From contig CAUJJI010000019.1 of assembly GCA_963205265.1 (NCBI GenBank), forward strand, positions 32,191 through 96,190: a stretch of 64,000 bases of DNA. Reading direction: 5' to 3'. Every line of letters begins with the position of its first letter. Position 1 is the first letter of the stretch. The notes under the pieces were generated by a model that was given only the letters and a program-made list of their open reading frames with translations, searched no databases and had not been told where the DNA came from. A program made the translations under genes and the position numbers. Positions 1 through 64,000 of this stretch are shown here, piece after piece. This DNA comes from Pseudomonadota bacterium. Lineage in GTDB: Bacteria > Pseudomonadota > Alphaproteobacteria > Sphingomonadales > Sphingomonadaceae.

Positions 1-394
1 CCGGCTCGTTGAACACGCGGGCGAAGACGTCCTGCACCGCCACGATCGCGCGCCCGATGACCAGAGTACCGCCGAGGTGCTCCCGGAGGTACGGCGCATC
101 CGATAGATGATCGGCATGGGCATGGGTCTCGAGCAGCCAGTCCACGGTCAGTCCCTGCGCTTGCACGTAGGCAATGACGGCATCGGCCGAAGCGTGGCGG
201 GTGCGGCCTGCCGCCTGGTCGAAATCGAGCACGGAATCGATGATCGCGGCGCGGCGCGTGACCGGGTCATGGACCACATGCGTCGCCGTGAAAGTGGGTT
301 CGTCGAAGAAGGTGCGGATCACCGGGCGGCCGGAGGCAGTGGCTCGCGCGGCGGCGATCCGGGTCTTCGCGGCTTGGATGGCACGATCGGTCAT
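1..394 (-). CDS. MBL-fold hydrolase, persulfide dioxygenase/ETHE1-like (C-terminus off window)
   Basis: Minus-strand reading frame from ATG at 394 encodes ...TFFDEPTFTATHVVHDPVTRRAAIIDSVLDFD...LLETHAHADHLSDAPYLREHLGG..., with the THAHADH metal-binding motif; next to SQR and rhodanese genes. Confidence 0.8.
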   Translation of the reverse strand, partial: MTDRAIQAAKTRIAAARATASGRPVIRTFFDEPTFTATHVVHDPVTRRAAIIDSVLDFDQAAGRTRHASADAVIAYVQAQGLTVDWLLETHAHADHLSDAPYLREHLGGTLVIGRAIVAVQDVFARVFNEP

Positions 395-1656
395 GGGGCG
401 ATGTTCCCGGTCAAGGCGTTGAGCCGCCAGGCCGCTACGGTCCGCATGCCGTCGGCTTGCAGCAGCGCCGCTTCCGCCTCGATGGCTTCGCGCTCGGCAT
501 CGAGCACGGCCAGAGTCGGCTTGGCGCCGACCTGTGCCTCGAGCCGCGTGCCGCGCAGGGCCTCGGCCGCGGCGTCGCTGCGCAGCTGCGATGCTTCGGT
601 CATGCGCCGCGCGGTGATCAGCCCCTGCCAGGCGTCGATGACCATGCCGTCGAGCGCCTGTTCGGCCTGCCGCAGCCTGGCTTCGCTGGCGTCCAGGTCG
701 GCGTCCGCCGCCCGGGTCTGAGCCGCGACACGCCCCCCGGCCCACAGCGTCCAACGCCCCCGCAGGCCCACGGCGACGGAATCCGCCTTGTACCCCGGGA
801 AGAACTGGTCGCGCACGTGCGCTGCCTCGGCAAAGGCGCCGACTGTCGGCAAGCCTTCGGCCCTGGCAGAACGAACGCCCGCCCGCGCGACGTCGACAGC
901 CGCCTTTGCCTGGCGCAAGGCGGGGTTGGCGGTCCGCGCCATGTCGAGCGCCTGATCGAGCGTCGGCGGCACGAGCGGCAATTCCGGCAAGGGCGCCAGG
1001 TCGCCCGCGGGCTTGCCGGTCAGCCTCTGGTAGGCGGCCTCGGCCGAAGCGCGGCGCCCCTGCGCCTGGGCGAGGCCGGCGTCGGCCTCTGCCTTGCGGG
1101 CACGGGCCTGCGCCAGTTCCGAGCTGGCGATCTCGCCGGCGCGAAAGCGCAGGCCCGCCTGCCGCTCGGTCTCGACCAGTTCCGTGACGAGCTGGCCGTA
1201 GCGCGCCTCGAGCTTTCGCGAAGTCAGGACCTCGGTGTAGGTGCCGACGGCAAGGACGATGGTCTGCAGCCGTGCCTGCTCGGCCCCGAAGCGCGCCATA
1301 TCGGCACCACCTTGGGCCTGGTCGATCGCGGATGCGATGCGGCCCCCGGCATAGAGCGGCATTTCCGCGATCGCCTGCAGCGCGAGCGGGGACACGTCGT
1401 CGGCGGTCAGGCCGAAGAAGCCGCCGTTGTCGATCCGCCCGACCCCGTAGGAGCCTTCCGCCCGCAGCAGCGGATTGCCTTCGGCGCGGGCACGGTCGAG
1501 GCGCGCATCGGCTGCCGCCTTGCCGGCCGATGCCTCTGCCAGCGCCGGGGCGCTCGCCAGGGCATCGGCGACGGCAGCGGCGAGATCCTGCGCCAAAGCG
1601 GGCGAGGCGGCGGTGAGGCAGGGCAGCATGGCCAGGGACAGGATCGCGCGGTGCAT
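391..1656 (-). CDS. TolC-family outer membrane efflux protein
   Basis: 421 aa with signal peptide, Ala/Gln-rich helical repeats typical of OEP; 4-bp overlap with the upstream end of the MBL gene. Confidence 0.85.
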   Translation of the reverse strand: MHRAILSLAMLPCLTAASPALAQDLAAAVADALASAPALAEASAGKAAADARLDRARAEGNPLLRAEGSYGVGRIDNGGFFGLTADDVSPLALQAIAEMPLYAGGRIASAIDQAQGGADMARFGAEQARLQTIVLAVGTYTEVLTSRKLEARYGQLVTELVETERQAGLRFRAGEIASSELAQARARKAEADAGLAQAQGRRASAEAAYQRLTGKPAGDLAPLPELPLVPPTLDQALDMARTANPALRQAKAAVDVARAGVRSARAEGLPTVGAFAEAAHVRDQFFPGYKADSVAVGLRGRWTLWAGGRVAAQTRAADADLDASEARLRQAEQALDGMVIDAWQGLITARRMTEASQLRSDAAAEALRGTRLEAQVGAKPTLAVLDAEREAIEAEAALLQADGMRTVAAWRLNALTGNIAP

Positions 1657-1668
1657 GTCAGGCTCGAA

Positions 1669-1872
1669 TCACTTGAAGGCGTTGCCGGGCCTGACACCCA
1701 TTTTCCTGAAGATCGTTGCGGCAGGGCAAAAGCCCGTGAAGCTCGCCTGGAACATGTTCGCGCCGGCAAAGGCGGTGAGCCAGAGGAATCCCGGATGGAC
1801 CCAGTGAGCCAGGGCCAGGCTGGCCAGAACCACAATACCGGCAAAGCGGAAGACCGCAGCATCGAGCGTCAT
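1669..1872 (-). CDS. Small membrane protein, YgaP-like TM domain (DUF2892)
   Basis: 67 aa MTLDAAVFRFAGIVVLASLALAHWVHPGFLWLTAFAGANMFQASFTGFCPAATIFRKMGVRPGNAFK; FTGFCPAATIFRKMG motif. Confidence 0.8.
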   Translation of the reverse strand: MTLDAAVFRFAGIVVLASLALAHWVHPGFLWLTAFAGANMFQASFTGFCPAATIFRKMGVRPGNAFK

Positions 1873-1883
1873 GGCTATTCTCC

Positions 1884-3164
1884 TTATCTGAAACGCAGCT
1901 TGCGGATGCCGAGGGCGTGCATCGCGAGCTTCTCGTAGAAGGGTTCGCTGGTCCCGCGCCGCACCTTGTGCAGGAAGTACTTCTCGAAGCCGATCTTCGC
2001 GAGGTGCACCCATTTGCCGCTCGATGACCAGTTGAGATTGCGCGGGGGGATCTGCGGCTGGGCGACGAAGGCCACGCCGCCGTCGCCGAAGTCGGCAAGG
2101 CACACGGCATTCCAGGTCGCTTCCTCGACCGGCTCCTTGCCTTCGAGTTCCAGCTTGAGGTTCGCGGCGATCGCCGTGACCATCGATTCGATCATGAACC
2201 CGGTCTTGGGCACGCCGACGGGGACGGGCGTGGGCCCGACCGGCGGGATCGCGACGCAGACCCCGAGCGAATAGACGTTCTTGAAAACGGGATTCCGCTG
2301 GTGCTTGTCGGCAAGGATGAAGCCGCGCGGATTGGTCAGTCCTTCGATGCCGTGGACCGCCGGGATGCCGCGGAACGCGGGCAGGATCATGGAAAAGCCG
2401 AACGGCAGGTCGCGGGTTGCCTTCACCGATCCGTCGTCGGCAATCTCCTCGACATGGATCGTGCCTTCCTCGACCTTGGCGATCCGGGCATTGGTGATCC
2501 ACTTGATGTGGCGATTGCGCAGTTCGCTCTCGAGCAGGGTCTTGGTGTCGCCTACCCCGTCCAGGCCGAGGTGACCGATATAGGGCTCGGGCGTGACATA
2601 GGTCATCGGTACCCGGTCGCGGATCTTGCGGCGCTTGAGCTCGGTATCGAGGATCAACGCGAATTCGTATGCCGGGCCGTAGCATGAGGCGCCCTGCGCG
2701 GCGCCGACGACGATCGGCTTGGGGTCCTTGCAGAACCTGTCGAAGGCATCGGCGGCACGATCGGCATGGTCGGTGCGGCAGATCGACTGGGTGAAGCCTG
2801 CCGGTCCCAGCCCCTCGACTTCGTCGAACGCCAGGTCGGGCCCCGTCGCGATCACGAGATAGTCGTAGGCGAGCGACGTGCCGTCGTTGAGCTCGACCCG
2901 GTTCTCCTGGGGGTGGACACGCCTTGCTCCGGCCGCGGTGAAGCCGATGCCCTTCCTCTGCATGATCGGCGGCAGGTGGACCCTGATGGCTTCGGGCTCG
3001 CGCCAGCGGACGGCGACCCAGGGGTTGCTGGGCACGAACCAGTAGTCCTCCTGGTCGTTGACGACCGTGACCTCGGCCTTGCCCTTGACCGCGGCGCGGA
3101 TTTCGTAGGCGGCAATCGTTCCTCCAAGGCCCGCGCCGAGGATTATGATCTGGGGCAATGACAT
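1884..3164 (-). CDS. FAD/NAD(P)-dependent oxidoreductase, sulfide:quinone oxidoreductase-like
   Basis: 426 aa; N-terminal IIILGAGLGGTIAAYEI dinucleotide-binding motif, DYLVIATGPDLAFD, and linkage to rhodanese and persulfide dioxygenase. Confidence 0.8.
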   Translation of the reverse strand: MSLPQIIILGAGLGGTIAAYEIRAAVKGKAEVTVVNDQEDYWFVPSNPWVAVRWREPEAIRVHLPPIMQRKGIGFTAAGARRVHPQENRVELNDGTSLAYDYLVIATGPDLAFDEVEGLGPAGFTQSICRTDHADRAADAFDRFCKDPKPIVVGAAQGASCYGPAYEFALILDTELKRRKIRDRVPMTYVTPEPYIGHLGLDGVGDTKTLLESELRNRHIKWITNARIAKVEEGTIHVEEIADDGSVKATRDLPFGFSMILPAFRGIPAVHGIEGLTNPRGFILADKHQRNPVFKNVYSLGVCVAIPPVGPTPVPVGVPKTGFMIESMVTAIAANLKLELEGKEPVEEATWNAVCLADFGDGGVAFVAQPQIPPRNLNWSSSGKWVHLAKIGFEKYFLHKVRRGTSEPFYEKLAMHALGIRKLRFR

Positions 3165-3334
3165 ATCGGCTCTCCCGCAATGCAGTCCCCTGGCTCAGTT
3201 CCAGGGGATTCTGTCGAAATGCACGCTGACGTCCTGTATCGGCATTGACTTATATAAGGCATTTGCGATATGAGCAAGGGGTAAAGTTTGCACAGGGCCG
3301 CTCGACCGCGGCCACCCGACGAAAGGACGAGCAG

Positions 3335-3682
3335 ATGGTTTTTGGGCTGGGCAAGGGCAAGGCGGGTTCCGGGCATCCCGAGCTGACCGTGCAGGAACTC
3401 GATGCGATGCTGCGCAGCGGCACGGCCGCCGTCGTCGACGTCCGCGAGGCGGACGAATTCGCGGCCGGTCACATTCCCGGTGCGATCAACATGCCGCTGT
3501 CGACGTTCCAGCCATCGGCCCTGCCCGACACGCCCGGCAAGAAGCTGGTGCTGGCCTGCCTGGGCGGCAAGCGCTCGGCGATGGCGCTCGACAAGTGCGG
3601 CATGGCAGAGGCTGCGGTCGATACGCATCTCGCCGGCGGCTTCGGGGCCTGGCAATCGGCCGGCCTGCCGGTCGAACGATAA
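3335..3682 (+). CDS. Rhodanese-like domain protein
   Basis: AAVVDVREADEFAAGHIPGAINMPLS and active-site loop ACLGGKRSAMA. Confidence 0.85.
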   Translation: MVFGLGKGKAGSGHPELTVQELDAMLRSGTAAVVDVREADEFAAGHIPGAINMPLSTFQPSALPDTPGKKLVLACLGGKRSAMALDKCGMAEAAVDTHLAGGFGAWQSAGLPVER

Positions 3683-3707
3683 GACGCATTCTGCAGGGGA
3701 GACGACG

Positions 3708-4729
3708 ATGCGGGGATACCTCTTGGCCTTGACTGCCCTCGGCACGGCAGTGCTCGGTCTTCCGCTGGCCGGGTGCGGCAAGGGCGCGGAGACGGCGCAG
3801 ACCGCCAAGGCGCCCGCAGGCCCCCGCCTTGTCCTAGCCGCGAGCGACACGGTGAACTGGCAGGACGTCAGCGCCGAGATCGCCACGGTCGATCAGGCCC
3901 AGGTTCTCGCGCGCATTCCCGGCATATTGACCACGATCACGGTCAAGGAAGGCGACATGGTGGCCAAGGGCCAGGTCATCGGCCGCATCGTCGACAGCCA
4001 GCTCGGCTATCAGGCGGGAGCCTATGCCGCCCAGGTCGCCGCCGCCCAGGCCCAGGCTGCGCAAGCCCAGGGCGAACTGTCGCGCGTTCGCTTCCTTTAC
4101 CAGAACGGGGTCTACGCCAAGGCGCGCCTCGAACAGGCGGAAGCTGCGGCGGCCGCCGCCAATGCCCAGATCCGCGCAGCCCAGGCCCAGCAGGCTGCAG
4201 TCGGCGCCGTCGCAGGACAAGGCGCCGTCACCGCGCCTGCCAGCGGCCGCGTGCTCCGCGCCGATGTCCCCGCCGGTTCGCCGGTCGCCCCCGGAATGGC
4301 GATTGCGGTGATCACCGCAGGCCCGACGATCGTCCGCCTCGAAATGCCTGAATCTCTCGCCGACAAGGTCCACGCCGGATCGCGGGTTACCGCCGGCGGC
4401 ATCGGCAGCGGTTCGGGCCTGGGGAGAGTGATCAAGCTTTATCCGTCGGTCACGGCCGGACAGGTGACGGCCGATGTCGAGATGCCCGGCATCGACAATC
4501 GCCTGATCGGGCGCCGTGTCGCAGCAAAGGTCGAGACCGGCTCGCGCAAGGCCATGCTGGTGCCGGCCGGCTATGTGACGAATCGCTACGGCATCGATTA
4601 CCTGACGGTCCTCGCCAAGGACGGCTCGGCAGCCCAGGTGCCAGTCCAGACGGCCGCTTCGGCCGAGCCGGGCAAGGTCGAGATCCTGTCGGGCGCCGCC
4701 GCCGGCGACACGCTGATCGGGATTGCCAA

Positions 4730-4733
<4 letters not shown>
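3708..4733 (+). CDS. RND efflux periplasmic adaptor (MFP), lipoprotein
   Basis: Signal with LPLAGCGKG lipobox; barrel-sandwich and coiled-coil pattern; 4-bp overlap with the RND pump. Confidence 0.85.
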
Positions 4734-7935
<3,202 letters not shown>

Positions 7936-7939
<4 letters not shown>

Positions 7940-8247
7940 AGCCGACCGATCTTTCCGAACTCAAGGCCAACGCCACGATCATGGCGGGACGCCTCAAGCT
8001 GATGAGCCACCCCGAACGCTTGCTCATGCTGTGCCGGATGGATGAAGGCGAGGTCTCGGTGAGCGAACTCGTGGAACTGGCCGGACTCTCGCAGTCCTCC
8101 GTTTCGCAGCACCTGGCCATGCTGCGCGAGGAAGGCGTCGTGAGCATCCGGGGAGAAGCGCAGACGCGCTTCTACAGCCTCAAGGACCCCATAGTGCGCG
8201 GCGTCATCCATGCCCTGTGCGAACTGTGCAACGAGGCCGGCCAATGA
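7936..8247 (+). CDS. ArsR-family winged-helix regulator (BigR/SqrR-like)
   Basis: MSHPERLLMLCRMDEGEVSVSELVELAGLSQSSVSQHLAMLREEGVVSIRGEAQTRFYSL; Cys33 and Cys95/Cys98; 4-bp overlap with the pump gene. Confidence 0.9.
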
Positions 8248-8272
8248 TATCCGACCGCCACGGGATCGAGCC

Positions 8273-8722
8273 ATGAAAGCAAACGAACCTGTCTTGGTCG
8301 TCTGTCCGGCGTGCTCGACCGCCAATCGCGTCCCGCGCGACAAGCTCGCGGCAGGGGGCAAATGCGGTCGCTGTGGCTCGGCGCTGTTCGCGGGTAGTCC
8401 CGTGGCGCTCGGGTCCGCCAATTTCGAGGCGCACCTCAACAAGAGCGGAATACCGCTGCTGGTGGATTTCTGGGCATCGTGGTGTGGCCCCTGCCGCCTG
8501 ATGGCACCCGCCTTCGAAGCCGCCGCCTCGCAGCTCGAGCCCCTCGTCCGCCTGGGGAAGCTCGATACCGAGGCCGAGCAGGCCATCGCGTCACGCTTCG
8601 CCATCCGTTCGATCCCGACGATGATCCTGTTCGCCGACGGCAGGGAGCTCGCCCGGCAGTCCGGGGCCATGCCGGCAAGCGCGATCGTGTCGTGGGCCCG
8701 GCAGGCACTGACCGGGCGATAG
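8273..8722 (+). CDS. trxC: Thioredoxin TrxC with N-terminal zinc finger
   Basis: N-terminal CPACSTANRVP...CGRCGSALF and thioredoxin motif DFWASWCGPCRLMAP. Confidence 0.92.
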   Translation: MKANEPVLVVCPACSTANRVPRDKLAAGGKCGRCGSALFAGSPVALGSANFEAHLNKSGIPLLVDFWASWCGPCRLMAPAFEAAASQLEPLVRLGKLDTEAEQAIASRFAIRSIPTMILFADGRELARQSGAMPASAIVSWARQALTGR

Positions 8723-8868
8723 CCGCTTGGACCGGCGCTGCCCTCCGGACGGGCTTCCCCGGTACGGAGACAATGCCCATGGACCACGGCTCGATCGCGA
8801 GCAGGAAGCGGCATGACCGACACATGTTCGACAGGCCGCAGCGGCCGATGGGACCTCGGAGGTGGATC

Positions 8869-9525
8869 ATGAGCAGAGGCGAGCCGTTCAGCGACCGGCG
8901 CGAAGCCGGTGCGGCGCTGGTACAGCCGATCAAGGCGCTTGCTCTGGTCGACCCGGTCGTACTGGCTCTGCCCCGCGGGGGCGTCCCGGTCGGGTTCGAG
9001 ATCGCGCAGGCGCTTCGCGCCCCGCTCGATATTCTGCTGGTGCGCAAGATCGGTGCGCCGGGCCACGAGGAATTCGGCATCGGCGCGCTCGTCGACGGCG
9101 CATCACCGCAAGTGGTGATCGACGAGGCCGCGGCCCGCCAGGCCGGAGCCAGCCAGGCCTATATCGATCGGGAAGTCGCGCGCCAGCTGGCCGAGATCGA
9201 GCGTCGCCGCACCGCCTACTGCTCCGCCCCGCCCATTCCTCTCCAGGGCCGGACCGTCATCGTGGTCGACGACGGAATTGCCACGGGAGGCACGGTTCTC
9301 GCCGCGCTGAAGGCCCTGGCAAGAATCGCTCCCCGTCGCGTCGTCCTTGCCGTGCCGCTGGCACCGCGAGACGTGCTCCTCACGCTCGGAAAGTTCTGCG
9401 ACGACATCGTCTGCCTTTCGTCACCCGACCCGTTCTTCGCGGTCGGGGCGCATTACCGCGACTTCTCGCAAACCGAAGACGAGGAGGTCATCCGCCTTCT
9501 CGCCCAGGCTCGGGACTGGACCTAG
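8869..9525 (+). CDS. Phosphoribosyltransferase-family protein
   Basis: VVLALPRGGVPVGFEIA and PRPP loop TVIVVDDGIATGGTVLAAL. Confidence 0.88.
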   Translation: MSRGEPFSDRREAGAALVQPIKALALVDPVVLALPRGGVPVGFEIAQALRAPLDILLVRKIGAPGHEEFGIGALVDGASPQVVIDEAAARQAGASQAYIDREVARQLAEIERRRTAYCSAPPIPLQGRTVIVVDDGIATGGTVLAALKALARIAPRRVVLAVPLAPRDVLLTLGKFCDDIVCLSSPDPFFAVGAHYRDFSQTEDEEVIRLLAQARDWT

Positions 9526-9669
9526 GCCCGACGGCCCCCAGGGATCGCCAGGCCTGCAGCGCGCAAGCAAGGTCCTCGGCCCGGGCTCTCACCGCTGCGG
9601 CTCGCGAGTGCGCCGACGCCCTGGCCGCTGCGATCGCGACCGCCGCGGCGGTGAAGCCCGCAGCCCTCG

Positions 9670-10197
9670 TTACGGTAGGGTTGCGCCAGGGCCCCCTGCG
9701 GTTTCCGCAGCGAGATCCACCAGTTCATCGACGAACAGCGCCATCAGCGCCACCTGCGATTTGACGCCTGCCTTGGCATATACGCGGGCAAGCTGGGCGC
9801 GGACCGTTCCCGCCGCGGCGTTCCTCAATCCAGCGATCTCCGCAACGTCGCAGCCCTTCAGGGCAAACAGCGCAACGTCGGCTTCGGCCGTCGTCAGCTG
9901 CCATTCCGCAAAGCGAAGCCGTATCAGATCGGTCATTGCCCCGCGTGCGGTGGCGACGGCGGCTTCGTCCTGACGGGCGCGATGAATCAGCCAGCGGATC
10001 TGCACCGCCCCGAACAGCACGCTGATCAGCAGGCCAAGCGCCGCCAGCCCCTCGACCGCAAGGTGAGGCCCCCAGTTGTCGTCGCGAACATCACCGGCAA
10101 AATCGAGGAGGAAGAAGATCGTGACGAAAAGCAGCAGGACCACGACGACGGTCATCGCCGCGGCCCTGCGCTCCAGCATCCGTTGGCGGTCAATCAT
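9670..10197 (-). CDS. Membrane protein with C-terminal LuxR-type HTH
   Basis: Two predicted TM segments (AAAMTVVVVLLLFVTIFFLLDFAG; LAVEGLAALGLLISVLFGAVQI) then LTTAEADVALFALKGCDVAEIAGLRNAAAGTVRAQLARVYAKAGVKSQVAL. Confidence 0.75.
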   Translation of the reverse strand: MIDRQRMLERRAAAMTVVVVLLLFVTIFFLLDFAGDVRDDNWGPHLAVEGLAALGLLISVLFGAVQIRWLIHRARQDEAAVATARGAMTDLIRLRFAEWQLTTAEADVALFALKGCDVAEIAGLRNAAAGTVRAQLARVYAKAGVKSQVALMALFVDELVDLAAETAGGPGATLP

Positions 10198-10206
10198 GGT
10201 CCCGGT

Positions 10207-10830
10207 CTATCGGCGCCCAGGCAGCATCGCCACGACAATATGGCGTCCGCTACGGCGGGATTCGAAAACAACCCCGGCAAGGTGCAGCAGGATCAGGACG
10301 TAGAGAAGGTTGACCGCCGCTTCATGGACTTCGCCCAGCAGTCCTTCCTCGCCTTCATGTTCATCGCTCTCGTCACCGGCTTCGTCCTGCCCGTGGTCGG
10401 AGACATGGGCCTCGACGGCGCTCCGCTGCTCTGCGTTCACGCCATCCGACTTCGGGATACCCGCCATGGCGATGCCGCTGGCGATGATCACGGCCAGCGT
10501 CGCCCAGATCGCATAGGCCATGAGCGCGCCCAGGGGATTGTGCGACAGATGCTGCGTGAGCCGGCCGGCCGAGATGTCCCGGACATGTGCGGCTGCCCGT
10601 GCCGGGCTTGGCGGAAAGGCGCTGAAGCGGGCCTCACGCGGTCCGATGAAGCCCCAGAGAAGGCGAAGTGCCAGCACCGCCGCCAGCCCGTATCCCACCC
10701 AGACATGCAGTGGCGATCCTTCCTCGGAGATCAGCCCGTTGACCAGCACCGCACCGACGATCGTCCAGTGCGTCAGCCTGACAAGCGGATCCCATTTGCG
10801 GGGGCGGGTTTCAATCTCTTCCATGACCAT
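10207..10830 (-). CDS. Cytochrome b561-type (Ni/Fe-hydrogenase b-like) membrane protein
   Basis: RKWDPLVRLTHWTIVGAVLVNGL, LHVWVGYGLAAVLALRLLWGFIGPREARF, HEAAVNLLYVLILLHLAGVVFES. Confidence 0.85.
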   Translation of the reverse strand: MVMEEIETRPRKWDPLVRLTHWTIVGAVLVNGLISEEGSPLHVWVGYGLAAVLALRLLWGFIGPREARFSAFPPSPARAAAHVRDISAGRLTQHLSHNPLGALMAYAIWATLAVIIASGIAMAGIPKSDGVNAEQRSAVEAHVSDHGQDEAGDESDEHEGEEGLLGEVHEAAVNLLYVLILLHLAGVVFESRRSGRHIVVAMLPGRR

Positions 10831-10930
10831 GCTCCTGTAACCGGGTCGCGAGTGGACATGGACCGCCCCGATGTGCGCGGCCATTGCGGCTCGGCTTATG
10901 AAGCGGCGAATAAGCGGATGCTTACGCAGA

Positions 10931-11836
10931 TCAGCTTGAGGAAGCGGGCGACCGGCGACAGTTCGCGCCGATCGCCGACACGAAGAGCGGCGCCAGCCCG
11001 GCCGGCAGATCGTGCCCCATCCCGTCCACTTCCAGCAGCCAGGCACCGCGCAGGCTTTGGGCAATGTCGCGCCCGCATTCGACCGGCAGCAGCGGATCGT
11101 CGACGCCGTGAACCACCAGGGCCGGGACCGACAGGGCCTTGAGCTGCTCGCGCCGATCGGCCGCGCCGCGCGTGGCGGCGAGCTGGCGCGCGGCGCCGGC
11201 GGGATTGTAGGACCGGTCTGCCGCCGCTGCGGCGAAGGCGCGGAGCTCGCTCTCGTCGGTCGGATAGAGGGGGCTGCCGAGCACCCGGTTGAGCGCCACC
11301 TGATGGCCGAGGTACGCCTCGCGGTCCCCGGCCGGATCGGGCGCCGCGCGCGATAGCATCGCCATCGCCTCGGGCCGCGAGGGCGGCATGTTGGGATTGC
11401 CGCTGTGCGACATGAAGATGTTCAGTGAAAGGACTCTGGCGGCATGCTCGATCGCCAGGGTCTGGGCCACCATGCCGCCCAGCGACACGCCGAGCACGTG
11501 CGCCGCCCGGATGCCCAGCGCGTCGAGCAACCCTGCCGTGTCGGCCGCCATGTCGGAAAGCCCATAGGCCAGGTCCGGCTCGCGTCCCGCCGCCCGCGCG
11601 GCAACGACGGCCGCGATGTCGGGGATCGGCGCGGCAGACATGTGGGTCGACAGCCCGACGTCGCGGTTGTCGAAGCGCAGCAGGCGAAATCCCGCCGCTT
11701 CCAACATACGGCAAAGCTCGCCCGGCCAGCGGACCAGCTGCGCGCCGACGCCATGGATCATCAGCAGCACCGGGCCGCCTTCCGGTCCGGAAAGCTCGTA
11801 TTCGATCTCGATGCCGTTGCTCGATGCACGGGCCAT
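10931..11836 (-). CDS. Alpha/beta hydrolase
   Basis: VLLMIHGVGAQLVRW, nucleophile elbow GVSLGGM, VPALVVHGVDDPLLP, GMGHDLP. Confidence 0.88.
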   Translation of the reverse strand: MARASSNGIEIEYELSGPEGGPVLLMIHGVGAQLVRWPGELCRMLEAAGFRLLRFDNRDVGLSTHMSAAPIPDIAAVVAARAAGREPDLAYGLSDMAADTAGLLDALGIRAAHVLGVSLGGMVAQTLAIEHAARVLSLNIFMSHSGNPNMPPSRPEAMAMLSRAAPDPAGDREAYLGHQVALNRVLGSPLYPTDESELRAFAAAAADRSYNPAGAARQLAATRGAADRREQLKALSVPALVVHGVDDPLLPVECGRDIAQSLRGAWLLEVDGMGHDLPAGLAPLFVSAIGANCRRSPASSS

Positions 11837-11841
11837 CGCCG

Positions 11842-13317
11842 CTACCTCGGTCGCTCGATGAAGTGATCCCAGTCCGGCACTGCCAACTGCTCCTGCAGTT
11901 CGGACAGCGTGCTCGGATCCAGCGTCGGCGTGCCGGTCTTGTCGAGGTACCAGCTCTGGCAGCCACCCGAACCCCACACCGATTGCCGCGCCCGCTCGCG
12001 CACCTCGTCGAGCCACTGTCGGGCGGGTTCTTCGCGCGGGGACAGCAGTATGCCGGCCTGGACGATACGCTCGATCAGCTGGGCTACGTAACCGACCTGC
12101 ACTTCGACGATGCCGACGACGGACGCGGTTCCGCCGGGCGAATAGGGGCCGTTGATCATCAGGAAGTTCGGCATGCGGGGAACGGCGATCGAGCGATAGG
12201 ACAGCGGCAACTCGCGCCAGACCTCGTCCAGCGTCGTACCGTCCTCGCCGGTGACCTGCATCGGCCGGACATAGGCATGCGCGTCGAAGCCGGTGGCGAG
12301 CGCCAGCACGTCGAGCTCGTGCAGCGTGCCGTCCTTGGTCAGCACTCCCTGCGGCACGACGCGATCGATCGGATCGACGACCACTTCGACGCCGGGGTGC
12401 TGGATCGCCTCGTAGAAGCCGTCGGAGAAGACCAGCCGCTTGCAGCCGACGGCGTAATCCGGAGTCAGCTTGTCGCGCAGCTGCGGATCACGGATCGCGG
12501 CCAGCGCGTCGAGGCACACCTGGTCTCGGGCGCGGCGGCCTTCTTCCGAACTCGTCGCCGCCTTGCCGCGCGCCTCGGTCTCGCGGCGAAGCTGGCGATA
12601 GTAGCTTTCCCAATTCCGCCGCGAGAGTGCCCAGGCGAGCCGCTTCCACCAGGGATTGGGCGTATCCTTGACCGGGAATACCCACTGCGCCGTGCGCTGG
12701 AAGACCGTGAGCCGGGCAACCTTGCCCGCCAGAGCGGTGACGATCTGGGTGGCGGTCGATCCCGTGCCGATCACCCCGACGCGCTTGCCGGCCAGCGGCA
12801 CCGAATGGTCCCAGCGCGCCGTGTGGAAGCTGGCGCCGGCGAAACTTTCCAGCCCGGCGATGTCGGGCACCACCGGGTGATGCAACCGGCCGGTCGCAGC
12901 GATGACGATGTCGGCCGCATATGTCCCGCCGCCCCTGGTCGTCAGAACCCACCGGCCGGCTTCCAGCACGGCAGAGGTCACTTCGCAGCCGTAGGCGATG
13001 TGCGGCAGCACACCGTACCGCCGCGCGACGCGGTGGTAATAGTCGCGGATGTCCGCGCCCTTGCCATAGCGGGTGCGCCACCAGGGATTGCGCGCGAAGG
13101 AATAGGAATAGAGGTGCGCGGCGACGTCGCAGCCGACCCCGGGGTAGGTGTTGTCGCGCCAGGTTCCGCCCATCTCGGCGGCCTTTTCCAGGATCGTGAA
13201 ATTGCGGTAGCCGGATTCCAGCAGCTTGATCGCCATCAGCACGCCGGAAATGCCGGCGCCGATGATGACGAAGCGCGTATCCTTGCCTTGCCCTGCGGTG
13301 CCCTGCCGTGGTGTCAC
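11842..13317 (-). CDS. Flavin-containing/Baeyer-Villiger monooxygenase
   Basis: FVIIGAGISGVLMAIKL, GGTWRDNTYPGVGCDVAAHLYSYSF, BVMO-like fingerprint FAGASFHTARWD, second Rossmann GVIGTGSTATQIV. Confidence 0.9.
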   Translation of the reverse strand: MTPRQGTAGQGKDTRFVIIGAGISGVLMAIKLLESGYRNFTILEKAAEMGGTWRDNTYPGVGCDVAAHLYSYSFARNPWWRTRYGKGADIRDYYHRVARRYGVLPHIAYGCEVTSAVLEAGRWVLTTRGGGTYAADIVIAATGRLHHPVVPDIAGLESFAGASFHTARWDHSVPLAGKRVGVIGTGSTATQIVTALAGKVARLTVFQRTAQWVFPVKDTPNPWWKRLAWALSRRNWESYYRQLRRETEARGKAATSSEEGRRARDQVCLDALAAIRDPQLRDKLTPDYAVGCKRLVFSDGFYEAIQHPGVEVVVDPIDRVVPQGVLTKDGTLHELDVLALATGFDAHAYVRPMQVTGEDGTTLDEVWRELPLSYRSIAVPRMPNFLMINGPYSPGGTASVVGIVEVQVGYVAQLIERIVQAGILLSPREEPARQWLDEVRERARQSVWGSGGCQSWYLDKTGTPTLDPSTLSELQEQLAVPDWDHFIERPR

Positions 13318-15062
13318 GCAATCCCTTCCCGTCCCGGCGCACCCTGCGCGCCCCGCACCAGTCGGCCTGGCAAGGCGCCGGTCGCCTGGCCGCCCCGATA
13401 GGTGATCTCGCCGGAAACGATCGTCGCCTCATAGCCCTCAGCCGCCTGCATCAGGCGGCGCCCGCCGGCCGGCAGGTCGTAGATCGGACGCGGTGCGTGG
13501 AGGCGCAAGCCGGCGAGGTCGATCACGTTGACGTCGGCTTTCATGCCGACCGCGATCCGACCCCGGTCATGGAGCCCGACCGCGCAGGCGGTGTCGCTGG
13601 CGAGCATGCGGATGGCGCGCGGCAGGGTGATCCGCTTCGCCGGGTCGGGATGGCCCACCCAATGCGTCAGCAGGTAGGTCGGCAGCGAAGCGTCGCAGAT
13701 CATGCCGTAGTGGGCGCCGCCGTCGCCAAGACCCAGCAGCACGTCGGGATGCTTCAGGAACACTTCTCCGGCCCCTTCGAACCTCTCGCCGATGCGGTTC
13801 GCCGAAGGGCGGTAGAGCACCGCACGCCCATCGTTCTCGAGCAGGGCGTCGTAAATGACTTCCAGCGGGTCGAGCCCGGCGCGGCGGGCCCGCGCGGCGA
13901 TGCTGTCGGCGGCGTCGGGGTGATAGTTGGGCGGGTCGCCGAGCGGGAAAAGCCACTCGGTATCGTCGACGACCGACTTGAAGAAGGCGTGGGGGTCTTC
14001 ACTGCGCTCGGCCAGCAGACGGCGGCGCAGTCCGGGATCGCGCATGGCGGCCACCTTTTCGGCTAGCGGCAGGCCGGCCAGGGCTGCGAAGCCGGGGTGG
14101 AACACGAAGGGATGAAGCGACAGGTCGAGGCCGATCAGGATGCCGACCGGCCGCGGCATGACCTGCGCCTTGATCGCGAGGCCATCGGCCCTGGCCGCGG
14201 CTATGCCGTCGAGGATAACCCGCCAGCGGTCGCTGCCGTTGGCCGGCTGGGTCAGCGTGAAGGACAGCGGCCGCCCCGATGTCGCGGCCAGGCGGCGCAG
14301 CAGCGCCACCGTGTCCTCGCCCGAAATCCGGTCGTCCCCCAGCATCTCGAAGACGCCGGTGCCGGCGTCGCGCAGTCCCTCCGCCATCGCCAGAAGCTCG
14401 GCTTCCTCCGAGAAGATCGTCGGCACGTTGCGGCCGTCGCGGTAGCGGTGAGCGAGGTGGCGCGTAGTGCTGACCCCGATCGCGCCCGCGCGCAGCGCCT
14501 CGGCGGTGAGCGCCCGCATCTGCGCCAGGTCCTCTGCGGTCGGCGGCTCGCAATCGGCACCGCGCTGGCCCATCACGTAGACACGCAGCGGGTTGTGCGG
14601 CAGCTGCGCAGCGAAATCGATATCGGCACGGCGCGCCCCGATCGCATCGAGATAGTCGGGAAAGCTTTCCCAGTTCCAGGGAAGTCCCTCGCTCATCACC
14701 GCTTCGGGAATGTCCTCGACGCCCTCCATCATGCGGATCATCAGCTCGCGCTGCCCGGGCCTTGCCGGCGCGAAGCCGACGCCGCAATTGCCCATGATCA
14801 CGCTGGTCACGCCGTGGCCGGACGACGGAGCCAGCCGGTTCTCCCAGGTGATCTGCCCGTCGTAATGCGTGTGGATGTCGACGAAGCCGGGGGTCACGAT
14901 CCGGCCCTCGGCCGCGATCTCCTCCCGGCCGCGCCCGCCGACCTTGCCGACCGCCGCGATGGTCCGGCCCCGGATGGCGACATCACCGTCGAACGCTTCG
15001 CCGCCGCTGCCGTCGACGATGGTGCCGCCGCGGATGACCAGGTCGAATTGGGGATCGGTCAC
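13314..15062 (-). CDS. N-acyl-D-amino-acid deacylase-family amidohydrolase
   Basis: LVIRGGTIVDGSG...GFVDIHTHYDGQITWENRLAPSSGHGVTSVIMGNCGVGFAP; GTG start, overlaps BVMO start. Confidence 0.85.
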   Translation of the reverse strand: MTDPQFDLVIRGGTIVDGSGGEAFDGDVAIRGRTIAAVGKVGGRGREEIAAEGRIVTPGFVDIHTHYDGQITWENRLAPSSGHGVTSVIMGNCGVGFAPARPGQRELMIRMMEGVEDIPEAVMSEGLPWNWESFPDYLDAIGARRADIDFAAQLPHNPLRVYVMGQRGADCEPPTAEDLAQMRALTAEALRAGAIGVSTTRHLAHRYRDGRNVPTIFSEEAELLAMAEGLRDAGTGVFEMLGDDRISGEDTVALLRRLAATSGRPLSFTLTQPANGSDRWRVILDGIAAARADGLAIKAQVMPRPVGILIGLDLSLHPFVFHPGFAALAGLPLAEKVAAMRDPGLRRRLLAERSEDPHAFFKSVVDDTEWLFPLGDPPNYHPDAADSIAARARRAGLDPLEVIYDALLENDGRAVLYRPSANRIGERFEGAGEVFLKHPDVLLGLGDGGAHYGMICDASLPTYLLTHWVGHPDPAKRITLPRAIRMLASDTACAVGLHDRGRIAVGMKADVNVIDLAGLRLHAPRPIYDLPAGGRRLMQAAEGYEATIVSGEITYRGGQATGALPGRLVRGAQGAPGREGIA

Positions 15063-15079
15063 TATGGCCTCCCGCCTCG

Positions 15080-16036
15080 TCAGACGTCGAAATCGGCGTC
15101 GGGGCCGTCGAGGCCCAGCCGCCGGCCGAGCGCATAGTCGCCGGCGATCGTCGTGCGCTCCATCACCCGCGTCTGGTCGATCGGCACGCCGGTCGCGCAG
15201 TGCAGCGTGCGCCAATTGTCCCAGAGCACCATGTCGTCCGCCTGCCAGCGGTGGAAATAGGAGAATTCCGCGTCGGTGCAGATCGCGACGAGCTCGCGCA
15301 GCAGCATGTCGCCGGCGGCGGTCCCGTCCTCGTAGACGCCGATCGCGAACGCGGGCGATATGTTCAGCACTTTGCGGCCGGTTTCCGCCTGGGTGTACAC
15401 CATGGGGTGGATGACGCGGGGGTAGCTGAATTTTCGCCGCTGGATCTGCGTTCCCGATGCCGCCATGCGCAGCAGCTGCGCCGGGCCCGCGCCGGCGAAG
15501 CCTTGCAGGCTCATGTCGACATCGACATGGTAGACCACATGGAGCCCCTCGATCCTGTCCCGCAGCTGCGCGGGCAAGCGCTCATAGGCAGCGATCCGGT
15601 CGATGAAGCCGGTCTCGCCGCCGCTGGCCGGCAGCTGCACGGGCCGCAGGATGCCGCCGCGGTTGATCCGGTGCGTGTAGATGAGGTCGCTGTGCCATGG
15701 CAGCCAGCCGCCGCGCAGCTCGCCGCCGACGTCGTAGTAGCTGCCGTCCCCGGGATAGAACTTGATCTTGACGAGGTCGGGAAAGCCTTCCTGCCGGCTT
15801 TCCGGGAACGGATGCGCCTCGAGCGCGCCGAAGCAGCGGCTGAGCGCGAGATGGAACGCCTGCGACGACTCGCCCTCTCGAAACAGCAGAACGCCGCGCT
15901 CGATCCACAGATCGTTCAATTGCCGGCGAATGCCGGGCTGCTCCAACTGCGCCGCGGTCAGACCCGTGACCGTGGCACCGAAAGGCAGGGCGCTTGCCAG
16001 TGGCGATATGACCAGTTCGTCCGCAAGGCTTGCCAT
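15080..16036 (-). CDS. TauD/TfdA-family Fe(II)/2-oxoglutarate dioxygenase
   Basis: LPWHSDLIYT (HxD) and distal DNWRTLHCATGVP with conserved His/Arg context. Confidence 0.88.
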   Translation of the reverse strand: MASLADELVISPLASALPFGATVTGLTAAQLEQPGIRRQLNDLWIERGVLLFREGESSQAFHLALSRCFGALEAHPFPESRQEGFPDLVKIKFYPGDGSYYDVGGELRGGWLPWHSDLIYTHRINRGGILRPVQLPASGGETGFIDRIAAYERLPAQLRDRIEGLHVVYHVDVDMSLQGFAGAGPAQLLRMAASGTQIQRRKFSYPRVIHPMVYTQAETGRKVLNISPAFAIGVYEDGTAAGDMLLRELVAICTDAEFSYFHRWQADDMVLWDNWRTLHCATGVPIDQTRVMERTTIAGDYALGRRLGLDGPDADFDV

Positions 16037-16112
16037 GGCGCTCTCCCGAAGTTTTGCGGCATGGATGGCAAGTGCGGCGTAGCAGGACAAATGCCGATTT
16101 GTTTGCACATAG

Positions 16113-16129
16113 TATGCCGCTACGGCATA
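16113..16129. promoter_or_regulatory. Palindrome, candidate LysR operator
   Basis: TATGCCG-CTA-CGGCATA perfect 7-bp arms; contains T-N11-A; between divergent TauD and LysR genes. Confidence 0.55.
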
Positions 16130-16137
16130 GCCATGCC

Positions 16138-17100
16138 ATGGAACTGAGGCACCTGCGCTACTTCATCGCGGCGGTCGAGGAAGGCTCGCTGCAGAAAGCG
16201 GCGGCGCGGCTCAACATCGCCCAGCCCGCGCTGTCGCGCCGCGTCCGCGACCTCGAGGTGGAACTGGGCTGCCCGCTCTTCCTGCGCGGTCCGCGCGGCA
16301 TAGTGCCGACTCCAGCCGGCCGCCTGCTCTATGAAGACGGCATTCGCGCGGTCGCCGGCCTCGAGGAAACGATCCAGCGCGTCCGCCAGTCCGCGCGCCT
16401 CGGGGGTGACGGGGTGCGGTTGGGCCTGGCGCCGAGCGTAGCCCGCAAATACGCCTTCGTCGCCGATGTGCTGGAACGCGAGCAAGCCGACAGCGGATAC
16501 CGCATCGCGATCGTCCAGCGGCCGTCGTCGGAACTCGCGGACAGCCTGCGCAAAGGCACGATCGACCTCGCGCTCATGTACGAGCAGCGCCCGAATGCCC
16601 GGCACATCGGCGAGCGCCTGATCCACCGCGAAGCCTATGTGCTGGCGATGCACCCGTCGCATCGCTTGGCAATCCGCGCTCCTGCCGATCTGTCCGAACT
16701 CGCAGATCAGCCGCTTGTCTGGCTGAGCCGGAGAGACAGTGCCGGCGGCGTGAACCCGATGCTGCTGCAGCTTCGGCGGCATGGATTCGACCCGTCGATC
16801 CGTGAACTGGTCGACACTCCGGAGGAACAGCTCGACTTGACGATGACGGGCGCCGGAATGTGCATCACGCCGGCATCGACAATGCTGGCCGTGCCGCCCG
16901 GCAAGCTCCACTTCCGCGCTTTGCCGCGCCTCGACGCGGCGATGGACCTGACCATGGCGTGGCATCGGGAAGGGTCGGGCGAGCACAGCCAAGGGCTCGT
17001 TGCCCGGGTCAATGCCGCCATCGACCGGCACAGGTCGGCACTGGCGCAATTGCCGGACTGGGCGATGCTCGACAAGCACCAGCTCTACCGGCCGGAATAG
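16138..17100 (+). CDS. LysR-family transcriptional regulator
   Basis: MELRHLRYFIAAVEEGSLQKAAARLNIAQPALSRRVRDLEVELGCPLFLR. Confidence 0.95.
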   Translation: MELRHLRYFIAAVEEGSLQKAAARLNIAQPALSRRVRDLEVELGCPLFLRGPRGIVPTPAGRLLYEDGIRAVAGLEETIQRVRQSARLGGDGVRLGLAPSVARKYAFVADVLEREQADSGYRIAIVQRPSSELADSLRKGTIDLALMYEQRPNARHIGERLIHREAYVLAMHPSHRLAIRAPADLSELADQPLVWLSRRDSAGGVNPMLLQLRRHGFDPSIRELVDTPEEQLDLTMTGAGMCITPASTMLAVPPGKLHFRALPRLDAAMDLTMAWHREGSGEHSQGLVARVNAAIDRHRSALAQLPDWAMLDKHQLYRPE

Positions 17101-17605
17101 ATCGAGCGGGCGCAGCAATGCTCGCGAGGTCGGACCGACGCGCGGGCTGGAGTGCCTCCTCAAGATCCCTCGGAGCGCGTGGCTGCAGGCGACCCGATCG
17201 CGTCAACGGTCGGGCACCAAATCTTCGGAGCGAGGTTCGCTTCGCACAGGCGATAGGGTGACGGCCGCGCCTAGGGGTCGAGTCCAAACAGCGACCGTCG
17301 CCCTACGAATATGTATCCGCGGGATCGCGAGCTATCCGGAAGATTGCGTAACCGCCTAGGCAATTTGCAGAAACTGGCGCCGGAGGCACTGCCTCTGCGA
17401 ACCGTCCCGACGTCCGCCACGGGCCGGATCGGCCATGGTGGTGCCATAAAGTATACATTGCGCCTGCACGCGGACGCGTGCGGAATTGCAACAGAGTCGA
17501 GGCAAAGCCGTGCACGGCGGCTTCTAACAACTTGACGACCAATGCCGCGTGGGCCAGCTTGTCGCCAAGGTTCAGCAAAGCTGGAATTCGGAGGAGGGAG
17601 CCAAT

Positions 17606-20182
17606 ATGCAACGACACCGTAGTCTCGTCCTGGCCGCGCTTGCGGGAGTATCCACGCTCGTATGGAGCGTGCCGGCGATCGCGCAGGATGCGCAGGCAGA
17701 GTCTGCCGCCGCGCCGGGCGAAATCATCGTCACGGCCCGCAAGCGCAACGAATCGATCCTCAAGGTCCCGGTCGTCGTCACGGCCGTCACCGGCGACCAG
17801 TTGACCACTTCGCAGATCACCACCGTGACCGACCTGCCGCGGCTGGTGCCCGGCCTGGTCATCGCCGGCAACATCCTGTCGATCGGCCCGCAGGTCACCA
17901 TCCGCGGTGTCGGCACGTCGTCGTTCGACCCCGGCGTCGACCAGTCGGTATCGCTGAACATCGACGGGCTCTCGCTGGGCCAGGGCCTGGCATTCGGCAG
18001 CGCCATGTTCGACGTCGGCCAGGTCGAAGTGCTCAAGGGCCCGCAGGCGCTGTTCTACGGCAAGTCGAGCCCGGGCGGCGTGATCTCGCTGCGCACCGCC
18101 GATCCGACCGACGAGTTCGAAGTCATCGCCAGCGCCGGTTACGAATTCGTGGCCCGCGAAGGCCGCGGCGAGCTGATCGTCTCGGGCCCGCTCTCGCCCA
18201 GTTTCAAGGCGCGCCTCTCCACGATGTATTCGAAGGGCGAAGGCTATTTCATCAACGACGCCGTGCCGATCGCCGCGACCGGCGCCCTGGCGCCGAAGCA
18301 CAAGCGCAACCCGCAGCCGAAGAACTTCGTCATCCGCGGTACCCTGCTGTGGGATCCCTCGGAGGATTTCACCGCCCGGCTCAAGATCAATCATTCCTAC
18401 GACCATTCCGAGAATGCCGAGCTCAAGCAGCTTGCCAACTGCATGGAGCCCGGCGGCACTGTCACTTTCGGCAGCGGCATTCCCGGCACCGGCATTCCCG
18501 CCGCGCCGAACTTCCTCACTCCGGTCGACCCGATCTCGTTCATCGGCAATGACAACTGCAAGTACGACCGCCACGCGCCGCAGGTCTATCTCGACCCCAG
18601 CGCATTCCCGGGCGTACCCAACAACGGCGTTCCCTATCTGAAGAACGAGCAGAATTTCGGCACGCTCGAGCTCAACTGGAACGTCGCGCCCGATCTCACC
18701 TTGACTTCGACCACGGCCTATTACCAATTGAAGTCCAGCAGCTCGGTCAATCCGACGCTGACCGTGGCCTCGGCGCCGCTGTTCGCCGTCACCAACCGGT
18801 TCCGCCGCCGTGAGCTCACGCAGGAACTGCGGCTGAACAGCGACTTCAGCGGTCCGCTGAACTTCACTGTGGGCGCCTTCTATGAAGACGGCCAGCTGCG
18901 CGACCGGGTGCATTTCATCCGCAACACCCGCTTCGGCGCCCTGAGCCCGCAGATCGTCGGCCAGCCGTTCCTGCCCTATCTCGACATCCTGAACGACGAC
19001 CGCGAGTCCACGGTCGACATCAGGACCGACTCGGTGTTCGGCCAGCTGCGCTACAAGATCGTGCCGCAGCTCGAACTTGCTGCCGGCGTGCGCTGGTCCA
19101 AGGAAACCCGCAAGCTGAGCATCTTCGACTTCCACAACAACACGATGAACATCCCGGGAGCGCCCGACGATCTCGACATCACCAACCAGCTCAAGCCGGG
19201 TTCGAACCGCGTCCACTCCAACACCTGGTCGCCCGAGGCCACCCTCACCTGGACGCCGACCGACGACCTGACCCTGTTCGGCTCCTACAAGAAGGGCTAC
19301 AAGTCGGGCTCGTTCAGCGTCGCGGTTCCGGGAACCGCCGGGCAGGACAAGAGCTTCGGCGACGAGAAGGTCAAGGGCTACGAGATCGGCGTCAAATCGC
19401 GGCTGCTCGATCGGCACCTGCTCGCCAACCTGGCGTGGTACGATTACCGCTACAACGGCCTGCAGGTCGGCGTGATCGAAGGCTTCGTCAACGGTTCGCC
19501 GGTGATCAACACCCGCAATTCGGGCGGGGCGCGGACCTACGGCGTCGACCTCGACTTGCAGTATCGTCCGCCGCAGCTCGAAGGCCTGTCGTTCAATGCC
19601 TCGGTCAATTGGAACCGGGCGAAGTACAAGGAACTGTCGCTGGGCTGCTATCCCAACCAGACCGTGGCGCAGGGCTGCAACCAGAATCCGGTCACGGTCC
19701 CAGCAACGGCGACGCACGGCACGACCCGCTACCTCGAGCAGAACCTCAACGGCGTCCAGATGATCCGCGCGCCCGAGTGGTCGGCCAATTTCGGTTTCGA
19801 CTACGAATTCCCGGTGAACTCCGGCTGGTCGCTGAAGTTCAGCAACAACAACCAGTTGTCCTCCAAGTACCCGTCCTACCTGGCGCTCAATCGCCCCAAC
19901 CGCGACAATTTCCAGCGCGGCTACATCAAGTTCGACCTGGGCCTCACGCTCAAGTCGTCGGATGACCGCTGGGAAGTTGCGCTGATCGGCAAGAACCTGA
20001 GCGACAAGCTGGTCGCTTCCAACTGCTCGGCCTCCAACACCCAGGGCGGCGGCGTCTTCGGCGGCGATTCCTCGGGCTTCGCCACCCAGCAGGGCCAGGT
20101 CGGCTGGGCAGAGGCGCTGTGCTTCCCCGACGGCCCCGGCCGCTCGGTGTGGGTCCGGCTGACGATGCGGCCGTTCAAGTAA
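17606..20182 (+). CDS. TonB-dependent receptor
   Basis: Signal peptide, plug IIVTARKRNESILKVPVVVTAVTG, GPQALFYGKSSPGGVISL, C-terminal aromatic beta strand VWVRLTMRPFK. Confidence 0.93.
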   Translation: MQRHRSLVLAALAGVSTLVWSVPAIAQDAQAESAAAPGEIIVTARKRNESILKVPVVVTAVTGDQLTTSQITTVTDLPRLVPGLVIAGNILSIGPQVTIRGVGTSSFDPGVDQSVSLNIDGLSLGQGLAFGSAMFDVGQVEVLKGPQALFYGKSSPGGVISLRTADPTDEFEVIASAGYEFVAREGRGELIVSGPLSPSFKARLSTMYSKGEGYFINDAVPIAATGALAPKHKRNPQPKNFVIRGTLLWDPSEDFTARLKINHSYDHSENAELKQLANCMEPGGTVTFGSGIPGTGIPAAPNFLTPVDPISFIGNDNCKYDRHAPQVYLDPSAFPGVPNNGVPYLKNEQNFGTLELNWNVAPDLTLTSTTAYYQLKSSSSVNPTLTVASAPLFAVTNRFRRRELTQELRLNSDFSGPLNFTVGAFYEDGQLRDRVHFIRNTRFGALSPQIVGQPFLPYLDILNDDRESTVDIRTDSVFGQLRYKIVPQLELAAGVRWSKETRKLSIFDFHNNTMNIPGAPDDLDITNQLKPGSNRVHSNTWSPEATLTWTPTDDLTLFGSYKKGYKSGSFSVAVPGTAGQDKSFGDEKVKGYEIGVKSRLLDRHLLANLAWYDYRYNGLQVGVIEGFVNGSPVINTRNSGGARTYGVDLDLQYRPPQLEGLSFNASVNWNRAKYKELSLGCYPNQTVAQGCNQNPVTVPATATHGTTRYLEQNLNGVQMIRAPEWSANFGFDYEFPVNSGWSLKFSNNNQLSSKYPSYLALNRPNRDNFQRGYIKFDLGLTLKSSDDRWEVALIGKNLSDKLVASNCSASNTQGGGVFGGDSSGFATQQGQVGWAEALCFPDGPGRSVWVRLTMRPFK

Positions 20183-20198
20183 GCAGGGAGCCGTGTGC

Positions 20199-20237
20199 GG
20201 ACCCGGCCGGGCAGGCTTCCTGTCCGGCCGGGTCCGA
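20199..20237 (+). terminator. Strong hairpin downstream of the TonB receptor
   Basis: CGGACCCGGCCGGGCAGG-CTT-CCTGTCCGGCCGGGTCCG; 18-bp stem with one G-U pair and 3-nt loop; no T-tract follows. Confidence 0.6.
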
Positions 20238-20300
20238 ATTCCTTCGAGCGGTTCCGGGCCCAGCGGCTCCGATCGCTTTCGGCTGAATTCAGTTTCCGCT

Positions 20301-21182
20301 TCAGGGGTCCTGGGTCATCCCGAGCGCCCAGCGAATGGCTTCCAGATACATCCTGCGCACTTCGGGGTCGGCCCAGCTGCGGCGGGTATGGCCGATGCTG
20401 GAATAGAAAACTCGACCGGCGCCGTAGTTTCGCGTCCAGGCGACGGGGATGTCCGAAGTGCCGGCCGGAGCAGTCTCGATCCGGTCCTGGTCGATGCGGA
20501 GGAGGACCTTCGTCTTGGCGCGCGAAAACGCCTTCGGCACATAGAGTTCGTTCTGCGCCGAGAATGAGCGGGGCCAGTGGCGCGTGATCGGCGAGTCCGG
20601 TGCTTCGTTGACCAGCGGGAATGTGACGACCGGCTTGTCGATGGTGTTCAAGGGGTGTCCGCCGAATCCGGCTCCCAGCATGTCGGCGTATTCGGGCCAG
20701 GAATAGTTGGCATCAAGGGCGCCGTGAACGCCGACGATTCCCTTGCCGCGATCATGCACGAAGCCGAGCAGGGCCTGCTTGGCTTCCGCGCCCAGGCCCC
20801 ATTCCCCGGTCGTGTTGACCAGGACCACGGCGTCGAAATCGCCAAGTCCCTCCGGGATGAAACCAAACCGCATCTTCTTGCCGCCGCGCGGGTTGATCAG
20901 GTCGAAGTCGGTGCGCAGTTCGGCATCGAACAGTCCGCTTTCCTGACCGAGGACGGCAATTGCGACCATGGCGTCGGATATCGACTCATGATGAAACCCG
21001 CGTTCGGCGCCAAGGATCAGGACGCGGGGCTTGCGAGGGATGCCCGCCGCAATCCGCGCGGCCAGCGCATCCAGCTGTTGTTCGGACATCGCCGCCAGAG
21101 GATCGCCGCGTTCGGCTCCGACCGCAGCCTGCGGTGCCCAGACCAGGGCGAGAATTGCCGGGATTGCCATTCGCCAGTTCAT
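20301..21182 (-). CDS. Exported ThuA-domain protein
   Basis: KPRVLILGAERGFHHESI, AVVLVNTTGEWGL, GIVGVHGALDANYSWPEYADMLGAGFGGHP. Confidence 0.88.
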   Translation of the reverse strand: MNWRMAIPAILALVWAPQAAVGAERGDPLAAMSEQQLDALAARIAAGIPRKPRVLILGAERGFHHESISDAMVAIAVLGQESGLFDAELRTDFDLINPRGGKKMRFGFIPEGLGDFDAVVLVNTTGEWGLGAEAKQALLGFVHDRGKGIVGVHGALDANYSWPEYADMLGAGFGGHPLNTIDKPVVTFPLVNEAPDSPITRHWPRSFSAQNELYVPKAFSRAKTKVLLRIDQDRIETAPAGTSDIPVAWTRNYGAGRVFYSSIGHTRRSWADPEVRRMYLEAIRWALGMTQDP

Positions 21183-21212
21183 GCTGCCTGCTCCTGCTCC
21201 ACGATATGCCGA

Positions 21213-23861
21213 TTACCGACGGACGATTTCGATGGCCGATATCACGGCGGGCCCGGTGATCGGCTCGAACGATAGCACAAGGCGACCGTCCTCGACCGCT
21301 ACGGGAAAGCTGCGCGAGACCTCCCGGAGCGCCCCGCCGGCCGCAGCGAACGGATCGAAGGAAGCCAGGGCAGTGACGCCGTTGGCAATCACCGAAAAGG
21401 TCCGACGGCCAACCTTGCCCTCGCCCGGCTCGAAGCTGGTGACCGTCACGCGCCAGTTGCCGTCGGCGAGCGGCAGCTCGTAGCGGAAGCGGCCTTCGCG
21501 ATAACCGTCGTGAAGCAGCGCCGATGCCGCGTTCGCCACGGTCTTCGGCGCCGCGCCCCGCCGCTCGAACAGGGCGGTGATGGTGCGGGGATTGAGCGCC
21601 CTGGCCTCTCCCCCGGAAAAGAAATGATCCGATCCGAATTGCCGACCATCCGGCAATATCGCGCTGGTGAGATCCCCGGCATTGATCCTGACGCCATCCC
21701 TTGCGGGATCGGGACCGTTCAGTGTCATGGCATCGGCTAGCGACGCTCCGCCCATCGAGGCGCTCGCCACGATCCGGTTCGGCCCCGGCGCCAGCGCGAC
21801 GTTGCGCCAGGTGCAGATCCGCTCGGGGCAGGGCTGCCGGCCAACCAGGGCGCCGTTGACTGTAAGAGAGGCTTCGGACGCGTTGCTGTAGGCGCTGATG
21901 TCGGCCACCGGATAGGGGCGATCGACGTATCTGCTGCCATTGAGGTGAAGGACCGGGGAACTGCTCCAGCTTGCCTGGTAGAAGTAAAACGCGTCCTTGC
22001 GGACTCTGCGATCGAAGGTGACCAGGCCCTTGTCATTGAGGTCGATCGCGTCGCCCTCGGCGCGAAAGTCGCTGGCAAAATCGAACATGTTCCAGACCCA
22101 GGTCGCCCACAGATAATCCCGGGCCTGCAGTGCGCGCCAGTTCTGTTCGTGCACCCAGCTTTGGTAGCCTTCGGGGTGCGGCCGGCCGAAGGCGTTGATC
22201 GGCCCGCCGGCGGGATTGTCCGTGTGCTGGGTCAAAGCTCCGCCTGCGCCGTATTCGGTGACGGCCATCGGCACTTGCGGATAGCGCGAATGCAGCTTGT
22301 CGAGGATGGCGCCCATGGCTGCCGGATCGCTGCTGTACCAGCCGGGATAGCGATTGAAGCCGACGACATCGGTAGTGCCGACCAGTTCCTCCGCTGTTGC
22401 CGGATTGGCGTAGGGTGAGGCGGCGCAGCAATCGGCAAAGGCTGTGGGGCGGCTCGGGTCTTCCACCCTGGCGAGCCTGTGCAATTCCTGCAACAGGCCA
22501 CGCGCCTTGACCGGCCGGCCTGCGAGACTCTTGCTGTCGACCTCGTTTCCGACTGCCCAGACCGCGACGGAAGGGTGATTGTGGTTCTGGCGGATCAGCT
22601 CGACCAGCTGCTGCCGGGCGTTTGCGACCACTGCTGGCGACGGTTCGCCATCGTCGAAAGTGGCCATGCTGACGTACGGAATCTCGGCCCAGGCAACCAT
22701 GCCGCGCTGGTCGGACAGCTCGAGCCATTTTCCGGCGTGTTGGTAATGGGCGAAGCGGATCGTGTTGGCCCCGATTTCCTCGATCAGGTCCATGTCCCGA
22801 GCGTGGTCCGCATCCGACAGCGCCGCCCCCTTGCCCGCGCTGTCCTGGTGACGCGAGACGCCGTGCAGCGCCAGCGGCTGTCCGTTGAGGAAGAACCCTC
22901 TGTCCGGATCGATGCGGATAGTGCGGATCCCCAGGCTTTGCTCGACCCGGTCGAGCAGCTTGCCACCGGATCGCAGTTCGACGACGACCCTGTACAGGAA
23001 CGGATCGCGGCGGCCCTGCCACAGGCGGGGCCGGGCGACAGTCAGTATCTGCTCGACCTCGGCCACGCCGGAATTGGGAACGCGCCGTGCGGACGAAACG
23101 CTCGTTGCCGTGACCCCCGCCTCATCGGCGATGCTCGTCACGACATCGACCCGGCGATGCCGGCCGCTCAGGTTGCGCAGCCGGGTCAGCACCTTGATCT
23201 CGGCGACATCCCCGGACGCGGCCAGAGTGGACAGATAGACGCCAGGCCCCGCATGATCGAGCAAGTCGATCTGCAGGTTCGGCGCAACGATCCAGGCAAC
23301 GCTGCGATAAAGCCCGCCGTAGGGGAAGAAATCGCCCGAAAGCGGCAGGATGTCCGCGGTTGGACTGCCGGGCGCCGGCTTGCTGTTGTCGGCCCTGACA
23401 ATCAGCTCGTTCACGCCCGAGCGGTCCAGGAACGGCGTTACGTCGAACCGGAACGCCGAATAGCCGCCGGCATGCCGGCCGACATGCCGCCCGTTGAGCC
23501 AGACATCGGCCAGGGTGCCAACGCCATCGAATTGCAGGAAGTGCCGGTCACCGCGCTTAGCCGCAGGCGTCCTCACCTGCAGCCGATACCAGCCGGCCCC
23601 TTGAAAGTCGTTCGCGGCGTCGCTGCGCCGGGTCCGATATTCGCCAAGGCGGTTCCAGGTATGTGGCAAAGTGACCCGCTGCCAGGACGCGTCGTCGAAA
23701 CCGGCCGGCAATCGGCTGCCTTCGGGCTCGCCCTGCCGAAAGCTCCACCCCTCCTCGAGGTCATGGACCTGGCGCGGGCTGCCGGCGGCCTGAGCGGACA
23801 GCGGCATCCACATTGCGGCAATCAGGAGCACGACAGCCAAGACGCGCGGACTCCACCACAT
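21213..23861 (-). CDS. Exported glycoside hydrolase family 2 protein
   Basis: Signal peptide; FDDASWQRVTLPHTWN, GVSRHQDSAGKG, acid/base VGNEVDS, nucleophile VTEYGAGG; extra C-terminal beta domain. Confidence 0.92.
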   Translation of the reverse strand: MWWSPRVLAVVLLIAAMWMPLSAQAAGSPRQVHDLEEGWSFRQGEPEGSRLPAGFDDASWQRVTLPHTWNRLGEYRTRRSDAANDFQGAGWYRLQVRTPAAKRGDRHFLQFDGVGTLADVWLNGRHVGRHAGGYSAFRFDVTPFLDRSGVNELIVRADNSKPAPGSPTADILPLSGDFFPYGGLYRSVAWIVAPNLQIDLLDHAGPGVYLSTLAASGDVAEIKVLTRLRNLSGRHRRVDVVTSIADEAGVTATSVSSARRVPNSGVAEVEQILTVARPRLWQGRRDPFLYRVVVELRSGGKLLDRVEQSLGIRTIRIDPDRGFFLNGQPLALHGVSRHQDSAGKGAALSDADHARDMDLIEEIGANTIRFAHYQHAGKWLELSDQRGMVAWAEIPYVSMATFDDGEPSPAVVANARQQLVELIRQNHNHPSVAVWAVGNEVDSKSLAGRPVKARGLLQELHRLARVEDPSRPTAFADCCAASPYANPATAEELVGTTDVVGFNRYPGWYSSDPAAMGAILDKLHSRYPQVPMAVTEYGAGGALTQHTDNPAGGPINAFGRPHPEGYQSWVHEQNWRALQARDYLWATWVWNMFDFASDFRAEGDAIDLNDKGLVTFDRRVRKDAFYFYQASWSSSPVLHLNGSRYVDRPYPVADISAYSNASEASLTVNGALVGRQPCPERICTWRNVALAPGPNRIVASASMGGASLADAMTLNGPDPARDGVRINAGDLTSAILPDGRQFGSDHFFSGGEARALNPRTITALFERRGAAPKTVANAASALLHDGYREGRFRYELPLADGNWRVTVTSFEPGEGKVGRRTFSVIANGVTALASFDPFAAAGGALREVSRSFPVAVEDGRLVLSFEPITGPAVISAIEIVRR

Positions 23862-23929
23862 TCTCAAGCCCCTGCCCGCTGCATCCGACCCCCGGGTCCG
23901 GCGCCCGTGAGGGGCGGGCTGGAGCAGGA

Positions 23930-25543
23930 TCATTGCGGCGCCTGGCAAGTCACCAGGCTCGCCCCCTTCTCGCCGATCATGATCGCGGCGGCATTGGTGT
24001 TGCCGGAAACCAGCCTCGGCATGACGGACGCATCGATCACCCTCAGGCCGGCCACGCCCTTCACTCTCAGCTGCGGATCGAGCACCGCACCATCGTCGAT
24101 CCCCATCCGGCACGTGCCCGCCGGATGATAGCCGGTGTTGCCGTAGCGGCGCGCATAGTCGAGCAGCTCGTCGTCGCTGCGGCAGTCCGGGCCGGGCCAG
24201 GGCTCGGCGGCGACCAGCGCGGCGAGCGACGGCGCGGCGACCAGTTCGCGCGCCATGCGCATGGCACGCAGCGACAGCCGCCGGTCTTCCTCGGCCTCGA
24301 GCCAGTTGTGGACGATGGCGGGAACCGCCGCTGGATCCGGCGACGACAGCCGCACCCGCCCGCGCGAGGCCGGGCGCAGCACGTTGGGTCCAAGCGTCAG
24401 CCCCGGCCAGGGGGACAGCTTCGATTTCTCGCCGGCCACGGCGGCGTCGAGGTCACCGGTCACGGGCAGGCAGTGGAACTGGATGTCGGGCCGGTCGAGC
24501 AGGGGGTCGGACTTGACGAAGGCCCCGACTTGCGCGGCCGGAATGGTCATCGGCCCCTCGCGCCGGGCGGCATAGCGCAGCACGTTCCACACGAGGCGTC
24601 CGCCCGAAAGCTCGCGGTTGTAGCTGTAGGCCGCAGGGTCCAGCCGCCAGCTCATCGTCAGGATATAGTGATCCTGCAGGTTCGCACCGACTTCGGGGCT
24701 CTCGTGCAGCACCGCGACGCCAAGGTCGCGCAGGTGGGCCGCAGGTCCGATCCCCGAGAGCATAAGCAGCTTTGGGCTGTGATAGGCCCCGGCGGACAGG
24801 ATCACCTCGCGATTGGCGCCGACGGTCTCGATCCCCCTGCGCGTCTCGATCTCCACTCCGCTGGCGCGCATGCCGTCGAACAGGACCCGCCGGCACATGG
24901 CGCCCGTGACGACCCGCAGGTTGGGGCGAGCCATGGCAGGGCGCAGGAAGGCGTCGGCGGCGCTGCAGCGCTTACCGTCGCCGACCGTGGTCTGGTAATA
25001 GAAGGCGCCATGCTGGTCGGCGCCGTTGTAGTCGCGGTTCCGCGGCACGCCGAGTTCGGCAAAAGCGGCGAGCACGGCATCGTTGGTCGGGTTGCGGTGC
25101 GCCACTTCCTCGACTCTGAGCTCGCCCGCATCGCCGCGCAGCTCATCGCCGCCGCCGGCATAGGTTTCGCTCCTGCGGAAGTAGGGCGCGACATCGGCCC
25201 AACCCCAGCCGATCGCGCCGAGATTCGACCACTGGTCGTAGTCGGCATGCTGGCCGCGGACATGAAGCAGGCCGTTGATGTTCGACGACCCGCCCAGCCC
25301 GCGCCCGCGCGGCAGCAGCATCCGCCGCCCGCCGATCGCCGGTTCGGGATCGCCGTGATAGTGCCACGAATGGCCGGGCTGGTTGGCGGTCATCCCGAAC
25401 CCGGCGGGCATCGTGAGCATGAAGCTCTTGCCGCCGCCCCCGGCCTCGACCAGCACGACCTGCACGCGCGGATCGGCCGAAAGCCGGTTGGCCAGCACGC
25501 ATTCGGCCGAACCGCCGCCGACAATGACGAAATCCGCGTCCAT
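23930..25543 (-). CDS. GMC-family flavin oxidoreductase
   Basis: DFVIVGGGSAECVLANRLSADPRVQVVLVEAG, GRGLGGSSNINGLLHVRG, C-terminal HPAGTCRMG and GNTNAAAIMIGEKGA. Confidence 0.92.
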   Translation of the reverse strand: MDADFVIVGGGSAECVLANRLSADPRVQVVLVEAGGGGKSFMLTMPAGFGMTANQPGHSWHYHGDPEPAIGGRRMLLPRGRGLGGSSNINGLLHVRGQHADYDQWSNLGAIGWGWADVAPYFRRSETYAGGGDELRGDAGELRVEEVAHRNPTNDAVLAAFAELGVPRNRDYNGADQHGAFYYQTTVGDGKRCSAADAFLRPAMARPNLRVVTGAMCRRVLFDGMRASGVEIETRRGIETVGANREVILSAGAYHSPKLLMLSGIGPAAHLRDLGVAVLHESPEVGANLQDHYILTMSWRLDPAAYSYNRELSGGRLVWNVLRYAARREGPMTIPAAQVGAFVKSDPLLDRPDIQFHCLPVTGDLDAAVAGEKSKLSPWPGLTLGPNVLRPASRGRVRLSSPDPAAVPAIVHNWLEAEEDRRLSLRAMRMARELVAAPSLAALVAAEPWPGPDCRSDDELLDYARRYGNTGYHPAGTCRMGIDDGAVLDPQLRVKGVAGLRVIDASVMPRLVSGNTNAAAIMIGEKGASLVTCQAPQ

Positions 25544-25614
25544 CGCGCTCCCTCCCCGCGCCCGCCGGCCTCGGCTGTGCCCGGAATGGGCGGCGAATCC
25601 GTTCCGGCTCTGGT

Positions 25615-25628
25615 TATAAGCCGTTATA
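25615..25628. promoter_or_regulatory. Motif A site (TATAA-N4-TTATA)
   Basis: TATAAGCCGTTATA 32 bp upstream of the sulfatase ATG; same pattern at 34688-34701. Confidence 0.5.
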
Positions 25629-25659
25629 CCAAGGGCAAGAGCAGACAGAGAGGATCGCG

Positions 25660-27636
25660 ATGCCCATTTTGAGCCGGATCACGGCTTTCGCCGCGCTGGC
25701 AGCGCTTGCCGGCCAGATGCCCGTACGGGCGCAAGCTCCCGTTCCTTCGCTCCTGGCGCACGATGCCACGCCCGCCACGCGCGCCGTGCTGGCAGCCGCG
25801 GCGAAGGACCTGCCGCCCGAGGACGGTCAGGACTTCGACTTCGCAAGCCGCGGCTTCATCGCTACCTGGCCCGACAGCGTGATCCGGCAGGACAACGGCA
25901 AGCCGAGCTTCGACCTGGCGGGCAACGACTTCATCGAAGGCCCCGCGCCCGGAACCGTCCACCCGGCGCTGTGGCGCCAGAACCGCGTCATGCGCGCCGA
26001 AGGCCTGTTCCGCCTTGCGCCCGGGCTCTACCAGGTGCGCAACATCGACAATTCGAACGTCAGCTTCATCGAAACGCCCAGGGGCTGGATCGTCATCGAT
26101 CCGCTGACCGTGGCCGAAGTGGCGCGGGCCGCTTTCGATCTGCTCAAGAAACACGTGGCCGACAAGCCGGTGCTGGCGCTGGTCTATACCCATTCGCACA
26201 CCGATCACTTCGCCGGGGCGCCGGGCATCGTCGATCCGGCCGATGTCGCGGCCGGCAAGGTCCAGGTGATCGCGCCCAAGGGCTTCGTCGAGGAAGTGGT
26301 GAGCGAATGGATGATTGCCGGCACCGCGATGGGGCGGCGTGCATTCTATCAGTTCGGCTACTTCCTGCCGCGTGGGCCCAGGGGCCACGCCGGGATGGGC
26401 ATGGGCACCGCCATTGCCGCCGGCCGGCAGGGCTTCATCCCGCCGACGCTGGAAATCGAACGCACCGGCCAGAGCGTGACGGTGGACGGAGTGGAGCTGG
26501 TCTTCCAGATGACCCCTGGGGCCGAGGCGCCGACCGAGTTCAACCTGTGGATTCCCTCGCTCAAGGCGCTGTGCAGCGCCGAAACGGCCACCTCGACGCT
26601 GCACAACGTCCAGACCCTGCGCGGGGCCAAGGTGCGCGATGCCAAGGCCTGGGGCGATTACCTGACGGAAACGCTGCGCATGTGGGGCGGAGAGGCCGAC
26701 GTGCTCTTCGCTTCGCACCACTGGCCGCGCTTCGGCAATGCCGTGATCCGCACGCACCTTGGCCATCAGCGCGATGCCTACAAATTCATCCACGACCAGT
26801 CGGTGCGGCGGATGAACATGGGCCAGACGCCGACCGAGATCGCCGAGGGGCTCGAGCTGCCGCCGGCGCTGCGTGCCGATTGGTCGGTGCGGGGCTTCTA
26901 TGGCACCGTCAGCCACAACGCCAAGGCGGTCTACGATCGCTACATGGGCTGGTACGACGGGGTTCCGGCGAATCTCAATCCCTATCCCCCGGTCGAACGG
27001 GCAAGGCGGCTGGTCGCATCGCTGGGCGGGGCACGGGCGCTCCACCGCCAGGCGCAAAAGGCCTTTGCCGCTGGCGACTATCGCTGGTCGGCAGAACTGG
27101 CGCACAACGGAGTCTTCGCCGATCCGGCAGACCGCACCGCACGCCTGCTGCTGGCCGACAGCTACGAGCAGCTCGGCTACCAGTCGGAAAGCGCGATATG
27201 GCGCAACATCTACCTCACCGGCGCGCGCGAATTGCGGCAAGGCAAGCCCGACAGCGTGGCCGAAAGCGGGCCCAACTACCTGATGGCGGCCACTCCGCTG
27301 CGCCATTTCCTCGACCTCGTGGAAACCACGCTCGTCCCCGAAAGGGCCGGCACCGCGAAGCTGGCTTTCAACCTGGTCGAAACGGGCAGCGGCGAGCGCT
27401 TTGCCATCACCGTCGAGAATGCGGTGATGGTCAGCGAGGCGGGCCAATCCGTGCCCGGCGCCCCGACGCTCTCTGCGCCCAAGCCGATCCTGCTGGGCAT
27501 CCTGTTCGGCCAGGCCCCGCTCGATGCCATGGTGGCGAGCGGCCGGGCAAGGCTGGAGGGGGATGGCGCAGCGATCCGGCAGCTGTCCGGGATGCTCCAG
27601 CCGCCGAGGCTCGATTTCAACATCGTCGAGCCCTGA
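25660..27636 (+). CDS. SdsA1/BDS1-like alkyl sulfatase (MBL-fold), exported
   Basis: Signal peptide; VYTHSHTDHFAGAPGIV metal motif; YDRYMGWYDGVPANLNPYPPVERA and C-terminal SCP2-like region typical of the family. Confidence 0.88.
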   Translation: MPILSRITAFAALAALAGQMPVRAQAPVPSLLAHDATPATRAVLAAAAKDLPPEDGQDFDFASRGFIATWPDSVIRQDNGKPSFDLAGNDFIEGPAPGTVHPALWRQNRVMRAEGLFRLAPGLYQVRNIDNSNVSFIETPRGWIVIDPLTVAEVARAAFDLLKKHVADKPVLALVYTHSHTDHFAGAPGIVDPADVAAGKVQVIAPKGFVEEVVSEWMIAGTAMGRRAFYQFGYFLPRGPRGHAGMGMGTAIAAGRQGFIPPTLEIERTGQSVTVDGVELVFQMTPGAEAPTEFNLWIPSLKALCSAETATSTLHNVQTLRGAKVRDAKAWGDYLTETLRMWGGEADVLFASHHWPRFGNAVIRTHLGHQRDAYKFIHDQSVRRMNMGQTPTEIAEGLELPPALRADWSVRGFYGTVSHNAKAVYDRYMGWYDGVPANLNPYPPVERARRLVASLGGARALHRQAQKAFAAGDYRWSAELAHNGVFADPADRTARLLLADSYEQLGYQSESAIWRNIYLTGARELRQGKPDSVAESGPNYLMAATPLRHFLDLVETTLVPERAGTAKLAFNLVETGSGERFAITVENAVMVSEAGQSVPGAPTLSAPKPILLGILFGQAPLDAMVASGRARLEGDGAAIRQLSGMLQPPRLDFNIVEP

Positions 27637-27645
27637 CCGGCGGGT

Positions 27646-28314
27646 CTAATCGAGGAAGCGCACCATGTCTGCTAGCGGCGCGCGGTCGTTGGGGAAGTCG
27701 TTGACCGGCGCTGCGGGATCGGGCCAGCCGATCGCCAGCCCGCAGAACAGCAGGTGGTCGCCCGGGATCCCGGCCACGCGCTTGACCCTCTCGGGGTAGG
27801 CCGACCAGGCTTCCTGCGGGCATGAACCCAGTCCCGCCTCGACCAGCAGCAACATGACGGTCTGCAGCCACAGGCCCAGGTCGGCCCACTGCGGTGGTCC
27901 CATCAGCCGGGGCATGTGCACGAACAGGCCCACAGGCGCGTCGAAGAAGCTGAAATTGCGCGCCATCTGGCCAAGCCGCCCGGCCTTGTCCTCCCGGGGG
28001 ATGCCGAGCGCGCCATAGAGCGCTTCGCCATTGGCGCCGCGCCGCGCGCGCCATGGGTCAGGCAGGCTTTCCGGGTAGATCCGGTATTCCGGGCTCTCGC
28101 TGCCCGGCGGGGCCAGCAGTGCGGCCTGCATCTCCTGCTTCAGGCGGGCGAGAGAATTGCCGGTGAGAACCGCCGCGTGCCACGGCTGGAGGTTTCCCCC
28201 CGAGGGCGCAGCCCGCGCCTTGTCGAGCACCTCGCACAGCAGCGGCGGCGGCACCGGCCGGTCGAGGAACCGGCGGATCGAGCGGCGAGTGGCTACGGCA
28301 GTGGAAACGTCCAT
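27646..28314 (-). CDS. Nitroreductase-family protein
   Basis: VATRRSIRRFLDRPVP, AAPSGGNLQPWHAAVLTG, PQWADLGLWLQTVMLLLVEAGLGSCPQEAW. Confidence 0.9.
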   Translation of the reverse strand: MDVSTAVATRRSIRRFLDRPVPPPLLCEVLDKARAAPSGGNLQPWHAAVLTGNSLARLKQEMQAALLAPPGSESPEYRIYPESLPDPWRARRGANGEALYGALGIPREDKAGRLGQMARNFSFFDAPVGLFVHMPRLMGPPQWADLGLWLQTVMLLLVEAGLGSCPQEAWSAYPERVKRVAGIPGDHLLFCGLAIGWPDPAAPVNDFPNDRAPLADMVRFLD

Positions 28315-28406
28315 CAGGCCTGTTCCTCAAGGTCGGGGCATCGGGAGTTTACCCGGCGCCGGTTCGGCAATAGGATCGCGCCGGGCTTCACGGCAAAGAG
28401 AGGACA

Positions 28407-28859
28407 TTGCGCGTGGGCGAAGAGGCGCTGCGGCGCAATTTCGGCAAGGTTCACGCGCTGCACGTTGCAGCGCTGGCGCGACACCTGATCGCCTGCCGCA
28501 AGGTATGCGACGGCGACCTCGACCTGTTCCTCGTCCTCACCATCATCGGCGAGCGCACTTTCAGCGCACGCAACGCGCCTGCCGCGATGAGTCACGAAGC
28601 CTTCCTCTCGGGCACGGTGCGCGATGTCGAGCCCGAGGCGATCAACCTCCAGTCGATCGCCGACTATTCCGGGATCCCGCGCGAGACGGTGCGGCGCAAG
28701 ATCGAGACGCTGATCGAAAAGGGCTGGGTCGAACGCGATGCGCGGCGCTTCGTCACCGCGACCGACAAGGCCAACGAAAGCCTGCGCGGCCTGACGGCCA
28801 GCACGCTGCGCTACCTGCGCGAAGTCGAAGCGGCGCTGGCCGTGGGCGAAGGGGAATAG
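28407..28859 (+). CDS. Small protein with MarR-like winged helix
   Basis: INLQSIADYSGIPRETVRRKIETLIEKGWVERDARRFVTATDKANESLRGL; TTG or downstream GTG start. Confidence 0.65.
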   Translation: MRVGEEALRRNFGKVHALHVAALARHLIACRKVCDGDLDLFLVLTIIGERTFSARNAPAAMSHEAFLSGTVRDVEPEAINLQSIADYSGIPRETVRRKIETLIEKGWVERDARRFVTATDKANESLRGLTASTLRYLREVEAALAVGEGE

Positions 28860-28923
28860 CGCGCGGCGCGGCACCGCCGGTTCAGCCGCCCTGGCGCCGT
28901 CGAGCGGCGCGCGCGACATGGCC

Positions 28924-30150
28924 CTACCCTTCCAGCTCGCGGAACGGGACGTCGCGATCGGTCCGGATCTCTCCCGGCAGGCCCAGCACGCGCTCGGCAA
29001 TCGTGTTCTTCTGGATCTCGTCGGTGCCGCCGGCGATGCGTGCGCCGGGGGCGGAAATCCAGAACAGCTGCGGCAGGCGCCAGTCTGCTCCCAAGTCTTC
29101 TGCCGCGATCAGCCCTTCTGCCCCGCCCAGTTCCAATGCCAGCGCGCCGGCGGTCTGGAAGGCGCGGGCGCCGATCAGCTTTATCGCCGCCATTTCCGGC
29201 CCCGGACTTTCCCCGCGCGAGATCGCGCTCATCCCGCGCCGGACGATCAGGTCGACGCCGAACTGGGCGATATAGGCATCGGCGATCCCGGCGCGCACCC
29301 GCGCGTCCTCGATGGCCGGGCGGTCGTTCCACAGCACCTGCCGAGCCAGGCCGGCGATCTGGTCGTAGAGGTCGCCGGAGAAGTTTTCGCCCAGCGAGAA
29401 GCGTTCCTGCATCAGGGTGGAGAGCATGACTTTCCAGCCCTGTCCCTCCGGCCCCAGCCGGGCGCCTTCGGGCAGGCGCACCTCGCTCAGGAACACTTCG
29501 TTGAAATGCGATTCCTCGCTGATCTGCCGGATCGGGCGCACTTCGATCCCCGGCAGCTTCATGTCGAGGATGAACATGGTCAGGCCCTTGGACTTGGGCT
29601 CGTCCCAGTCTGTGCGGGCGAGCAGGATGCCGTAGTCGGCGAAGTGCGCGCCCGAAGTCCAGACCTTCTGGCCGGTGACAATCCAGCCGTCCCCGTCGCG
29701 CACAGCACGGGTGCGCACGTTGCCGAGATCCGAGCCGGCCGACGGCTCGGAAAACAGCTGGCACCAGATGTGGTCGCCCCGGAAGGCCGGCTCGAGATAG
29801 GCGGCCTTCTGCTCGCTCGTGCCCCACATCGCCACGGTCGGCAGCGCGGTGCCCAGGCTCACTTCGAAGACGTGGCCCGGGGTCAGGAATCGCCCTTCCT
29901 CCTGGTTGTAGATCACCTGCATCGCCGGCGTGCCGCCCAGCCCGCCCATCTCGCGCGGAGCGGCGATGGCGGCATAGCCGGCGGCGGCCTTCTTCGCCTG
30001 CCAGGCGCGCGCGGCCGCAAGGTAGGCGGCCTCATCGAGCCCCGCGCCGAACCTGTCGTCGCGGCTGCGCTTCGGGGTGGCGTTCGCTTCCAGCCAGGCG
30101 CGCACCCGCGTGCGGAAGGCGGCTTCCTCGGGGGTATCATCGAAGTCCAT
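28924..30150 (-). CDS. Acyl-CoA dehydrogenase (FadE26-type subunit)
   Basis: FSEPSAGSDLGNVRTRAVRDGDGWIVTGQKVWTSGAH; GGTDEIQKNTIAERVLGLP. Confidence 0.92.
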   Translation of the reverse strand: MDFDDTPEEAAFRTRVRAWLEANATPKRSRDDRFGAGLDEAAYLAAARAWQAKKAAAGYAAIAAPREMGGLGGTPAMQVIYNQEEGRFLTPGHVFEVSLGTALPTVAMWGTSEQKAAYLEPAFRGDHIWCQLFSEPSAGSDLGNVRTRAVRDGDGWIVTGQKVWTSGAHFADYGILLARTDWDEPKSKGLTMFILDMKLPGIEVRPIRQISEESHFNEVFLSEVRLPEGARLGPEGQGWKVMLSTLMQERFSLGENFSGDLYDQIAGLARQVLWNDRPAIEDARVRAGIADAYIAQFGVDLIVRRGMSAISRGESPGPEMAAIKLIGARAFQTAGALALELGGAEGLIAAEDLGADWRLPQLFWISAPGARIAGGTDEIQKNTIAERVLGLPGEIRTDRDVPFRELEG

Positions 30151-31241
30151 CAGGCGGCCTTTCCGATCAGGCTGGCGGCAAGACTCTCGCGCCACTGGTG
30201 TTCGTTGCCGAGAATCTGGCCGAGCCACCGCGCGCGCCGCAGGTGCAGGTGGCAATCGACCTCCCAGGTATAGCCGATGCCGCCGTGCAGGTGCAGGCTC
30301 TCCTCGGCCGCAAGCCTGTAGGCGGTGGTGGCCGCTACCCGCGCGGCAGCCGCGGCGCGCGGCAGTTCCGGAGCCCCGCTCGCCATGGCCCAGGCGCCGT
30401 AATAGGCGTGGGCGCGGGCGATCTCGATCTGGGCGAATATCTCCGCCAGTTTGTGCTTGACCGCCTGGAACGAGCCGACCAGCCGCCCGAAGGCGCGCCG
30501 TTCCATCACATAGTCGCGCGCGGCATGGAGTGCGCGCTCCGCCCCGCCGACTGCCTCGAAGGCGAGCAGCACGGCCCCACCATCGACCACGTCTGCGGCC
30601 ACGCGCGCGCCCTCCCGTGCCTTGAGCACTTCGACAGGGACGTCGTCGAACGCAATCCGGGCAAGCGGCCGGGTGGGATCGAGCGAGCGCTGCTCGCGGC
30701 GTTCCACGCCGGACCCGGTCGTGTCGGCCAGCACCAGTTGCCCGTCGACCAGCAGCAGGCAGGCGCGCGCCGCCAGGCCATCGGGCACGGCATTGGCGAC
30801 CCCGCTCAGCCGGGTGCCCGACAGGCGCAACGGCGGATCGGCAAGGACGCGCTGCTGCCGCCCGTCGATGACGGCGCTGACAACCGCTTCGCCGCTGGCG
30901 ATGCGCGGCAGCCAGTCAGCTGCCTGCGCGGGCGAGCCGGCACGGGCAATGGCCTCGGCGGCCAGATAGACCGTGGGCAGCAGCGGCACGGCGGCGAGCG
31001 CGCGGCCCGCTTCCTCTGCCACGAGGCACAGTTCGAGCAGGCCCATGCCCGCCCCGCCGTGCTCCTCGGCGATGGCGATGCCCAGCGCGCCAAGTCCGGC
31101 GAGTTCGCGCCAGGTTGCCGCACAGAACGGCGCCTCGCCTTCGAGCACGCGGCGCACGTTGGCAGAAGTGGAATGGTCAGCCAGCACGCGCCGCAACTCT
31201 TGCTGCAGGCGCCGCTGGTCTTCGGAGAAATCGAAATTCAT
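30150..31241 (-). CDS. Acyl-CoA dehydrogenase (FadE27-type subunit)
   Basis: VGSFQAVKHKLAEIFAQIEIARA; AAEESLHLHGGIGYTWEVDCHLHLRRARWLG; adjoins the other ACAD. Confidence 0.9.
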   Translation of the reverse strand: MNFDFSEDQRRLQQELRRVLADHSTSANVRRVLEGEAPFCAATWRELAGLGALGIAIAEEHGGAGMGLLELCLVAEEAGRALAAVPLLPTVYLAAEAIARAGSPAQAADWLPRIASGEAVVSAVIDGRQQRVLADPPLRLSGTRLSGVANAVPDGLAARACLLLVDGQLVLADTTGSGVERREQRSLDPTRPLARIAFDDVPVEVLKAREGARVAADVVDGGAVLLAFEAVGGAERALHAARDYVMERRAFGRLVGSFQAVKHKLAEIFAQIEIARAHAYYGAWAMASGAPELPRAAAAARVAATTAYRLAAEESLHLHGGIGYTWEVDCHLHLRRARWLGQILGNEHQWRESLAASLIGKAA

Positions 31242-31255
31242 GAATCGGTCTCCCG

Positions 31256-33427
<2,172 letters not shown>

Positions 33428-33440
33428 CGTGCCTGCTCCC

Positions 33441-34655
33441 TCAACCGATCCGCTCGAGCACCATGGCGATGCCCATGCCGCCTGCCGCGCAGAGCGTGAC
33501 GAGCCCCAGCCCCAGGCTCTGCCGCTCCATCTCGTCGAGCAGGGTCCCGGCGATGATCGCGCCGGACGCGCCCAGCGGGTGGCCCATGGCGATCGCGCCG
33601 CCGTTGGCGTTCATCTTCTCGTGCGGCACCTTCATCGTTTCCATCAGCCGCAGCGGCACGGCGGCGAAGGCCTCGTTGCATTCCCACAGCTCGATGTCCG
33701 AAGGCGAAAGGCCCGCGATGGCCAGCGCCCGCGTGCAGGCCGGAGTCGGCCCGTCGAGCATCACGACCGGCTCGGAACCGACGCTGACGAAAGAACGGAT
33801 GCGCGCCCGCGGCGCCAAGCCCAGCCGCTCGCCGGCATCGGCCGAACCGACCAGGATGATCCCTGCCCCGTCGACGATTCCCGAGGAGGTGGCGGCAGTG
33901 TGGACGTGTTCGATGCGGTCGATTTCGGGATAGCGCTGGATTGCCAGCGCGTCCGATCCCCAGGCCTGGCCCAGTTCGGCAAAGGCCGGCTTCAGCGCAG
34001 CGAGCGATTCCGCAGTGGCGTCTGCACGCAGGTGCTCGTCGCGGTCCAGCAGGACCGTGCCCATGACGTCGACCACCGGAACGACCGAGCCGGCGAAGCG
34101 CCCTTCGACCCAGGCCTTGGCCGCGCGTCTCTGGCTGGCGAGGCCATAGGCATCCAGGTCCGCCCGGCTATAGCCGTGCAGCGTGGCAAGCAGGTCGGCG
34201 CTGACCCCCTGCATGATGAATGGCGTGTGGAACGAGACACGCGGATCGACGCCGTGCGGACCGCCGCCGTCCGAACCCATCGGAATGCGCGACATGCTTT
34301 CCACCCCGCCGCAAATGGCGAGATCGGCCATGCCGCAGCCGATCTTGGCGGCGACGATGCTCACCGCCTCGAGCGCCGATGCGCAGGCGCGGTTGACCTG
34401 GAGACCGGGCGTGCGGTCGGTGAACCCGGCGAGGATCGGCGCGATGCGCGGCAGCGTCGCGCCCTGTTCTCCTGCAGCGGTGACGGTGCCGATGACGACT
34501 TCGTCGAGCGAGTCGGCAGGCAGGTCGTTGCGGTCCTTCAGCGCCACCAGGAGCTGGCGCACCAGTTCCACAGGTGTCGCCTCGTGCAGGCCGCCGTCGG
34601 GCTTGCCCCGCCCGCGCGGGGTGCGGACGTGATCGAAGATAAAGGTATCGCGCAT
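33441..34655 (-). CDS. Acetyl-CoA C-acyltransferase (thiolase)
   Basis: Catalytic NRACASALEAV, NEAFAAVPLR, GGAIAMGHPLGASG, TLCAAGGMGIAMVLERI. Confidence 0.94.
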   Translation of the reverse strand: MRDTFIFDHVRTPRGRGKPDGGLHEATPVELVRQLLVALKDRNDLPADSLDEVVIGTVTAAGEQGATLPRIAPILAGFTDRTPGLQVNRACASALEAVSIVAAKIGCGMADLAICGGVESMSRIPMGSDGGGPHGVDPRVSFHTPFIMQGVSADLLATLHGYSRADLDAYGLASQRRAAKAWVEGRFAGSVVPVVDVMGTVLLDRDEHLRADATAESLAALKPAFAELGQAWGSDALAIQRYPEIDRIEHVHTAATSSGIVDGAGIILVGSADAGERLGLAPRARIRSFVSVGSEPVVMLDGPTPACTRALAIAGLSPSDIELWECNEAFAAVPLRLMETMKVPHEKMNANGGAIAMGHPLGASGAIIAGTLLDEMERQSLGLGLVTLCAAGGMGIAMVLERIG

Positions 34656-34687
34656 GGCGGTGAGCGGCTCCCTGCCGGAAATTTCGA

Positions 34688-34701
34688 TATAACGCATTAT
34701 A
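34688..34701. promoter_or_regulatory. Motif A site (TATAA-N4-TTATA) upstream of thiolase
   Basis: TATAACGCATTATA, 33 bp upstream of the thiolase start. Confidence 0.5.
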
Positions 34702-34771
34702 AGTTTGGCCAGGGCAGTCAAGCGCCACCGTCGCCCGAAACGGGCGGTCGGCTCTCCGGCGGCGGGACAGG

Positions 34772-35455
34772 TCAGGCGGGTGGCAGGCCCTCTTCGCGGA
34801 TCGCCGCTGCCAGCCGCGCGCGCTCGGGGCCGTCCAACAGGCCGAGGAAGACCAGCGCGAAGCCCGCGCGCAGCTGGCCGTGCAGCTGGGCCGGGGTCCA
34901 GTCCTGTGCCGCCCACATCTCGAAGCTGGCATCGAACAAGCGCACCAGCGTGGTCTCGATCGCCGAGGCCGGGACATCGGCAGGGATCAGCCGGTCGGCG
35001 GCGAGGCTGGCGACCAGCGGGTGGACGATCTCGTGCGACAGCGAGAGGTTGAGCTGGCGATGCTCCGCCAGGTCGAGCCCGTAGAGCGCCTTCCACAGGT
35101 TGCGGAACAGCCGTCCATGATCCTCGTATGCGACGATCAGGCGGTCCACCACGCCCAGGATCCGCTCGCTGGCAGGCAGGCCTTCCATCCACGCCGAATC
35201 GCGCCGGAAGCCCCGCACCAGCCGCTCGAAAACCTGGGCGAGCACCGCTGCCTTCGAGCCGAAGAGATTATAGGGCGTTGCCAGGCTGACCCCCGCCCGC
35301 TTGGCGAGCTCGGGCATGGAGAAGCTGCCGTCGTCGCGCTCGGCGATCAGCTCGCTGGCGGCCCGCACCAGCCGCCGTCGCCGCTCCTCTACGCCTTGCT
35401 GGCGCTTGCCCGGTGAGGCAGAGGCAGGTTCGGCAGAGGGAGGGGCTGCGCTCAT
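34772..35455 (-). CDS. TetR-family transcriptional regulator
   Basis: RRRRLVRAASELIAERDDGSFSMPELAKRAGVSLATPYNLFGSKAAVLAQVFERL. Confidence 0.92.
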   Translation of the reverse strand: MSAAPPSAEPASASPGKRQQGVEERRRRLVRAASELIAERDDGSFSMPELAKRAGVSLATPYNLFGSKAAVLAQVFERLVRGFRRDSAWMEGLPASERILGVVDRLIVAYEDHGRLFRNLWKALYGLDLAEHRQLNLSLSHEIVHPLVASLAADRLIPADVPASAIETTLVRLFDASFEMWAAQDWTPAQLHGQLRAGFALVFLGLLDGPERARLAAAIREEGLPPA

Positions 35456-35514
35456 CAGCCAGGGCCTAGCATGCGTGCGCGCCGGTCGCATAGTCTGCTG
35501 GCAGGCCGCAATAT

Positions 35515-35544
35515 TGCGTATCTATATCCCATTATAGATACGCA
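35515..35544. promoter_or_regulatory. 30-bp palindrome in the tetR/hsaC-like divergent promoter
   Basis: TGCGTATCTATA-TCCCAT-TATAGATACGCA; perfect 12-bp arms. Confidence 0.7.
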
Positions 35545-35555
35545 TATATCGACCA

Positions 35556-35569
35556 TATAAGGCCTTATT
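35556..35569. promoter_or_regulatory. Motif A-like site next to tetR
   Basis: TATAAGGCCTTATT; one mismatch from TATAA-N4-TTATA; contains ATAAGGCCTTAT palindrome. Confidence 0.45.
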
Positions 35570-35692
35570 GCACGCTTATGCGGTCTGAAGTTCAATTTTT
35601 TTGACGCATTTCCGCATTTCCTTGATCGCAATCAATCTCTCCGCGACCGCGGCGGTGCAGGTTCGCCCGGTCAAGCCCCTTAGGAGAGTCGC

Positions 35693-36610
35693 ATGGAAGT
35701 CGCCGCCCTGGCCTATAGCGTCATTTCGGCGCGCCAGCCCGATCAATGGGCCCGCTTCGGCGAGGAGATCGCCGGGTTCTGCGCGCGCGAGGTGCCCGGC
35801 GGGATCGCCCTGCGCCTGGACGAGCGCGCCGGGCGCCTGTTCGTCCAGCCTGCGGGCGAGGATCGCTACTTCGCCAGCGGCTGGGAACTGCGTTCGGAAG
35901 CAGACTTCGTCTCCGCGCTGGCAGAGCTGGCGGCCAGGGGCGTCGCCTTCACCCGCGCCACCAGCGCCGAGCGAGCGCTGCGCCATGTCACCGACATGGC
36001 CTGGATCCTCGATCCGTCTGGAAACCGGCACGAGTTGAGCTACGGCTATGTCACCGATTTCGCCCGGTTCTGCTCGCCCACCGGCACCCGCTTCGTTACC
36101 GGCGAGCTCGGCTATGGCCACATGGTCCTGCCCGCCCCCCAGATCGCCGCGACGCGTGCTTTCCTGATCGACGTGCTGGGCCTCGGCGTGTCGGACTTCA
36201 TGATCCACCGCCCGCTCGGCCCCGGTGGCCCCGAGATGCGGATCGACTTCATGCACTGCGCCAACGGCCGCCACCACAGCCTTGCCCTGTTCGAGGGCGA
36301 GGTCCCTTCGGGCTGCGTCCACCTGATGGTCGAGGTCGAAACGATCGACGAGGTCGGCCACGCCCATGACCGGATGCTGGCCGCCGGCGCGCGGATGATG
36401 GCAACGCTGGGTCGCCACACCAACGATCGCATGATCAGCTTCTACGTCGCCACGCCCGGTGGCTTCGCGCTGGAATACGGCACTGGCGGCCGGGTGATCG
36501 ACTGGGACCGCCACGCGGTGTTCGAGAGCACCTCCGCCAGCCTGTGGGGGCACGATTTCAGCGTCGGCTTCGGTGCCGACGAGCAGGCACAACTGGCCGA
36601 CGCGGCCTGA
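35693..36610 (+). CDS. Type I extradiol dioxygenase, HsaC/BphC-like (copy 2)
   Basis: GELGYGHMVLPAPQ, GRHHSLALFEG, GGFALEYGTGG supply the His/His/Glu triad of the VOC extradiol family. Confidence 0.9.
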   Translation: MEVAALAYSVISARQPDQWARFGEEIAGFCAREVPGGIALRLDERAGRLFVQPAGEDRYFASGWELRSEADFVSALAELAARGVAFTRATSAERALRHVTDMAWILDPSGNRHELSYGYVTDFARFCSPTGTRFVTGELGYGHMVLPAPQIAATRAFLIDVLGLGVSDFMIHRPLGPGGPEMRIDFMHCANGRHHSLALFEGEVPSGCVHLMVEVETIDEVGHAHDRMLAAGARMMATLGRHTNDRMISFYVATPGGFALEYGTGGRVIDWDRHAVFESTSASLWGHDFSVGFGADEQAQLADAA

Positions 36611-36628
36611 CAAACGAGGAGTAGGATC

Positions 36629-37822
36629 ATGACCCTGGCCCAAGCCATCGAAGTACCCGCCGTCGACGAACTCGTCGCGCGCGCCGCCGCCCTGGTGCCG
36701 GTGCTGCGCGAGCGCGCCGACGCCTGCGACAAGGGCAACCGCGTCCCGGACGAAACGATCCGCGACTTCCAGGCAGCCGGGTTCTTCAAGATCCTGCAGC
36801 CGCGTCGCTGGGGTGGCTACGAGATGGACCCCGAGGCCTTCTACGCGGTGCAGATGAAAGTGGCGGAAGGCTGCATGTCTTCTGCCTGGGTGCTGGGCGT
36901 GGTGGCGGTGCACAACTGGCAGCTCGCGCTGTTTCACCCCCAGGCGCAGGACGATGTGTGGAAGGACGACCCCTCCACGCTGATCTCGTCCTCCTATATG
37001 CCGCGGGCCGAGGTGACGCCGGTGGACGGCGGCTACCGCATCTCCGGCCGCTGGGGCTTTTCCTCGGGCGTCGACCATTGCCAGTGGGCCTTCCTGGGCG
37101 GGCAGGTCAAGGATCCCGAGACCGGAGCGCCGGATTTCGTCACCTTCCTGGTGCCGCGCAGGGACTTCGAGGTGCTGCCGATCTGGGACACGATCGGGCT
37201 GGGCGGGACCGGCAGCCATGACGTGACGGTGAAGGACGCCTTCGTCCCGGCCTATCGCACTCACCGTTCGAAAGACGGGTTCGCCGCGACCAACCCTGGT
37301 GCCAAGTCCAATCCCGGGCCGCTCTACAAGCTGCCTTTCGGCCAGGTCTTCGTCCGCGCTGTCTCATCTTCGTCGATCGGGGCGCTGCAGGGCGCGCTCG
37401 ACATCTTCCGCGAGAAAGGCGCGAAGCGGAAAAGCAACAACACGCTTGCCAGCATATCGGGCGATCCCGACGTCCAGACGCTGCTGGCCGAGACCCAGTC
37501 GGCGATCGACGAGATGAAGACCGTGCTCTACCGCAACTTCGGCGTGCTCAACGACTGCGCGCGCCGGGGCGAACAGGCCGACCTCGATACCCGGCTGCGC
37601 TTCCGCTTCCAGTCGGCTCAGATCTCGGGGCGCTGCTGCGAGCTGATCAGCCGGATGTTCTACCTGAGCGGGGCCGACGGCATCTATCGCGGCAATCCGA
37701 TTGCGCGGACCTTCTGCGATATCCACAGCGGCCGCACCCACGTGGCGAACAATCCCAACACGGTCGGGCGCAATGTCGGGGCGGTGATGCTGGGGGGTGC
37801 CAACACCGACAGCTTCATCTGA
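36629..37822 (+). CDS. Flavin-dependent monooxygenase of the acyl-CoA dehydrogenase fold, HsaA-like (copy 2)
   Basis: FFKILQPRRWGGYEMDPEAFYAVQMKVAEGCMSSAWVLGVVAVHNWQLALF; GTGSHDVTVKDAFVP; next to HsaC-like. Confidence 0.87.
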   Translation: MTLAQAIEVPAVDELVARAAALVPVLRERADACDKGNRVPDETIRDFQAAGFFKILQPRRWGGYEMDPEAFYAVQMKVAEGCMSSAWVLGVVAVHNWQLALFHPQAQDDVWKDDPSTLISSSYMPRAEVTPVDGGYRISGRWGFSSGVDHCQWAFLGGQVKDPETGAPDFVTFLVPRRDFEVLPIWDTIGLGGTGSHDVTVKDAFVPAYRTHRSKDGFAATNPGAKSNPGPLYKLPFGQVFVRAVSSSSIGALQGALDIFREKGAKRKSNNTLASISGDPDVQTLLAETQSAIDEMKTVLYRNFGVLNDCARRGEQADLDTRLRFRFQSAQISGRCCELISRMFYLSGADGIYRGNPIARTFCDIHSGRTHVANNPNTVGRNVGAVMLGGANTDSFI

Positions 37823-37852
37823 GGCCCGGACGCCGGAAGGCGGCGGTCCCGA

Positions 37853-38344
37853 TCAGTCGCCGTCGTCTTCCACTACGCCACGCGAGGTGATCTTGGCCAT
37901 GCGGGCGTTGTACTTGATCGTCTTGACCGCGATCGAGGTCTCGACGTGGTGCACGCCCGGGATGCCGAGGATACGGTCCGAGGCGGTCTCGACCAACTGG
38001 TCGAGCTCGCTGATCAGGCACACGGCCAGGATGTTGAACTGCCCCATGGTGATCATCACCGCGTTGATCATCGGCAAGCCGGAGATTTCGTGAGCGATCT
38101 CGCGCACGCGGTCGACGTCGGCCTGGATGCTGATGAAGGCAAGCCGCGAATTCTTCGCCATGCCGAAGCTGGTGATCGCGGTAAATGCGATCAGCCCGTC
38201 CTGCTGCAATCGCTTGATTCGCCCGCGCACCGTGCCCTCGGTGACGCCCAGCTCGCTCGCAACCTTGCGGTTCGAGACGCGGGCATCGCGCGAAAGCAGC
38301 TCGATCAGCTGGAGATCAAGTTCGTCGATCTGGACATCGGCCAT
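37853..38344 (-). CDS. Lrp/AsnC-family regulator
   Basis: DELDLQLIELLSRDARVSNRKVASELGVTEGTVRGRIKRLQQDGLI. Confidence 0.93.
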   Translation of the reverse strand: MADVQIDELDLQLIELLSRDARVSNRKVASELGVTEGTVRGRIKRLQQDGLIAFTAITSFGMAKNSRLAFISIQADVDRVREIAHEISGLPMINAVMITMGQFNILAVCLISELDQLVETASDRILGIPGVHHVETSIAVKTIKYNARMAKITSRGVVEDDGD

Positions 38345-38347
38345 GGC

Positions 38348-38821
38348 TCAGCTCCTTGCCTCGATCGGCGCGACATCGAACTGGTACTTGACGATATCGA
38401 CCACGATCGACGGGACCAGACTGCGGATGCCGCGAACCTTGGAAAACTTTTCGAGCAGCAGGCTGGAAAGATCCTCGAGCCCGTGCAGCGCCACCAGCAT
38501 GTCGATGTCGTAGCGACCGGTGACCAGGTGGGTGGCGAAGACCTCGGGGATCTGGGCCAGGTCGTGCGCCACCTGCGAAGCCGGGCGACCATCCACTTCC
38601 ACCATCACCCGCATCAGGAAGTTGAAGCCGTGAGCCGAAAAATCGGACACGGCGACGACGCGCAGCATGTTCGCTTCCTCCATGCGCTTGATGCGCGAGG
38701 AAACGGTGGTCGCGGTCAGGCCCAGGCCCTCGGCGATCTGCTGGTTGGAGGCGCGCCCGTGGCGGCGCAGATGCTCGATGATCTTGTGATCTACGGCATC
38801 CAACTGGATTGGCTGTGTCAT
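38348..38821 (-). CDS. Lrp/AsnC-family regulator
   Basis: LDAVDHKIIEHLRRHGRASNQQIAEGLGLTATTVSSRIKRMEEANML. Confidence 0.93.
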   Translation of the reverse strand: MTQPIQLDAVDHKIIEHLRRHGRASNQQIAEGLGLTATTVSSRIKRMEEANMLRVVAVSDFSAHGFNFLMRVMVEVDGRPASQVAHDLAQIPEVFATHLVTGRYDIDMLVALHGLEDLSSLLLEKFSKVRGIRSLVPSIVVDIVKYQFDVAPIEARS

Positions 38822-39012
38822 GGTGACCCGTTTACGCTTGGCTCGCGATCAACTGCGCGGCAGGGGCGCACTCGTCAACCGCAATGTTGCAAACCTGTTT
38901 CAACGGGCAATTCCCGTCGCCGGCGCCTTGCCCGCCCGGTCGATCCAGCCGGGCGCGCCGGGCGCCACCTCGAATAGCGAACAAAAGCCGCAGTTGAGCG
39001 GCACCGGCGCGC

Positions 39013-39888
39013 TCAGCCGCGGCCCTTGCCGACGTAATCGCCATGGCCTTCGTGGCACAGGCGGTTGGTATCGGCCCAGGTGCCGTCGGGGATCACCGGC
39101 GTGATGCCCAGCTCCTCGCGGATGTCGGCGACCTGCCAGTCGACCATGTCGCGCCAGGGGGCGAGCATGATCGGGTAGTGCCAGTTGCGCCCCTGTTCCG
39201 CCCCCTTGAACTCCGCCTCGAGATTCACCGCCATTGCCTCGGGGTAATAGAGCGCGTCCTTCAGGATCGTCTTGGCCTTGAGGTAGGCGAAGACGCGGTT
39301 GAAGAAGTTGGCCAGCTCGGGCCGGAAATAGCGGGCCCGGGCGTGCATGTTGGCCGTAACCATCGCCACTTCGCCGCCGTGGTTGGGACCGAAGCCCGTC
39401 ACCATGTGCTCGATATCGTGAGTCAGCGAAGTCTGGCGCAGGTAATAGGTGAAGTCGTTGGTCACCTGGACTTCCTGGAAGAACAGGTCGAGGCGATAGC
39501 CGGTTTCCTCCATCCACTGCCGCAGCGCCTCGCCCAGGGTGCCGGGCGCGCAGGCCTTCACCTCGTCAAGGCTGAAGTCCGACAGCTGGCGCCGGTCGAG
39601 CCACTCGCGAAAGCGCGGCAGGCGGGCCTTCTCCTCCTCGAACAGTCGCAGGATCACCGGCATGTCTTCCAGCTCGTGAAGGATCTGGGCGACTTCGGGG
39701 ATGAAGGCGGTGTTGGGCAAGTCGGCGCCGTTGCGGCGCAGCATCTCCTGCGCGATCAGCGCGCGCAGCCCGGCGTGATTGAGGTAGGGCGAATTGCTGA
39801 CCAGCAGTGAACTCTCGGTGGCGATGCTGACTATCCCGCCGTTGAAATAGGCCCGGTCGGCATCGCTCACTCGCGCTTGCGTGTTCAT
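39013..39888 (-). CDS. Coq4-family protein
   Basis: SLTHDIEHMVTGFGPNHGGEVAMV matches the Coq4 HDxxH-x11-E signature. Confidence 0.8.
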   Translation of the reverse strand: MNTQARVSDADRAYFNGGIVSIATESSLLVSNSPYLNHAGLRALIAQEMLRRNGADLPNTAFIPEVAQILHELEDMPVILRLFEEEKARLPRFREWLDRRQLSDFSLDEVKACAPGTLGEALRQWMEETGYRLDLFFQEVQVTNDFTYYLRQTSLTHDIEHMVTGFGPNHGGEVAMVTANMHARARYFRPELANFFNRVFAYLKAKTILKDALYYPEAMAVNLEAEFKGAEQGRNWHYPIMLAPWRDMVDWQVADIREELGITPVIPDGTWADTNRLCHEGHGDYVGKGRG

Positions 39889-39893
39889 CGCAC

Positions 39894-41636
39894 TTACTCC
39901 GCAGCTTGCGCCACCCTGGCGCTGTCATGGACAGGGGAAAGGAACTGGCCCGGGGTCGCCCCGGTATAGGCGCCGTTCTCGAAAGTCGGCACGCCGTTCA
40001 CCATGGTCAGGCGGGCAGGCATGGCATCGCGAGTGAAGCGCCAGGTCGTGCCGCCCTTGCCATCGGGTACGTCGTGCGCCTTGCGCATCGGCCGGCGCTC
40101 GATCTCGGCAAGATCGAATACGCAGATGTCCGCCCGCTTGCCCGGCGCGATCGTGCCGCGATCGTGGAGGCGGAAATGTTCGGCAAGCTTGCCCGTCATC
40201 ACGTGGACCGCCTCTTCCAGCGCCAGCTTGCCCTCGTCGCGCACGTATTGAGTCAGCAGCAGCGCATTCTCGCCGCCGCCGCACAGCATCTGCAGGTGCG
40301 CACCCGCGTCGGAGATGTTGCCGACGGTCCGGTGGTCCCGCATCAGCGCGATGGTCAACGCCTCGTCCTTGGGGAACGGCGCCATGTGGACCGTCGAGCG
40401 GGTGCCGTTGTCGAGCAGCCAGTCGGCCATCGCGTCGGAGCGGTGCAAGCCCCGCTGCGCGGCATGGGCTTCCAGAGTCAGGCCCAGCGGGCCTGTGCCG
40501 TTCTCCGAATCGAGCAGCAGCAGCTCCTGCGGATTCTTGAGCGGGCTGTGGTCCCAGGCCTCGTTGTCCCAGCTTTCCCGGGCCCGGGCTCGCCAGGCGG
40601 GATCGGAAAGCAGCGCGCGCTTTTCCTCGTGCGTTTCGGCCAGCACCACTTCGTGCCAGACGTAGTCGTTGCACTGCGCGAAGATCAGCGATTTGACGAT
40701 CGACAGCACGTTGGTGGGCGAGACGTGGGCAAAGCCCGGCCAAACGTCGATCCCTGCCGCGCGCATCGAGGCGATCGAACGCTGCATCGGCTCGAGCATG
40801 GGCTTCTGGAATTCAAGCGTCGGCACGCCGCCGGCGATCTGCACGCGAATTGCGCGGCCCGCCAGCAGGCGCTCCAGCCGCTCGAGATTGGCTGGGCCGG
40901 TCATCCGCATGAAGGTATCGACGATCACTTGGTAGCAGGCCGCCGGATGCCGCTCCATCACGTCGAACAGCGCGGCGAATTCGGCATCGCAGGCAAGCAG
41001 CGAGGGCACGGGGCGGTTCGATCCGTCGTGATCGTGCATGTTGTCCGAAAGGCCGAGCGCACCGGCGCAAAGCGCATCGTCGAGCAGTTCGGCCATGCGG
41101 GCGATCTCCTGCGGCGTTGCCGCGCGCTCCCAGGCTTCCACCCCCATCGCCGCCAGGCGCAGCGCGATGTGGCCGACGTAGGCGGCATAGTTCAGCGGCA
41201 CCCGCACATTGCGCTCGGCCGAGGCCTTGTATTCCGACCACAGGTTCCAGTCCCAGGGCAGGTTCTGGAGGAAAGGCTCCATCGGGATATCTTCGAAGAA
41301 GCTGAAGATGCCGATCATCTCGCGCTGCGCAGGCATGTAGCGATGCAGGGGCGCGGCGGTGAAGCCGCAGTTGCCCAGGATCATCGTCGTCGCGCCATAG
41401 CCGGGGAGCGGGTCGAGGTCCGGCTGCCACCACATCGTGCCGTCGTAGTGCGTGTGGCTTTCGATGAAGCCGGGAGCCACGTGGCAGCCGCCAGCATCGA
41501 ACACCCGCTCGCCGCGGGGGGCCAGGTTCGGACCGACCTCGACGATCGTGCCGCCGCTGACCCGCACGTCGGCCGCAAAGGGCGGCGCTCCCGTGCCGTC
41601 GACGACAATGCCGTTGGTGATGAGGATATCGCTCAT
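39894..41636 (-). CDS. N-acyl-D-amino-acid deacylase-family amidohydrolase (second copy)
   Basis: ILITNGIVVDGTGAPPF...GFIESHTHYDGTMWWQPDLDPLPGYGATTMILGNCGFTAAPL; GNISDAGAHLQMLCGGGE. Confidence 0.87.
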   Translation of the reverse strand: MSDILITNGIVVDGTGAPPFAADVRVSGGTIVEVGPNLAPRGERVFDAGGCHVAPGFIESHTHYDGTMWWQPDLDPLPGYGATTMILGNCGFTAAPLHRYMPAQREMIGIFSFFEDIPMEPFLQNLPWDWNLWSEYKASAERNVRVPLNYAAYVGHIALRLAAMGVEAWERAATPQEIARMAELLDDALCAGALGLSDNMHDHDGSNRPVPSLLACDAEFAALFDVMERHPAACYQVIVDTFMRMTGPANLERLERLLAGRAIRVQIAGGVPTLEFQKPMLEPMQRSIASMRAAGIDVWPGFAHVSPTNVLSIVKSLIFAQCNDYVWHEVVLAETHEEKRALLSDPAWRARARESWDNEAWDHSPLKNPQELLLLDSENGTGPLGLTLEAHAAQRGLHRSDAMADWLLDNGTRSTVHMAPFPKDEALTIALMRDHRTVGNISDAGAHLQMLCGGGENALLLTQYVRDEGKLALEEAVHVMTGKLAEHFRLHDRGTIAPGKRADICVFDLAEIERRPMRKAHDVPDGKGGTTWRFTRDAMPARLTMVNGVPTFENGAYTGATPGQFLSPVHDSARVAQAAE

Positions 41637-43093
41637 GGCCTGCTCCCATTTCCGGTTTTCTGGTCGGTGTCGTCGCCTGCCTCGATCGCTGCGAGGCGCG
41701 CCCGCGCGCGGGCGGCGTGTTCGAGGTAGATGGTCGATTCCTGCAGCGGCATGCCCTCTTCGGCGAGCCGCGCGAGGTAGACGTCGACCGTGAGGCGCAG
41801 CGCCCGCGGATCGCCGGGGGCGCCGAAATAGGCCCAGTCCGCCAGTCGCGCGGCAAGGCGCGGGTCTCTCGCCAGCAGCTCGCGCGCGCGCCGGTCGACC
41901 GCGTCGAGCCCGCCCGCCATGCGCAGCGCCTCGGCCGCCTCGTCCTCGAAGCGCAGCGCCGCGAAGTGCGAGGGCAGGCCGTCCCACCAGCCCGTCCAGC
42001 GCAGGGAAACCATGCGGGAGATGTCCTCGGGCCGGTTGTATTGCGGATCGAGCAGCGGCGAGGCGGCGAAGCGTTCGGGCCAGGCGAAGTGGGCGGCAAT
42101 CGCGTCGCGTCGTTCCCCGGCATTGAGCCGTCGCACGGTCTCGGCCGAGACGTATTCGAGCGCCTCGGCGGTGATCCCCAGCGCCTCGGCGATCCGGGCG
42201 GGATCGTCCATCGCCGCGCCGTGCATCGGCAGCAGGCGCGCCGGCTTGAGCGCCGCCATGGCCCTGAGCGCGGCCGCCCATTCGTCGACATGGCGCAAGA
42301 TCCGCTTGCCGTTGCCGGCATTGGGGAGGAACCCCTGGAAATAGTCCGCGGTGAAGATCGCCCGCCGCGCAGGCATGGCCATCCACACCTGCTCCTCTGT
42401 CTCGCCGGGGGCGTGGAACAGGTCGAACCGCTCGCCGTCGATGGTCAGTGCCAGGTGGTCGCGAAACATGATGTCGGGCCTGGGCAGGCGATCGGGCGTG
42501 GTCGGCCAGGTCTCGATCTTCTGGTTGTTGAGCCGCCCGATGATGCCGCCCAGGCGCACTTCCCTTGCCGCCATGGCCGGGAACAGGTCGCTGGCGATGG
42601 TCTTGGCCCGCGGCCAGCGCCGCTTCAGTGCGGGCCAGCCATAGGCGTGGTCGTTGTGGATGTGGCTGACCACGATATGAGTCACCGGCTTGGCGGTAAG
42701 CGTCGGGATCGTCTCGACCAGCACGGGCCCGATCGCGGCATAACCGGTATCGAACACCACCACCCCGCGCCGGGTCTCGATCACCGCCACGTTGACATAG
42801 GGAAAGCGCAGCAGCCACAAGCCGCGACCCTGCGGCTCGACGGTCATCTTCGCGCGCGCCTCGGCAACGAGCTCGGGCGCGTCGGACAGCATCGATCCGG
42901 CGATCAGGTTGCTTGCCGGGCCGCCGAACCCGTCCTTGCGGAATACGTGGCGCAGCACCTCGCCATGCTCGCGCGCGATCAGCATCCGCCCGCGCTGGAC
43001 GAGGAGATCGTCGGCATTGGGGGCAAGCGGAGCCCCGGCGTGCAAGGCTGCCGGGGCGAGCGCAAGGGCAAGCGCGAGCAGCGTGCGGATCAT
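41633..43093 (-). CDS. Exported MBL-fold hydrolase, alkylsulfatase-like
   Basis: Signal peptide, VVSHIHNDHAYGWPALKRRW, FHAPGETEEQVWMAMP, alkyl sulfatase-like C-terminus; ATGA overlap with the amidohydrolase. Confidence 0.8.
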   Translation of the reverse strand: MIRTLLALALALAPAALHAGAPLAPNADDLLVQRGRMLIAREHGEVLRHVFRKDGFGGPASNLIAGSMLSDAPELVAEARAKMTVEPQGRGLWLLRFPYVNVAVIETRRGVVVFDTGYAAIGPVLVETIPTLTAKPVTHIVVSHIHNDHAYGWPALKRRWPRAKTIASDLFPAMAAREVRLGGIIGRLNNQKIETWPTTPDRLPRPDIMFRDHLALTIDGERFDLFHAPGETEEQVWMAMPARRAIFTADYFQGFLPNAGNGKRILRHVDEWAAALRAMAALKPARLLPMHGAAMDDPARIAEALGITAEALEYVSAETVRRLNAGERRDAIAAHFAWPERFAASPLLDPQYNRPEDISRMVSLRWTGWWDGLPSHFAALRFEDEAAEALRMAGGLDAVDRRARELLARDPRLAARLADWAYFGAPGDPRALRLTVDVYLARLAEEGMPLQESTIYLEHAARARARLAAIEAGDDTDQKTGNGSRP

Positions 43094-43803
43094 GACGCCT
43101 GCCCGAAATCGAACTGGCTGGTTGGGACGATGTCGTTCCGCGCGACATCGAGGAAGGCCCGGCAGCTGTCCATCATCGCCTTGAGATTGGCTCTCAACCG
43201 CCCGGCATCGCCCAGCGCAGCGAAGAAGGCGGCGGGGTCGGTCATCGCCTCGGGCGGGAAGCATTCCTCGACGAAGGCATCGTAGACCGGAGCATCGGGA
43301 GTCAGCGGGCAGACTATGGCGTTCTGGACATATTCGAAGTTCGCCTGGGTATCGATGGCGATGGGAGTGTGCTGTTCGTGCCAGTGAGCGAGCGCGGCGG
43401 CGCGGGGCAGGTCGGCGCGAAACGAGATGAAGCTCGCCTGGGCCCAGCCCCATGTCCGTTCGCCGGGGAGCGGGGAATGCGCGGTGTTGGCGATCACGGT
43501 CGATTCGGCCACCAGCCAGGCGGCAAAGCGCGCCGCGTGCGCCGCCACGGCCTGGTCTGCCGCGCCCCGGAACAGCGCATTGGCGCACGGAAGCCAATAT
43601 TGCACCACGGCTTCCTGCTGCGGCGCCTGCCAGCGCTGGACGAGGCCTGCCGCAGCGTCGACCGCGGCATCGGCGATGTTGATCCGAATGCCACTCGCCC
43701 CGCAGGCGCGCAACGCTTCGGGCAAAGAGGTGCGCAGGCGCAAGGCAAAGGCATCGCGCGGTTCGCCGGGATCCCGCCATAGCGCGCAGACGACCTTCTC
43801 CAT
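43090..43803 (-). CDS. EthD-domain-like hypothetical protein
   Basis: Two ferredoxin-like halves; EKVVCALWRDPGEPRDAFALRLRTSLP...; ATGA overlap with the MBL gene. Confidence 0.5.
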   Translation of the reverse strand: MEKVVCALWRDPGEPRDAFALRLRTSLPEALRACGASGIRINIADAAVDAAAGLVQRWQAPQQEAVVQYWLPCANALFRGAADQAVAAHAARFAAWLVAESTVIANTAHSPLPGERTWGWAQASFISFRADLPRAAALAHWHEQHTPIAIDTQANFEYVQNAIVCPLTPDAPVYDAFVEECFPPEAMTDPAAFFAALGDAGRLRANLKAMMDSCRAFLDVARNDIVPTSQFDFGQAS

Positions 43804-43815
43804 GCCTTCGCGCCC

Positions 43816-44589
43816 TCAGTCGAAATTGGCCTGCCCGCCGTCGAGCGGGATGGTTGCGCCAGTGAGGTAGCCAAGCTCGTCGCCGCAGAGCGCGGCCACG
43901 GCGCGGCCGATATCCTCTTCCAGTCGCCCGATCCGCCCCAGCGGGATCGTGCGGAAGAACGCCTCGGCCTCTTCGGGGTTGTTCTCGACCCACCACTTGA
44001 GGCCAGGCGATTCGGCATGCGGGGCAATGGTCAGCACGCGAATGCCTTCGCGCCCCCATTCGGCGGCACCGGCCCGGGTGAGTGCGCGGATCGCCTGCTT
44101 GACCGCACCATAGGCGCCATAGCCGCTCATGTCCCAGCGCAGCCCTGCCGAGGAAGCGAGATTGACGATCGTGCCGCCGCCGCGTGCGGCAAGGTGGGGC
44201 CGGGCCAACTTCATCAGCCGGAACGTGGCTAGCGGACCCGATTCGAAGCCGGCGAGGAAGGCCTCGTCGCTGACGTCGTCGAGCTTGCCGAGCGGGACTT
44301 CCTGCGCGTTGTTGACCAGGATATCGAGGGCCCCGAACCCAGCCACCGCACGGTCCACTGCAGCCGCCAGGTCCGCCGGATCGCGCACGTTGCAGGCCAC
44401 GGCGAGCGCGGTTCCACCGCGTGCAGCGAGCTCGGCTGCGGCTTTCTCGACCTTTTCCCGCGTCCGGCCGGCGAGCACCACCCGCGCGCCCGCGGCCGCA
44501 AGTGCAAGCGCGATGCCAAGGCCGACGCCTTGCCCGGCCCCGGTCACCAGGGCTACCTTGCCGCTCAAGTCGGCCATGCCGTCTCCCAT
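43816..44589 (-). CDS. Short-chain dehydrogenase/reductase (SDR)
   Basis: GKVALVTGAGQGVGLGIALAL, ILVNNAQEV, SSAGLRWDMSGYGAYGAVKQAI. Confidence 0.93.
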   Translation of the reverse strand: MGDGMADLSGKVALVTGAGQGVGLGIALALAAAGARVVLAGRTREKVEKAAAELAARGGTALAVACNVRDPADLAAAVDRAVAGFGALDILVNNAQEVPLGKLDDVSDEAFLAGFESGPLATFRLMKLARPHLAARGGGTIVNLASSAGLRWDMSGYGAYGAVKQAIRALTRAGAAEWGREGIRVLTIAPHAESPGLKWWVENNPEEAEAFFRTIPLGRIGRLEEDIGRAVAALCGDELGYLTGATIPLDGGQANFD

Positions 44590-44689
44590 ATTTTCGTAAT
44601 CATATTAGGTTTCTTTTACGCATGATGTTGACAAAATGGCAAGTCTGTCCACAAAACGCGTTGAAAATAGCACAATCAGCATTTCGTAG

Positions 44690-44706
44690 TTCCGCGCGGC
44701 GCGGAA
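44690..44706. repeat. Near-perfect GC palindrome upstream of the KstD-like gene
   Basis: TTCCGCGC-G-GCGCGGAA. Confidence 0.5.
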
Positions 44707-44733
44707 TTTCCGGGATCGGGATCGGAAGCAGGC

Positions 44734-46425
44734 ATGGCGCAGCAATGGGATAAGGAGGTCGATGTCCTCGTCGTCGGCTCGGGCGCCGGGGGGTTGCTTG
44801 CCGCTCTGGTTGCGGCGCACGGCGGTGCGGATGTCCTGATCGTCGAGAAGGATCGCCAATGGGGCGGCACATCGGCCACTTCCGGGGGCGGAATCTGGAT
44901 CCCCGGCAGCGACCAGGCCCGCGCGGCCGGGTTCGAGGACAGCCTCGACGATGCCTTCCGCTATGTCCGCGGCCTCAGCGCAGACAATGTGCCCGATGCC
45001 AATATTCGCGCCTATGTCGACAATGCCGCAGCCATGCTGCGCTGGATGACGGCGCATACGCCGGTCGTCTATACTGCCCAGCCCTATCCCGACTACCATG
45101 CGGAGAATCCCGGCGGCTCGCCCGCCGGCTATCGCACCCACTTGCCCGAACTGCTCGACGGCCGCCCGCTGGGCGACGACTTGCGCAGCCAGCGCATGCC
45201 GTCGCCCGCCGCCAGCCTGTTCGGCTACCTCAACTGGACCTTCGCCGAAACCTACGACATGCTGTACCGGCCGAAGGGCTGGCTGTGGCGTTTCGCGGTC
45301 AACATGGCGCGCTACTGGCTGGACTGGCCGTTCCGCTTCACCTCGCGCAAGGACCGCCGCCTCACGCTGGGCAATGCGCTGACCGGCGGCCTGCGCATGG
45401 CGCTCAACCAGCGCGGCGTGCCGCTGTGGCTCGAAACCCCGCTGGCAGAGCTGGTCCACGAAGACGGCCGCGTGGCCGGCGCGGTGGTGACGCACCGGGG
45501 CAAGCGGCTGCGCCTGGCTGCGCGCAAGGGGGTGATCCTCGCCGCCGGTGGCTTCGACAAGAGCCAGGCCAAGCGCGACGCTTTCTCGCCACTCTATCCC
45601 GTCGCGCAGGTTTCAGGCGGGGTGTCGAGCAACACCGGCGATGCGCTCGACGCCGGTCTGGCGGTCGGCGCGGCGACGCTGAACCTGCAATCGGCCTGGG
45701 CGGCGCCGGTGTTCTACGTGCCGGGCGAGGATCGCGGGCGACTGTGCACTATCGAGCGCGCCCTGCCCGGCTGCATCATGGTCAACGGCTCCGGCCGCCG
45801 CTACCTCAATGAGGCGGCATCCTATCACGTCACCGGCCAGGCCATGGCTCGCCGCCAGGCCGAGCACGGCGATGCCGCGCCGAGCTGGATGGTGTTCGAC
45901 TATCGCTATCGCCACCTCTTCCCGATGGGGCCGGTCTATCCGCTGATCCCCGACTGGGCTCAGAACGGCATGGTCAAGACCGTGCTCAAGAAGGGCCGCA
46001 CGATCGAGCAACTGGCCGAGCAGATGGGCGTCGACCCGGGCGCGCTGGCCGAGACGGTCACGCGCTTCAACGCATACGCCGCGCAAGGCGAGGACCCCGA
46101 TTTCCATCGCGGCGAGGCGGCCTACGACAGGATGTACGGCGATCCCCGGCACGGCCCCAATCCCTGCCTGCGCCCGCTCGACGTGGCGCCGTTCTATGCC
46201 CTGCCGATCCACCCGGGCGACATCGGCATGAACGGGGGACTCGCCACGGACGACAAGGCGCGCGTGCTGGGTACCGACGGCAAGCCGATTCCCGGCCTCC
46301 ACGCCATCGGCAACAGCGCGGCATCGGCGATGGGCGAAAGCTATCCCGGTGCCGGGGTGACGATCGGCCCGGCCCTGACCTTCGGCTATATCGCCGCGCG
46401 CGAGCTGGCGGGTACCAACGACTGA
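44734..46425 (+). CDS. 3-ketosteroid delta1-dehydrogenase (KstD)-like flavoprotein
   Basis: DVLVVGSGAGGLLAALVAAHGGADVLIVEK, GGTSATSGGGIWIPG, PFYALPIHPGDIGMNGGLATD, GNSAASAMGESYPGAGVTIGPALTFGYIAA. Confidence 0.85.
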   Translation: MAQQWDKEVDVLVVGSGAGGLLAALVAAHGGADVLIVEKDRQWGGTSATSGGGIWIPGSDQARAAGFEDSLDDAFRYVRGLSADNVPDANIRAYVDNAAAMLRWMTAHTPVVYTAQPYPDYHAENPGGSPAGYRTHLPELLDGRPLGDDLRSQRMPSPAASLFGYLNWTFAETYDMLYRPKGWLWRFAVNMARYWLDWPFRFTSRKDRRLTLGNALTGGLRMALNQRGVPLWLETPLAELVHEDGRVAGAVVTHRGKRLRLAARKGVILAAGGFDKSQAKRDAFSPLYPVAQVSGGVSSNTGDALDAGLAVGAATLNLQSAWAAPVFYVPGEDRGRLCTIERALPGCIMVNGSGRRYLNEAASYHVTGQAMARRQAEHGDAAPSWMVFDYRYRHLFPMGPVYPLIPDWAQNGMVKTVLKKGRTIEQLAEQMGVDPGALAETVTRFNAYAAQGEDPDFHRGEAAYDRMYGDPRHGPNPCLRPLDVAPFYALPIHPGDIGMNGGLATDDKARVLGTDGKPIPGLHAIGNSAASAMGESYPGAGVTIGPALTFGYIAARELAGTND

Positions 46426-46444
46426 CATCGGGAGAATTGCGACA

Positions 46445-47527
46445 ATGGCTACCACCAAGGACTACGGCTTCGGCGAGCACGATTTCGCGCGCGGCTGGTT
46501 CATGATCGGCCCGGCGACCGACGCCACGAGCGTGCCCGCGGCGATCCGCTATTTCGGCAAGGACCTGGTGCTCTATCGCGGCGAGTCCGGCAATCCCTAC
46601 GTGGTCGATGCCTATTGCCCGCACATGGGCGCGCACATCGCCAGGAACCGGACTAGCTACATCGTGCTCGACGGCAACCACGTGGCCGGCGAATCGATCC
46701 GCTGCCCGTTCCACGGCTGGAGCTTCGGCCCGGACGGGGCCTGCGACCATATCCCCTATTCGCCCGACTTCATCCCCAAGGCCGCCCGCCTGCGCCACTA
46801 TCCCGTGGTCGAGCGCGCCGGAATCCTGTGGATGTGGCACGATGAGGAAGGCGGGGAGCCGACGCACGAACTGGCGAACTTCGGCGGCCATTACGGCGAG
46901 CCGGGCTGGGTCGAATGGAAGATCGACTACATGGGCGACCTGCCGATCCATGGCGCCGAGATTCTCGACAACATGGCCGACTATGCCCACTTCGTGCCGA
47001 TCCACGGGGCGACCGACTGGCAATATTTCGCCAACGAATTCAAGGGTCACGTCATCCACCAGTACTACAGCGCCGGCCACCGCACGCTTACTGCGAACCC
47101 GGAAGACATGCTGGTGCTCGACACCTGGTACGAAGGCCCCGGCTTCCTCCAGTCGGAAATGGCAGGCACCTTCGACAGCTTCATCATGATTGCCAACACC
47201 CCGATCGAGAACGGCAGCACGCGAGCCTGGCACGCGCTGATGGTCAAGGTGCACGACGGCAGCCGCGAAACCACCGAGGCCGATCGCGCCGCCGCGCTGG
47301 AATACCAGGAAGGCAGCCGCCTGGCCTTTGCGCAGGACGTCGAGATCTGGGCCAACAAGCGCCCCTGCCTCAACCCCATGGCGATCCCGAAGGACGGCCC
47401 CTTCGGCAAGGTTCGCCAGTGGTATTCGCAGTTCCACAAGCCGCGCGCCGAAGCGGCGAAGGTGCACGAACGCGTCAACGGCGTCGTCGTCACGCTCGAC
47501 AAGCGGCCCGGCAAGAGCGCGGCCTGA
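46445..47527 (+). CDS. kshA: Rieske oxygenase, 3-ketosteroid 9alpha-hydroxylase oxygenase (KshA)-like
   Basis: Rieske CPHMGAH...CPFHGWSF; iron site DNMADYAHFVPIHG; adjacent to KstD-like. Confidence 0.85.
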   Translation: MATTKDYGFGEHDFARGWFMIGPATDATSVPAAIRYFGKDLVLYRGESGNPYVVDAYCPHMGAHIARNRTSYIVLDGNHVAGESIRCPFHGWSFGPDGACDHIPYSPDFIPKAARLRHYPVVERAGILWMWHDEEGGEPTHELANFGGHYGEPGWVEWKIDYMGDLPIHGAEILDNMADYAHFVPIHGATDWQYFANEFKGHVIHQYYSAGHRTLTANPEDMLVLDTWYEGPGFLQSEMAGTFDSFIMIANTPIENGSTRAWHALMVKVHDGSRETTEADRAAALEYQEGSRLAFAQDVEIWANKRPCLNPMAIPKDGPFGKVRQWYSQFHKPRAEAAKVHERVNGVVVTLDKRPGKSAA

Positions 47528-47530
47528 GCC

Positions 47531-48298
47531 GTGGCGAACTTTCCGGCAGGCTGCGCGCTGATCTTCGGCGGCAGCGGCGGCATCGGCAGCGGGGTTGCGC
47601 GCACGTTCGCCGAGGCGGGCAGCGACATCGCCGTAGTCTGGCGCAGCCGTTCCGGCCCGGCGGAAGCGGCCGCGGCCTACGCCCTTTCGCTGGGCCGCAA
47701 GGCAAGCACCCACCAGGCCGATGTCACCCGGCCGGACGAGATGCGCGCCGCGATCGATGAAGCCATCGGGCAGCATGGCCGCATCCACTCGGTGGTCTGG
47801 GGCGCCGGGCCGCTGGTCAACCAGCGCTACCTTGCCGAAACCCCGATCGACGAATGGCGCAACGCCTTCGAAGTGGAAGTCCACGGGTTCTTTGCCGCGA
47901 TCGGCCATATCGTGCCGCACATGCGCGCAATGGGCGGGGGCAGTTTCGTCCACCTCGGCTCTGCCGGGCATGACTGGTGGCCGGCAAAGGACGGCCTGTC
48001 GGTGGCGGTCAAGGCGGCGAACGAGCAGGTGATCCGGGGCCTTGCCAAGGAAGAGGGCAAGCACGGCATCCGCGCCAACTCGGTCCTCGTCGGCGTGATC
48101 GACGCCGGGCAGATGCACAAGCTGACCGAGCTCGGCCAGCTCGACGCGCGCTGGGTCGAGGAAACGCACAAGCTGCTGTGCCTCGAACGCTGGGGCACTC
48201 CGGCCGAGATCGGCCACGCGGCAGTCTATTTCGCTTCGAACGAAGGCGCCTACACCACCGGCCAGGCGATTTCGGTGTCCGGCGGCTTCGGAGTCTGA
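47531..48298 (+). CDS. SDR
   Basis: GCALIFGGSGGIGSGVARTFAEAG, GSFVHLGSAGHDWWPAKDGLSVAVKAANEQVI (atypical catalytic region), GQAISVSGGFGV; GTG start. Confidence 0.85.
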   Translation: MANFPAGCALIFGGSGGIGSGVARTFAEAGSDIAVVWRSRSGPAEAAAAYALSLGRKASTHQADVTRPDEMRAAIDEAIGQHGRIHSVVWGAGPLVNQRYLAETPIDEWRNAFEVEVHGFFAAIGHIVPHMRAMGGGSFVHLGSAGHDWWPAKDGLSVAVKAANEQVIRGLAKEEGKHGIRANSVLVGVIDAGQMHKLTELGQLDARWVEETHKLLCLERWGTPAEIGHAAVYFASNEGAYTTGQAISVSGGFGV

Positions 48299-48315
48299 AC
48301 AGGGAGAAGAATCGC

Positions 48316-49107
48316 ATGGCAAGGCTTGATGGCAAGGTGGCTATCGTCACCGGCGGGGCGCGCGGCATGGGCGCGGCCACGGTGCGGTTGTTCGTTGCGG
48401 CAGGGGCGCGGGTCGTCGTTGCCGACGTGCTGGAGGCCGAAGGAACGGCGCTGGCAGAGGAACTGGGCGATGCGGCGCGGTTCGTGCGGCTTGACGTGAC
48501 CAGCACGGAATCCTGGGCCGCGGCGGTCCGCCTGGCGCAAGAGGCCTTCGGCCCGGTCGACGTGCTCGTCAACAATGCCGGAGTGCTGCTGTTCAAGGGG
48601 CTGCTGCAGACGACGCCGGAGGAGTACCGCCGCGTCATCGAGGTCAACCTCGTGGGCGAATTCCTGGGGATCCAGGCAGTCGCACCCGGCATGATCGCCC
48701 GAGGGGGCGGGGCTATCGTCAACATTTCCTCGGTCGACGGCATGAAGGGCGCCAACGGCCTTGCCGCCTATGCCTCGTCCAAATGGGGCGTGCGGGGATT
48801 GACCAAGGTCGCGGCGATGGAACTGGGCCACCTGGGCGTAAGGGTCAATTCCGTCCACCCCGGCGGGGTCGATACCGCGATGACCAATTACGAGGGCGTT
48901 CCGCGCGAGCGGGTGAGCGAGCGCTTCCGCAACATCCCGCTGCAGCGCGTCGGCGCACCGGAAGAAATCGCCCGCGCCACGCTGTTCCTGGCCAGCGACG
49001 ATGCATCCTACATCGCCGGAAGCGAGATCGTGGTCGATGGCGGCATGACCACCGGCCAGTACTACCCCCTGTTTCCCGGCGCACCGGGAGTCGATCCGCT
49101 GGGCTGA
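48316..49107 (+). CDS. SDR, hydroxysteroid dehydrogenase-like
   Basis: GKVAIVTGGARGMGAATVRLF, VLVNNAGVLLFKGL, ISSVDGMKGANGLAAYASSKWGV, IVVDGGMTTG. Confidence 0.92.
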   Translation: MARLDGKVAIVTGGARGMGAATVRLFVAAGARVVVADVLEAEGTALAEELGDAARFVRLDVTSTESWAAAVRLAQEAFGPVDVLVNNAGVLLFKGLLQTTPEEYRRVIEVNLVGEFLGIQAVAPGMIARGGGAIVNISSVDGMKGANGLAAYASSKWGVRGLTKVAAMELGHLGVRVNSVHPGGVDTAMTNYEGVPRERVSERFRNIPLQRVGAPEEIARATLFLASDDASYIAGSEIVVDGGMTTGQYYPLFPGAPGVDPLG

Positions 49108-49263
49108 TCCCGCCGGCGTGGCAATCCTGCAACGCTTTGCGTAGGCTAGAGTCAAAATCATCGGCAGCTCTATATGACGAACTTGCCAAAATGGAGCTTG
49201 TTGCGTAATTAATCCTGCCATAGTCTGCGCGAATGCCTATTCGCGCCACAATGGGAGGATGTC

Positions 49264-51606
49264 ATGTATAACCTGAAGGCCGCTCTTGCCGTATCCGCCA
49301 GCCTGCTGGTCCTCGCTACCCCCGCGTTCGCGCAGGAAGCCCAGGACGACAGCGGCATCGGCGACATCGTCGTCACCGCCCAGAAGCGCGAGGAGAACAT
49401 CCAGGACGTGCCGATCGCGATCTCTGCGGTTGGCAGCCAATACCTCGAAAGCCGCGGCATCCAGTCGATCGAGGACCTTTCGACAATCGCCCCCAACGTG
49501 AAGTTCGAACGCGCGCCTTCGAGCAAGACGATCTCGCAGATCGCGATCCGCGGCTCGGTGACGATCAATCCGGCGATCACCTGGGAGCCGGCGGTCGGCC
49601 TCTACCTGGACGGGGTCTACATCGCCAAGGCACAAGGCTCGATCTTCGACGTCGCCGATCTCGAGCGAGTCGAGATCATGCGCGGGCCGCAGGGCACGCT
49701 TTACGGCCGCAACGCGCTGGCCGGCGCCGTCAACCTGATCACCGCCAAGCCCAGCGGCGAAGCCGGCGGGCGCGCCGAAGTCACTTACGGCAGCTTCGAC
49801 AACATCAAGTTCCGCGGCGTGCTCGACCTGCCGCGCATGGGCATGTTCTCGGTCAAGCTCTCGGGCCAGTACGAAAAGCGCGACGGCCTGGTGAAAGTGG
49901 TGCCGAACCCGCTGTCCGGCGTCTTCACCGCCCTGCCGAACCAGGTGGACCGTACCGATTCGCTCAAGAGCGGCTCGTTCATGGTCCAGGTCCGCGCCGA
50001 ACTGAGCGACGCGGTGACTGCCGATTACACCTACGACTATTCGAAGCAGGACCAGACCCCGCCCTTCGCCCAGCTGCTGCGCGTCAACCGCAACCGCGAT
50101 CCGCGCGACCTGTTCGACCCAGCTTCTCCCGCCTATGCCTTCGGCGGCGCCTTTTTCCCGCTCGATCGCTACACCAACCCGAAGCGCCAGACCGTCGCCT
50201 CGATCGACGGCGCGGTTTACGAAAAGTCGCGTTCCTATGGCCACGCGCTGACTCTCACGGCAGAGCTCGGCGCGCTGACGCTGAAGTCGATCACTGCCTA
50301 CCGTGACCTTGCCTGGGCCGACGGGCTCGATCTCGACGGTTCGCCGATGAAAGTCGCCTTCACCCAGCGCATTACCGATTACGACGCCTTCAGCCAGGAA
50401 TTGCAGGCCACCGGCTCGGCGCTGGGCGACCGGCTCGACTACGTGGTGGGCGCCTTCTACTTCACCGAAAAGGCGGAGACTCTGGGGCCGCAGGTGTTCT
50501 TTGGCGGCGGTTCGGACCTGCAGTCCGACTATGGATCGCACACCAAGGCCTACGCGCTCTATGCGCAGCTTGATTACAGATTGACCGATGCGCTCAAGCT
50601 GACGCTCGGCGGGCGCTATACCCACGAGAACAAGGACATCCGCCGCTACCTGCGGGTCAATGTCGATGCCGCGAACGGCATCTTCACGCCGACGGTGATC
50701 GCCAACATCCCCTACGGCGGCGTGCCCGATGCCAAGTTCAACGATTTCTCACCGGCGGTGACGCTCGCCTACGCCGTATCGCCCCAGGTCAATGTCTATG
50801 CCCGCTATGCGCGCGGCTTCAAGTCGGGCGGCTTCAACGGCGAGACCAACGTGTTCTTCGATCCCGGCGCCCCGGCAGGCTGCCCGCTCGGCGCAACCGA
50901 GCTGTGCCTGCCCTACAAGGCGGAGAAGGTCGACAGCTTCGAGCTGGGCCTGAAGACCCAGTTGTTCGACAACAAGCTGACCTTCAACTTCGCCGCCTTC
51001 CGCGACGAGCACAAGGACATCCAGCTGTCCATCTTCACCGCCCAGGGCGCGGCCGCCTCGGTCGTGCGCAACGCCGCTTCGGCGCGGATCCAGGGGCTGG
51101 AGTTCGAGGCAATTGCCAAGCCGGTCGACGGCATCACGCTCAACGCCTCGATCGCGGTGCTCGATCCCAAGTACAAGCGCTATATCGACGGCGGGGTCGA
51201 CGTGTCGAAGAATCGCGCCTTTCCGCATACGCCCAAGCTCTCGGCCACTGCCGGGTTCGACTGGCGGGTGATGCAGGGTGACTGGGGCAAGCTGAACCTC
51301 TACGGCGACGTCAACCACGTCTCGAAGTACTTCACCTTCCCCTACCCGCTGGTGACGGCCGCCGCTTCGGACCAGAATGCGCACAACACCCAGTCGCCGG
51401 GGCGGACCATCGTCAACATGCGCCTGTCGCTTTCCGATATCGCGATCGGCGGAACCAAGGCCAGCCTGTCGGGCTTCGTGCGCAACCTGACGAAAGAGGA
51501 TTCGCCTTCGAACTTCATCGACTTCGGCCCCGGGTTCGGCGGCCTGACTCTGGGCTATTTCCCCGATCCGCGCACCTGGGGCGTCACGCTCGGCGTCGAA
51601 TTCTAG
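49264..51606 (+). CDS. TonB-dependent receptor
   Basis: Signal peptide; DIVVTAQKREENIQDVPIAISAVG; GPQGTLYGRNALAGAVNLITAKPSGE; C-terminal WGVTLGVEF. Confidence 0.95.
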   Translation: MYNLKAALAVSASLLVLATPAFAQEAQDDSGIGDIVVTAQKREENIQDVPIAISAVGSQYLESRGIQSIEDLSTIAPNVKFERAPSSKTISQIAIRGSVTINPAITWEPAVGLYLDGVYIAKAQGSIFDVADLERVEIMRGPQGTLYGRNALAGAVNLITAKPSGEAGGRAEVTYGSFDNIKFRGVLDLPRMGMFSVKLSGQYEKRDGLVKVVPNPLSGVFTALPNQVDRTDSLKSGSFMVQVRAELSDAVTADYTYDYSKQDQTPPFAQLLRVNRNRDPRDLFDPASPAYAFGGAFFPLDRYTNPKRQTVASIDGAVYEKSRSYGHALTLTAELGALTLKSITAYRDLAWADGLDLDGSPMKVAFTQRITDYDAFSQELQATGSALGDRLDYVVGAFYFTEKAETLGPQVFFGGGSDLQSDYGSHTKAYALYAQLDYRLTDALKLTLGGRYTHENKDIRRYLRVNVDAANGIFTPTVIANIPYGGVPDAKFNDFSPAVTLAYAVSPQVNVYARYARGFKSGGFNGETNVFFDPGAPAGCPLGATELCLPYKAEKVDSFELGLKTQLFDNKLTFNFAAFRDEHKDIQLSIFTAQGAAASVVRNAASARIQGLEFEAIAKPVDGITLNASIAVLDPKYKRYIDGGVDVSKNRAFPHTPKLSATAGFDWRVMQGDWGKLNLYGDVNHVSKYFTFPYPLVTAAASDQNAHNTQSPGRTIVNMRLSLSDIAIGGTKASLSGFVRNLTKEDSPSNFIDFGPGFGGLTLGYFPDPRTWGVTLGVEF

Positions 51607-51627
51607 AAGGGAGGGCCTGGGAGAGGG

Positions 51628-52131
51628 CTACCCCTCCCCGAAGGCGGCATCGCTTTCGCCAAGCGCAACGGTGCGCGTATTGCCGTCTGCATCGACGGTC
51701 TGGACCAGCACCGACTTGCGGCGCGAGGCCGTCTCGGCGATCCACCAGCGCCCGCCCTCGCGCACGTAGATATCGTCGTATTCGATCCCGAACTGGGTGA
51801 CGGTACGCGCGGCGAGGTTGATGTTGTGGAAGGTCAGCGCCCACTGGCCGCGCGCGCGCTCCGTGCTCTCGAAGTTGATGACGCCGTTGGCGGCGTGGTG
51901 GATGTCGAAGATGCCGGGCGCGCAGCCGAACTGGCGGTAGACCGCAACGAAATCGTCGCGATTGTCGAAGGGTGGGAAGCCGTCGTAGCGAATGCGGGCG
52001 TCAGGCTTCAGGCAGTCGCGCACCATATCGGGATCCTTGCCGTCGCAGGCCCGCAGGTAGCGGGCCTTGAGGTCGCGGATTGCGCGATCGGCTTCGAGCC
52101 GCTGCAATCTTTCCTCGATCGTCATGGTCAT
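51628..52131 (-). CDS. NTF2/SnoaL-like protein
   Basis: EADRAIRDLKARYLRACDGKDPDMVRDCLKPDARIRYDGF, IYVREGGRWWIAETASRRKSVL. Confidence 0.85.
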   Translation of the reverse strand: MTMTIEERLQRLEADRAIRDLKARYLRACDGKDPDMVRDCLKPDARIRYDGFPPFDNRDDFVAVYRQFGCAPGIFDIHHAANGVINFESTERARGQWALTFHNINLAARTVTQFGIEYDDIYVREGGRWWIAETASRRKSVLVQTVDADGNTRTVALGESDAAFGEG

Positions 52132-52137
52132 CTCCGC

Positions 52138-52171
52138 TTTGCGTAGGTGATTAAGCTTGTTACTACGCAAA
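52138..52171. promoter_or_regulatory. Inverted repeat of motif B in a divergent promoter
   Basis: TTTGCGTAG-N16-CTACGCAAA, perfect 9-bp arms. Confidence 0.6.
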
Positions 52172-52194
52172 TCAAGATATTCCGGGAGAGTCTC

Positions 52195-52935
52195 ATGCTG
52201 TTTGAGGGGAAGCGAGTGCTGATCACCGGCGCCGCGTCGGGGATCGGCCGGGCCACGGCAATCAAGTTTGCCGCCGAAGGTGCCCGCGTCGCCATCGGCG
52301 ACGTGAACGAGGCGGGGCTCAGGCAAACCGCCTCGCTGATGGCCGTCACGCCGCGCATCCATCCGTACGACGCGGCCGACCACGCATCGTGCCGGGCGCT
52401 CGTCGCGGCGGCCGCCAGCGAGGGCCTCGACGTGTTGTGCAATATCGCCGGCGTGCTCGACTGGGGATCGACCGAGCACTTTCCGGTCGAGAAGTTCGAG
52501 CGCATCCTGGCGATCAACGCCACCAGCGTGTTCGTGCTGTGCCAGGCCGCGCTGCCGCACCTGATCGCCAGTCGGGGCAATATCGTCAACACCGCCTCGA
52601 CGGCCGGAGTCCAGGGGATCGCCTACAACGTCGCCTATTCGGCGTCGAAGCACGCCGTGGCGGGGATCACGAAAAGCCTTGCCGTCGAAGTCGCCGGCAA
52701 AGGCGTGCGCGTCAACGCGATCTGCCCCGGGGCGGTTGCCACACCGATGACTGCGACCATGCCCGGCGATCCCGACATCGACTGGCCGCTGGTCATGCGC
52801 AATGCCCCCAAGCTGCCCGAGGGCACCTGCGAGCCCGAGGACATCGCCGAACTCTTCGCCTTCCTCGCCAGCGACAAGGCGCGCAAGGTTACCGGCTCGC
52901 TCTACACCATGGACGGCGGCCAGATGGCGGGGTGA
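52195..52935 (+). CDS. SDR
   Basis: GKRVLITGAASGIGRATAIKF, LCNIAGVLDWGS, TASTAGVQGIAYNVAYSASKHAV. Confidence 0.93.
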   Translation: MLFEGKRVLITGAASGIGRATAIKFAAEGARVAIGDVNEAGLRQTASLMAVTPRIHPYDAADHASCRALVAAAASEGLDVLCNIAGVLDWGSTEHFPVEKFERILAINATSVFVLCQAALPHLIASRGNIVNTASTAGVQGIAYNVAYSASKHAVAGITKSLAVEVAGKGVRVNAICPGAVATPMTATMPGDPDIDWPLVMRNAPKLPEGTCEPEDIAELFAFLASDKARKVTGSLYTMDGGQMAG

Positions 52936-52989
52936 AACCAAGGCCCGCGCGGCGCGCGAGCATACCCCTGCGCCTCTGGCAAAGGCAGC

Positions 52990-53463
52990 TCAGTGCCTCG
53001 GCAGGAGAAGCGCGCGGGCGGCTTCGCTCCCGTCGAGCAGCGCGTTGTCCCGGCGGCTCACGACCCAGCCATGCGGGCCCCTGGTCAATTCCCATCGGTT
53101 CGCCGAGACCCGGTGCGCTTCGAACCCCGTGCCGGTGTGGCGCAGCACCACCGAATGGCCGCGTGCCGTAGCCCGATCACCATCGAGGTCGATCGCCACC
53201 GGCCCCAGCAGGTGGGCGCAGCCGTCCTGCATCAGTGCCTGGTGGATGGGGCCGTCGATCAGTTCCGCGATAGCTGCGCGCCCCGTCACCTCGCCCATCG
53301 CGCCGACGGCATAGCTGCCATCCTCGTCCCAGAGCTGCGCGAGGTCTTCTGCAAGCCCGGTATCGGCCAGCGGGCCGTAGGCGGCGATCAGCGCGCGGAT
53401 AGCCTCGCGGTCTTCCAGCGACTTCAGGCGGACCTCAAGCGCCAAGAAGCGGTCCGCGTCCAT
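52990..53463 (-). CDS. NTF2/SnoaL-like protein
   Basis: EDREAIRALIAAYGPLADTGLAEDLAQLWDEDGSYAVG; cone-fold length of 157 aa. Confidence 0.8.
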   Translation of the reverse strand: MDADRFLALEVRLKSLEDREAIRALIAAYGPLADTGLAEDLAQLWDEDGSYAVGAMGEVTGRAAIAELIDGPIHQALMQDGCAHLLGPVAIDLDGDRATARGHSVVLRHTGTGFEAHRVSANRWELTRGPHGWVVSRRDNALLDGSEAARALLLPRH

Positions 53464-53467
53464 TACC

Positions 53468-54004
53468 TCAACCCAGCGTTTCCCAGGTGATGAGGTGCGA
53501 AATGTCGCGCCTTTGCTCGGGCTTGAGCCCCGCCGTCGCGAGCCGGCTGACGACGTAGCGCGCGCCTTCGTGCAGCGGTTCGGTCACTTCCATCACCCGG
53601 TCGTAGACCGTGCTGGATATCCGCCAGGTCCCGCCTTCGCGCAGATAGACATCGCGGTAGATCGCCGAGCCGAAGGTGTGGAACTCTTCCTCGAGATTGA
53701 TGAAGATGTCCTCGAGATACCAGGTTCCCTCGGCGCTGTCGGGGCCGGTGAAAGCGATTTCGGGGGTGTGCCCGTGGTGCATGCCCAGAGTGCCGGAGTG
53801 GAACGAATTGGCGAGGAATTCCATCATCGCCGCGGCCCCCTTCAGCCTCACATGATAGTCGCCGCCGACATATTCGACGTTGACGTCGTCGGTGAACATG
53901 CCTTCCAGCAAGGCCCAGTCGGCCGTGTCGATCCCGCGGAAATAGCGGGCCTTGAGCACCTTGATCTCTTCGAGATCGGACAGTTGCTGGAGCGTGTAGG
54001 CCAT
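53468..54004 (-). CDS. NTF2-fold protein resembling BaiE/Hsh2 dehydratases
   Basis: LEEIKVLKARYFRGIDTADWALLEGMF, MHHGHTPEIAFTG, GTWYLEDIFINLEEEFHTFGSAIYRDVYLREGGTWRISSTVYDRVME. Confidence 0.75.
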   Translation of the reverse strand: MAYTLQQLSDLEEIKVLKARYFRGIDTADWALLEGMFTDDVNVEYVGGDYHVRLKGAAAMMEFLANSFHSGTLGMHHGHTPEIAFTGPDSAEGTWYLEDIFINLEEEFHTFGSAIYRDVYLREGGTWRISSTVYDRVMEVTEPLHEGARYVVSRLATAGLKPEQRRDISHLITWETLG

Positions 54005-54015
54005 TCGTTTCCTCC

Positions 54016-55476
54016 CTATCCGCGCGCTGCCCGGCGCCCTGCCTGGCGGCCGAAGAAAGTGCAATCGGCAAGGCTCAGCCCGGATGAATAGCCATGGCCC
54101 CAGGCAGGCAATCCGCTGGTGCAACGCCCCGCGGCGTAGAGACCGGGTATCGGCGCGCCGCCGCGGTCGAGCACTTCGCCGTCGATGCTGGTCCGGAGGC
54201 CGCCGAGCGTGAAGAAGCTGAAATAGCTTGTCGCGAAGTTCAATTCGAGCGCGATGAACGGTCCCTGGTCCAGCGGCACCAGGATCGGCTCGCGCTTGCC
54301 GAACAGCGGGTCGCGCCCCAGCCTCGCCTCGCGGTTGTAGACGGCCATGGTAGCCGAAAGCGTGCCGGCCGGCATTTCCAGCTCGGCCTCGACCTCGTCC
54401 CAGCTGTCGCCGGTCCCGGCGATGGAAAGCCGGGCGAAATCCATCGGCTGCACGAAGTGCGCATTGTCGAGCAGCAGGTAGACCTTGCCGCCAGGCTGGT
54501 CGACCGCGCAGCGGCTGACCCGGCCGTGGTAGCAATCCTCGTTGATGAAGCGCTGCCCGGCGGTGTTTACGAAGACACCGTAGGCATGGCTTTCCGGCAT
54601 GGTCCAGGGACAGGTGGTGAAGAACTGCTCCATGTGCACGGCATCGCCGCCCGCCCCAAGGCCGAGCTCGATCCCCGCGCCGTCGTCCTTGTCGCCGATC
54701 GGATCGTTGAGGCGGAAGCTGTCGGGGCAATATTTGCGGCGCATCGTCTCGTTGAACACGAAGCCGCCGGTGGCCAGCACCACGCCCTTCGCGGCGCGCA
54801 CGAAGCGCGGCTGGTTGTCGATCCTGACAATGACGCCGACGATCCGCTCGCCATCCTGCACGAGCGCGAGCGCGCGGGAATCGGTCATGACTTCCACGCC
54901 CTTTGCCCGGGCGCTTGCCTCCAGCACGTCCACCAGCGGCCGTCCGCCGCCCCAGCCCATGTGCTGGATCACGTGTCCGCGCGGTGCCGGCTTTGCCATC
55001 GTGCAGAAAGGCGCGGCCGCTTCGCTGCCCGACCAGATCAGGGTCGAATCGTCAGCCGGCTCGATGTGCTTGCCCGGCAGGTAGTTGCCGCGATAGGGCA
55101 CGCCCTGCGCTTTCAGCCAGGCATAGTGGCCAAGCGCCTCGCGGCCATAGAGCTCGCACTTGGCCTCGTCGACACAAGGACCGCCGGCCGCCTTGAGATA
55201 GGCGGTGAAGTCCTCGGTCGTATCCTCGAACCCGGCGGCGCGCTGGGCATCGGTGCCGCCGCCGCCGCCGATGTATATCTCGCCGCCCGAAAGGCCCGAA
55301 GCCCCGCCGCTGCCCGAATTGCGTTCGAACAGCATGACTCGCGCGCCGGCATCGGCAGCCTCGATCGCCGCGCAGGCCCCCGCCGCGCCGAAGCCGATCA
55401 CGGCAACTTCGGTCTCGAAGTCCCAAGCCCGAACCTCGCCGGCGGGATAGGGCCGGTGCAGCGATATCTCAGCCAT
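54016..55476 (-). CDS. FAD-dependent KstD/fumarate reductase-family dehydrogenase (possible delta4-type)
   Basis: [89 protein letters not shown]. Confidence 0.85.
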
Positions 55477-56506
55477 GCCGCGCCTTCACCATGTCGAGCG
55501 CGACATCGACGATCATGTCCTCCTGCCCGCCGACCATCTTGCGTCGGCCGAGCTCGACCAGGATCGCGCGGGTATCGATGCCGTATGTCTCGCTGGCCTT
55601 TTCGGCATGGCGCAGGAAGCTGGAATAGACCCCCGCATAGCCAAGGCTCAAGGTCTCGCGGTCGACGCGCACCGGGCGGTCCTGCAGCGGGCGCACCAGG
55701 TCCTCGGCGGCATCCATCAGCAGATTGACGTCGCAACCGTGATTCCAGCCCTTGCGGTCGGCGGCGGCGACGAAGACTTCCAGCGGGGCATTGCCTGCGC
55801 CCGCACCCATGCCGGTGAGGCTGGCATCGATCCGCACCGCACCGCACTGGGCTGCGACGATCGAATTGGCGACGCCGAGCGAGAGGTTGTGGTGCGCGTG
55901 CATGCCGCGCTGGGTTTCCGGCTTCAGCACGCGGTCATAGGCCTCGAAGCGGCCGCGCACCCCGTCCATGTCGAGCGCGCCGCCGCTGTCGGTCACATAG
56001 ACGCAGTGGGCGCCGTAGCTTTCCATCAGCAGGGCCTGGGCGGCGAGCCGGTCCGGCTCGATCATGTGGCTCATCATGAGAAAACCCGAAACGTCCATAC
56101 CCAGGTCGCGGGCGATGCCGATATGCTGCTTCGAGACGTCGGCTTCGGTGCAATGGGTCGCCACGCGAACCGAGCGCACGCCGATGTCATAGGCCCGGCG
56201 CAGTTCGTCGACCGTGCCCACCCCGGGCAGGATCAGCGTGGTCAGCACGCATTTGTCGAGCACTTCGGCAACGGCTTCAAGCCATTCCCAGTCGGTATGG
56301 GCGCCGAAACCGTAGTTGAAGCTGGCGCCGGAGAGACCGTCTCCATGCGCCACCTCGATCGCGTCGACGCCGGCAGCCTCGATGGCCGCGGCGATGGCGC
56401 GGACGTGATCGATGCCGTACATGTGGCGGATCGCGTGCATGCCGTCGCGCAGGGTGACGTCCTGGATATAAAGCTTGTCGCCTGCCTCGACATCGAACCT
56501 GCTCAT
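55469..56506 (-). CDS. hsaF: 4-hydroxy-2-oxovalerate aldolase (HsaF/BphI/DmpG family)
   Basis: [71 protein letters not shown]. Confidence 0.95.
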
Positions 56507-57450
56507 CGCTCCATCCCCCCCTGGCCCATTCGGCGCGCCGCCAGCAGTTCCCCCGTGGCCTTGGCCGCGGCGGTCATGATGTCGAGATTGCCCGAATAGC
56601 TCGGCAGATAGTCGCCCGCGCCCTCGACTTCGAGCATGATCATCGACTTGATCCCGGTGAACTCGCCCATGCCGGGGATCTTCAGCCGGTTGTTGTCGCC
56701 GAAGCGCTCGAACTGGACTTCCTGCTTGAGCCGGTAGCCGGGCACGTATTTCTGCACTTCGGCCACCATCTCCTCCACCGAGCGCCGGATTGCATCCTCG
56801 CTGCCGCCTTCGGACAGGGTGAAAACCGTGTCGCGCATGATCATCGGCGGTTCGGCGGGATTGAGGATGATGATCGCCTTGCCCCTCGTCGCGCCGCCCA
56901 CAACCTCGATCGCGCGGGCGGTGGTGCGGGTGAACTCGTCGATGTTGGCGCGCGTGCCCGGGCCCGCCGAGCGCGAGGAGACGGAGGCGACGATCTCGGC
57001 ATAGTGAAGCTTGTCCGAGACGCGGGCGACCGCCGCCACCATCGGGATCGTCGCCTGGCCGCCGCAGGTCACCATGTTGACGTTCGGCTGGTCGAGGTGC
57101 TGGCTCATGTTCACCGGGGGAACCGTGAACGGCCCGATCGCGGCCGGGGTCAGGTCGACGACCTGGATGCCGTCCGCGCGCAGCGCCGCGTCATGGGCCT
57201 TGTGCGCATAAGCGCTGGTCGCATCGAAGGCGATGCCGATTTCCGGATAGCAGGCCAGCTTCCGCAGCCCTTCGATCCCTTCATGCGTGGTCGCGATCCC
57301 GCGTTCGCGCGCCATGGCCAGGCCTTCGCTGTAGGGGTCGATCCCGACCACCGCCACCAGCTCCATGTTCTGGGGATACTTGATCATCTTGATCATCAGG
57401 TCGGTGCCGATGTTGCCGGAACCGATGATCGCGGCCTTAACCCGTGTCAT
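56503..57450 (-). CDS. hsaG: Acetaldehyde/propionaldehyde dehydrogenase, acylating (HsaG/BphJ/DmpF family)
   Basis: [64 protein letters not shown]. Confidence 0.95.
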
Positions 57451-57460
57451 TGCCATTTCC

Positions 57461-58237
57461 TCAGACAAAACGTGCGGTGCAACCGCCGATGCCGTGCAGC
57501 GTCATCGCGAAGACATCGCCTTTCGCTGCGGGGGCTAGCGGCACCAGGCTTCCGGAAAGGATCACGTCCCCGGCATCGAGCGTGACGCCGTAGGCGCCAA
57601 GCGTATTGGCAAGCCAGGCGACAGCCTGGGCGGGATTGCCCTGCACTGCACTGCCAAGGCCTTCGGAAAGCGGCTCGCCGTTCCTGGTCACCGTGACGCG
57701 CAGAGCGGCCAGGTCGAGCCCGCGCGGATCGGCGCGCGCCTCGCCCAGCACGAAGACTCCGCAACTGGCGTTGTCGGCCACCGTATCGACAATCCCGATC
57801 TGCCAATCACGGATGCGGCTGTCGACGATCTCGAAGCAGGGCGCGATCGCTGCGGTTGCCGCAACCACGTCTTCGGCGGTGACGCCGGGGCCGGTCAGGC
57901 CATCCGTGAGGATGAAGGCGATCTCGGCCTCGGCGCGCGGGGCAATCAGGGCCTTGCCGTCGACATCGATGGCGCCGTCGACCTGCATCCAGTCGGTCAG
58001 GAAACCGAAGTCGGGCTGGTGCACGCCCAGCATGTCCTGCACTGCCTTGCTGGTGACGCCGATCTTCTTGCCGACGACCCTCTCTCCATCTGCAAGGCGC
58101 CGCGACAGGAAATCGAGGCTGATCGCATAGGCATCGTCGATCGTGAGCGCTGGATCCTGCTCGGCCAGCGGCGCGATCGTGTGGCGTTCGCGCAGCGCCC
58201 GATAGAGCGCTTCGCCATAGTGTTCAGGCTTGTTCAT
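57461..58237 (-). CDS. hsaE: 2-keto-4-pentenoate hydratase family (HsaE/BphH)
   Basis: [54 protein letters not shown]. Confidence 0.93.
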
Positions 58238-59048
58238 TCAGGAAGGCGATCGAATAGCGGTTGAACTCGGCGGCACGTTCCACCTGGACCCAATGGCCGG
58301 TGCGGGTGAAAGTCAGGCAGCGTGCATCGGCGCAGGACTCGAGAAAATGGCGCGAGCCGCTTTCCGGACAGAACTCGTCGTTGAGGCCCCACAGCACCAG
58401 GATCGGCTTGCCGAGTTCGCCCAGGCGAGGACCCAGGTTCGGCGTGCGCATCCGTGCCAGCACATCCTTGGGCTGGGTCCGCGCCACGGCGAAGCGTTCG
58501 GCGATCAGGGCATCCGGAATATTCGGCACGAAGTCGGGGTGGACGAGGTTCGAGACGAGGCGCCGCTGCTCGTCGAGATTGAAATCCGGGCCGCCGAAGC
58601 CGGAAACCATCTTGGCGATCCCGGGCATCTTGAAATAGTCGGCCTGCTCCTCGATGCAGCCCGGCGCCATCAGCACCAGCTTTCCGGTGAATTCGGGCTG
58701 GTCGAGAGTCATCTGGATGGCGATCCCGCCGCCCAGCGAATTGCCGACGAGATGGGCCTGGCCGATCCCGTGCTGGTGCAGCGCGTCGGCGACGGTGTCG
58801 GTGAACAGCCGCAGCGTGTAATCGATCCCTTCGGGCTTCGACGAGGCGCCATAGCCGATCAGGTCGGGCAGGATCACCCGGTAGCCCGCCGCAACGAAGG
58901 CATCGATGTTCAGGCGGAAGTTCGACGCGCCCGAAGCGCCCGGGCCGCTGCCGTGGAGGAACACCACGGCAGGTCCCGATCCGGCTTCCTTCAGGTGGAT
59001 GTCGTAACCGCCGGCGACCCGGTAGGTCGCTTCGCTCAGATCGGCCAA
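58224..59048 (-). CDS. hsaD: Meta-cleavage product hydrolase (HsaD/BphD-like)
   Basis: VVFLHGSGPGASGASNFRLNID, nucleophile GNSLGGGIAIQ, LVLWGLNDEFCP, GHWVQVERAAEFN. Confidence 0.92.
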   Translation of the reverse strand: MADLSEATYRVAGGYDIHLKEAGSGPAVVFLHGSGPGASGASNFRLNIDAFVAAGYRVILPDLIGYGASSKPEGIDYTLRLFTDTVADALHQHGIGQAHLVGNSLGGGIAIQMTLDQPEFTGKLVLMAPGCIEEQADYFKMPGIAKMVSGFGGPDFNLDEQRRLVSNLVHPDFVPNIPDALIAERFAVARTQPKDVLARMRTPNLGPRLGELGKPILVLWGLNDEFCPESGSRHFLESCADARCLTFTRTGHWVQVERAAEFNRYSIAFLNEQA

Positions 59049-59059
59049 AGGTGCGCTCC

Positions 59060-60274
59060 TTACAGGAAAGTGAAGCCCGGGGCCTCGCCCAGCATCGTGC
59101 CGACAACGTCGGCCGTGCGGTTCGACGGATCGTTGGCGACATGGGCCCGGCCGGCGTTGAGATCGAGCCAGGGCTGGATGATCGGGCTCGACATGTAGAT
59201 CGCCCGCCCGCCGAGAAGCTGCATCATGTCGTCCACCAGTTCCGCCAGGCGGCGCACCACAGTGGAAGAGTTGTAGGCGAACAGGGCCCGCTTCTCCATC
59301 GGGATCGACTCACCCCGGCCGGCGATGTCCATCAGTTCGTCGAAGGTGATGCGCAGCGTCGCTTCCATCTCGAGGATCTGGGCATGGGCCCGGGCGATCG
59401 CGGCATGGAGGAACGGATCGGCCTTGGCCGCCTTGCCGGTGTTGGTGGAGATGCGGCTCTGCATGATCTCGATCGCCGCGTTCACTGCCGCGCGGGCCCC
59501 TCCGAAAGCTGCGGTCGAGACCGAGCGGACGAAGACCTGGGCCCAGGGCAGCGTGAACAGGGCAGCGTCGTTCTCGGCCTGGCCGGGGTTGCTGCACCGG
59601 AACCCGTCGACTGCCCGGTGCGTGCGATACTCGGGCACGAAGACATCGTCGACGATCACGTCATGGCTGCCGGTGCCCTGCAGGCCGAACACGTGCCAGC
59701 AATCGCGGTCGATGGCGTAGTCGCTGCGGGGCAGCAGGAAGGTGCGCATGTCGGGCGCTTCGCCTTCGCTCGCCGGCGGCACCACCGCGCCGAGCAGTAC
59801 CCAGTCGCAATGCACCGAACCGGTCGAGAAACCCCAGCGACCCGACAGGCGGAAGCCGCCCTCGACCCGCGTCACCTTCCCGACCGGCTGGTAGGAAGAG
59901 GACGCAAGCGTGGCAGTGTCGCTGCCCCAGACTTCCTGCTGCGCCTCGTCGTGGAACAGGGCCAGTTCGTATGGATGGCAGCCGACCACGCCGAACATCC
60001 ACCCGGTCGACATGCAGCCTTCGGCCAGCGCCTTCTGCACATCGAAGAACACGTTCGGGTTCATCTCGTAGCCGCCCCAGCGCCTGGGCTGAAGAATCCG
60101 GAAGAAGCCGGCCTCGTGGAATTCACGGATCGTCTCGGCCGGGACGTCACGTTCGGCGACACAGCGCGCGGCCCGCGATTTCAGCACCGGGATCATCGCC
60201 TTGGCCCGGGCGACAAGCTCCTCGGGCGCGGGCACCGGTGCGGAAGCGGAATCGGAAAGCGCGGCGCTGGCCAT
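59060..60274 (-). CDS. hsaA: HsaA-like flavin-dependent monooxygenase
   Basis: FFRILQPRRWGGYEMNPNVFFDVQKALAEGCMSTGWMFGVVGCHPYELALF; GLQGTGSHDVIVDDVFVPEYRTHR. Confidence 0.9.
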   Translation of the reverse strand: MASAALSDSASAPVPAPEELVARAKAMIPVLKSRAARCVAERDVPAETIREFHEAGFFRILQPRRWGGYEMNPNVFFDVQKALAEGCMSTGWMFGVVGCHPYELALFHDEAQQEVWGSDTATLASSSYQPVGKVTRVEGGFRLSGRWGFSTGSVHCDWVLLGAVVPPASEGEAPDMRTFLLPRSDYAIDRDCWHVFGLQGTGSHDVIVDDVFVPEYRTHRAVDGFRCSNPGQAENDAALFTLPWAQVFVRSVSTAAFGGARAAVNAAIEIMQSRISTNTGKAAKADPFLHAAIARAHAQILEMEATLRITFDELMDIAGRGESIPMEKRALFAYNSSTVVRRLAELVDDMMQLLGGRAIYMSSPIIQPWLDLNAGRAHVANDPSNRTADVVGTMLGEAPGFTFL

Positions 60275-60450
60275 GGGCAAGTTCTCCCCTTATCGAATCA
60301 TTCTGTCGATTCAGTATAACTTCGCAAAAATTTCTGCCATGTGTTACGCAAATCGTCAATTGAAAAGCGTCGCGGCTTTCGATATGGGCAATTTCGAATC
60401 TCGCGGAACAAGTATATTCGTTCCGACGCAAACACAGGGGAGAGCCTCGG

Positions 60451-61215
60451 TTGAAGCCATCGCGCAGCCTTGATCTGAGCGGCCGTGTCGCCATCGTAAC
60501 GGGTGGAACGCGGGGCCTGGGGCGAGTCATCGCCGCCCGCCTCGCCGAGGCAGGGTGCGTGGTCGCGGTTTGCGGCCGCACCGAGCCCGACAGCCTGCCG
60601 GAGGGCGTTGCCTTCCACGCTGCCGACATCCGCGATCCCGATCAGGCCCAGGCTTTCGTCGCCGCCGTTGCCGCAGAGCATGGCCGGCTCGACATCCTAG
60701 TGAACAATGCCGGCGGTTCGCCCAAGGCGGACGCCGCGACGGCGAGCCCGCGCTTCTTCGATTCGGTGCTCAAGCTCAATCTTCATGCAGCGATGTACAT
60801 GGCCCAAGCCGCCCATGCGCCGATGCGGGCAAGCGGCGGCGGATCGATCGTCAACATCGCCAGCGTATCGGCAATCCGCCCATCGCCGGGCACTGCGGCC
60901 TATGGCGCGGCCAAGGCCGGCCTGCTCAACCTGACGCAGAGCCTGGCCCAGGAATGGGGGCCGGACGCGATCCGGGTCAACGCGATCATCGCCGGGCTCA
61001 TGCAGACCGAAACTGCCGAGCAGACCTATGGCGATGCCCAGGCCCAGGCGGCAGTCGGCCGGTCGATGCCGCTGCAACGGATGGGCACCGGCGACGACCT
61101 CGCCGGGGCCGTGCTGTGGCTCTGTTCCGATCTGGCCGGCTGGGTCAGCGGCGCACGCATCAATGTCGACGGAGGCGGCGAGCGGCCGCTTTTCCTCGAC
61201 CTCGTAGGGGAGTAA
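60451..61215 (+). CDS. SDR
   Basis: GRVAIVTGGTRGLGRVIAARL, ILVNNAGGSPKA, IASVSAIRPSPGTAAYGAAKAGLLNL; TTG start. Confidence 0.9.
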   Translation: MKPSRSLDLSGRVAIVTGGTRGLGRVIAARLAEAGCVVAVCGRTEPDSLPEGVAFHAADIRDPDQAQAFVAAVAAEHGRLDILVNNAGGSPKADAATASPRFFDSVLKLNLHAAMYMAQAAHAPMRASGGGSIVNIASVSAIRPSPGTAAYGAAKAGLLNLTQSLAQEWGPDAIRVNAIIAGLMQTETAEQTYGDAQAQAAVGRSMPLQRMGTGDDLAGAVLWLCSDLAGWVSGARINVDGGGERPLFLDLVGE

Positions 61216-61222
61216 TCGGGCC

Positions 61223-62158
61223 GTGGGCATAAAGGCGCTTGGCTATCTGGTCGTTACGACCAAGGATCCGGCCGAATGGGACCGCTTTCTCACAGCCCTT
61301 GTCGGCGCCATGCGCGTTGCGGACAGCCCCGACGGCGCCGCGCTCTACCGGGTCGACGACCGGGTGTTCCGCTTCCGCATCGAAAAGGGCGACGAGGAGC
61401 GGTTGACGGCCGCTGCCTATGAGCTGGGCGATGCCGACGAACTGGCTGCCTTGCGGAAACGCATCGCGGCGGCCGGTCGGCCCGTTGTCGACGGCACGGC
61501 CGACGAGGCCCTGGTCCGCGGAGTCGCCGCCTTCTTCCGCACGAGCGATCCAGCGGGCAATCGGCTCGAGTTCTTCCACGGCGACAGCCGCACCGGCGAA
61601 CCCTTCGTCTCGCCACTGGGCGTACCCGGCTTCGTCACCGGCGAACTGGGCATGGGCCATGCCGTGTTCTGCGCTCCCGATTTCGCGGCGACGGTCGCGT
61701 TCTACCGAGATGTCGTGGGCTTTCACGAGACCGACATGCCGCGCTTCTACTTCGGCGGTGGCGGGGCAGACGATGCGGGGATCGGTTTTGCCTTCCTTCA
61801 CGCCGACAATGGCCGCCACCACTCGATTGCCCTGGGCGAGGGACCGGTGCCGGAATCGGGCTGCGTCCACATCATGCTCGAGCTGCCCAGCCTGCTGGAG
61901 GTCGGCAAGGCGCACGACCGGATGAAGGCCATGGGCTATGTCGAAAGCGCCACCCTGGGCCAGCATTTCAACGACGAGACGGTGGGCTTCTATGTCCGGA
62001 CACCGGGGGGCTTCGACCTCGAAATCGGTTGCGACAGCCTGGTGATCGACCCCGCGCACTGGGAAGTGACCTGTCACACCGGCATCTCCATCTGGGGACA
62101 TGAATGGGCCTGGCAGAAGGCGATGAAGCAGGCGCAGCAGTCGCAGGCGGCGGAGTGA
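61223..62158 (+). CDS. hsaC: Type I extradiol dioxygenase, HsaC-like
   Basis: GELGMGHAVFCAPDF, NGRHHSIALGEG, GGFDLEIGCDS metal triad; GTG start. Confidence 0.92.
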   Translation: MGIKALGYLVVTTKDPAEWDRFLTALVGAMRVADSPDGAALYRVDDRVFRFRIEKGDEERLTAAAYELGDADELAALRKRIAAAGRPVVDGTADEALVRGVAAFFRTSDPAGNRLEFFHGDSRTGEPFVSPLGVPGFVTGELGMGHAVFCAPDFAATVAFYRDVVGFHETDMPRFYFGGGGADDAGIGFAFLHADNGRHHSIALGEGPVPESGCVHIMLELPSLLEVGKAHDRMKAMGYVESATLGQHFNDETVGFYVRTPGGFDLEIGCDSLVIDPAHWEVTCHTGISIWGHEWAWQKAMKQAQQSQAAE

Positions 62159-62163
62159 ACGGG

Positions 62164-63051
62164 ATGGCGGTGCAACTCGACAAGCGCATGAGTGCGGCGG
62201 AGATCGTCGGGCAGCTGCGCGACGGCATGACTCTGGGGATCGGCGGCTGGGGACCACGGCGCAAGCCGATGGCGCTGGTTCGCGAGATCCTGCGTTCGGA
62301 GCTGAAGGACCTCACCATCGTGGCTTACGGCGGCGCGGACGTGGGCATGCTCTGCGCGGCGGGCAAAGTGAGGAAGCTGGTCTATGCCTTCGTCTCGCTC
62401 GATGCGATCCCGCTCGAACCCTGGTTCCGCAAGGCCCGCGAGGCCGGGCAGGTCGAGGTTCTCGAACTGGACGAGGGAATGTTCCAGTGGGGTCTCAAGG
62501 CTGCGGCTTTCCGCTTGCCCTTCCTGCCCACCCGCGTCGGCCTGGGAACCGACCTCGCCGAACTGGGTGGGCTGAAGACGGTGCAATCGCCCTACGCCGA
62601 TGGTGAAGTGCTGATCGCCATGCCCGCGCTGCGGCTGGACGCCGCGCTGATCCATGTGAACCGCAGCGACTGGCGCGGCAACGTCCAGGTGTTCGGGCCG
62701 GATGTCTATTACGACGAATGGTTCGCCCGCGCGGCAGCGAAGACCTATGCCAGCTGCGAGCGGCTCGTCGACCGGATCGAAGACCACTACCCCGAAGACG
62801 CCCAGGCCAACATCGTCGAGCGCAGCTTCGTGACCGGCGTGGTGGAGCTGCCGGGAGGAGCCCATCCGAGCTCGATGCCGCCGCATTACGGCTGGGACAT
62901 GAAGGCCTTCAAGGCCTATTGCGATGCCGCCAAGGATCCGGGCGACTGGCAGGCCGTAGCGGATCGCTTCGTCGGCGCTTGTGAAGCCGATTACCTTGCA
63001 AACCATGGCGGAAAGGAGGCGGTAGCGGCTCTCCCGCTGCCGATTTTCTGA
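62164..63051 (+). CDS. ipdA: CoA-transferase-like hydrolase alpha subunit (IpdA)
   Basis: MTLGIGGWGPRRKPMALVREILRSELKDLTIVAYGGADVGMLCAAGKV; IpdA-type GGWG..RKPM. Confidence 0.9.
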   Translation: MAVQLDKRMSAAEIVGQLRDGMTLGIGGWGPRRKPMALVREILRSELKDLTIVAYGGADVGMLCAAGKVRKLVYAFVSLDAIPLEPWFRKAREAGQVEVLELDEGMFQWGLKAAAFRLPFLPTRVGLGTDLAELGGLKTVQSPYADGEVLIAMPALRLDAALIHVNRSDWRGNVQVFGPDVYYDEWFARAAAKTYASCERLVDRIEDHYPEDAQANIVERSFVTGVVELPGGAHPSSMPPHYGWDMKAFKAYCDAAKDPGDWQAVADRFVGACEADYLANHGGKEAVAALPLPIF

Positions 63052-63842
63052 TGAGCGAACCCACCCTGGCGGAACTCTGCATCGTCGCCTGTTCGGAAGC
63101 GTTCCGCGGCAATGGCGAAATCGTCGCTACCGGCGTCGGCCCGGTGCCACGCCTGGCCGTCGGCCTCGCGAAGCTGACTCACAGCCCCGAGCTGATGCTG
63201 ACCGACGGCGAAGCCTATCTGGTCGAGCAGCCCGTGCCGCTCGGCCCGCGCGGCTATGACGAGCGCAAGAAGGCCGGTTACCTGCCCTTCGCGCGCTTCT
63301 TCGACGCAGCGGTGTGGTCCGGGCGGCGCCACGCGATGGTCACGCCGACCCAGCTGGACCGCTTCGGCCAGATCAACCTGTCCCGCATGGGCGGCACGCA
63401 TGCCCAGCCCAAGACGCAGATGCTGGGGGTGCGCGGCTTTCCGGGCAACACTATCCATCACCCCAATTCGTTCTTCTTTCCCGCACACGGCCCGCGCGTG
63501 TTCGTGGCGGGCGAAGTCGACATGATTTCGGGCGCCGGCTACAATCCGGCGAAGCGGATCGCCGGGGGCAACTATTCCGGCATCGACCTGCGCCGGATCG
63601 TCACCGACCTGTGCGTCATGGACTTCGGCGGCAACGACAATGCCATCCGTGTCGTCTCGCTCCACCCGGGAGTGAGCTTCGAGCAAGTGCAGGAGGCCAC
63701 CGGCTTCGCGCTGGAAGCGGGTGAGCTCGCCGAAACCCCCCTCCCCACGGCGGAGCAGCTGGAGATCATCGCCAGCCTCGATCCACACAACATTCGCGCC
63801 ACCGTGATCCGCGACAACCCGACCGTCGGGAGCGACGCATGA
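63051..63842 (+). CDS. ipdB: CoA-transferase-like hydrolase beta subunit (IpdB)
   Basis: GEIVATGVGPVPRLAVGLAKLTHSPELMLTDGEAYLV; overlaps ipdA stop. Confidence 0.9.
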   Translation: MSEPTLAELCIVACSEAFRGNGEIVATGVGPVPRLAVGLAKLTHSPELMLTDGEAYLVEQPVPLGPRGYDERKKAGYLPFARFFDAAVWSGRRHAMVTPTQLDRFGQINLSRMGGTHAQPKTQMLGVRGFPGNTIHHPNSFFFPAHGPRVFVAGEVDMISGAGYNPAKRIAGGNYSGIDLRRIVTDLCVMDFGGNDNAIRVVSLHPGVSFEQVQEATGFALEAGELAETPLPTAEQLEIIASLDPHNIRATVIRDNPTVGSDA

Positions 63843-64000
63843 ACGACGAGCTCGTCCCACCGCAACATGTCGACATCGCTTACGAGACCGATGCGCCGGT
63901 GCTTTACGAGGCGGCCGACGGCGTCGCCTGGATCACGATGAACCGGCCGCAGTACAACAATGCCCAGAACGGGCAGATGACCTATGCGCTGGACGACGCC
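63839..64000 (+). CDS. Enoyl-CoA hydratase-family protein, EchA20-like (truncated by window end)
   Basis: MNDELVPPQHVDIAYETDAPVLYEAADGVAWITMNRPQYNNAQNGQMTYALDDA; follows ipdAB. Confidence 0.82.
   Translation, partial: MNDELVPPQHVDIAYETDAPVLYEAADGVAWITMNRPQYNNAQNGQMTYALDDA

Follow-up and report, generated by a model that had tools for sequence, protein, structure and literature searches.

A Coq4-family gene stands at the end of a steroid catabolic operon in the 64,000-nucleotide stretch of Novosphingobium DNA analysed here (the window), and its product probably contributes to steroid breakdown, at a step not yet described, and not to coenzyme Q synthesis. The favoured explanation, which is considered likely, is that a Coq4-fold, metal-dependent protein has been recruited into sphingomonad steroid catabolism, where it would work together with an amidohydrolase partner. 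To our knowledge, Coq4 proteins are known only from ubiquinone synthesis. If the explanation is correct, the Coq4 fold has a second role, with a large separate branch tied to steroid breakdown. Public annotation labels the genes of this clade as ubiquinone genes, and many such annotations would be corrected. It would also single out a concrete gene pair in published degraders of steroids and aromatic compounds (Caenibius tardaugens and N. aromaticivorans). The features of the window are collected in Table 1.

Table 1. Features of the window around the Coq4-family gene (positions count from the first nucleotide of the window; identities are to C. tardaugens counterparts)
Feature	Position	Strand	Basis
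HsaC/TesB-like extradiol dioxygenase	35693..36610	+	NF045631, 252 bits (cut-off 450); 72% identity
HsaA/TesA2-like monooxygenase	36629..37822	+	NF045629, 385 bits (cut-off 450); 84% identity to TesA2 (EGO55_13440)
Two adjacent Lrp/AsnC-type regulators, directly downstream of coq4	37853..38821	-	PF13404 for 37853-38344
Coq4-family protein, steroid-associated clade (subclade A)	39013..39888	-	ATG start, 291 aa; PF05019
HDxxH-x11-E metal-site motif (H157, D158, H161, E173) with clade-typical extra E160 (HDxEH)	39370..39420	-	Alignment
Amidohydro_3/D-aminoacylase-family hydrolase, 5 bp upstream of coq4	39894..41636	-	PF07969
Metallo-beta-lactamase fold with alkyl-sulfatase dimerisation domain	41633..43093	-	PF00753 (3.3e-18), PF14863 (4e-15)
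EthD-domain homologue of Hsh3-family 7beta-hydroxysteroid dehydratases	43090..43803	-	PF07110; 61% identity to EGO55_13495
SDR oxidoreductase at the head of the operon	43816..44577	-	PF13561; 79% identity to the orthologue
KstD-like 3-ketosteroid dehydrogenase, transcribed divergently from the operon	44734..46425	+	NF009478 as best NCBIfam match, 505 bits (cut-off 789)
KshA-like Rieske oxygenase	46445..47527	+	PF19298 (KshA_C), 191 bits
Second ring-degradation block: FAD protein, aldolase, acetaldehyde dehydrogenase, hydratase, HsaD-like, HsaA-like, HsaC-like	54016..63842		Synteny with the SD cluster of C. tardaugens

Family, metal motif and predicted fold

The 39013-39888 product matches the Pfam Coq4 family with 27.5 bits (E 2.3e-6; gathering cut-off 22.9), which bears out the family named in the preliminary description of this DNA. 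The exact HDxxH-x11-E motif reported there at about 39370-39420 is intact and comprises residues 157-173 (HDIEHMVTGFGPNHGGE; bases 39370-39420). H157, D158, H161 and E173 are the sole invariant columns of a 36-row alignment (A1) that spans all Coq4 subfamilies found, and the motif is therefore not a chance match, an explanation ruled out by the Pfam hit, the fold and this conservation. The frame is kept open in more than 30 orthologues, so 39013-39888 is a real gene, and an error of frame or coordinates is likewise ruled out.

An AlphaFold (AF2) model of the protein, computed with window and locus sequences as input, reached a pLDDT of 91.1 and a pTM of 0.87. A Foldseek search with the model retrieved 3msq (E 7.5e-7, TMt 0.81) and 6e12 (E 2.2e-6, TMt 0.80) and no other PDB fold below E 1. 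By sequence as well, these Nostoc structures are the only significant PDB matches, with phmmer E-values of 3e-11 for 3msq and 1.5e-4 for 6e12 (Alr8543). They differ from the window protein in length (about 207-225 residues versus 291) and share 19-22% identity with it. The crystals of 6e12 contained oleic acid and magnesium. Judged by its Pfam match, its motif and its predicted helical fold, the window protein is a member of the Coq4 family in the broad sense.

Within the family it falls far from the ubiquinone-type (UQ-type) proteins, a class that here comprises the rows ranking highest by Pfam Coq4 score. Two trees were built, a careful one of 52 proteins, from which eukaryotic COQ4 was absent, and a quick one of 84. 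In the tree of 52 the clade of the window protein separates from the UQ-type Coq4s with 100/100 support, the branch between them adding up to about 3 changes per column. The phylogenetic comparison proposed in the preliminary description thus yields a separate clade. In alignment A1 the window protein is 14-19% identical to the UQ-type rows. The clade is marked by an N-terminal SSxLxSxSxYLN, by HDxEH within the metal motif, by an inserted PEL segment and by an invariant Y215; the extra E160 is present in 87% of the clade and in none of the six UQ-type rows. The window protein thus resembles COQ4 (PF05019) in predicted fold, in the HDxxH-x11-E motif and in a Pfam score above the gathering cut-off, but differs from it in belonging to a catabolic operon with an amidohydrolase rather than to a ubiquinone context, in its separate clade and in its own motifs. 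On these sequence comparisons it is not a ubiquinone-type Coq4, that is, an orthologue of COQ4.

The operon and its counterpart in Caenibius tardaugens

The minus-strand series runs in the order SDR, EthD, metallo-beta-lactamase, amidohydrolase and, as its last gene, coq4. Successive genes are separated by a 12 bp gap, two 4-bp overlaps (the metallo-beta-lactamase gene overlaps its neighbours at both ends) and a 5 bp gap. The preliminary description had listed amidohydrolase, sulfatase-like, EthD-like and SDR genes and called the operon a steroid operon; the Pfam domains agree with the first statement, and the adjoining kstD, kshA and 9,10-seco ring-cleavage genes agree with the second. The genomic setting is that of a steroid operon and not a ubiquinone or housekeeping context. 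The amidohydrolase matches D-aminoacylase 1m7j with an E-value of 6e-32 across residues 3-199, and its D-aminoacylase label denotes a sequence match to structures over that segment. The metallo-beta-lactamase-fold protein could, to judge from its domains, be a candidate for acting on sulfated steroids.

The 9,10-seco set is complete between 35.7 and 63.8 kb of the window, with genes for KstD, KshA, HsaA, HsaC, HsaD, hydratase, aldolase and dehydrogenase. The KstD, HsaA, HsaC and HsaD relatives match NCBIfam equivalog models, all below the cut-off, and are 62-84% identical to genes of the C. tardaugens steroid region. The scores below the curated cut-offs favour an alternative in which the substrate of the Coq4-amidohydrolase pair is no steroid but another compound broken down by this region, for instance a diterpenoid, a triterpenoid saponin or a further aromatic. 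This alternative also draws on other Coq4 subclades that pair with AtuA, a protein named for acyclic terpene utilisation, and on clade members that exist without KshA. It is nevertheless rather unlikely in view of the synteny with the testosterone region of C. tardaugens and of the Hsh3 homologue within the operon.

The same genes as in the window region are found at 2.855-2.916 Mb in C. tardaugens NBRC 16725. Their order there is hsaC-tesA2-kshA-OYE-Lrp-Lrp-coq4-amidohydrolase-...-hsh3 homologue-SDR-kstD, followed by the SD cluster. This order is mostly kept in the window, where KshA lies beyond KstD, whereas in C. tardaugens it is next to tesA2. Identities between the two regions amount to 51% for KshA, 67% for Coq4, 74% for KstD (EGO55_13510), 76% for the amidohydrolase and 72-74% for the two Lrp/AsnC-type regulators. 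Testosterone induces kshA (EGO55_13445) 7.8-fold, tesA2 (EGO55_13440) 7.2-fold and kstD (EGO55_13510) 3.5-fold in this organism (PMC6895838), and the Coq4 locus lies between the induced kshA/tesA2 and kstD. The gene count from KshA to KstD closes exactly, with Coq4 as EGO55_13465 and the EthD gene as EGO55_13495; the Coq4 locus tag is inferred from this counting. EGO55_13495 has been named as an Hsh3 homologue (PMC12882949), Hsh3 being a 7beta-hydroxysteroid dehydratase with an EthD domain (PMC12175502). By homology, the EthD gene of the window most likely encodes an Hsh3-type steroid dehydratase homologue, which would tie the operon itself to steroids; the preliminary description, which lists it as EthD-like, does not make this link. 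The C. tardaugens steroid papers that were searched assign no role to Coq4 or to its amidohydrolase.

Partner genes and distribution among genomes

A scan of GTDB genomes yielded 23 orthologues with 49-76% identity, almost all of them from sphingomonads, and the same amidohydrolase adjoins Coq4 at all 23 loci of this first scan. Among 57 distinct subclade-A loci, which are not independent events because some come from close strains and some were fetched via the first scan, an amidohydrolase lies at most one gene away in 47 and at most two genes away in 50. The corresponding background is 3 of 465 and 5 of 465 genes. At 43 of the 57 loci an amidohydrolase gene on the same strand immediately precedes coq4, the gap between the two being 5-130 bases. 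None of ten UQ-type Coq4 loci has one. Other subclades are also paired, with a different amidohydrolase (for example at 2850460-2853062 of C. tardaugens), and a further Coq4 subclade lies in a conserved KstD-AtuA-Coq4 gene row that recurs across many Novosphingobium, for example at loci L033 (13506-17957) and L113 (18536-22917). We know of no described role for AtuA in steroid breakdown.

Orthologues with 69-70% identity are encoded on plasmids of known strains, SARO_RS19025 on pNL2 of N. aromaticivorans and IM701_RS16595 on p1 of Novosphingobium sp. ES2-1, and each adjoins a D-aminoacylase gene. Both bear the annotation 'Coq4 family protein' and an automatically transferred ubiquinone GO term; a literature search returned no characterisation of either. 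Relatives with 54-56% identity are carried on plasmids of Sphingobium isolates, several of which appear by name in a study on strains from soil treated with alpha-tomatine; that study of alpha-tomatine degraders does not mention Coq4. Within Sphingomonadaceae the clade has undergone a radiation, and a single genome can hold up to about seven copies. Two small genomes of 2.6-3.0 Mb (G012 and G016, loci L060 and L066) have six to seven matches to the Coq4 clade, some in tandem, and no match to KshA.

An orthologue is present in 22 of 120 Novosphingobium genomes, and KshA (at least 51% identity) accompanies it in 21 of the 22, as against 6 of the 98 genomes that lack the orthologue (Fisher 4e-17 over the 120 genomes, phylogeny uncorrected). 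Of the clade members, 9 of 32 occur in genomes without a KshA match, and some have no steroid gene nearby.

The window gene might instead be the ubiquinone Coq4 of this organism, having taken over C1 decarboxylation after the housekeeping gene was lost, with its place in a steroid operon incidental. Searches of the assembly (253 contigs, 90% complete) with Pfam, the window protein, a housekeeping Coq4 and the 36-row profile found no second Coq4, and UbiD was not found in the same contigs either. On contig C62 the conserved housekeeping site is cleanly empty, serB directly adjoining purL with coq4 missing between them. In two genomes of one other genus, a ubiE-ubiB-coaBC row is followed, 155 bases beyond coaBC, by a 51%-identical relative (L156, 9018-9890; L164, 9056-9928), and these copies are possibly linked to ubiquinone. 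The sole copy, the empty serB-purL site, the missing UbiD and the relatives next to ubiE-ubiB make a ubiquinone role conceivable for some members. They are counted against the steroid reading, as are the clade members that lack KshA or steroid neighbours.

Several findings nevertheless make a ubiquinone role of the window gene very unlikely. The orthologue and a housekeeping Coq4 are found together in 17 of the 22 genomes, which also weakens the notion of a plain substitute for a lost housekeeping Coq4. Members of Novosphingobium make Q-10, and at least 36 of the 120 genomes have neither a detectable Coq4 nor UbiD, so that neither seems to be needed for ubiquinone in the genus. On these two counts, the window gene cannot be taken for the ubiquinone enzyme simply because no second copy accompanies it. 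The low identity to the UQ-type rows and the very long branch point the same way, and the amidohydrolase partner would be left unexplained. The preliminary description had regarded the gene as a paralog, proposed a search for a second coq4 and counted a sole Coq4 whose deletion affects ubiquinone alone against its own reading. The paralog status holds for the lineage, where relatives carry both types, and not for this genome, where the second copy did not turn up; the objection from a sole copy applies in part to this assembly and is weakened by the 17 genomes with both genes and the 36 with neither Coq4 nor UbiD. How ubiquinone C1 decarboxylation takes place in the many Novosphingobium genomes that show neither Coq4 nor UbiD is a side question raised by these data.

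Proposed function of the Coq4-amidohydrolase pair

A catabolic role of the window protein is well supported by its context. Given the intact metal site and a fold that binds lipid in 6e12, the simplest proposal is that it acts with the amidohydrolase on a hydrophobic steroid-derived acid. A steroid-derived intermediate would most likely occupy the pocket in which polyprenyl rings are bound in other Coq4 proteins. The H-D-H-E metal site would then act on the bound intermediate, in partnership with the amidohydrolase encoded immediately upstream. The acid could be either product or substrate of the amidohydrolase, and the reaction a metal-assisted decarboxylation or a related step at a C-C or C-O bond. 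Human COQ4 has been reported to be a Zn-dependent C1 decarboxylase that loses its activity in double mutants of the metal site, and its mechanism has been proposed by analogy to decarboxylases of the amidohydrolase superfamily (PMC7615680). By this analogy decarboxylation is a tentative choice of chemistry for the window protein, and the order in which the Coq4 and amidohydrolase steps might follow each other is a guess.

We infer both that the substrate is a steroid and that the protein catalyses a reaction instead of just binding its ligand. A non-catalytic carrier of steroids or lipids, through which the amidohydrolase or other operon enzymes would gain access to membrane-bound steroid intermediates, would fit the oleic acid and magnesium in the 6e12 crystals, as well as the conserved pairing with one enzyme family. 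Such a carrier is unlikely, however, because the metal motif residues are the only ones invariant across all subfamilies, and because the loss of activity in metal-site double mutants of human COQ4 favours catalysis (PMC7615680).

The proposed metal enzyme of steroid catabolism may also belong to a wider pattern, for which the chances appear even. The Coq4 fold would have been recruited and diversified into many paralogues that act as metal enzymes of sphingomonad steroid, perhaps terpenoid, catabolism. Several subclades would each have a fixed partner (the amidohydrolase or AtuA) and carry out a step missing from current pathway schemes. Counting against a steroid role, canonical 9,10-seco degraders of other groups have no Coq4 requirement known to us. 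Several expected enzymes have been listed as absent from sphingomonad steroid pathways (PMC8399759). None of the papers covered by the search links Coq4 to steroid degradation, a mention in a gene list being possible. This agrees with the preliminary description, whose author knew of no such role, and the steroid-associated Coq4 branch is real and apparently undescribed.

Elsewhere in the window, at 10931-16036, a second amidohydrolase gene (13314-15062) is accompanied by genes for a flavin monooxygenase, an alpha/beta hydrolase and a TauD-type dioxygenase. The flavin monooxygenase is 44% identical to the product of a C. tardaugens gene about 30 kb past the SD cluster of that organism, and the group is possibly another steroid or terpenoid operon.
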